Below are positions 1 through 33,919 of a stretch of 33,919 nucleotides of DNA, piece after piece (the stretch's first letter is position 1; each line of letters begins with the position of its first letter). The stretch is from an uncultured Prevotellaceae bacterium. GTDB taxonomy: Bacteria; Bacteroidota; Bacteroidia; Bacteroidales; Muribaculaceae. The stretch lies in the NCBI GenBank assembly GCA_900317325.1, contig ONGE01000032.1:1-33919 (forward strand), given 5' to 3'. A program made the position numbers and the translations under genes. Below the pieces are notes generated by a model that saw only the letters and a list, made by a program, of their open reading frames with translations, was not told where the DNA came from and made no database searches.

Positions 1-2947
1 TCACCTTGGACGTGTTGAAGTGGCTTACATCAAGGCTCGTAAGTTTATTACAATTCGTAAACATCCAACCCATATTGGTCACCTCGCTGGTGTTCAGGTA
101 ACTCATGCCCGTGATGGATTCAAGATTCTGCATGTTGTAGAACCAACTATAGGTAGTCGTCGGGCGGGCATTGGCAAACGACGGGTCAAAGACAACCCGG
201 GACACATTGGCATTGGTACCGTCGTTCTCCCAACCGGTATCGTTGTCGCCCGTGTTCAAGTCGTAGGTCGTGCCCGTGCGGGAGTTGCGCTGGTTGTCGT
301 AGTAGAACGTCAGCGTCGTGTTCGACGGCGTGTAGCAGGCATAGGCCTCGGGCCCCTTCTCGGTGAAGTAGCCCGGGTTGCTCGGGCCGCCGTCGATGTG
401 GGCATAGGCCTTGCCAATATTGTGGACATTATAGGTCGTGCCCTGGCCGCCCACCAGGCTGGTGCAGTTCCTGAACATTTGAGTGGCATCCTCCACGACA
501 GATGTGGTCCAACCCTCGGCCGCATAGATGGTCGTCAGGTTGCTGCAGTCAGCGAACATCAACATCATGCGATGCACGTTGGCTGTATTGAAACTGCTCA
601 AGTCGAGGACTGTCAACTGGGAGCACTTATAGAACATGTAATCCAGTTGGTTCACCCTGGATGTATTAAAATGGCTGACGTCAATGCTCGTCAACTTGTT
701 ACACTGACTGAACATCCAACCCATAGTGGACACATAGTCGGTGTTCAGGTAACTGAGACCCTGTACGGATTGAAGATTTGTCATCATATTGAACCAACCG
801 AAGGTGGACGTCGGGTAGGTACCGGCAAACGAGGGGTCAAAGACCACCTTGGTCACGTTTTCATAAGTGCCATCACTCCTCCAAGCGGGAGTGTTGCCGC
901 CAGTGTTCAGGTCATAGGTCGTGCCCGCGCGACTGCTGCGCTGGTTGTCGTAGTAGAACGTGAGCGTTGTGTTGCCAGGCGTGTAGCAGGCATAGGCTTC
1001 TTTAAATCGGCTGAAATAGCCCGGGTTGCTCGTGCCGCCGTCGAGGTGGGCATAGGCCTTGTTCACATGGCTGGCATCGTAAGTCGTGCCCTGGTCGCCC
1101 GCCAGCTGGGTGCAATTATAGAACATATTGGTGGATAACGCCACTCGATTGGTATTCCAGCCATCGCCCCCAAAGATGGTTCTCAGATTATTGCAGTTAT
1201 AGAACATGTAATCTGTGCGGACCACGTCGGCCGTGTTGAAGTTGCTCAGGTCGAGAGCAGTCAAAGTCATGCAGTTATAGAACATGTACCCCATATAGCC
1301 CACGTTGCTGGTGTTCAGGTATTCCATGCCCGTGACATCTTGAAGGTTTATCATGTTAGCAAACCAATGCCAGGTGCTCGAGGGGCGGGCGCCGGCAAAC
1401 GACGGGTCGAAGACGACGTGATTCACCTGGCCTTGGGGGACGCTGGAGAGCCATTCGGGATTGTCGGTGCCCGGATTCAGGTCATAGGTGGTGGCCGTTC
1501 GGTATTTGCGCTGGTTGTCGTAGTAGAACGTCAGCGCCATGGCCGACCCGTTGTACATGACATAAGCCTCTAGCCGCGCAGTGAAATAGCCCGGGTTGCT
1601 CGTGCCATAGTCGAGGTGAGCATAGGTCTTGTCCGTATGGCTGTCATCGTAAGTTGTGCCCTGGCCGCCCACCAGGTTGGTGCAGTTATTGAACATATCT
1701 GTGGACTTGGTCACGGCAGCCGTGCTCCAGTTATCGCCCACAATGATGGTCTCCAGATGGTTGCAGTAAAAGAACATGTTCTGCATGTTGGTCACATTGG
1801 CCGTGTTGAAACTGGTCAAGTCGAGGCTCTTCAAATTAGTGCAGCCAGAGAACATGCATTGCATCTCGGTCACCCTGGACGTTAGGAAACCGCTCACATC
1901 AATTGCATTCAATTGTCCACAGCCAGCAAACATCCAGGCCATGTTGGTCACCATGTTGGTGTTCAGGTGCCTCAAGCCCTGAATGGATTGAAGGTTCTCC
2001 ATGCCAAAGAACCAATCGTAGGTACTCGTCGGGCTGGCATTAGCGAACGACGGGTCAATGACCACCTGGGTCACATCGGCATTAGTGCCGTCAGTTTCCC
2101 AACCAGTGTTGTTGTGGCCCGTATTCAGGTCGTAGGTCCGGGTATCGCGGAAACTGCGTATCCTGTCGTTGTGGAACGTCAGCGTATTGTCGTACGTGTA
2201 GCAGGCATAGGGCTCATTATTAATGGGAATGGTGAAATAGCCCGGACCGTAATTATAGCCGTCAATGTGGGCGTAGGCAGCATCGATATGGTTGTCATCA
2301 TAGGTCGTGCCATTACCGCCCACCAGGTCGGAGCAGTATTCAAACATACTAGAAGATTGCGTCACGGCAGCCGTGGTCCAGCCATCGAGCACATAAATGG
2401 TTTGCAGACTACCGCAGCTAAAGAACATGGCTCTCATATCTGTCACCTTGGACGTGTTGAAACTGGTCAAGTCGAGGCCCCGCAGATTCCAGCAGCTATT
2501 GAACATGGCAGCCATATTAGTCACCTTGGACGTGTTGAAACCACCCACATCAATTGCCCACAATTGGTGACAGTTACTAAACATCCAGCTCATGTCGGTC
2601 ACTTGGCTGGTGTTCAGGTACCTCAAGCCCTGAATGGATTGAAGGTTATTCATCTCGTAAAACCAAGCGTAGGTGGTCGTCGGACGGGCATCGGCAAACG
2701 AGGGGTCAAAGACCACCTTGCTCACATTGGCATTGGTGCCGTCCGATTCCCAATCGGTTGCGTAGCCGATCGTGTTCAGGTCGTAGGTCCTGCCAGTGCG
2801 GCTGCTGCGCAGGTCGTCGTAGTAGAACGTCAGCGTCGCGTTCGACGACGTGTAGTTGGCATAGGCCTCGGCAGCGGCGGCGCCGAGGGCGCACATCATG
2901 GCCGTCACCAGGACGACCAGTCGAAGGAGTAAATGATCATGTTTCAT
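1..2947 (-). CDS. BspA-like (DUF285) surface repeat protein, C-terminus off window
   Basis: The reading frame stays open from the ATG at 2947 to the window edge, giving about 982 codons with no stop. Residues 1-26 form a signal peptide (KHDH start, hydrophobic core, AAAA before Glu27). The rest is five long modules starting near residues 27, 245, 460, 650 and 867, each opening with a (E)AYxxYT...LTFYYD-type strand and carrying three to four copies of the DUF285 unit NTSKVTNMxxMFxxCxxL. Modules are about 215 residues, except module 3 (about 190), which lacks one unit. DUF285/BspA-like proteins are typically surface or secreted proteins, some of which bind host proteins; a function here is not shown. 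The anchoring or sorting domain would lie beyond the edge, so export by type IX secretion cannot be checked. The plus-strand open frames across this region are artefacts of the repeats. Confidence 0.85.
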   Translation of the reverse strand, partial: MKHDHLLLRLVVLVTAMMCALGAAAAEAYANYTSSNATLTFYYDDLRSSRTGRTYDLNTIGYATDWESDGTNANVSKVVFDPSFADARPTTTYAWFYEMNNLQSIQGLRYLNTSQVTDMSWMFSNCHQLWAIDVGGFNTSKVTNMAAMFNSCWNLRGLDLTSFNTSKVTDMRAMFFSCGSLQTIYVLDGWTTAAVTQSSSMFEYCSDLVGGNGTTYDDNHIDAAYAHIDGYNYGPGYFTIPINNEPYACYTYDNTLTFHNDRIRSFRDTRTYDLNTGHNNTGWETDGTNADVTQVVIDPSFANASPTSTYDWFFGMENLQSIQGLRHLNTNMVTNMAWMFAGCGQLNAIDVSGFLTSRVTEMQCMFSGCTNLKSLDLTSFNTANVTNMQNMFFYCNHLETIIVGDNWSTAAVTKSTDMFNNCTNLVGGQGTTYDDSHTDKTYAHLDYGTSNPGYFTARLEAYVMYNGSAMALTFYYDNQRKYRTATTYDLNPGTDNPEWLSSVPQGQVNHVVFDPSFAGARPSSTWHWFANMINLQDVTGMEYLNTSNVGYMGYMFYNCMTLTALDLSNFNTADVVRTDYMFYNCNNLRTIFGGDGWNTNRVALSTNMFYNCTQLAGDQGTTYDASHVNKAYAHLDGGTSNPGYFSRFKEAYACYTPGNTTLTFYYDNQRSSRAGTTYDLNTGGNTPAWRSDGTYENVTKVVFDPSFAGTYPTSTFGWFNMMTNLQSVQGLSYLNTDYVSTMGWMFSQCNKLTSIDVSHFNTSRVNQLDYMFYKCSQLTVLDLSSFNTANVHRMMLMFADCSNLTTIYAAEGWTTSVVEDATQMFRNCTSLVGGQGTTYNVHNIGKAYAHIDGGPSNPGYFTEKGPEAYACYTPSNTTLTFYYDNQRNSRTGTTYDLNTGDNDTGWENDGTNANVSRVVFDPSFANARPTTTYSWFYNMQNLESITGMSYLNTSEVTNMGWMFTNCNKLTSLDVSHFNTSKV

Positions 2948-3345
2948 AGTCGTAATGTTTTATGGTTAATAATTTTCGATTCATCAGATTTTTGGCAAAT
3001 TTAGTCACATTTTTTGAGAAAAACAAATTTTTAGCTGGCATTTAAATACTACGAATGACGCAAATTGAACTAATAGGCGTCGGCGGACGCGTTAGTGCTC
3101 GCTGGCGCGAGCAGGTTAATGGTTAGAGGTTAAAGGTTAAAGAGGCATCCGCCTGTAGGGCCTCGCCTTGGCGTGGCCGCACTACGCGCGGATGCTTCCT
3201 CTACACTCTCCACCGCTCGCTGTGCGAGCGCACTCCACCACGAGCGCCAGCGAGTGAAATCCACCGCTCGCGCCAGCGAGCACAAAAAATGCGGGGCGCG
3301 ACAACCCGCCGCACACCCGCACTGATTACAGGTCTTATGAAAAAA
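2948..3345. repeat. Gene-free spacer with nested GC-rich inverted repeats and a heptamer array
   Basis: This 398-bp spacer lies between two minus-strand genes. Besides the promoter at 2996-3027 it holds a 17-bp inverted repeat pair (3096-3112 and 3266-3282), each arm itself a GCTCGC/GCGAGC hairpin. A further hairpin lies at 3215-3229, and an 8-bp pair GCATCCGC/GCGGATGC at 3145-3152 and 3188-3195. Four 7-bp units of the form GGTTAAx or GGTTAGA run from 3114 to 3141. The GC-rich block contrasts with the AT-rich promoter side. It may end transcription of the upstream gene or be a small repetitive element. No protein is recognised. Confidence 0.6.
2996..3027 (-). promoter_or_regulatory. Bacteroidota-type promoter for the BspA-like gene
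   Basis: Read on the minus strand there is TTTG (3027-3024), a 20-bp spacer, and TAAATTTG (3003-2996), matching the Bacteroidota -33/-7 consensus TTTG / TAnnTTTG. Transcription would start near 2990, leaving a leader of about 45 nt before the ATG at 2947. This is a pattern match only. Confidence 0.7.
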
Positions 3346-5061
3346 TTACTTAGCAGATATTATCAAGTTGATCAATGCGACGACATCGTCGAGGTTAAGC
3401 CTGCCATTATGATCGACATCGGCGAGATTGGCATCTATCTTGTGACTGTCCTCCTGCAGCATCAGGTCAATGAGAAGAGTCACATCCTCGAGGGTCACCC
3501 TGCCGTCGCGGTTCATGTCACCGACAACCACGGGAGCAGTGAGAGCAGGGACGACAAAGGTGCCGGTGACCCGCTCGCTCATGTTCTTGCCGATGCTGTA
3601 TCCGTCGGCAATGGCCATCAGACTAATCTCCTGATCCTGGGTGGTGCGAGGCACGACATAAGGGTTGTCCAGCATCGACTCCATGCCACCTGTCAAGGGA
3701 TTCATCGTGAACAGATAGGGGGTTGAGCCATCACTGGTGACGGCGGCAAAGGTGTAACACTCTTCGTCCTCGGTCACGACAATCTGGGGATTCTCGGCCT
3801 TGCCCAACAGGAATCGCGAACCGTCGGTGAGCACCATTTCGTTGTCATACATCGGATAGGATTGCAAGGCATAGTACTCGCCACCATAGATGCAATAGTT
3901 CCACAACACTGACGCGCCCCATGAGACGGCGTTGCCGGCCACAGCGCCCACTTTGTCGTCGTAGCTATAGGTGTCATTCTCAAGGTCATAGTTGATGAGG
4001 ATGTTCTCATAGGCCTCGCTCCAGTCATACTCGGGATATACTTCCTCGAGATCAGCCACCTCGCGGGTGCCGACCACCTGTCTCGAGGGCAGCACCATCG
4101 TGCCGTCCTCGTAGATGTACATGAAGTTGCCGCGTCCGCCCAGGCCCCACATGTTCCAGGCGACAACAGTCGAATCATCATACTGGAACATATAGGCATT
4201 ACACGTTTCATTCACCGTCATCGTGTGGCCTGACGTGTATTGATAGTCACAGGAGAAGCTGTGAGTGGCATTGGGCGCCATCAGGTAAGTGTCGCGGAAA
4301 ATATCGGTACCAGTAATAATCGTGTCATAGCTGACGGTGGTACGTCCATTGAGGGTCATCGTCGTAGTGACATAATCAACCGTACAGAACAACCAGCCGT
4401 CGGGGAACCACAGGGTACCGTCATCATAGAGTGTACCCGTCAGATTCGTGAGCTCTTCATTATTCAGCAAGCAACCCTCGTTCATGGTGAAGAGATACTC
4501 GGTGGTATCGTTAATCGTCGTCATTCGGCCGCTGGCTACGGTATCGGCCCAATTCCAGGCGCCCACGATTTCCATGCCCATCTCGGCCGCGCCGGTGCTG
4601 TAATCGACGTAGATGTTTACCGGGATTTGTTCGTAATAGACATAGGCATAGAAAACGCCATCATCGACCATCTCCAGATTAACGTCCCAACCGCCATCGT
4701 AATAGCACTTGGAGCGTTCCACATCGCCTGTCTCCCAATCATATGTATATCGCTCCATGAAAGCGATCTTGGGAGTCAGCATGTCGGCATTATTCTCGCG
4801 ACGGGGAGCCTTTTTCAACAGGCGGTTGTCGCCAGGGGTGACGTTATACTCGGTGAAAAAGCGTTGCGGGGTGATCACATCAATCTTTTCGCCCGTCATC
4901 ACGGGAGACGTCAACCGCTTCAGCGCCAGGTTTTCCTTTTTCAACAGGGTATTGACGGGCTTGCCGGCCACGGCCTTCTTGGTAGTGTTAAAACGCGGAG
5001 CGGCACTCGCGGCACCCAGGCAAACGCCTAAACACATCAGAATCAAGAAAAAATGTCTCAT
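3346..5061 (-). CDS. Secreted protein with C-terminal dockerin-like EF-hand pair
   Basis: Starting at the ATG at 5061 gives 571 residues with a clean signal peptide (RHFFLILMCLGVCLGAASA, then APRF). A longer reading to 5166 is open, but it begins upstream of a good promoter match (5140-5172), so the shorter start is preferred. The body (about residues 20-500) is rich in Tyr, Trp, Asp and Thr, suggesting beta structure, with no family I recognise. Residues 514-571 hold two Ca-loop repeats (DMNRDGRVTLEDV and DVDHNGRLNLDDV), each followed by a hydrophobic helix, as in type I dockerins. Such modules occur at the ends of many secreted Bacteroidales proteins outside cellulosomes. No cohesin is seen in the window, and no enzyme activity is suggested by visible motifs. 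Confidence 0.8.
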   Translation of the reverse strand: MRHFFLILMCLGVCLGAASAAPRFNTTKKAVAGKPVNTLLKKENLALKRLTSPVMTGEKIDVITPQRFFTEYNVTPGDNRLLKKAPRRENNADMLTPKIAFMERYTYDWETGDVERSKCYYDGGWDVNLEMVDDGVFYAYVYYEQIPVNIYVDYSTGAAEMGMEIVGAWNWADTVASGRMTTINDTTEYLFTMNEGCLLNNEELTNLTGTLYDDGTLWFPDGWLFCTVDYVTTTMTLNGRTTVSYDTIITGTDIFRDTYLMAPNATHSFSCDYQYTSGHTMTVNETCNAYMFQYDDSTVVAWNMWGLGGRGNFMYIYEDGTMVLPSRQVVGTREVADLEEVYPEYDWSEAYENILINYDLENDTYSYDDKVGAVAGNAVSWGASVLWNYCIYGGEYYALQSYPMYDNEMVLTDGSRFLLGKAENPQIVVTEDEECYTFAAVTSDGSTPYLFTMNPLTGGMESMLDNPYVVPRTTQDQEISLMAIADGYSIGKNMSERVTGTFVVPALTAPVVVGDMNRDGRVTLEDVTLLIDLMLQEDSHKIDANLADVDHNGRLNLDDVVALINLIISAK

Positions 5062-5139
5062 AATATGAAATTGTTTAGATTTTAATAGTTCATTGTTAGT
5101 CATTTTCGATAAGCCGCCAGTATCTCGGCCTCTCGACAG

Positions 5140-5172
5140 CAAAATTATAATGTGCGACAGCGGCACGTCAAA
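5140..5172 (-). promoter_or_regulatory. Bacteroidota-type promoter for the dockerin-like gene
   Basis: The minus strand shows TTTG (5172-5169), a 21-bp spacer and TAATTTTG (5147-5140). A start near 5134 would give a leader of about 73 nt before the ATG at 5061, and it places the longer reading frame start outside the transcript. Confidence 0.65.
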
Positions 5173-5264
5173 GTTTTTTCGCGAAAAAAACGCGATTGTC
5201 TATTTTTTTTACAATTCAGTGTCTAATAATTAGACAGTCAACCCCCACCGATTGAAAAAAACAC

Positions 5265-5272
5265 TACCTTTG
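5265..5272 (+). promoter_or_regulatory. -7 box upstream of the Cys-rich membrane protein gene
   Basis: TACCTTTG fits the Bacteroidota -7 consensus and sits 23 bp before the ATG at 5296. No TTTG is visible at the expected -33 distance, so the promoter is only half supported. It could drive the run of genes from 5296 through porW, porX and tsaE. Confidence 0.5.
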
Positions 5273-5295
5273 CGTGAGAAATACGACACGAAGCA

Positions 5296-5748
5296 ATGAA
5301 ACCGGCTATCATTTTATTGACGATACTGGTGGTGGGTGGAGCCATCGTCTGGCTCATCGACCGCCTGTTCTATCACAACAACGACACCGGAAAGGACGCC
5401 GAGGCCGGGCAAGATGCCGACAACGGCGAGACGCCCTCGACGGGGTGCGCCGACGAGGCCTGCGGCCTGCGCGACATCTGCCCCAGCGAGCAGATTCTGG
5501 CCGGCGAGTGCCGCCAGGAGCCCATCTACTACGACGACGAGGAACTTGACGGCTTCATGGGGCGCGGCGAGAACGATTATCTGCCCGACGAGGAGGAACA
5601 ATGGCGTGACGTGCTCTATACCCTGCAACCGGCCGACCTGCTGGGCTGGGGACAGAGCATCAAGCACCGAGGCCTGGTGATGCCGGCGGCAATACGCACC
5701 GAGTTTCTCCAGCTTGCGGGCGAACATCGAGGGGCTGCAAGGCAATAA
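5296..5748 (+). CDS. Cys-rich single-TM protein of unknown function
   Basis: The 150-residue product begins with one membrane segment (about residues 4-24, IILLTILVVGGAIVWLI). An acidic Asp/Glu/Gly-rich linker follows, then a cluster of four cysteines near residues 52-75 in the arrangement C-x4-C-x5-C-x10-C. The remainder is acidic and ends with a short helical-looking tail. I do not recognise the family. The cysteine cluster could bind metal or form disulfides, depending on which side of the membrane it faces. It lies 54 bp before porW and probably shares its transcript, so a role near the cell envelope is a guess from context only. Confidence 0.7.
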   Translation: MKPAIILLTILVVGGAIVWLIDRLFYHNNDTGKDAEAGQDADNGETPSTGCADEACGLRDICPSEQILAGECRQEPIYYDDEELDGFMGRGENDYLPDEEEQWRDVLYTLQPADLLGWGQSIKHRGLVMPAAIRTEFLQLAGEHRGAARQ

Positions 5749-5749
5749 A

Positions 5750-5806
5750 ATGGCAAAACCCTCGTTTATTAGATACTACATTAAAGAAGAATCGAGACGG
5801 AATTGA
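5750..5806 (+). CDS. Possible 18-aa leader ORF overlapping the porW start
   Basis: An ATG at 5750 opens a reading frame of 18 codons (MAKPSFIRYYIKEESRRN) whose TGA at 5804-5806 overlaps the TTG start codon of porW at 5803. This arrangement is typical of translational coupling. The ORF is short enough to arise by chance, and no homologue is recognised. Confidence 0.3.
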   Translation: MAKPSFIRYYIKEESRRN

Positions 5807-8800
5807 ACAGAACACGACGCTTCATACCGCTGATGATGATGGCGATGTTGGTCATTTTGGCTGCCTGCAGCAACAAGACCAACAACGCTCGTTCACGTTT
5901 CTGGCAGTCGTTCACCACCAAGTATAACGTCTATTTCAACGGCAAGACCAACTACGACGAGCAGTTGAAAACGATGATGGAATCCTACGAGGATGACTAC
6001 TCGCAACGCCTGTTCATGCATCCCGCCGAAGCCCGTTCCAACCCCAAGGCCCCCCAACCGTCGGGCAGCTTCGAACGCACCATCGAGAAGATGGAGAAGG
6101 CCATCGCCCTGCACTCCATCAAGAAGAAACCCAAACGCAAGAGCGGCAAGGGACGCGACCCCAAGTATCAAGAGTGGCTCTCGCGCGATGAATACAACCC
6201 CTATCTGCACAACGCATGGTACTTGATGGCCAAGGCACAATACATGAAGGGCGACTTCCTGGATGCCGCAGCCACCTTCCGCTATATCGCTCACCATTTC
6301 TCATGGAAGAAAGACCTGGTGCAGGAGTGCCAGGTGCGTGAAGCTCTGTGCTACTGCGCCATGGGATGGCCTGCCGAGGCCGATAACGTGCTTACCCACA
6401 TCCACCTCGACGAGATCACCAACAAGCGGGTGAGAGCCCTGGCCAACGCCGCCTTTGCCGACTACTACATCAAGGTGCAGCAGCCCGAGGAGGCCATTCC
6501 CTATCTGGCTAAGGCCGTCAAGGGGTTCAAGGGCAACGAGAAGATGCGAATGAGCTTCCTGCTGGGACAGCTCTACGAGGACGTGGGCGACAAGCACAAT
6601 GCCTACCTGGCCTACAAGCAGGCCGGCAGCAGCAGCGGTTCGACCTACCGCACCAAGTTCAATGCCCGCATTAAGCAGAGCGCCGTGTATGAGGGTGCCA
6701 GCATCACCAGCGAGGTCAAGGCACTGAAGCGCATGACCCGCTACGACCGCAACAAGGAGTACCTCGACCAGGTCTATTACGCGATCGGCAACCTCTACCT
6801 CACCCATGGCGACACCCTGAACGCAATCGAGAACTACAGGCTCGCTGCCGAGAAGAGTACCCGCAACGGTGTGGACAAGGCCATCAGCCAACTCACGCTG
6901 GGCGGCATTTACTTCAACAGGCGCCAGTATGACGACGCCCAGCCCTGCTATGCCGAGGCTATCCCCCTGATCAACGAGGATTACCCCAACTACAAGACGC
7001 TCAAGAAGCGCAGCGACGTGCTCGATGAGCTGGCGGTCTATTCCCAGAACGTGACTCTGCAGGACTCGCTGCTCATGCTTGCCAAGATGACCCCCGAGGA
7101 GCAGAAAGCCGTCATCGCCAAGATCATCGAGGAACTCAAGAAGAAGGAAAAAGAAGAGAAAGAAGCCGCCGAACGCGAAGCATACCTTGCCGAGCAGAAT
7201 GCCAAGGGCAACGCCATTCAGGACAAGGGCAACGCGCCGTCGCAGTACACGATGAACACCGACAACTCGTGGTACTTCTACAATACCTCGGCCAAGAATG
7301 CCGGTAAAACCCAGTTCCAGAAACAATGGGGTAGCCGAAAACTCGAAGACAACTGGCGCCGCTATAACAAGAACACCTTCTCGTTCAATGACGACGAGTT
7401 GGCCGACAGTGCACTGCAGGCTCTGGCCGACAGTGTCATGGTCAACGAGAACGGCGACACCGTGCAGGTGGATGTCGAGGCCCTGAAACGTGCCGAGGAC
7501 CCCCACTTCGAGGAATATTACCTGAAACAGATTCCCAAGACCGAAGAGGAAATCCAGGCAGCCCACGAGATCATTCAAGAGGGCCTTTACAACATGGGCA
7601 TCATCCTCAAGGACAAGATGGAGGACTATAATGCGGCTGCCTATGAGTTCGGACAGTTGCTCAAACGCTACCCCGACAACACTTATCGTCTGGATGTGTT
7701 CTATAATATGTACATGATGTACATGCGCAACGGACAGGATGCCGATGCCGAGCCCTACAGGGACAGCATCCTCATCGAGTTCCCCGAATCCAAGTACGGC
7801 ATGGCCATGCAGGATCCCAACTACCTGGAGAACCTCAAGAACATGACCAAGGATCAGGAGAAGATGTACGAGGACGCCTATGCCAACTATCTGGCCAACA
7901 ACAACGAGGCCGTCCACGAGGCCTATGCCGAGATGATGCGCAAGTATCCGCTCTCCAAGATCATGCCCAAGTTCATGTTCATCGATGCATTGAGCTACCT
8001 GACCCAGAAGAATCACGACAAGTTCAAGGAGACCATCAAGGATATGCTCCAGCGCTACCCGCAGACCGACATCACGCCCGTAGCGTCCGAGATTGTCAAG
8101 CAACTCAATCAGGGACGCCGACTCGAGGGTGGCGGCAGCAACGTACGCGGTATGCTGTGGAGCACCCGCCTGAGCAACGACACGACGCCTCAGGCCCTGG
8201 AGCGCACATTCACGCCGTTTGCCGAGGACAACGACAAGCCGCAGGTATTCATCCTGCTCTTCCCATCGGACAGCGTCAACGGCAATTTGCTCCTCTACGA
8301 GGTGGCACGCCACAATTTCAACGCATTCAAGGTCAAGGACTACGATATCGAGCAGATGAACTTCGGCTCCCTGGGACTGCTCGTGGTCAAGGGCTTGGAC
8401 AACTTCAAGGAAGCCACCCACTACCGCTCATTGTTTGAGCAGGACCAGACCATCAACGTGCCGCGACAGGTTCACTACGTCATCATCAGCGTGGACAACT
8501 TCAACCTGCTGCTCAACGAGGGACGCACCTTCGAGGACTACTTCAACTACCTGGAGGAGAAGAACGACAAGGAGCACAGCGACCTCGAGAAGAAAGAACT
8601 TGACGAAGCCGAGAAGAAGGCCATGGAAGAGGCCGAAGCCCAAGCTGCCGAGGAGCGCGAGAAAGCAAGAATCGAGGCCGAGCAATGGGAACGCGAGGCC
8701 GCCGAACTGGCGAAACGTGATGCCGAAGAAAAGGCTCGTGAAGAGGCCGAAGAAAAGGCACGCCTCGAAGCCGAGGCCGCCGAACAGGCGCGTCTCGAGG

Positions 8801-9714
8801 CCGAAGCTGCCGAGAAGGCTCGTCTTGAAGCCGAAGAGCAGGCACGCGCCGAGCGCCAGCAAATCAAGGCCGACGACTACCGCAACCGCACAACGACGGC
8901 AAGATCGACCCAGAATACCCTCACCGAGAAAGAGCGCAAAGCTCAAGAAAAGGCCGAGGAAGAGCACCTCAAGCAACTGGAACGCGAGGCTAAGGCCCGT
9001 GAAAAGGAGGAGCGCAAGCGTCAAAAGGAGATTGACGACAGCATCAAGCGAGAGCAGAAACATCAGCGCAAGCTGGCTCGCCTCGAAGAAATAGCCGAAC
9101 AAGACTCCATCGAGCAAGCCGAGAGGGAGAAGGAGAAAGAACGCGACTTCCGTTACAAGTGGCGTGAAGACTCGGCAAAGGCTGCCTATAAGGCCGCCGA
9201 ACAGGCCAAGAAGGATGCCAAGAAGGCTAAAGAGCAAGCCCGCAAGGACAAGGCTAAAGAGCGCAAAGAACTTGCCAAGGAACGCGAGAAAGAGCGCAAA
9301 GCCAAAGCCAAAGAGCGCGAACGCGAACGCAAAGCCAAGCAAAAGGAGCGCAAGGAGCAGGCCAAGGCCCGTGAGCAGGAGCGCAAACAACGGCAAAAGG
9401 AGCGAGATCAGGAACGCAAGGAAAAGGCCGAAGAGCGCAAGCAACAGGCCAAGGAGCGTGACCAGGAGCGAAAACAGCAAGCCCAGGAGCGCCAGGAAAA
9501 GAACAAGGCCGACAAGGACAAGGGCAAGGACAAGAACTCTGGCAGCGGCCAAAACAACGGCAGCGGCAATGGCAATAGTCCGTCCAGCCCTGCCACTCCG
9601 CCCAGTCAGTCCAATCCCTCCAGCCCGGCTAACCCGGCCAACCAGGCCACTCCGTCCAACCCGGAAGGCAAGTTCACGCCTCCCGGCCAGGAACCCGAAA
9701 AGAAGAAAGACTAA
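5803..9714 (+). CDS. porW: Type IX secretion TPR lipoprotein PorW/SprE with long coiled-coil tail
   Basis: PorW (SprE in gliding flavobacteria) is an outer-membrane-associated TPR lipoprotein needed for type IX secretion. The TTG start at 5803 supplies the basic n-region (NRTRRF) before a lipoprotein signal ending LAAC. Starting at the later ATGs would lose these charges. The family's N-terminal region follows the Cys (RFWQSFTTKYNVYFNG). TPR-like helices cover about residues 130-420 and 590-760, with a conserved-looking domain at about 800-915. Residues about 915-1240 are an extremely charged Lys/Glu/Arg/Ala coiled coil, and about 1244-1303 are Gly/Ser/Asn/Pro rich. At 1303 residues it is far longer than the F. 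johnsoniae homologue as I recall it (under 900), because of this tail. porX follows 24 bp downstream. Confidence 0.88.
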   Translation: MNRTRRFIPLMMMAMLVILAACSNKTNNARSRFWQSFTTKYNVYFNGKTNYDEQLKTMMESYEDDYSQRLFMHPAEARSNPKAPQPSGSFERTIEKMEKAIALHSIKKKPKRKSGKGRDPKYQEWLSRDEYNPYLHNAWYLMAKAQYMKGDFLDAAATFRYIAHHFSWKKDLVQECQVREALCYCAMGWPAEADNVLTHIHLDEITNKRVRALANAAFADYYIKVQQPEEAIPYLAKAVKGFKGNEKMRMSFLLGQLYEDVGDKHNAYLAYKQAGSSSGSTYRTKFNARIKQSAVYEGASITSEVKALKRMTRYDRNKEYLDQVYYAIGNLYLTHGDTLNAIENYRLAAEKSTRNGVDKAISQLTLGGIYFNRRQYDDAQPCYAEAIPLINEDYPNYKTLKKRSDVLDELAVYSQNVTLQDSLLMLAKMTPEEQKAVIAKIIEELKKKEKEEKEAAEREAYLAEQNAKGNAIQDKGNAPSQYTMNTDNSWYFYNTSAKNAGKTQFQKQWGSRKLEDNWRRYNKNTFSFNDDELADSALQALADSVMVNENGDTVQVDVEALKRAEDPHFEEYYLKQIPKTEEEIQAAHEIIQEGLYNMGIILKDKMEDYNAAAYEFGQLLKRYPDNTYRLDVFYNMYMMYMRNGQDADAEPYRDSILIEFPESKYGMAMQDPNYLENLKNMTKDQEKMYEDAYANYLANNNEAVHEAYAEMMRKYPLSKIMPKFMFIDALSYLTQKNHDKFKETIKDMLQRYPQTDITPVASEIVKQLNQGRRLEGGGSNVRGMLWSTRLSNDTTPQALERTFTPFAEDNDKPQVFILLFPSDSVNGNLLLYEVARHNFNAFKVKDYDIEQMNFGSLGLLVVKGLDNFKEATHYRSLFEQDQTINVPRQVHYVIISVDNFNLLLNEGRTFEDYFNYLEEKNDKEHSDLEKKELDEAEKKAMEEAEAQAAEEREKARIEAEQWEREAAELAKRDAEEKAREEAEEKARLEAEAAEQARLEAEAAEKARLEAEEQARAERQQIKADDYRNRTTTARSTQNTLTEKERKAQEKAEEEHLKQLEREAKAREKEERKRQKEIDDSIKREQKHQRKLARLEEIAEQDSIEQAEREKEKERDFRYKWREDSAKAAYKAAEQAKKDAKKAKEQARKDKAKERKELAKEREKERKAKAKERERERKAKQKERKEQAKAREQERKQRQKERDQERKEKAEERKQQAKERDQERKQQAQERQEKNKADKDKGKDKNSGSGQNNGSGNGNSPSSPATPPSQSNPSSPANPANQATPSNPEGKFTPPGQEPEKKKD

Positions 9715-9738
9715 CAATACAATATTGAGACAAACCAC

Positions 9739-11283
9739 ATGAGCAAGGAAAGAATACTGTGGGCCGACGACGAAATCGACCTGTTGAAGCCCCACATCCT
9801 GTTCCTCGAGAACAAGGGATATGAAGTGGAGACTGTCACCAACGGACGTGACGCACTCGATGCTCTGAGCAACCAGATTTTCAACCTTATCATTCTGGAT
9901 GAGAACATGCCGGGTATCAGCGGCCTCGAGGCCCTGCAACGCATCAAGATCATGCAGCCCAATGTCCCCGTCATCATGATCACTAAGAGCGAGGAGGAGG
10001 ACATCATGAACCAGGCCATCGGCAGCGAAATCGCCGACTACCTGATTAAGCCGGTCAACCCGATGCAGATTCTCCTGTCCATCAAGAAGAACCTGCACAG
10101 CGACGCCCTCATCACCGAGAAAGTCACCGGCGACTACCAGCAGGAATTCATGCGCATCAGCCAGATGATCAACTCGGCACAGACCATCGAGGACTGGTAC
10201 GAGCTCTACACCACCCTCGTGCACTGGGAGCTCACCCTGTCCAACGCCGACACCAACATGGACGAGATGCTCAAGATGCAAAAGGTCGAGGCCAACAGCG
10301 CCTTCGCCAAATTCGTGCGCCGCAACTACGAGGACTGGCTCACCAAGCCTGAACACCCCTTGCGCAGCAACGAGCTGTTCAAGACCAAGGTGCTCCCCTT
10401 GCTCGATAAGGGCGAGAAAGTCTGCTTTGTGGTCATCGACAACTTCAGGCTCGACCAGTGGCGCATTGTCAGCCCGCTGCTCGCCGATATCTACAACATC
10501 GAGAGCGAGGAACTCTACACCACCATCCTGCCCACGGCCACGCAGTATGCCCGCAACGCGATCTTCTCAGGACTCATGCCCATGGACATCGAGCAGATGT
10601 TCCCCGACCTGTGGGTCGATGAGGAAAGCGAGGAAGGCAAGAACCTGAACGAGGCTCCGCTCATCCAGACCCTGCTCGACCGCTATCGCCGCAAGGTGCA
10701 TTTCTCTTACAACAAGATGAATGACAGTGCTGCCGGCGAGAAACTGATGCAAAACTTCGGAATGTTCAAGAACTACGAGCTTAACGTGCTCGTGTTCAAC
10801 TTCGTGGACATGTTGTCGCATGCCCGCACCGAGTCCAAAACGATTCGCGAGCTGGCCAACACCGACAAGGCCTACCGCTCGCTCACCGAGTCGTGGTTCA
10901 AGAACTCCAACGTGCTCGAGATTTTCAAGCTGATGGCACAGAACGGTTACAAGATCGTGCTCACCACCGACCACGGCACCATCAAGGTAGACCGTCCCAT
11001 CAATGTCATCGGCGACAAGAACATCAACACCAACCTGCGCTACAAGGTGGGCAAGAGCCTGACCTACAACAGCAAGCAAGTCTATGAGATCAAGCAGCCC
11101 AAGCGTGTGGGTCTGCCTGCTCCCAACATCTCGAGCACCTACATCTTCGCGATGAACCGTGACTTCTTCGCCTATCCCAACAACTACAACTACTACGTTT
11201 CCTATTACAACGACACGTTCCAGCACGGCGGCATCTCGATGGAAGAGATGCTCGTGCCCATCGTGACCCTCTCCCCCAAGTAA
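9739..11283 (+). CDS. porX: PorX: response regulator with PglZ effector domain
   Basis: PorX is the response regulator that, with the kinase PorY, controls type IX secretion genes in Porphyromonas. Its effector is a PglZ-type, zinc-dependent alkaline-phosphatase-fold domain instead of a DNA-binding domain. Here residues 1-120 are a receiver with acidic pair Asp10-Asp11, phospho-acceptor Asp54 ([10 protein letters not shown]), Thr82 and Lys104 (LIKP). The PglZ part shows the metal and nucleophile motifs [38 protein letters not shown] and [10 protein letters not shown]. The 514-residue length fits the family. It follows porW by 24 bp and precedes tsaE by 56 bp, a neighbourhood shared with other Bacteroidota. 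porY is not in the window. Confidence 0.93.
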
Positions 11284-11301
11284 TTAACAATAAGGTTCAC
11301 C

Positions 11302-11323
11302 GTGCCGCGACATCGTCGCGGCC
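11302..11323. repeat. GC-rich palindrome, copy 1
   Basis: The sequence GTGCCGCGAC-ATC-GTCGCGGCC folds into a perfect 7-bp stem with a 3-nt loop between porX and tsaE. A near-identical copy with loop TAT is at 13435-13456. The flanking GGTTCmCyGTG is also shared, suggesting a small dispersed element and not just a terminator. No U-run follows. Confidence 0.6.
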
Positions 11324-11339
11324 AATAAAATACCAAAAT

Positions 11340-11780
11340 ATGAAAACAATCGAAATACCGATTCCTAATCTGGAGGCCATCGACGATGCAGCCTACAAGT
11401 TCATGACCGAGATGGGTGACCTCACCGTCTATGCCTTCTACGGCGAGATGGGCGCCGGAAAGACCACGTTTATCAACGCGCTGTGCAAGCAGCTGGGTGT
11501 CGAGAGCGACATGACTAACTCGCCCTCGTTTGCCATCATCAACGAGTATCGCAGCGACACGACCGCCGAACTGATTTATCACTTCGACTGCTACCGCCTC
11601 GAGAAGGAGGAAGAAGCTGTTGACCTGGGTGCCGAGGACTACTTCGATAGCGGAGCCCTGTGCTTCATCGAGTGGCCCGAACGCATCGACAACCTGTTGC
11701 CCGACGATACCGTGCGTGTGGACATCACCGTCAACGACGATGAGAGCCGCACCCTCAAAATGACCTTCCCCACCGTCTAG
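11340..11780 (+). CDS. tsaE: tRNA threonylcarbamoyladenosine biosynthesis ATPase TsaE
   Basis: TsaE is the small ATPase that partners TsaB and TsaD to make the t6A modification at position 37 of ANN-decoding tRNAs. The 146-residue protein has the Walker A motif GEMGAGKT (residues 35-42), the family motifs [10 protein letters not shown] and HFDCYRLE, and the C-terminal FIEWPER. Length is normal for the family. The gene follows porX and is probably co-transcribed, with a small GC-rich palindrome between them. Nothing unusual is seen in the protein itself. Confidence 0.93.
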
Positions 11781-11790
11781 TTAAATAAAA

Positions 11791-11972
11791 ACTAAAAACT
11801 AAGGACTAGGGACTAAGGACTAAGGACTAAGGACTAAGGACTAAGGACTAAGGACTAAGGACTAAGGACTAAGGACTAAGGACTAAGGACTAAGGACTAG
11901 GGACTAAGGACTAGAAACTAAGGACTAGGGACTAAGGACTAGGGACTAAAAAACTAAGGACTAAAAACTGAA
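11791..11972 (+). repeat. Tandem array of a 7-bp unit abutting the birA start codon
   Basis: About 25 head-to-tail copies of ACTAAGG, with variants ACTAGGG, ACTAAAA and ACTAGAA and one 8-bp slip near 11945, fill the tsaE-birA gap and end at the ATG at 11973. Every unit junction forms AAGGA, which resembles a Shine-Dalgarno core. The last such site is 12 nt before the ATG. Each unit contains TAA or TAG, so the array cannot be translated through. Copy number is likely to vary between strains by slippage. Confidence 0.92.
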
Positions 11973-12725
11973 ATGCCACACTACATCAAGGTCAGCCAGA
12001 CGGCGAGCACCAACACCTACCTGTCCCGCTTGGCAGCAACGCTGCCGGGCGGTACAGTGATTTATACCCCCAGCCAAACCGCCGGCCGCGGCCAGAAAGG
12101 CAACTCCTGGGAGAGCGAGGACGGCAAGAACCTCACGTTTTCTCATCTGCTCAAGCGCCCGCCCGTCAAGGCCCGCGACCAGTTCTACCTGAGCGAAGCA
12201 GCGGCACTGGCCGTTGTCGAGGCTCTGACGGCCGAGGCAGGCGACGGTTTCTCCGTCAAGTGGCCCAACGACGTCTATTGGCAGGACAAGAAAGTCTGCG
12301 GCATGTTGCTGGAGAATTCCTTGGACGGCAGCGACATCGCCACCTGCATCGTGGGCATCGGCATCAACGTCAACCAGGAGCGTTTCCTCAGCGATGCGCC
12401 CAACCCCGTGTCGCTCATCAACATCACGGGACACGAGCGCGACCTGATGGCCCTGCTCAAGCGCGTGTGCTCCCGCATCGAGCAGCTGGTGGACTCTCTA
12501 GGCGATGACACCGCCCGCCGCGACCTGCACGAGCGTTACATGGCAGCCCTCTACCGCAACGACGGCCAGCTGCACCCCTGGGAGGACGGCGAAGGCCACC
12601 ATTTCATGGGCAGCGTGGCCGGTATCGCCCCCGACGGCACCCTCACCCTCCAGCACCAGGACGGCACCCGCCACGACTACCTCTTCAAGCAAGTCAAGCA
12701 CATCATCAACAATACCGTCCTCTAA
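11973..12725 (+). CDS. birA: Biotin-[acetyl-CoA-carboxylase] ligase, no DNA-binding domain
   Basis: This enzyme activates biotin with ATP and attaches it to the lysine of biotin carboxyl carrier domains. The 250-residue protein starts directly in the catalytic domain (STNTYL) and has the biotinyl-AMP loop GRGQKG (residues 38-43), the lysine motif KWPNDV, then GIGINVNQ and a small C-terminal SH3-like domain (GIAPDGTLTLQ). It lacks the N-terminal winged helix of the bifunctional E. coli BirA, so it should not act as a biotin repressor. Its start codon is directly preceded by the 7-bp repeat array, an unusual 5' region that could influence expression. Confidence 0.92.
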   Translation: MPHYIKVSQTASTNTYLSRLAATLPGGTVIYTPSQTAGRGQKGNSWESEDGKNLTFSHLLKRPPVKARDQFYLSEAAALAVVEALTAEAGDGFSVKWPNDVYWQDKKVCGMLLENSLDGSDIATCIVGIGINVNQERFLSDAPNPVSLINITGHERDLMALLKRVCSRIEQLVDSLGDDTARRDLHERYMAALYRNDGQLHPWEDGEGHHFMGSVAGIAPDGTLTLQHQDGTRHDYLFKQVKHIINNTVL

Positions 12726-12743
12726 CCCAAAAACAAAACTAAA

Positions 12744-12821
12744 ATGAAAACAATAAATACAATAACCACCATGGCATCCGCACATGCTGGATAGTTTGTA
12801 TTTATTGTACTTATTGTTTTC
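12744..12821 (+). promoter_or_regulatory. AT-rich inverted repeat with possible 16-aa leader ORF
   Basis: The segment 12746-12765 pairs with 12796-12821 (GAAAACAATA/TATTGTTTTC arms with one 9-bp bulge) around a central GCATCC/GCTGGAT region. An ATG at 12744 opens a 16-codon frame (MKTINTITTMASAHAG) ending at 12794, inside the hairpin. It could be a birA terminator-like structure or a leader region for the gene at 12845. There is no typical U-run, and the small ORF may be chance. Confidence 0.4.
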
Positions 12822-12844
12822 CTTTTGATATAATCAAAAAAGAG

Positions 12845-13381
12845 ATGAAATTCGTCGTTTACTGCAGTTCGCAAGAGGGACTGGAAGAGAAATATCGTCT
12901 ACTGGCACGCGACCTGGGCACCTGGATCGGCCAGAACGGCCACACGCTGCTCTACGGTGGCTCTAACGCGGGGCTGATGCACATCACCGCAGCCGCGACC
13001 CACGAAGCAGGTGGCCACGTTATCGGTGTCATCCCCGAGATGTTCAGGCACCGCATCGACCCCGTGTGTGACGAGGTGGTCTATACCGCCAACCTGGGCG
13101 ACCGCAAGCAGTACATGATTGAGCACGGCGACGCGTTCGTCGTCATGCCGGGCGGCATCGGCACCATTGACGAGTGGATGTCCACCCTCGCCGTCATGAC
13201 CATCGGCAACGACGACCCCCGTCCCATCATCGTCGCCAACATCGACGGCCTCTACGACGCCACCATCCGTCAGCTCGCCGACATGACCAGCACCCCCTTC
13301 GCCCGCGGCAAGAACCTCGCCCGTACCCTAGTCGCCACCACCCCCATCCAACTCCTCACCACCCTCCAATCCCTCCAGTAA
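12845..13381 (+). CDS. LOG family (TIGR00730) Rossmann-fold protein
   Basis: The 178-residue protein matches the LOG family, whose studied members are cytokinin riboside 5'-monophosphate phosphoribohydrolases or related nucleotide hydrolases. They were formerly annotated as lysine decarboxylases. It shows the N-terminal VVYCSS strand, the nucleotide-binding LYGGSNAGLM, and the signature MPGGIGTIDEW near residues 100-110 with the conserved Glu. Length is usual. It starts at the ATG at 12845 after a hairpin-rich leader. The bacterial role is usually unknown; release of a base from a nucleoside monophosphate is the expected reaction. Confidence 0.85.
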   Translation: MKFVVYCSSQEGLEEKYRLLARDLGTWIGQNGHTLLYGGSNAGLMHITAAATHEAGGHVIGVIPEMFRHRIDPVCDEVVYTANLGDRKQYMIEHGDAFVVMPGGIGTIDEWMSTLAVMTIGNDDPRPIIVANIDGLYDATIRQLADMTSTPFARGKNLARTLVATTPIQLLTTLQSLQ

Positions 13382-13394
13382 CTCCAGCCCCTCT

Positions 13395-13456
13395 GCCCAG
13401 TTCCCCCTGCCTGGTTCCCTCTGCTCGGTTCCCTGTGCCGCGACTATGTCGCGGCC
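13395..13456 (+). repeat. 14-bp tandem repeat followed by GC-rich palindrome, copy 2
   Basis: Three head-to-tail 14-bp units (13395-13408, 13409-13422, 13423-13436) share the core GbtCsGTTCCCyst. They run directly into CCGCGAC-TAT-GTCGCGG (13438-13454), the second copy of the palindrome found after porX at 11302-11323. The element lies between the LOG gene and gntP. It has no obvious coding content. Confidence 0.6.
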
Positions 13457-13567
13457 CCATCCAACTAGCAAGCAACACAACCCCTCAATCAATGCGTTAA
13501 CAAATGAGCCGTGAAACTTTTTCATGGCCATTTGTGGCTATTCTTATTGATAAAAAGGGGGATATGC

Positions 13568-13599
13568 TTTGATACTCTGCTTTTTATGTCGTACCTTTG
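13568..13599 (+). promoter_or_regulatory. Promoter almost touching the gntP start codon
   Basis: TTTG (13568-13571), an exact 20-bp spacer and TACCTTTG (13592-13599) match the Bacteroidota consensus closely. The ATG at 13605 is only 5 bp past the -7 box, so the transcript would start at or within a few bases of the start codon. The alternative TTG start at 13569 lies inside the promoter and is rejected. Confidence 0.7.
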
Positions 13600-13604
13600 C
13601 CGAT

Positions 13605-14960
13605 ATGACAACGATAGGCACTTTACTGATATTTGCTGCCGCCATCATCCTCATGGTGGTAGCCATCGCGCGATGGAAGGTTCATCCGTTCTTGGCGATA
13701 CTCGGCACGGCGATACTGCTGGCTGCTTTGCTCGGCGTTCCGTTTGCCGACATCCCTGATGTGATCGGCAAGGGGTTCGGCGGCGTGTCAAGCGGCATTG
13801 CCCTGGTGATTATCTTCGGCACGTTGATAGGCAGTGTCCTCGAGCGCACTGGCGGCGCGGTGGCCCTGGCACGTGCCGTGGAGCGTGTGGTGGGCAAGCG
13901 CCACCCGCGCCTGGCGATGATGCTCATCGGCTGGATTGTGTCGATACCGGTGTTTTGCGACAGCGGCTTTGTGCTCGTCAGCCCGATAGGCAAATCACTG
14001 GCACAGCGGTCGGGCATTTCGCCCGTCCCCTTGATGCTGGCGCTGGCGGCGGGACTGTTTGCCTCGCACGTGTTCATCCCGCCCACGCCCGGTCCTGTGG
14101 CAGCAGCCGGCATGACGGGCCTCGAGAACAACCTGCTGTTGGTCATCGGCCTGGGTATCGTGGTTTCGCTCCTGTCGCTCATTCCCGCCTATTTCTTTAC
14201 AAGCCGCTTTGGCAAGGGTAACTCCGAGCCCTCAGAGCTCCCCGAGAACTCCGAGAGCTCCAAGCCTTCCGTGAGCTGCAATGCCACGCTGGCGTTCTTG
14301 CCCATCGTCTTGCCCATCGTGCTCATGGCGCTGGGTAGCGTGGCAGCACTGGCGTCGCTGCCTGCAGGCGTTGCCGCCACCCTCACCTTCCTGGGCAAGC
14401 CCGTCATCGCCCTGATGATTGCGTTGCTCTCATGCCTGCCCCTGCTGATGCAGACCGAGATGACAAGCAAGTTCTACGATATTACCCAGTCGTCGCTCAA
14501 GACCGCCGGACCCATCATCTTCATCACCGCAGCAGGCGGTGTACTGGGTGCCGTGGTCGTGGCCAGCGGCTTTGTCGATATCATCAAGGAATCGGGCGAT
14601 GCGCTCAAGGCGCTGGGGGTGGTATTCCCCTTCATTATCGCCGCCGTCCTGAAGTCGGCCCAAGGCTCATCGACCGTGGCCATCACCACCACGGCGAGCA
14701 TGATGGGCATGTTCAACGACTCGGGCTCGATGATGAGCGCCCTGGGCTTCACAAGTCCGCTTGCCGCAGCACTGGTGGTGATGGCCATCGGTGCGGGAGC
14801 CATGACCGTCTCCCACGCCAACGACAGCTACTTCTGGGTAGTGACAGGTTTCGGCGGCATCAAGGCGCGCGACGGCTACCGCACCATGACGCTCATGACC
14901 CTGATCATGGGCCTGACCGCCATACTCCTCATCGCCCTCGCCGCTGCCATCCTGCTGTAA
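13605..14960 (+). CDS. GntP-family gluconate/organic acid permease
   Basis: GntP proteins are inner-membrane proton symporters for gluconate and related sugar acids or hydroxy acids. The 451-residue protein has about 12 hydrophobic segments and family signatures: VSIPVFCDSGFVLVSPI, FIPPTPGPVAAAG, KSAQGSSTVAITTTASM and SHANDSYFWVVTGF. A hydrophilic Ser/Glu/Pro-rich loop (about residues 206-222) breaks the middle of the protein and is probably cytoplasmic. No kinase or dehydratase gene for gluconate lies nearby, so the substrate is uncertain. The start at 13605 is chosen because the upstream in-frame TTG overlaps the promoter. Confidence 0.88.
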   Translation: MTTIGTLLIFAAAIILMVVAIARWKVHPFLAILGTAILLAALLGVPFADIPDVIGKGFGGVSSGIALVIIFGTLIGSVLERTGGAVALARAVERVVGKRHPRLAMMLIGWIVSIPVFCDSGFVLVSPIGKSLAQRSGISPVPLMLALAAGLFASHVFIPPTPGPVAAAGMTGLENNLLLVIGLGIVVSLLSLIPAYFFTSRFGKGNSEPSELPENSESSKPSVSCNATLAFLPIVLPIVLMALGSVAALASLPAGVAATLTFLGKPVIALMIALLSCLPLLMQTEMTSKFYDITQSSLKTAGPIIFITAAGGVLGAVVVASGFVDIIKESGDALKALGVVFPFIIAAVLKSAQGSSTVAITTTASMMGMFNDSGSMMSALGFTSPLAAALVVMAIGAGAMTVSHANDSYFWVVTGFGGIKARDGYRTMTLMTLIMGLTAILLIALAAAILL

Positions 14961-15097
14961 AATGGCTTCACAGTGTATCCATTCGTGCCATATCGTCAGT
15001 ATCAGGTTTATGGCATGGTTATTGCAGCGCCATATAATATTTTAAGGATTTATCAGTTTAGATAATATATCAACCAACATAAAACATAATTGAAACA

Positions 15098-15649
15098 ATG
15101 ATCAGCAAAGTTTATACCCGCACCGGCGATGCCGGCAAGACGTCGCTCGTGAGCGGCACGCGTGTTGACAAGGACGACATTCGCGTCGAGGCCTACGGCA
15201 CTGTCGATGAACTCAACTCCAACCTGGGCGTGCTGCTGCACAGCACCAAGCTCGATGACCCGGAAATCATAGCCGTCATCCGCAAGGCTCAGAACAAACT
15301 GTTCAACATCGGCGCCTACCTCGCCAACGACAAGGCCGATGCCTTGTACGGCGTGACGAAAGAAGACGTGGAGCAACTCGAGAAGATGATGGACCACATG
15401 AACGAGGAACTCCCTCCCGCTCAGGGCTTTGTGCTCCCCGGCGGAACGCGCCTGTCGGCCCAGGCCGATCGCTGCCGCACCGTCACACGCCGCGCCGAGC
15501 GCCGCGTGGTAAGCCTGGCCAAGGCGGCCACAGTCGACCCTCTGGTACTGGAGTACCTCAACAGGTTGAGCGATTTCTTCTTTGTTTTTGCAAGATTTAA
15601 CAACATTCGCAACCAAGTTGAAGAAATTTATTGGGACAAAGAGGCGTGA
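15098..15649 (+). CDS. PduO-type cob(I)alamin adenosyltransferase
   Basis: This family transfers adenosyl from ATP to cob(I)alamin, giving adenosylcobalamin. The 183-residue protein has the N-terminal ATP-binding motif YTRTGDAGKTSL, the VDELNS motif, the helix RTVTRRAERRV and the C-terminal YLNRLSDFFFVFAR, all typical of PduO/MMAB enzymes. Length is normal. It appears to stand alone, with 137 bp of AT-rich sequence before it that holds no clear promoter. In Bacteroidales the cofactor commonly serves methylmalonyl-CoA mutase in propionate formation; that link is general knowledge and not visible here. Confidence 0.92.
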   Translation: MISKVYTRTGDAGKTSLVSGTRVDKDDIRVEAYGTVDELNSNLGVLLHSTKLDDPEIIAVIRKAQNKLFNIGAYLANDKADALYGVTKEDVEQLEKMMDHMNEELPPAQGFVLPGGTRLSAQADRCRTVTRRAERRVVSLAKAATVDPLVLEYLNRLSDFFFVFARFNNIRNQVEEIYWDKEA

Positions 15650-15666
15650 TTTTCCAAAGAATGTAT

Positions 15667-15674
15667 TACTTTTG
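15667..15674 (+). promoter_or_regulatory. -7 box for the small acidic protein gene
   Basis: TACTTTTG matches TAnnTTTG and sits 55 bp before the ATG at 15730. No TTTG is visible at the matching -33 position, so support is partial. Confidence 0.45.
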
Positions 15675-15729
15675 CGCGATTTTTAGATAAAGAGCATTTC
15701 ATAAAAGATAAGTACAACAAGAAAAGACT

Positions 15730-15954
15730 ATGTATTGGACACTTGAACTGGCAACAAAACTCGAGGATGCTCCCTGGCCCGCTACCAAGGCCGAGCTCAT
15801 CGACTATGCCGTGCGCAGTGGCGCACCTCTCGAAGTGATCGAAAACCTGCAGGAAATTGAAGACGAAGGCGACACCTACGAGTCCATCGAGGACATCTGG
15901 CCCGACTATCCGACCAACGACGACGACTTCTTCTTTGACCCTGACGAGTATTGA
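15730..15954 (+). CDS. Small acidic DUF2795-like protein
   Basis: The 74-residue protein (MYWTLELATKLEDAPWPATK start) matches my recollection of the short DUF2795 proteins found across Bacteroidota: a helical N-terminal half with PWPATKAELIDYA and a strongly acidic tail (about 12 Asp/Glu in the last 25 residues). No function is established that I know of. It is a single-gene unit with its own -7 box at 15667 and a hairpin terminator at 15980. The acidic tail suggests a soluble, abundant cytoplasmic protein or a nucleic-acid mimic, but that is speculative. Confidence 0.75.
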   Translation: MYWTLELATKLEDAPWPATKAELIDYAVRSGAPLEVIENLQEIEDEGDTYESIEDIWPDYPTNDDDFFFDPDEY

Positions 15955-15979
15955 CACTTCAGCAGAGAACAGACAATAG

Positions 15980-16021
15980 CGACAGCCCCGCACTTGTGAC
16001 GCAGGGCTGTCGTCTTCTTTC
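15980..16021 (+). terminator. Rho-independent terminator after the DUF2795-like gene
   Basis: CGACAGCCC (from 15980) pairs with GGGCTGTCG (ending 16012), with further pairing inside the loop, followed by the T-rich run TCTTCTTTC. It lies 25 bp past the stop codon. Confidence 0.8.
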
Positions 16022-16054
16022 TCACGGGAAAAAGCGGCACAGTTTTTGCAGTGA

Positions 16055-16086
16055 TTTGTCATGTAACCCACTTTTTGATATCTTTG
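16055..16086 (+). promoter_or_regulatory. Promoter of the zinc-ribbon/FtsK-gamma gene
   Basis: TTTG (16055-16058), a 20-bp spacer and TATCTTTG (16079-16086) match both Bacteroidota promoter elements. The ATG at 16106 is 19 bp downstream, giving a leader of roughly 15 nt. Confidence 0.75.
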
Positions 16087-16105
16087 CAATAAAACCAGCA
16101 ACAAT

Positions 16106-16768
16106 ATGATATATACCTGTCCAAAATGCGGCAAGAAGATGGACTTGACCACCGAGGTGCTCATCAACAGCGACTACAAGGTGATTTGTCCGCAATGCCT
16201 GTGCACATTGCAGATTGTGGGCGATTATGCCTACATCCCGCACGAGTCGCTCGAACTCGACACCTCAGTCGAGCCGTCACGCACCATCAACTGTCCTAAA
16301 TGCGGGCACGAGGCGAGCACGGGCGCACACTTCTGCCCCAACTGCGGTGCCAGCTTCGACACCCCCACCCCGCCGACGGCGATTGACATCGCGCCCGAAG
16401 AGGTGACCGTTTTTCCGCCGCCCATTCCCGACGCCGACCCGCTCTACAACGAGGCCGTTCAATTCCTGAGAGGATGCACTTCCGTCACTCCCATGATGCT
16501 GCGCGACCGTTTCCACCTGAGCGACGAACGCGCTGCCGAGCTCATCCGCCAACTCGAGGCGGGCGGCATCATCGGCCCGTACAACAACGGCGGCCCCAGG
16601 CAGATTCTCATCCCCCATCGGGGCTTCTATGACTACATCCCGCGACCGGACACCATGCAGGGCGGGGAACCGACTCAACACAGACCCCAGCCACGCCGCT
16701 TCGGCTGCTTCACATGGCTGCTCATCGGCATGTTCTTCCTCTTCCTGATGAAAGCCTGCGGCATGTGA
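16106..16768 (+). CDS. Zinc-ribbon protein with FtsK-gamma-like winged helix and C-terminal membrane anchor
   Basis: The 220-residue protein has two zinc-ribbon regions: Cys5/Cys8 with Cys28/Cys31, and Cys63/Cys66 with Cys77/Cys80. After a Pro-rich linker, residues about 109-175 closely resemble the FtsK gamma domain (NEAVQFLRG...VTPMMLRDRFHLSDERAAELIRQLEAGGIIGP). In FtsK that winged helix reads the polar KOPS/FRS sequences on the chromosome. The last 24 residues are basic and then hydrophobic (RRFGCFTWLLIGMFFLFLM), as in a tail anchor. There is no ATPase motor. Whether the winged helix binds DNA or protein is unknown. The convergent neighbour at 16853 has a similar juxtamembrane motif. Confidence 0.82.
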   Translation: MIYTCPKCGKKMDLTTEVLINSDYKVICPQCLCTLQIVGDYAYIPHESLELDTSVEPSRTINCPKCGHEASTGAHFCPNCGASFDTPTPPTAIDIAPEEVTVFPPPIPDADPLYNEAVQFLRGCTSVTPMMLRDRFHLSDERAAELIRQLEAGGIIGPYNNGGPRQILIPHRGFYDYIPRPDTMQGGEPTQHRPQPRRFGCFTWLLIGMFFLFLMKACGM

Positions 16769-16795
16769 CAAAACAGTAGACTACACCCACAACAA

Positions 16796-16829
16796 TGAAG
16801 GGTCCTGAGCGATTGCTCAAGACCCTTCA
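16796..16829. terminator. Bidirectional terminator hairpin between convergent genes
   Basis: TGAAGGGTC-C-TGAGC pairs with GCTCA-A-GACCCTTCA around a GATT loop. It lies between the convergent genes ending at 16768 and 16853. T-runs on either side are weak, so efficiency is uncertain. Confidence 0.7.
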
Positions 16830-16852
16830 CTGTTTCTGCTGACGGCCTGTCT

Positions 16853-17800
16853 TTACTTGCCCAGGTTGTCGATTTGCTGCTTGGCCCACTCCTTGGCCAT
16901 GCGTACGGCTTCATTGGCCATCTGGTTGACCATCGAGTCCATGCCCTCGGGAATCTCGATGCCCATGACACTGTCGGGGAGCATCCTGGGATCAGGCACC
17001 ATTTCCTCGTCTTGATTCTGGTCCTGAGGATCCTCGCCCTCTTGCTGCTGCGGTGCAGGCGGCGGAGTGATGCGGTGGTTGGCCTCGTAGTCGTCCATTG
17101 CGCGGGTCCATGCCTTCTCGATATCTTCCTTGCCGAAGGTGAACACATGACCGAACACGCCTAACGACACCATCTTCTCCTCGTTGTCGCCGATGGCCAT
17201 GCGGCCCACCGAGCACACGAGATAATTCTTCACGTCAAGGTACTTGGAGATGACCTTGTCGGTACCGAAGCCCGTGAGTTCCTTCAGCGCCTTGTTGATC
17301 AAGTCGCCGAACACGCCTCCAACGCCGGTAATGCTGCTCAGGTTCTCGTCAACCTTGTCGTCAACCCATGCCTTGGTGACCTCTTGGATAGCGGTCTCGT
17401 GGGCCTGACGATCGGGACAGGTGAGCACCATCGTGCCGAACAGGATAGCCAGTATCAGGGCTGCGATGAGCCACGGCGTGCAGCCGCTTTTCTTCTTGGG
17501 CGGCTCAGGGTCTCCACCACCGTAGCGGGGCGCCTGCGGCGGCATATAAGTGGGTGGCACCGAGGGCTCATAGGGCTGGCCTGTCGTCGCCATGTTCTCG
17601 GCGGCGCGGGCGGCCTGTTGGGCGGCCTCAAACTCGGCGCGTTGCAGCACGGCCGTTAACTCGGGCACATCACCCGCCTGCTGCCATTCGGCCATGCCAG
17701 GGGCCCACACCACGCTCTCGGGCGAGATCCCTTGCTGAGTCAGTTCCTCAACAGTGAACGGACCTTCCTGGATTCCGTTTTTGATCAGATGAAATTCCAT
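16853..17800 (-). CDS. GYF_2-domain single-TM protein with DUF4359-like extracytoplasmic region
   Basis: Starting at the ATG at 17800 gives 315 residues beginning with a GYF_2 domain (MEFHLIKNGIQEGPFTVEEL, residues 1-52), a likely proline-rich-peptide or partner binder. A Pro-rich linker (about 75-103), one membrane segment (about 108-127, preceded by KKKSGC) and a C-terminal region of about 185 residues follow. The latter (ETAIQEVTKAW..., VGRMAIGDNEEKMVSLGVFGHVF) recalls DUF4359-type small membrane proteins of Bacteroidota, though that match is from memory. The tail 245-315 is acidic and Gln/Pro rich, then helical. An in-frame TTG at 17806 is less likely as start. The function is unknown; it converges on the zinc-ribbon gene. 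Confidence 0.75.
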   Translation of the reverse strand: MEFHLIKNGIQEGPFTVEELTQQGISPESVVWAPGMAEWQQAGDVPELTAVLQRAEFEAAQQAARAAENMATTGQPYEPSVPPTYMPPQAPRYGGGDPEPPKKKSGCTPWLIAALILAILFGTMVLTCPDRQAHETAIQEVTKAWVDDKVDENLSSITGVGGVFGDLINKALKELTGFGTDKVISKYLDVKNYLVCSVGRMAIGDNEEKMVSLGVFGHVFTFGKEDIEKAWTRAMDDYEANHRITPPPAPQQQEGEDPQDQNQDEEMVPDPRMLPDSVMGIEIPEGMDSMVNQMANEAVRMAKEWAKQQIDNLGK

Positions 17801-17880
17801 AATCAATCTTTTTTAAGTGAAATATTAAGAGTCTATCTATTCTGCTTGCGTCTCATTTTGATTACAAAAACCATGCCACA

Positions 17881-19026
17881 TCAGCCGAAGGTGCGCTTGA
17901 GCCAGATGCTCATGAAGCGGTCATAGATGATGTAGCCTCGCGGCGTGCGATAAACGATGTCCTTCTCGAGCAGGCCTCGCAAGGCCGACTGCACGACGCT
18001 GGCCGAGGCCATGTTGTGCTCGCGGATGAACTTGACGCCTGTGGGCTCGGCGACAAGGCCCTCGCTGGCGATCGCCTTGAGCAGGTTGAACTGGTTGGAC
18101 GACAGGAACTGCGCCAGGCTCTCGTATTGCGGCGAACGGGAATCCACCAGATACACGATCGCGCGGTTCACGTCGTCGATGCTGTTCACGTGACGACAGG
18201 TTTCGTAGAGTCTGTTCAACACGTTCTGAATATACCAGGTGTGACCTTCAAAACGGTCATACAGCCCGTTGAACGTTTCCTGGTCGAAACTGCCGTTTTT
18301 CTTCTCGAAGAAGCGATTGGCAAAATCGTAATACACCTCCTTGTCCAGCGGCTTGAGGTCCATCATTTCGGTGCTCTGGAAGAACGGACGCTGCGGCGAC
18401 CCGAACATCTCGGCCATCAACCGATACTTGCTGCCGGCAAAAATGAAATGCACACCGCCAGCAAACTGGATATGCGAGCGCAACAAGGCCTCGGTGCCCG
18501 TCTCGGGATAATTGGCGATCTGCTGGAATTCGTCGATGGCGATGTAGATATCGTGACGGCTGTTATTCAACAGTTCAAAAATCTGCTGAATGGTCAACTG
18601 CGACCGCGACGGCTCAACGGTGATCGACATCTTGGGAGTTCCCGTATAGGGGTCATGGCTGAACACGGGACGCAGGCTCCCCAGCAAGGCCGCTGCCTTC
18701 TGGAAGAATGTCTTTTCCCGCTGGGCAAACCCGTTCAGCACCACGGCACCGAACATTTCAGTGAAATCACGCAGATTCTTGGTCGAAAAAATATCTATAT
18801 ATAAGCAAATAGCGTTCTTGTTTTCCTTCTCAATGTGATAGAAAACATTCTTGATGAGTCCAGTTTTGCCTATCCTGCGAGGTGAAACAAGCGTGATATT
18901 GCGACCGTTCTTAAAGTGATTGAGCATCAAGTCGGTCTCATCCTTACGGTCACAAAAATACTCAGGACTGACATATCCTTGATTTACAAACGGATTATCA
19001 AGTTTCGTCACCTTCTTCTTTGCCAT
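17881..19026 (-). CDS. AAA-superfamily ATPase with C-terminal winged helix
   Basis: The 381-residue protein belongs to the archaeal-type predicted ATPases (COG1672-like) that are abundant in Bacteroidales. It shows Walker A SPRRIGKTG (residues 48-56), Walker B IYIAIDEFQ, a sensor-like FIFAGSKYRL and a C-terminal winged-helix region (NQFNLLKAIASEG...ASASVVQSALRGLLEKDIVY). Such proteins have no agreed role; DNA- or protein-associated switching has been proposed. The ATG at 19026 is preferred to a TTG two codons upstream. Upstream lies a perfect 23-nt palindrome (19044-19066) overlapping a weak promoter, suggesting regulated, perhaps self-regulated, expression. Confidence 0.82.
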   Translation of the reverse strand: MAKKKVTKLDNPFVNQGYVSPEYFCDRKDETDLMLNHFKNGRNITLVSPRRIGKTGLIKNVFYHIEKENKNAICLYIDIFSTKNLRDFTEMFGAVVLNGFAQREKTFFQKAAALLGSLRPVFSHDPYTGTPKMSITVEPSRSQLTIQQIFELLNNSRHDIYIAIDEFQQIANYPETGTEALLRSHIQFAGGVHFIFAGSKYRLMAEMFGSPQRPFFQSTEMMDLKPLDKEVYYDFANRFFEKKNGSFDQETFNGLYDRFEGHTWYIQNVLNRLYETCRHVNSIDDVNRAIVYLVDSRSPQYESLAQFLSSNQFNLLKAIASEGLVAEPTGVKFIREHNMASASVVQSALRGLLEKDIVYRTPRGYIIYDRFMSIWLKRTFG

Positions 19027-19043
19027 AATCAATTATCTGAATC

Positions 19044-19097
19044 GCATTATTAAATTTTAATAATGCAAATTTCGTAATAAGATTTTAACTACGCAAA
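19044..19097 (-). promoter_or_regulatory. Palindromic operator-like site with near-consensus promoter
   Basis: Arms GCATTATTAAA and TTTAATAATGC flank a single central base at 19044-19066. On the minus strand, TTTG (19097-19094), a 21-bp spacer and GAAATTTG (19072-19065, one mismatch to TAnnTTTG) sit just upstream, so the palindrome would overlap the transcription start of the ATPase gene. A shorter 7-bp inverted repeat, ACGCAAA/TTTGCGT, lies at 19091-19118. Confidence 0.45.
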
Positions 19098-19131
19098 TAT
19101 TTTGAAGCATTTTTGCGTAAACCCCGGGATG

Positions 19132-19857
19132 TCACTTGGCGTTGATGAAGTCCAGGAAGGCCTGCTTATAGCTGTCACCAATGGGGATATACACGTCGCC
19201 GAAGACAATGCGGTTGCGCTCAATCTCGCGGATTTTGCTCTTCTGCACGATGAACGAGCGGTGTACCCTGATGAAGCGCGAGGCGGGAAGCATCTGCTCG
19301 ATGGCCTTCATGTTCATCAACGATAAGATGGGATGAGGCGACTGCTCGGTGTAAATTTTCACATAGTCTTTCAGGCCCTCGATATAGCGGATGTCGTCAA
19401 GGTTGATCTGCAACAGCTTGTATTCGCTCTTGACAAAGATGCTGCGAGGCTCCTCCCCGGTAGGCGCAGCCGTGCCCGATTGCTCGCTCTGGTGTACGAG
19501 CTGGAACCACTGCATGGCCTTGGTGCTGGCCTCGAGGAAGTCGGCATAGCTGATGGGCTTCAACAGGTAGTCGAGCGCATTGACGCGGAAACCATCAACG
19601 GCATATTGGTTGAAGGCGGTGGTAAACACGATGCGGGTAGTCTCGGGAACCATTCGGCTCAACTCCAGTCCGTTGAGTTCGGGCATCTGGATGTCGAGGA
19701 AGAGCAGGTCAACAGGATTTTGCCCGATGCCGTGCAGGGCATCGGTGGCATTGGTGTACTTGCCGCACAATTCCAGGAAAGGGATCTTTTCTACATAGCT
19801 CGCCAGCAGTTCCACTGCCAGCGGCTCGTCGTCAACGATGGCACACTTGATAATCAT
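19132..19857 (-). CDS. LytTR-family response regulator
   Basis: This is a 241-residue DNA-binding response regulator. The receiver domain (about 1-120) has Asp9-Asp10, phospho-acceptor Asp55 (LLFLDIQMPELNG), Thr79-Thr80 and Lys100 (LDYLLKP). The C-terminal LytTR domain (about 140-241) has the typical IRYIEGLKDYVKIYT and FIRVHRSFIVQKSKI strands. The ATG overlaps the stop of the kinase gene by 4 bp (ATGA), so the pair is translationally coupled. The target is probably the efflux cluster immediately upstream on the same strand, inferred from position only. Confidence 0.93.
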   Translation of the reverse strand: MIIKCAIVDDEPLAVELLASYVEKIPFLELCGKYTNATDALHGIGQNPVDLLFLDIQMPELNGLELSRMVPETTRIVFTTAFNQYAVDGFRVNALDYLLKPISYADFLEASTKAMQWFQLVHQSEQSGTAAPTGEEPRSIFVKSEYKLLQINLDDIRYIEGLKDYVKIYTEQSPHPILSLMNMKAIEQMLPASRFIRVHRSFIVQKSKIREIERNRIVFGDVYIPIGDSYKQAFLDFINAK

Positions 19858-20930
19858 GACTGTTCTTCTTTCTTGATAGTGATTTTAGAGTAATATTCCT
19901 TGCCGTCTTCTCTCGTCCCTTTTTCCCAGGTGTAGCGGTCGGGGTACATCAGTTCCAGGCGTCGGCTCACCTGCTCCAGTCCGATGCCCGAGCCGCTCTT
20001 GTCATTCTCGCGCTTGGGATAGCAGGTGTTGTGAATCTCGCAGGTGATGTCGCCGTTGACCTGATTAAGGTCGATTCGGATATTACCGGCACCTTGCGGC
20101 GAAATGCCATGCTTGAAAGCGTTCTCGAGCAGCGAGATGAAGATGAGTGGAGCAACGGGCGTGGAGTCGTTGGGTTGTATATTGATGTTGGTGTCAATCT
20201 TCACGCTGTCGGTTACGCGGATTTTCATCAACTCGATATAGTTGCGCATGAAGTCGGCCTCCTTGTAGAGGGGCACAAAGTCCTGCTGGTTCTCGTAGAG
20301 CACGTGCCGCAACAGCTTGCTCAGCTCTCCCACTGCAGTCTGTGCCTTTTCCTGGTCAAAGGCGATGAGGGCATAGATGTTGTTCAGCGTGTTCAGCAGG
20401 AAATGCGGATTCATCTGGTTGCGCAGGTTGCTCAGCTCGGCCTCGGCTCGGGCAGTCTCAGCCTCCTGGCGTGCTTCCTCGACGTGTTGCCAATGCTGAA
20501 TCACGCGCACGGCGACAGCAAGGGAGATAATCAGCATGAGTATCATTACCGACCAGAAGTAGCGGGGGAACCTGACGTACGGCCTTCCGGGTCGATCGTT
20601 GTGAATCTCGGGCAGGAAATGCATTCCGCTCCAGTGCCACAAATCCATCACGAAGATGCCACCCACTATCACAATCAGGTTAATCAACAGGAACATTTTC
20701 CAGTTATTCTTGAGCAGGTAACGTGGCACGACCCACAGGTAGTTCAGATAGAAAACCAGAATGTAGGCCAGCGGGTTCCCGATCCACCTGACATAACGAT
20801 TCCACACAACCTGCCAGTCTTCGCTGGCACTATGGAAGAAGAAGGGCACAATAATCAGTACTGCCCAGCAAAGCAAGTGCAATACAAGATAGCGGTACTT
20901 GGATTTGTTTTTTTCAATCTCGGTTGCCAT
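19854..20930 (-). CDS. LytS/YehU-type sensor histidine kinase
   Basis: The 358-residue kinase has four membrane segments (about 14-34, 52-68, 78-98 and 125-143), a short coiled linker rich in Glu/Ala/Arg, then the His_kinase domain with His176 (NQMNPHFLLNTLNN). The ATP-binding N box is SLLENAFKHGI and the G box is GSGIGLEQVSRRL. There is no large periplasmic sensor, so it probably senses within or near the membrane. The start at 20930 is used because the longer open frame to 20978 begins upstream of the promoter at 20963-20994. It is the first gene of a two-gene unit with the LytTR regulator. Confidence 0.9.
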   Translation of the reverse strand: MATEIEKNKSKYRYLVLHLLCWAVLIIVPFFFHSASEDWQVVWNRYVRWIGNPLAYILVFYLNYLWVVPRYLLKNNWKMFLLINLIVIVGGIFVMDLWHWSGMHFLPEIHNDRPGRPYVRFPRYFWSVMILMLIISLAVAVRVIQHWQHVEEARQEAETARAEAELSNLRNQMNPHFLLNTLNNIYALIAFDQEKAQTAVGELSKLLRHVLYENQQDFVPLYKEADFMRNYIELMKIRVTDSVKIDTNINIQPNDSTPVAPLIFISLLENAFKHGISPQGAGNIRIDLNQVNGDITCEIHNTCYPKRENDKSGSGIGLEQVSRRLELMYPDRYTWEKGTREDGKEYYSKITIKKEEQS

Positions 20931-20962
20931 TTTCCAAAACAATATCGTTTTATTAGATATTG

Positions 20963-20994
20963 CAAAGATAATCAACAATTTCGGCTATGACAAA
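20963..20994 (-). promoter_or_regulatory. Promoter of the kinase/regulator pair
   Basis: On the minus strand TTTG (20994-20991), an exact 20-bp spacer and TATCTTTG (20970-20963) match the consensus. Transcription from near 20957 gives a leader of about 27 nt before the ATG at 20930. The pair can therefore be expressed independently of the efflux genes. Confidence 0.75.
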
Positions 20995-21030
20995 AGAATA
21001 TAGATAAAAACGCAAATCCAATAGACAAAC

Positions 21031-22272
21031 TCACTCGTAGCGCAATGCCTCAATAGGGTCAAGGTTGGCGGCTTTCTTGGCAGGATACCAGCCGAAGAAC
21101 ACGCCCGTAATGGTGCAGATGCCGAACGAGAGCAGCACGGTCCACGGCTCCACAGCGATGAGTATATGATAGTCGGTGAAGTGCATCATGACAAAGCGGG
21201 CAAGATAGGAGATTCCGGCACCAATGAGCACCCCGATGAGACCTCCAGTGACGCTGATGAGGATGGCCTCGATAAGGAATTGGCTCATGATATCGACCGT
21301 GCGGGCGCCAACGCTCATACGCAGACCGATTTCACGGGTGCGCTCGGTCACGCTCACATACATGATGTTCATGATGCCGATACCGCCCACCAGCAGTGAG
21401 ATGCCCGCGATGCACGAGAGCAGCAGGGTGAGAATGTTCATCACCGAATCAACCATCGAGGTGGCTTCCTCCAGTGAATTGACTCTGAAATCCTGCATAT
21501 CGGTGTCTTTGAGTTTATGGTTCTCACGCAGGATTTCCGTCACATCCTGTTTGGCCAACTGGGACATTTCCTTACTTGTGGCGGCGACATAAATCATATC
21601 GAAATAATTCTGCGATGTCATGCGCTTCATCACTGTCGTGTAAGGCATGAGCACGATATCATCCTGGTCCTGTCCAAAGGCTGTACGCCCCTTGCTCTTG
21701 AGCACGCCCACCACCCTGACGGGCATCGTGTTGATGCGGATGACTGTCCCGATGGGGTCGGCACCATTGGTGAAGAGTTTGTCCACGACCGTCTTACCGA
21801 TGATGCACACCTTGGCCGAACCCTTGACTTCGGCATCGGTGAACATATCACCTTCAGAAATCGAGAGTCCATTGATATCAAAGAATTCATTATTCACGCC
21901 CTGTACCGAACAGCTGTGGTTATTCTTGCCGTTAATGAATTGACCGGAGGAGTAAACCATGGGGCACACGGCTTTCAAATATTTGCTCTTTTCCAAAATG
22001 CTTTGATAGTCGGCCTGTGTGATGGTTTGGCTATACTCAGGCAGCCAATTACCGCCAGTTTCCTCATACTCTGGTCCAGGTATAATCATTAATGCCCCCG
22101 GATCCACGTCTTCGATCTCTTGCATGATGGTCGCCTTGGAACCTGTGCCCAGGGCGAGCATGATGATGACCGACGACACACCGATGATGATGCCCAGCAT
22201 GGTGAGGAAACTGCGCATCTTGTTGGCACCGATGGCCTTCAAGGCAATTTTGAATAGATTGGTGATATTCAT
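21031..22272 (-). CDS. MacB-type ABC transporter permease
   Basis: The 413-residue permease has the MacB/FtsX layout: one N-terminal membrane helix (about 18-42, RSFLTMLGIIIGVSSVIIML), a large periplasmic core domain (about 45-280), and three C-terminal helices (GISLLVGGIGIMNIMYVSVTE, the ILISVTGGLIGVLIGAG segment and LLSFGICTITGVFFG) ending in AANLDPIEALRYE. It lacks the fused ATPase of E. coli MacB; that is encoded 44 bp upstream. With the adaptor and TolC-like genes it should form a tripartite efflux pump for peptides, antibiotics or lipids. The substrate cannot be read from sequence. Confidence 0.92.
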   Translation of the reverse strand: MNITNLFKIALKAIGANKMRSFLTMLGIIIGVSSVIIMLALGTGSKATIMQEIEDVDPGALMIIPGPEYEETGGNWLPEYSQTITQADYQSILEKSKYLKAVCPMVYSSGQFINGKNNHSCSVQGVNNEFFDINGLSISEGDMFTDAEVKGSAKVCIIGKTVVDKLFTNGADPIGTVIRINTMPVRVVGVLKSKGRTAFGQDQDDIVLMPYTTVMKRMTSQNYFDMIYVAATSKEMSQLAKQDVTEILRENHKLKDTDMQDFRVNSLEEATSMVDSVMNILTLLLSCIAGISLLVGGIGIMNIMYVSVTERTREIGLRMSVGARTVDIMSQFLIEAILISVTGGLIGVLIGAGISYLARFVMMHFTDYHILIAVEPWTVLLSFGICTITGVFFGWYPAKKAANLDPIEALRYE

Positions 22273-22280
22273 CGTCTTTT

Positions 22281-22316
22281 AGTTTTTAGTCCTAACTCCT
22301 AACTTCTAACTCAAAA
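22281..22316 (-). repeat. Short degenerate heptamer array before the permease gene
   Basis: Read on the coding strand, five 7-bp units (AGTTTTG-like, AGTTAGA, AGTTAGG, AGGACTA-like, then ACTAAAA twice) fill the 44-bp gap from the ATPase stop codon to just before the permease ATG. The unit and period match the array before birA. Confidence 0.6.
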
Positions 22317-23063
22317 CTAGTCTTCCTCGACGGGGAGCGAAGCCAGCTTGACGTTGGCATCAAGGATGTTGGTGTTGATGCGATCCTCGCGCAGCTTGCC
22401 GTCACTCAGGGTGATGGTGCGCGTCGAGTATTGGGCAATCTCGGGATTGTGCGTCACAAAGATGATGGTGCGCCCCTCGGCATGCAGTTGCTGGAACAGC
22501 ACCAGGATTTCAAACGACGTGCGGGTGTCCAGGTTACCCGTCGCCTCGTCGGCCAGGATGACGGCAGGGTCGTTGACCAGGGCACGGGCAATGGCCACGC
22601 GCTGCATCTGGCCGCCCGACATCTGGTTGCTCTTGTGGTTCAGGCGGTCGCCCAGTCCCACACGTTGCAGGGCAGTCACTGCCCGCTCACGGCGCTCACG
22701 GGCACCTATCGAGCTGTTGTACATCAGCGGCAACTCCACGTTCTCGACTGCAGTGGTCTTGGCCAGCAGGTTGTAGCTCTGGAACACGAAGCCTATCTTG
22801 CGGTTCCTGAGCACGGCCCGCTGTGTCTTGCTCATCGTGCGCACCGGCGTCCCGTCCAGGCGGTACTCGCCGCTGGTGGGCGTGTCCAGGCATCCCAGGA
22901 TGTTGAGCAGCGTGGATTTGCCCGACCCCGAGGTGCCCATGATGGTGACAAACTCGCCCTCGTGGATGGTGAAGGACACCCCGCGCAGGGCATGCACCGT
23001 CTCCGATCCCACGATAAAGTCGCGGCGGATGCCATCAAGTTCTATGACTGGTTTCTGTGCCAT
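22317..23063 (-). CDS. MacB/LolD-type ABC transporter ATP-binding protein
   Basis: The 248-residue ATPase has Walker A GTSGSGKST (residues 43-51), Q-loop FVFQSYNLL, signature MSGGQMQRVAIARAL (Met replacing the usual Leu of LSGGQ, a common variation), Walker B AVILADEAT and the switch His in FVTHNPE. This places it in the MacB/LolD/FtsE class that powers FtsX-fold permeases. About 20 residues extend past the core. It energises the permease encoded immediately downstream. The gap to the adaptor gene upstream contains a 7-bp-arm hairpin. Confidence 0.94.
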   Translation of the reverse strand: MAQKPVIELDGIRRDFIVGSETVHALRGVSFTIHEGEFVTIMGTSGSGKSTLLNILGCLDTPTSGEYRLDGTPVRTMSKTQRAVLRNRKIGFVFQSYNLLAKTTAVENVELPLMYNSSIGARERRERAVTALQRVGLGDRLNHKSNQMSGGQMQRVAIARALVNDPAVILADEATGNLDTRTSFEILVLFQQLHAEGRTIIFVTHNPEIAQYSTRTITLSDGKLREDRINTNILDANVKLASLPVEED

Positions 23064-23093
23064 AATTCGTTTTATAAAGTCGTTAAGGTCATT

Positions 23094-23129
23094 AAGGACT
23101 TTCAGGTCTCTCAGCTCGTTAGAGTCCTT
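23094..23129 (-). repeat. Hairpin in the adaptor-ATPase spacer
   Basis: AAGGACT (23094-23100) and AGTCCTT (23123-23129) form a 7-bp stem in the 74-bp gap between the adaptor and ATPase genes. The arm sequence is the same 7-mer that is iterated before birA. It may tune the ratio of adaptor to ATPase; this is inference. Confidence 0.4.
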
Positions 23130-23137
23130 CTACCTGT

Positions 23138-24286
23138 TTACTTCTTGCCGTCTTTTTTGGCGTCTTTCTTGCCGGGTATGGCTTTCATCCCGATTTCGAA
23201 GCCCTGGATTACGGTGTCGCCTTCTTCCATGCCGCTGATAATCTCGGAGCGGATACCGTCGGTGACGCCGACTTCCACCTTGTGGGCAGTGAGGACATTA
23301 CCCTTGAGCGTCCACAACTTGTGCTCGGCTGTCGTGTCCTTGATGACATATTTGTTGCCAAACACGCTGGCCTCGGGGGTGAAGCGCAAGGCGGCTGTGG
23401 GCACACTCTTGACACCGCTGCGTTCCAGCGTGTAGATGGTGATGCTGGCGGTTAGGCCAGGCTTGAGTTTGAGGTCGGCATTGGGAGCGCTGACGACCAC
23501 TTCATAGGTCACCACATTATTGGTAGTGACGGGATTCTGACGCACCTGCTTGACCGTCCCCGAGAACACGTCTTCGGGGTAGGCATCGACGGTGAACGTC
23601 ACGCGCTGACCCTCGCGCACCTCGCCGATGTCGGCCTCGTCAACCTTGGCGATGCACTGCATGTCGGTCAGGTCCTTGGCGATCTTGACGATGGACGGGG
23701 TGCTGAACGCCGAGGCCACGGTCTGGCCTTCCTCGACCGACTTGCTGATGACAACGCCGTCGATGGGCGAATAGACGGTAGCATAGCTCAGGTCGGTTTT
23801 GGCTCTGGCCACATCCTGCTGCGCTATCCTGACGGCTTCCTGGGCCTTGCGGTAGTTCTCCAGCGCCACGTCATACTCCGACAGGCTTACCAGGTCCTTC
23901 TGCTTGAGTTCGGCATAGCGGGCATAGTTCTTCTTCTGGTAATCCAGGTCGATCTGGGCCGAACGCAGGCGGGCCTGGGCCGTGGAGAGATTGCTCTGCA
24001 GATTGGTGCGGTCCAGTTCGGCAATGATCTGTCCGCGCTTGACAACACTATTATAGTCCACATACAGCCGCGTGACGATACCCGACACCTGGGTACCCAC
24101 GTCAACAGTCTTGACGGGTTCGATGGTACCCGTGGCGGTGATGTTGGTGGCGATGTCACCTGGTCCCACTGCGGTGGTCTGGAAATTGACCTGCTCACCG
24201 CCACCCTTCTTGCTCACGATGGCGATAATTCCGGCGACCAACAACAGGCCCACCAGCGACAAAATGATTATCTTTCCCTTTTTCAT
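23138..24286 (-). CDS. MacA-like periplasmic adaptor (membrane fusion protein)
   Basis: The 382-residue adaptor has an N-terminal membrane anchor (about 5-24, IIILSLVGLLLVAGIIAIVS) and a biotinyl-lipoyl-like half-motif (GTIEPVKTVDVGTQVSGIVTRLYVDYNSVVKRG, about 53-85). An alpha-hairpin (LQSNLSTAQARLRSAQIDLDYQKKNY...), the second lipoyl half (TVYSPIDGVVISKSVEEGQTV) and beta-barrel and membrane-proximal domains follow. It ends in a Lys/Asp-rich tail. This is the HlyD/MacA class that links the ABC permease to the TolC-like channel. No lipobox is seen. The gene is second in the four-gene efflux operon. Confidence 0.93.
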   Translation of the reverse strand: MKKGKIIILSLVGLLLVAGIIAIVSKKGGGEQVNFQTTAVGPGDIATNITATGTIEPVKTVDVGTQVSGIVTRLYVDYNSVVKRGQIIAELDRTNLQSNLSTAQARLRSAQIDLDYQKKNYARYAELKQKDLVSLSEYDVALENYRKAQEAVRIAQQDVARAKTDLSYATVYSPIDGVVISKSVEEGQTVASAFSTPSIVKIAKDLTDMQCIAKVDEADIGEVREGQRVTFTVDAYPEDVFSGTVKQVRQNPVTTNNVVTYEVVVSAPNADLKLKPGLTASITIYTLERSGVKSVPTAALRFTPEASVFGNKYVIKDTTAEHKLWTLKGNVLTAHKVEVGVTDGIRSEIISGMEEGDTVIQGFEIGMKAIPGKKDAKKDGKK

Positions 24287-24300
24287 ATTATTGTATTTTT

Positions 24301-24346
24301 AGTTTTTAGTCTCTAATCTCTAGAAAAACAACTCCTAAATCCTAAC
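24301..24346 (-). repeat. Degenerate heptamer array before the adaptor gene
   Basis: The spacer between the TolC-like stop (24347) and the adaptor ATG (24286) consists of imperfect 7-bp units. On the coding strand it reads AAGTTAGG-like, then AGAGATT/AGAGACT, then ACTAAAAACTAAAA, followed by the start region. It resembles the arrays at 22281 and 11791. Confidence 0.5.
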
Positions 24347-25714
24347 TTAAAACTGTATTCCCTCTCCGTTGTAGTACTTGAGCATCGCCATGTTGAGCAG
24401 GGCCTCATACTTGGCCTGCAACATCTGCTGGATGGCAGTACTCAGGTTGGTCTTGTCCTGGGTCACTTCCACGATGTTCTTCAAGCCCAGGCGGAACTGC
24501 TCGCTGGTCAAACTGTAGCTCTCGCGGCAATAGTCCACTTTCTCTTTGGCAGCGATGTAGCGCTGCTGATTGTTGTGAGCTTGGAGCCAGTAGTTCTCGA
24601 TGGTCTTCCACAGGTTCTTCTGCGTCTCGACCATGTCGAGATAGGTGTTCTCACGTTCCAGACGGGCCCTGGCGACAGCATTCTTGGTCTTCCCATGGTC
24701 CCAGATGGGGATGATCAACGACACGCCAATGCCGTTGCTCCACTGCTTCTTCAACTGGGTGAACATGTTGCCGCTGCCCGACGAGTTGGTGGTGCTGATG
24801 GCGGCACTGGCATTGAGCACGGGTTTACTGCCCGCCTTGGCGATTTCTTCATCGATATACGTCCTGTCCATGGCCAACTGTTGGGCTTTGAGCTCGGGAC
24901 GTGAAGCAACTGCGTTCTGATACACCATCTGCTTAGCAGGCAGCTCGGCAAGCACGTTGCCGGTGAGTTGCGGGTCGGCGAGTACCAGATTGTCGTCGCC
25001 GTCAAGTTCCATCAATTGCTTGAGTTGCAAGCGGTAGCCATCCAGGGCCGTCTGGTCGGCCACTTTTTGGTACTTGTCTTGAGCCAACTGAGACTCAAAC
25101 TGCGACACATCGGCCTTGTTGAGCAGGCCGGCCTGCTTGCGGGCACGCGCCTGTTCCAGCTGTGCCTGCCCCAGTGCGATGAGTTCATCGTCATGCACGA
25201 CGGCATCCTGTGAGTAGAGAATCTGTACATACAGCTGCGTGATACGTTCCTCCAGGTTCAACTCGCTTGTCAGCACCTGCAACTCGGCAATCTGGGTATT
25301 GATTTCGGCCAGACGGATGTTGTTCTTGGTCAGCCCGCCATTATACAGATTCATGGAGGCGCCCAGATTGTAACTGCCGCTATAGCTGTTCTTGTTGCTG
25401 AATGAAATCACCTCGCTGCCCACAACGCCGCTATAACTCTCCTGGAATGGACGGTTGCTCACATACTGGCTCGTCGAGAAGTCAACAGTGGGCAGTCGAT
25501 TGGCCTTGGCTTCTTTAACGGCAATCTGCGAAGTGCGCACGTTCACCTTGTTGCGCTGCACGGTGATGCTCTGCTGCTTCGCCCAGTTGATGCAGTCCTG
25601 CAGGGTCCACGTGTAAGGTGTCTCTTGGTAAACCGCCACACTGTCCTGAGCCATGGCGCTGCACGCTGTCATCAGGCATCCGGCCAATATGATATAGTTC
25701 ATCAATCTCATCAT
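24347..25714 (-). CDS. TolC-family outer membrane efflux protein
   Basis: The 455-residue protein has a signal peptide (MNYIILAGCLMTACSAMAQ) and two outer-membrane-efflux repeats, each a pair of long helices and strands (WTLQDCINWAKQQSITVQRNKVNV near the start; LKAQQLAMDRTYIDEEIAKAGSKPVLNASAAIS in the second half). It ends with the TSEQFRLGLKNIVEV motif seen in TolC proteins. It should form the trimeric outer membrane and periplasmic channel of the MacAB-like pump. It is the first gene of the cluster; no clear TTTG/TAnnTTTG promoter was found in the 150 bp before it. A TAC motif in the signal could suggest lipidation, but signal peptidase I cleavage after AMA fits better. Confidence 0.92.
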   Translation of the reverse strand: MMRLMNYIILAGCLMTACSAMAQDSVAVYQETPYTWTLQDCINWAKQQSITVQRNKVNVRTSQIAVKEAKANRLPTVDFSTSQYVSNRPFQESYSGVVGSEVISFSNKNSYSGSYNLGASMNLYNGGLTKNNIRLAEINTQIAELQVLTSELNLEERITQLYVQILYSQDAVVHDDELIALGQAQLEQARARKQAGLLNKADVSQFESQLAQDKYQKVADQTALDGYRLQLKQLMELDGDDNLVLADPQLTGNVLAELPAKQMVYQNAVASRPELKAQQLAMDRTYIDEEIAKAGSKPVLNASAAISTTNSSGSGNMFTQLKKQWSNGIGVSLIIPIWDHGKTKNAVARARLERENTYLDMVETQKNLWKTIENYWLQAHNNQQRYIAAKEKVDYCRESYSLTSEQFRLGLKNIVEVTQDKTNLSTAIQQMLQAKYEALLNMAMLKYYNGEGIQF

Positions 25715-25792
25715 AACGATTCTGTTTTAGTCGTTTTCGGTTCTCTTTGTCTATTAGACGCGCCAAGCGCCCGAAAAGCTACACGACAAGCC

Positions 25793-25836
25793 AAAAAAAT
25801 CGCTCCACGACCCTAAACCGGGGGTCATGGAGCGAT
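25793..25836 (-). terminator. Strong rho-independent terminator of the TonB/DUF5689/EEP operon
   Basis: On the minus strand, ATCGCTCCA and then a GACCC-type stem pair across a short loop with TGGAGCGAT (25836-25799), followed by seven Ts (25799-25793). It lies 31 bp past the stop of the EEP gene and separates it from the efflux operon. Confidence 0.92.
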
Positions 25837-25866
25837 CATGTGAGTTTTTTTACAGTAACGCGACGA

Positions 25867-26952
25867 TTACTTGACTTCTTTCACCAGGTAAATCATCGTG
25901 GGGAAGTGGTCACTGTAACCGTTCATGAAGATACCTGCCGAGAAAGTGCGCAGGGGATAGCCCTGACGGTCACCCTCGTCGCCACGCAGGAACTTGCGGT
26001 TCAGCACCTCGGCGCGGGCGAAGGTCAAGGTGGGCTTGTCCTTGCTGTCGTAGTTGCGCAGGAAGTAGTTGGTGAAGATGATCTGGTCGAACAGGTTCCA
26101 ATTGCCCTTGTAGCCCAGAGTGCCGATACCCTTGTTCAAGATGTTCCACCAGGGATTAAAGCACGAGCCCGGCTCGATGCAGTCCTTGATCTCCTTCTTG
26201 GCACCCAGTGCCTCGCTACAACTCCTGTTCTGCGGGTCGTCGTTCAAGTCGCCCATGAAGATGATGCCCTGGTTGGGGTCGTCACGCAGCAGCGAGTCGA
26301 TCGTCTCACGAGCCATGCGGCCGGCGGCCTCACGCAGGTAACTCGACTGTTCCTCACCACCCAGTCGCGAGGGCCAGTGGTTGACAATAACCGAAACCTT
26401 TTCACCGGCAAGCATACCGGTGACACACAACTGGTCGCGGGAGCGGAAATCGGGATAGTCGGGCAGGTACTTGTTGATGCGCTGGTTAGTGACATTCAAC
26501 ACCTTGAAGAAACGAGGATTGTACAACAAGCCGACGTCCACACCGCGGCGGTCAGGACCATCGTGGTGAACAATCTGGTAGCGGCGGTCCTTGATCTCGG
26601 GCTGACGCACAAGATCCTGAAGCACCGTGATGTTCTCGAGCTCACTCACGCCGATGATGACGGGACCTTCGGCAGGCGAGCCCTTCACCTCCATCTGGCT
26701 GATGGCGTAGGCCATGTTATGCTGTTTCTGCCAGTACTTGGTGCCGTTCCATTGACGAGCACCTTCGGGTGAGAACTCCTTGTCATACACGCCATTGTTG
26801 TTGATGGTGTCGAACAGGTTCTCCAGGTTGTAGAACATCACGCCATACATCGTGTAGCGGCGTTCCAGTTGTTGCTGCTCTTCCTGGTCTTGGGCCAGCA
26901 TCGGCAGGATTGCCATCCATGCCAGAGCCAGTAATAACAATTTCTTCATCAT
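25867..26952 (-). CDS. Secreted endonuclease/exonuclease/phosphatase (EEP) family protein
   Basis: The 361-residue protein has a signal peptide (KKLLLLALAWMAILPMLAQ) and the EEP fold used by DNase I-like nucleases and phosphodiesterases. Motifs are FYNLENLFD, the metal-binding Glu in GVSELEN, HHDGPDRRGVDVGLLY, VNHWPSR with its catalytic His, FMGDLNDDP and the final SDHFP with the second His. All catalytic positions appear intact. EEP enzymes cleave phosphoesters in nucleic acids, phospholipids or inositol phosphates; the substrate is not fixed by sequence. It is the last gene of the operon with the TonB receptor and DUF5689 lipoproteins, which suggests an extracellular or periplasmic nutrient-releasing role. 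Confidence 0.88.
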   Translation of the reverse strand: MMKKLLLLALAWMAILPMLAQDQEEQQQLERRYTMYGVMFYNLENLFDTINNNGVYDKEFSPEGARQWNGTKYWQKQHNMAYAISQMEVKGSPAEGPVIIGVSELENITVLQDLVRQPEIKDRRYQIVHHDGPDRRGVDVGLLYNPRFFKVLNVTNQRINKYLPDYPDFRSRDQLCVTGMLAGEKVSVIVNHWPSRLGGEEQSSYLREAAGRMARETIDSLLRDDPNQGIIFMGDLNDDPQNRSCSEALGAKKEIKDCIEPGSCFNPWWNILNKGIGTLGYKGNWNLFDQIIFTNYFLRNYDSKDKPTLTFARAEVLNRKFLRGDEGDRQGYPLRTFSAGIFMNGYSDHFPTMIYLVKEVK

Positions 26953-26982
26953 ATCAGTTTTTGATTTTCGGATTCTCAGTGC

Positions 26983-27027
26983 TCAGTTTTCAGTTGAAAG
27001 CCGATCAAGCCGTCAACTGAAAACTGA
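26983..27027 (-). repeat. 15-bp inverted repeat between DUF5689 and EEP genes
   Basis: TCAGTTTTCAGTTGA (26983-26997) and its exact complement (27013-27027) form a perfect 15-bp stem with a 15-nt loop in the 94-bp gap. The arms are made of CAGTTTT/ACTGAAA-type 7-mers, which continue on both sides. No U-run follows, so partial attenuation or mRNA protection is more likely than full termination. Confidence 0.6.
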
Positions 27028-27046
27028 TGACTGAAAAACTTGATTA

Positions 27047-29296
27047 TTAATTCTCCCAAACAAGATTCCAGATGGAAACACGGTCCTTGTTACTCTTTGA
27101 GTTGGACGGGCACAGGTTGGTGATCTCTATCGTGAAGTCACCGCTGATGTCACAGGTCGCCGAGAAGTCGTAGGCCGTCTTCTGGGTCACATTGTTTCTC
27201 GTTTCGGTCCATGACTTGACCACATTGCCGTTCTGCTTCACATCGATGCGGAACGACAGCACCTTGTCAGACATCGCTGCACCGTAGCTGAACGCCAGCT
27301 TCTTCATGCCGCCCTTGATAACCGGCGACACGATGGTACCCACGCTGGTCGTCTTACCGTTCAGCGTCGGAGCCTTGGCATAGATGCCGGGATTCTCGGT
27401 CATGAAGCCGATGAACGGGAAGGTGGGATTGAGCTCATCGGGACCACCCTGGAACAGGCAGCAGTTGTTAGCCACCCAACCCTTGGTCGAGGTGAAGGTA
27501 CCGTACTGGCCCGTAGCATCACCCATCGTCTCGAAGTCGGCGCGGTTCGCAACCTCAACCTTACCCATGCCGAAGGTCACATCGTCGATGCACCATGTCG
27601 TCTGGGTTGCGCCTGCAGGCGCCTTGTAGCAGAAGCCGATGTAGTATTCACCGTCGGCCCACTCGCTCAAGTCGATGTCACCCGACGAGGTCCAAGCGCT
27701 ATAGTTGCTGGCAGGTCTGGGCGGGAGAATGGGATTCAGCTTCACTTTCACAGTGGCTGTCACGGGATCCTTGGAGTTGAGCACATAAACCTCGAGTCGG
27801 TTATTGCCCTTGTCGTTCACCTCCGAGGTGAAGTTGAAGATCTTGCTCTTGGCATTCTTGATATCCAACCTCGGGGTAATCAGCCACGACTCGGCATCCT
27901 GATTAGGCGTACTGTTATACCTGATCTGGGCACATACGATGGGCTTACCACCGCTGGTGTAAGAGTAAACGCTCCATCGCGTGTCGCCGCCCACCGTCAC
28001 ATTGGTCCAGTTACGAGGTATTGAGCCATTATTGAAGGTCTCTTGCATCTTTTCGTAAGAGATGTCCAGAAGATAATCATTTTCGGAACCGGTATTGCCG
28101 ACGATGCCGGACGTACCCATAAAAGTACCAGGCTTTCCATATACAAAGATATGGGCCTTGTAAACCTGAGGATTTTCAACCAAGTTGGCATCAGCGCGGA
28201 ATGCCGAACCTTGCGGCAGCGGCACGACAATGCACTTGGTGTAGTCCTTGCACTCGGGATCATCAGCAATCACGATGGTATTATCGAGCTCTGTGGGAGC
28301 ATTCCACTCGATGTCGGCATTGCTGCTCACGGTGGTCTTCTCAGCAGCAACGGCACCCACGATATAGCCCTCAGTCCAGCCAATGTCGGCGATATTCTGG
28401 GCCTCGATAGCATCGGCCACCGAATACGGCAGAGTGATGGTACCCTTCTTGCCTTCGCCAATCACATCCTCGATGGTGCGCAAGTAGAACTGCCAGTCGC
28501 TGTTACTGGTCTGGTAGTAACCCAGGACGCCCACGACATCATAGCGGCCAAGTGGCAGGGGCGTGGTGGCGAAGTCGGCACTGCGGCTATTGCGCACGAT
28601 GAGCTGGTTGCGGCCCAAGTCCATAATCATGCGGTTGGTGCTGGAGCTGGCATCGTCGGCATAGGGTGTGCGGCCATCGGCCTCCACAAACTCGACGTTC
28701 CTGATGCGCACGAGCAGGCCCTGGTACTTGCGCAGGGTCTCGGAATCATACTTGCCCTGGAATTCGCTGATCTCGACGTCAACGGTATCCACCTTGCTCA
28801 CGTCGGGCATCAGGTTGTACTGAACCAGTGACTCCATCTCGGCGGCCGACATGTTCAGGCACTCCAATGTAATATCACCATTCTTGCTGACGTAGTTGTA
28901 AGGAGCAGCCACATTCAACTGGCCAGTGGCCTTGCCCACATAGTGGCCCTTCATGGGAAGGACGACCTCCTGGCCCACGCGGAACTTCGTGTAAAGTTCG
29001 TTCTGGGAAATGGAGAGCGACAGGCCTGCAGTTCCGTCACTGATATAAACTGTCTTATAGATGTTGTTGCTGATATCGTTTGCAGTCACCCAGCCATGAA
29101 TGACCTCATCCTCGGTCACGGTGTCCACATAGTTGGTACTTTCCTTCCAATGTTTTACCTTGAAATCGGCGATGGTCATATTCGGGACAGCATCGGCAAC
29201 AGGAATGTAAACTGGCGGCTGGTCAAACTCTTCATGACATGACGTCACGAGAACCAGCAGTAGCATCAGTCCAAGAAAATATTTAATGCTTTTCAT
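27047..29296 (-). CDS. DUF5689 lipoprotein with DUF6359-like and adhesin-like C-terminal domains
   Basis: The 749-residue protein has a lipoprotein signal ending LVTSC (Cys20). Residues about 38-270 are DUF5689 (MTIADFK...VIHGWVTANDISNNIYKTVYISDGTAGLSLSI, ending QFYLRTIEDV), whose strand pattern resembles OB folds. Residues about 285-420 recall DUF6359 (YSVADAIEAQ...WTEGYIVGAV), another OB-like module. Two choice-of-anchor-J/cleaved-adhesin-like beta sandwiches follow (about 435-575 and 580-749, with SWLITPRLDI and WVANNCCLFQGG). It is likely surface exposed. The N-terminal part is clearly paralogous to the next gene upstream at 29329. With the TonB receptor it may act like a SusD-type capture protein; the ligand is unknown. 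Confidence 0.82.
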   Translation of the reverse strand: MKSIKYFLGLMLLLVLVTSCHEEFDQPPVYIPVADAVPNMTIADFKVKHWKESTNYVDTVTEDEVIHGWVTANDISNNIYKTVYISDGTAGLSLSISQNELYTKFRVGQEVVLPMKGHYVGKATGQLNVAAPYNYVSKNGDITLECLNMSAAEMESLVQYNLMPDVSKVDTVDVEISEFQGKYDSETLRKYQGLLVRIRNVEFVEADGRTPYADDASSSTNRMIMDLGRNQLIVRNSRSADFATTPLPLGRYDVVGVLGYYQTSNSDWQFYLRTIEDVIGEGKKGTITLPYSVADAIEAQNIADIGWTEGYIVGAVAAEKTTVSSNADIEWNAPTELDNTIVIADDPECKDYTKCIVVPLPQGSAFRADANLVENPQVYKAHIFVYGKPGTFMGTSGIVGNTGSENDYLLDISYEKMQETFNNGSIPRNWTNVTVGGDTRWSVYSYTSGGKPIVCAQIRYNSTPNQDAESWLITPRLDIKNAKSKIFNFTSEVNDKGNNRLEVYVLNSKDPVTATVKVKLNPILPPRPASNYSAWTSSGDIDLSEWADGEYYIGFCYKAPAGATQTTWCIDDVTFGMGKVEVANRADFETMGDATGQYGTFTSTKGWVANNCCLFQGGPDELNPTFPFIGFMTENPGIYAKAPTLNGKTTSVGTIVSPVIKGGMKKLAFSYGAAMSDKVLSFRIDVKQNGNVVKSWTETRNNVTQKTAYDFSATCDISGDFTIEITNLCPSNSKSNKDRVSIWNLVWEN

Positions 29297-29328
29297 ATCG
29301 TTATTCTGTTTTTTGCTTGATTCTCAAA

Positions 29329-30156
29329 TTAATTGGCGGGTTTCACATCGTCAATCGTGCGCAGGTAGAGCTGCCAGGTGTTGCTGGAATAGGAACCGAG
29401 CAAACCGATGATGTCCACCTTGCCGGTTGGCAGGGTAACAGCGCGAAAGTCGGCATAATTGCTGTTGCGCAATGTCAATGTCTTACCTGAATCGTCATGG
29501 ATAGTGCGATTGCTGGAAGCGTCTTTGTCCGAGAAAGTCAGCTCTCCGGCACCATCAAACTCAACACCATTGATGCGCACCAGGCGGCCCTGGTACTTCA
29601 GCAATGTTGGGGTTGAGAAGTCTTCGCAGAAGTCGCCCAGCCTCACTTCGAGGGGCTCTACCTTGGAGGGATCAGGCAGGCCGTTGAGTTCGACCATATC
29701 CTCCCACATGGCTTGAGGCAGGAACGTGGCCTCCCACGTGCGGCCCTTTTGATACCATGCCGGATAGCCCAGCTGCTGCTGGCCATTATATTTGCCGACA
29801 TAATAGCCCTTCAACGGCAGGACGAGTTCCTGACCGATGCGGTATTTGTTGCACAGGCTGTTCTGGTTGATGGATATCGACAGAGCTGCGGTGCCGTCAT
29901 AGATGTACAGGTTCTTGTAGATATTGCCGCTCACATCGGTACTGGTCACCCAACCGTGGATGACGATGTCCTCCTTGACGGTGTCAATGTAATTGACAGC
30001 ATCTTGCCAGTACTTGGCCTTGAAATCGGCAATGGTCATATTGGGAGTGTGCTTGGCAACAGGGGTCCTTAACTCCTGATCGTCAAACTTATCATTGCAA
30101 GCCGTGGCCAATGCCAACAGGAGCGCCAAGCTCAGATAGAAATTAAAACGTTTCAT
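29329..30156 (-). CDS. Short DUF5689 lipoprotein, paralogue of the downstream gene
   Basis: The 275-residue protein has a lipoprotein signal ending LATAC (Cys20) and a single DUF5689 region (MTIADFKAKYWQDAVNYIDTV, IVIHGWVTSTDVSGNIYKNLYIYDGTAALSISI, LVRINGVEF, ending LYLRTIDDVKPAN). It aligns along its whole length with the first 270 residues of the neighbouring 749-residue protein, so the two arose by tandem duplication. It lacks the DUF6359-like and adhesin-like domains. It lies 45 bp after the receptor gene and 32 bp before its paralogue, in the same operon. A role as a small OB-fold-like surface binding protein is inferred. Confidence 0.85.
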   Translation of the reverse strand: MKRFNFYLSLALLLALATACNDKFDDQELRTPVAKHTPNMTIADFKAKYWQDAVNYIDTVKEDIVIHGWVTSTDVSGNIYKNLYIYDGTAALSISINQNSLCNKYRIGQELVLPLKGYYVGKYNGQQQLGYPAWYQKGRTWEATFLPQAMWEDMVELNGLPDPSKVEPLEVRLGDFCEDFSTPTLLKYQGRLVRINGVEFDGAGELTFSDKDASSNRTIHDDSGKTLTLRNSNYADFRAVTLPTGKVDIIGLLGSYSSNTWQLYLRTIDDVKPAN

Positions 30157-30201
30157 ATTGTATGATTTTTATTGTCTTAGTTAATATCTATTTCTTGCAC
30201 A

Positions 30202-32967
30202 TCAGAACTTCAGACCCAGGTTCAGGAACATCTTGAAACCTTGAGCGTAGTAGTACTTGTTGGGGAACTTGGTCGACGTGTTGGTATAGTCCTTGGTGTC
30301 GGTACGACCCTGCTGGTAACCTCCCGTCTGGATGTTCTTGTTATCAAGAATGTTGTTCAGGTTCAGGTTGATGTTGAACGATGCCGTGCGGTTGATGTAA
30401 ATCACGTGACCGATGCTGGCATTGAACACCAGTGCCTCGTTCAGCTTCTCTTGCTGCGCGATATCGGCAATCATTTCCTTGAGCTGAGTCTCGTTGTCGG
30501 CCAGCTGGTACAGGTCCTTGATGACCTCGTGGCGGGTAGGAGCGATGCTCACATAGGAGCGGTTCATCCATGCGCCATTCAACTCAACATACCACTGCTT
30601 GGGACCAGCCCAGTTAAAGGCTAACATATAGCACTCCTGGGGCGTTCCGGCAACATAGTAGTTCTTGAGATAAACCTGGTTGGTCTCATCAGGCTCCGAA
30701 CCATTCTCATAGCTGCGGGTACCATAGGGGTTGTTCTTGTACTGGTAGCGGGCAATGTTGGCAGCACCGCTCATGGTCAGCGAGGAAGACAACTTGTAGC
30801 TGAAGCCCACCTCAACGCCCTTGTACTGCTTGTGAACACCGGTGAGCGCATAGTTCATGAACGTGCTGTGCAGGTCATCATAGAATGCGGTGCGCTCGGT
30901 GTTGTCGCGCTGGTCGGTATAGAATACGGTGACAACGCCCTTGAAGTTGCGGTAGCTCATCGTATAACTCAGGTCGGCCGAGAAGATCTTCTCCACCTTG
31001 AGGTCGATCACATCGTCCTTGGTGCGCGATGAGATGTAGGCATCGTAGGGGCGAGGAGCCTCGGTGCCATAGAATGCATGGCCCGTGAAGCTGTTGCGGC
31101 CATCAAGCTTGAAGGTGATACCTCCCTTGGCGCCATAGGTCAGGAAACGATGCACATCGCCCTTGCCCAAGGAATTATCGGGAGCACGGCCATTGCGCAT
31201 CTTACCGTCACGCTGGAACTGGAAATAGTCACCCTTGACACTGGCAAACAATTCCCACTTGGCCAGGTTGAGCACCCACTGGTGCCACAACTGGGCCTTC
31301 GTGGTCAGGATGTTGTAGTCGTAGCCGAAACGGTCACCCTTGCCCACCTTGCGGTTGGGGTTATCCATATCGTTCTGAGCCATCGCGGGATTATCGGGGA
31401 AGTCGCGCTCGCTGAAGTTGTCCACGTCAAGCCAGTACCTGCCACCCAGCAAGTCCTTGACCGTCTTGTAGTAGGATGACATCGTGTAGTTGGCGTTGAC
31501 ACCGGTCTGCATGAGCAGCTGGTGGGAGAAGCGCTTGTTGAGCGTCGACGACAGCGTGAAGCTCGACTGGTTGCTGTGACGATTCTCGAGCACATAGGTC
31601 GAACCCATTTCCTTGCCTTCCTTGCCTGCCAGATAATTGTTCAGCTGGTTGACCTGATACAGGTCGTCCCACAGTATCTGGGTGTACTCGCTACCGTTGT
31701 GCCAACGGTCGTAGTAGAGGTTAAACGCTTCGGAATTAACATCATAGTACGACGGCAGGTAACGGTAATAGTCGGGACGCGGGTCAGCGGCCTTGTACCA
31801 GTTGAGGGCGGCCTTGCTGTAGAACGACTTGTGATAGGCGAAACCTGTGTTAACCGTAGTGCTTGAGTTGGGTTTCCACAGCCAGTTCAGGATTGCAGTG
31901 GGGTCAAAGGACTCAACCACCTTGGAGTTGCGCTTCTTGCCGTCTTGCCAGCCCCAGTCAGGACTGTACATGTTGCTGCCCACCAGATTGCACACCTCCT
32001 CGAACACGGCCGAGTTGGCGGCACGCTTCGTCGGGGCACCGAAGGTGGTCAGCGTCAACGAGTGCTGCGGGTTGAAGATCTTCTGCACCGACAGGAAGTA
32101 GCCCCAGCTGTTGTAGAACGAGCCGGGATAGACACCCTCGTCGGCATAACGTGCCACGGCCGACAGCGTCATGGCCCAACCATGCTTGTTCAAGCCGGTG
32201 GCATGGGTCACCATGCCGCGCCAACGGTAGTTGCCGTTGGTGTAAGCAAGACTCAATCGCGTGCCGGGAGCATAATCAGCAGCAAAGGTCCTGATGTTGC
32301 TGGCACCGCCAATGCCACCAAAACCGTAGCTGTTGTCTTCCAGACCTATGCCGATAGTCTTGTTCCTGAAGGCTTGGTTCATACCGCCGGTCATCGAGTA
32401 GTTGAAGGCAAAACGCACACCGTCGTTGAACGGGATGTTGTTGATGTAGACCTCGGTCTTGTTACTCTCGTAACCACGGATGCGGAAACGCATCGCGCTG
32501 AAGGTGTAACTCGACGCCTGATAGAAGGAGTTGTCACTCGCACCGCTCAACAAGGCGATTTCCTGAGTGTTGCCCGCTTCATCCTCAAGCTGAGACTCAG
32601 TGAGAACCATGTCTGACATGGCATTTCGGAACTCCAGAGTCTGGGCGCTCTCAAAGGATACTGGTTCAATCCGTATCGTGCCCAGATTCTCTACCACATC
32701 GTTGACGATCGTCACGTCAAGCATCCAGTCATTGTAGCCGTAAGCGAGGACAAGCAGTTGATCGGGACCCGGATTCGCATCATCAATGATGAACGAACCG
32801 TCGGTGCCCGTTGTGGCTGCATCGCCTTGATTGTCGAGAATGACAGTCGCACCGACTACTGGCAGACCGCTCTTGGCGTCAATCACCACGCCCTGCACGC
32901 CAGCTCGCTGTGCCAGCAGCGGCAGGGTAGCAAAGAGTGCTAATAGCAAAAACAGTTTCAGTCTCAT
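30202..32967 (-). CDS. TonB-dependent outer membrane receptor with CarboxypepD_reg-like domain
   Basis: The 921-residue protein has a signal peptide (RLKLFLLLALFATLPLLAQ) and a carboxypeptidase-regulatory-like domain (about 22-105, GVVIDAKSGLPVVGATVIL). A divergent plug (about 120-240, MRFRIRGYESNKTEVYINNIPFNDG and GFGGIGGASNIRT) and a 22-strand-type barrel follow, ending in Phe (KMFLNLGLKF). It imports a ligand through the outer membrane using TonB energy. It is not a canonical SusC: no SusD gene follows. Instead two DUF5689 lipoproteins and an EEP enzyme share its operon, which runs from the promoter at 33080-33110 to the terminator at 25793. Confidence 0.92.
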   Translation of the reverse strand: MRLKLFLLLALFATLPLLAQRAGVQGVVIDAKSGLPVVGATVILDNQGDAATTGTDGSFIIDDANPGPDQLLVLAYGYNDWMLDVTIVNDVVENLGTIRIEPVSFESAQTLEFRNAMSDMVLTESQLEDEAGNTQEIALLSGASDNSFYQASSYTFSAMRFRIRGYESNKTEVYINNIPFNDGVRFAFNYSMTGGMNQAFRNKTIGIGLEDNSYGFGGIGGASNIRTFAADYAPGTRLSLAYTNGNYRWRGMVTHATGLNKHGWAMTLSAVARYADEGVYPGSFYNSWGYFLSVQKIFNPQHSLTLTTFGAPTKRAANSAVFEEVCNLVGSNMYSPDWGWQDGKKRNSKVVESFDPTAILNWLWKPNSSTTVNTGFAYHKSFYSKAALNWYKAADPRPDYYRYLPSYYDVNSEAFNLYYDRWHNGSEYTQILWDDLYQVNQLNNYLAGKEGKEMGSTYVLENRHSNQSSFTLSSTLNKRFSHQLLMQTGVNANYTMSSYYKTVKDLLGGRYWLDVDNFSERDFPDNPAMAQNDMDNPNRKVGKGDRFGYDYNILTTKAQLWHQWVLNLAKWELFASVKGDYFQFQRDGKMRNGRAPDNSLGKGDVHRFLTYGAKGGITFKLDGRNSFTGHAFYGTEAPRPYDAYISSRTKDDVIDLKVEKIFSADLSYTMSYRNFKGVVTVFYTDQRDNTERTAFYDDLHSTFMNYALTGVHKQYKGVEVGFSYKLSSSLTMSGAANIARYQYKNNPYGTRSYENGSEPDETNQVYLKNYYVAGTPQECYMLAFNWAGPKQWYVELNGAWMNRSYVSIAPTRHEVIKDLYQLADNETQLKEMIADIAQQEKLNEALVFNASIGHVIYINRTASFNINLNLNNILDNKNIQTGGYQQGRTDTKDYTNTSTKFPNKYYYAQGFKMFLNLGLKF

Positions 32968-33079
32968 AAAAGTAAATATATTAAATTTATAGTAATCACA
33001 GATAAAGATAAGTGCTTAACGTTTAAGTTAATTTCACATAATCCACAGCATGAAAGGTCGTCACATTATGAAAAGTTTT

Positions 33080-33110
33080 CAAAGTTAAAGGTTATTTTTG
33101 ACCTGTCAAA
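33080..33110 (-). promoter_or_regulatory. Promoter of the TonB receptor/DUF5689/EEP operon
   Basis: On the minus strand TTTG (33110-33107), a 19-bp spacer and TAACTTTG (33087-33080) match the consensus. The leader would be about 107 nt, long enough to hold regulation. The AT-rich leader shows a small CTTAA/TTAAG repeat near 33014-33026 but no recognised riboswitch. Confidence 0.7.
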
Positions 33111-33188
33111 GAAAAAAATGCTTTTTAATCCTCTACCTTGAAATCCATAACACGATAAACTCGCGGAGAAATGCTCGGTGCAGCACAG

Positions 33189-33476
33189 CTACTTTTTCTT
33201 CCAATAGTCGTTATACATCTTGATGCCGAACACAATGGCGCTCGACACCGTGGTGATGACATTGGTGATGAACAGCGGCCAGTTCTCAAGCATCAGACCT
33301 TGGATGGCAAACAAGATACCGCCCAGACCCATCATCAGGAAGGTGGGCAAGGCGATACCGTCGGTGTCATGGGTGCGGATCGTGTAGATGGCCTGGGGCA
33401 TGTAACCGAGGATCAGGCAGATTGAACCGGTGTAACCGATAATGTCGGACAAGTTGTTAGTGATAAAATCCATCAT
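33189..33476 (-). CDS. SemiSWEET-type PQ-loop transporter
   Basis: The 95-residue protein has three membrane helices and the PQ-loop signature Pro27-Gln28 in GYMPQAIYTIRTHDTDGI, matching SemiSWEET proteins. These work as dimers for facilitated passage of sugars. The second half (PLFITNVITTVSSAIVFGIKMYND) carries the usual conserved Asn. The start is one of two adjacent ATGs at 33476 or 33473. No promoter match is visible; it follows the peptidase gene but a terminator hairpin lies between. The substrate is unknown. Confidence 0.82.
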   Translation of the reverse strand: MMDFITNNLSDIIGYTGSICLILGYMPQAIYTIRTHDTDGIALPTFLMMGLGGILFAIQGLMLENWPLFITNVITTVSSAIVFGIKMYNDYWKKK

Positions 33477-33493
33477 AATAGAGATATAAGATT

Positions 33494-33525
33494 AAAAACG
33501 TGGGACCCCAGAAGGGCCCCACGTG
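33494..33525 (-). terminator. Terminator between peptidase and SemiSWEET genes
   Basis: On the minus strand CACGTGGGGCCC and GGGGTCCCACG form a GC-rich stem around TTCT, followed by TTTTTAATC (33498-33490). It lies about 10 bp past the peptidase stop codon. Confidence 0.85.
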
Positions 33526-33534
33526 AGTTAATTG

Positions 33535-33919
33535 TTATTTCAGTCCACACTCGCGCATCAATTCTTCGACGGCAGCCTTGAGCTGCAAGTCTTCACCATT
33601 GACGACGGTCTCGGGGTTGTTGGCGATCTTGATATCGGGCTCCAACTGCGTGTTCTCGAGGTAATTGCCCTCGGGCAGCAGGTAACCGATGATGGGGATA
33701 CCGAACACGAGCGACGAGTCTTGCAGGCGCTCCCACGACACACTGGTCATCGTGCCGGGAACGGGCATACCCACAAGCTTGCCCAACTTGTCGTGGCTGT
33801 AAACCCAGGGGGTGCCGTGCGCGTTGCTGTAGTTGGCCTCGCACTGCAGCATGATGCTGGGCTTGTTCCAGCGGCGGCTGGGCATGTCACAGGCCTCGCG
33901 GCCGCGGATGACCTGGGTG
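33535..33919 (-). CDS. S41/tricorn-like peptidase, C-terminal fragment (N-terminus off window)
   Basis: The frame is open from the right window edge to the stop at 33535, giving the last 128 residues. The sequence TQVIRGREACDMPSRRWNKP followed by EANYSNAHGTPW and KLGKLVGMPVPGTMTSV resembles the C-terminal catalytic region of the tricorn-like S41 peptidases common in Bacteroidales. The Ser in NYSNA is the likely nucleophile. The tail GNYLENTQLEPDIKIANNPETV and LKAAVEELMRECG is typical of the family end. N-terminal propeller, PDZ and other parts lie outside, so length and export signal cannot be judged. Confidence 0.75.
   Translation of the reverse strand, partial: TQVIRGREACDMPSRRWNKPSIMLQCEANYSNAHGTPWVYSHDKLGKLVGMPVPGTMTSVSWERLQDSSLVFGIPIIGYLLPEGNYLENTQLEPDIKIANNPETVVNGEDLQLKAAVEELMRECGLK

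Follow-up and report, generated by a model that had tools for sequence, protein, structure and literature searches.

A Bacteroidales operon of a TonB-dependent receptor, two DUF5689 lipoproteins, and an EEP enzyme as a probable outer-membrane DNA importer

Layout of the operon

The window, i.e., the whole 33,919-nucleotide stretch that was analyzed, carries four closely spaced minus-strand genes. In order, they encode a TonB-dependent receptor of 921 aa with a CarboxypepD_reg extension, a plug, and a barrel (positions 30202 to 32967), a short DUF5689 lipoprotein of 275 aa that is a candidate surface DNA-capture protein (29329 to 30156), a long lipoprotein of 749 aa with DUF5689, DUF6359, and choice-of-anchor J domains (27047 to 29296), and an EEP (Exo_endo_phos_3) protein of 361 aa, a candidate periplasmic nuclease (25867 to 26952). 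The gaps between consecutive genes are 45, 32, and 94 nt, respectively. The operon proposed in an earlier, sequence-only reading of this DNA was recovered from the open reading frames (ORFs) and their spacing, and its gene order was borne out by the Pfam matches.

A pattern scan placed a Bacteroides-type promoter, TTTG-N19-TAACTTTG, at positions 33080 to 33110 on the minus strand, where a consensus promoter had been claimed. The consensus of Bacteroides promoters is TTTG-N19-21-TAnnTTTG, and the pattern occurred at 6 sites in the window, whereas 300 block shuffles gave 0.1 sites on average. The site at 33110 to 33080 was absent from the output of a sigma-70 promoter scan of the window, as expected for a promoter of another type. 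At the other end of the operon, the strong terminator claimed at 25793 to 25836 was found as an intrinsic terminator with a 16-pair stem, an 8-nt loop, and a T run at 25798 to 25837 on the minus strand. Directly upstream of the operon lies a minus-strand PQ-loop (SemiSWEET-like) gene of 95 codons (33189 to 33476), which the earlier reading had overlooked and which is preceded by its own hairpin (33498 to 33524).

SusCD loci and BtuB-BtuG pairs combine a TonB-dependent receptor and surface lipoproteins in one operon. The window operon unites the same two kinds of protein; it differs in having no SusD match, in the predicted tandem OB fold of its short lipoprotein, and in an enzyme of the EEP family. 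The layout, with a receptor first and then surface lipoproteins and a hydrolase, would also suit an ordinary SusCD-type glycan utilization locus without SusD. That origin is highly improbable, given that the SusD, SusC, and glycoside hydrolase models were all absent from the matches of the four proteins, the missing SusD having been pointed out already, and that the receptor-DUF5689 layout recurs across other families of the class.

The receptor and its counterpart in Riemerella

The receptor matched CarboxypepD_reg in Pfam, together with a subthreshold match to Plug (19.7 versus 23.9 bits), and the plug and barrel fold of a TonB-dependent transporter was present. A structure search with the receptor model returned cobalamin and siderophore transporters as the closest structures; the fold is that of ordinary transporters, and this search gave no clue to the substrate. 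A sequence search yielded no solved relatives of the receptor at E values up to 0.01.

A functional lead came from Riemerella anatipestifer, in which natural transformation was lost in nine insertion mutants and in which, according to the same report, markerless deletion of either RA0C_RS04915 or RA0C_RS04920 brought transformation below detection (PMC8459023). RA0C_RS04915 is described there as an outer-membrane protein with CarboxypepD_reg and RA0C_RS04920 as a DUF5689, choice-of-anchor J protein; RS04910 is mentioned once, as an upstream gene, with transcription unaffected (PMC8459023). The authors present the two outer-envelope proteins as unlike known transformation machinery, trace the receptor-lipoprotein pair through Flavobacteriaceae, and, in their account, leave open the step from double-stranded DNA (dsDNA) to single-stranded DNA (ssDNA) (PMC8459023). 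Furthermore, mutation of tonBA or tonBB is reported to lower R. anatipestifer transformation, an effect that the authors attribute to iron in the case of tonBB and leave open for tonBA (PMC8383284).

Among the collected genomes, G439 has the gene row recA, IMS polymerase, three succinate dehydrogenase genes, comEC, two more genes (a short gene and one that by eye is carboxyltransferase-like), EEP, receptor, and DUF5689. The published tags are RA0C_RS04870 for recA, 04895 for comEC, 04915 for the receptor, and 04920 for the lipoprotein, with an increment of 5 per gene (PMC8459023). The G439 gene order is in step with these tags, and its receptor was therefore taken as RA0C_RS04915 and its EEP gene as RS04910; by the same token, G439 is presumably R. 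anatipestifer. Its locus L186 has a G+C content of 35.2%, compared with 35.0% for the type strain (PMC3111989). The window receptor matched the G439 receptor with 325 bits and 30% identity, compared with 55 bits for the next best match in G439, and a reverse search from the G439 receptor returned the window's receptor as the sole match, making the two reciprocal best matches. With G439 taken as R. anatipestifer from its gene order, the window receptor qualifies as a predicted ortholog of RA0C_RS04915; at 30% identity, however, the substrate could have changed.

The two loci share a receptor followed by a same-strand DUF5689/choice-of-anchor J lipoprotein and a linked EEP gene, which is adjacent in the Riemerella-like locus, and the lipoprotein of that locus has the same domain types as the long lipoprotein of the window. 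Unlike the Riemerella-like locus, the window carries a pair of DUF5689 lipoproteins and has its EEP gene in fourth place in the operon rather than divergent upstream; in addition, its organism's comEC lies on another contig. The loci also differ in their scores against the NCBIfam subfamily M949_1556 (NF052645; cut-off, 475 bits), which were 599 bits for the Riemerella-like lipoprotein and, below the cut-off, 148.7 bits (long lipoprotein) and 89.8 bits for the window.

In a quick tree of 88 receptor rows, which included 14 randomly kept "other" receptors, 73 were separated from the others by a branch with an SH-aLRT support of 99%. These 73 came from Bacteroidales, Flavobacteriaceae, the family containing Riemerella, and other families, and they grouped largely by taxonomy, Bacteroidales and other families being intermixed in places. 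The tree's other group consisted of 13 of the 14 "other" receptors plus one Flavobacteriaceae row (L113_fla_1090), and one long row (L122_oth_2) stood alone.

DUF5689 lipoproteins

The short lipoprotein matched DUF5689 in Pfam with 193.7 bits, and the long one matched DUF5689 (169 bits) and DUF6359 (76.4 bits), with choice-of-anchor J assigned by NCBIfam. Cys20 is followed by NDKFDD in the short protein and by HEEFD in the long one. A cysteine followed by acidic residues is a surface export signal in Bacteroidota, and the acidic residues of both lipoproteins fit such signals.

The structure predicted for the short lipoprotein was a tandem OB fold (pLDDT, 87.7), in keeping with the OB-like character that had been proposed for DUF5689. 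Among the 50 Foldseek matches listed for this model, 38 were HIN-200 domains (24 named so by title and 14 that we take to be such domains), 9 were ssDNA- or telomere-binding proteins, and 3 were LysRS; TM-scores among these matches did not exceed 0.45. In its predicted tandem OB arrangement, the model resembles the dsDNA-binding HIN-200 domains (IFI16, p202, and p204), a resemblance in fold only. In contrast to HIN-200, the short DUF5689 protein is acidic, and a phmmer search of solved chains with it gave no relative at E values up to 1. The isoelectric points of the two window lipoproteins are 5.0 and 4.8, that of the Riemerella-like lipoprotein is 5.2, and those of 79 Flavobacteriaceae lipoproteins have a median of 4.05, which was also the lowest value returned. 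Such acidity speaks against simple electrostatic binding of DNA.

Twenty other DUF5689 proteins, hand-picked from rows of at most 89 bits with very long frames excluded (a receptor is found 3.1 kb away from one of them, L235), were scanned for further domains. Ten had a nuclease domain (PLDc_2 in six and Endonuclease_1 in four), and no catalytic domain other than nuclease was found in the 20. DUF5689 scored above the cut-off in six of the 10 nuclease proteins and below it in two (L240 and L241); it was not detected in L231 and L233, which were cut at the first Met, nor in L238. The nuclease-carrying frames with a DUF5689 match were L223, L225, L226, L227, L230, L231, L233, L237, L240, and L241. 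In addition, L228 had a subthreshold match to the N-terminal, noncatalytic domain of purple acid phosphatases, and type IX sorting tails were seen in 9 of the 10 PLD-type or endonuclease I proteins from DUF5689 frames.

EEP enzyme

The EEP protein matched Exo_endo_phos_3 (PF19580) with 345 bits against a cut-off of 27. Ten residues, N41, E43, E103, E105, D138, H191, D234, N236, D347, and H348 (numbered from the second Met), were conserved at ≥0.99 among 170 collected EEP ORFs; with the catalytic residues among them assigned as we presume, the catalytic motifs are intact, as had been claimed. By eye, the protein has an N-terminal signal sequence without a lipoprotein cysteine and is therefore likely to be periplasmic or secreted. 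No solved relative was found by sequence at E values up to 0.01.

The secreted nucleases ExeM/NucH offer a partial parallel. The window EEP protein weakly matches positions 226 to 402 of their model, and the DUF5689 part of the PLD-type protein at L071 weakly matches positions 34 to 120. However, the window EEP score, 23 bits, is far below the cut-off of 300, and in the window the enzyme and the binding domain are encoded by different genes next to that of a receptor.

Among the EEP enzymes are phosphatases and sphingomyelinases. This breadth, together with the acidic lipoproteins and the nearness of the receptor model to cobalamin and siderophore transporters, would suit another phosphoester-containing ligand or an unrelated one (a phospholipid headgroup, a cofactor, or a metal complex), with an indirect phenotype in Riemerella. 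Such a ligand is unlikely: in the proteins scanned, the only catalytic domains accompanying DUF5689 were nucleases, the DUF5689 model has a fold similar to that of DNA-binding tandem OB proteins, and deletions of RS04915 and RS04920 were both reported to leave transformation below the detection limit (PMC8459023).

Conservation of the locus

Receptor orthologs were defined by E < 1e-80, a threshold that lies in a gap, the next independent match being at 1.9e-48 and two lower rows being further pieces of genes already counted. By this definition, the receptor was found in 45 of 99 genomes of the order Bacteroidales, at 46 loci; at 1e-20, matches extended to 57 of the 99. DUF5689 lay within 6 kb of the receptor at 44 of the 46 loci, counting rows down to 74.7 bits, and always with a same-strand copy downstream. 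An EEP gene lay within the same distance at at least 30 of the 46, so that the linkage that the sequence-only reading had proposed to survey proved to be conserved. Among the EEP matches listed, the gene was divergent upstream in 27 cases and on the same strand upstream in 2, and it was downstream only in the window. The EEP protein at L004, the locus with the closest relative of the window receptor, is 60% identical though divergently placed, and the EEP gene therefore seems to have moved in the window lineage while staying linked. PF19580 was found in 90 of the 99 genomes, with or without the receptor, and one receptor genome, G032, had none.

DUF5689 matches of ≥85 bits, a threshold picked after the table was seen, occurred in all 45 receptor genomes and in none of the 54 others. 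At the Pfam cut-off, DUF5689 was found in 55 of the 99 genomes, comprising all 45 with the receptor and 10 of the other 54. One genome of the window's own family, G025, had neither a receptor ortholog nor DUF5689.

Beyond Bacteroidales, 115 loci were collected in three sets, two of them chosen by lipoprotein match (L069 to L088 and L185 to L199) and one, from Flavobacteriaceae, by receptor match (L097 to L176), so that none is a free sample. The receptor was present at 19 of 20, 15 of 15, and 80 of 80 loci, respectively, with DUF5689 beside it at 19, 15, and 79 and EEP at 15, 14, and 79. Loci L069, L070, and L185 to L199 appear to belong to Weeksellaceae. In the Flavobacteriaceae set, a second EEP gene was seen downstream of DUF5689 at 38 of the 80 loci, and another receptor ORF was seen upstream at 36.

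Competence genes

The window's genome gave one ComEC match, in a 701-aa frame. ComEC was found in 94 of the 99 genomes, and its presence in the window's genome therefore says little. Full-length ComEC (frame of ≥600 aa) was not significantly associated with the receptor, occurring in 38 of 45 genomes with it and 41 of 54 without it (P = 0.33); contig ends may account for some of the short frames. ComEC was not found at E ≤ 0.001 in three receptor genomes (G002, G034, and G050) in which the adjacent DUF5689 is present, and in G008 a TGA lies within the ComEC match. Adjacency of comEC to the receptor was considered as a general rule and rejected, as a ComEC model built from seven Bacteroidales proteins found it at only 3 of the 115 loci (L186, L187, and L189). 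Likewise rejected as presence markers were the helix-hairpin-helix (HhH) protein, DUF1343, and EEP: HHH_3 was found in 97, DUF1343 in 90, and PF19580 in 90 of the 99 genomes, so that presence alone has no power.

A three-HhH protein like the essential one of Riemerella was not found in the window's genome, which is 94% complete, a further difference between the two organisms. An HhH search of this genome gave only a Tex-sized frame of 713 aa and a 128-aa anchor-like ORF. The latter (L219, positions 1622 to 2005, minus strand, on contig C33) has an HhH/ComEA-like membrane-anchor motif and a lysine- and arginine-rich tail and lacks HhH; it is a weak match (E = 0.028) with no Pfam match, and it lies beside a gene that by eye is sodium-symporter-like. 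A similar ORF occurs in G060 (L220; E = 2e-5), and G072 has a full-length HhH gene beside a transporter similar to the sodium-symporter-like neighbor at L219.

The same import machine could be purely nutritional here, supplying phosphate, nitrogen, or bases from extracellular DNA or RNA without transformation. This possibility is a serious one, if not the favored one. The short ORF with a basic tail stands, as a weak match, in the place of the HhH protein; the receptor is kept in the genomes in which ComEC was not found, with G008 having the TGA noted above; and an EEP gene is kept near the receptor at at least 30 of 46 loci. Against a purely nutritional function, the ComEC match is kept in the window's genome, and the genetics of the counterpart genes, as published, give a transformation phenotype only (PMC8459023). 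Nucleotide salvage genes were not recognized among the 16 window ORFs scanned, a weak objection given that linkage is not required. Taken together, the HhH, ComEC, and acidity results weaken transformation in the window organism more than they weaken DNA import.

A proposed DNA import operon

The probable function of the cluster is that of an outer-membrane DNA import operon that is pilus free, driven by TonB, and based on surface capture, serving transformation, nucleotide scavenging, or both. The two surface lipoproteins would catch extracellular DNA through their tandem OB (DUF5689) domains, TonB would open the plug, and the receptor would pass the DNA into the periplasm on TonB energy. There, the EEP enzyme would cut or trim the DNA, and the product would go to ComEC-dependent transformation, to nucleotide and phosphate scavenging, or to both. 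We infer that DNA is the substrate in the window organism and, likewise, which way it is transported and on what energy, what the EEP enzyme does, and what becomes of the DNA. In the published accounts drawn on here, it is solely in Riemerella and solely for transformation that receptor and lipoprotein are required and that TonB has an effect (PMC8459023 and PMC8383284).

The sequence-only reading had proposed a utilization locus for nucleic acid or another phosphoester polymer, with DUF5689 proteins in the place of SusD. Its nucleic acid half gains from the tandem OB model, the kept linkage, and the DNA genetics, whereas the alternative of some other phosphoester polymer casts the net too wide, because the sole experiments on the counterpart genes, as far as that report goes, show loss of transformation (PMC8459023). 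A broader proposal, with about as much for it as against it, is a pilus-independent, TonB-powered DNA importer, widespread in Bacteroidota, that is composed of a HIN-like tandem OB surface lipoprotein, a dedicated receptor, and an EEP nuclease. It would be passed on mostly by vertical descent and would serve transformation or DNA feeding according to lineage.

Published work already covers the receptor-lipoprotein pair and how far it extends in Flavobacteriaceae (PMC8459023). The present comparison carries the Riemerella pair into Bacteroidales and further families of the class, adds a frequent third partner, an EEP protein whose phosphoesterase active site appears intact, and offers for the DUF5689 family, of unknown function, a role in DNA capture that can be tested. 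A limited literature search, which may have missed prior work, found no account of the Bacteroidales extension, an EEP gene as partner, a tandem OB model of DUF5689, or fusions with nuclease domains. If the proposal is true, the nuclease step left unassigned in the Riemerella work would fall to the EEP enzyme, and simple deletions could test many Bacteroidota for exchange of genes or feeding on DNA.

Other genes in the window

Downstream of the operon, on the minus strand, positions 19132 to 25714 hold TolC, HlyD, ABC ATPase, and MacB/FtsX genes, followed by genes for a histidine kinase and a LytTR response regulator; this cluster resembles an efflux system that comes with regulators of its own. 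On the plus strand, positions 9739 to 11283 encode a PglZ domain fused to a response regulator, a protein that presumably resembles the type IX secretion regulator PorX.
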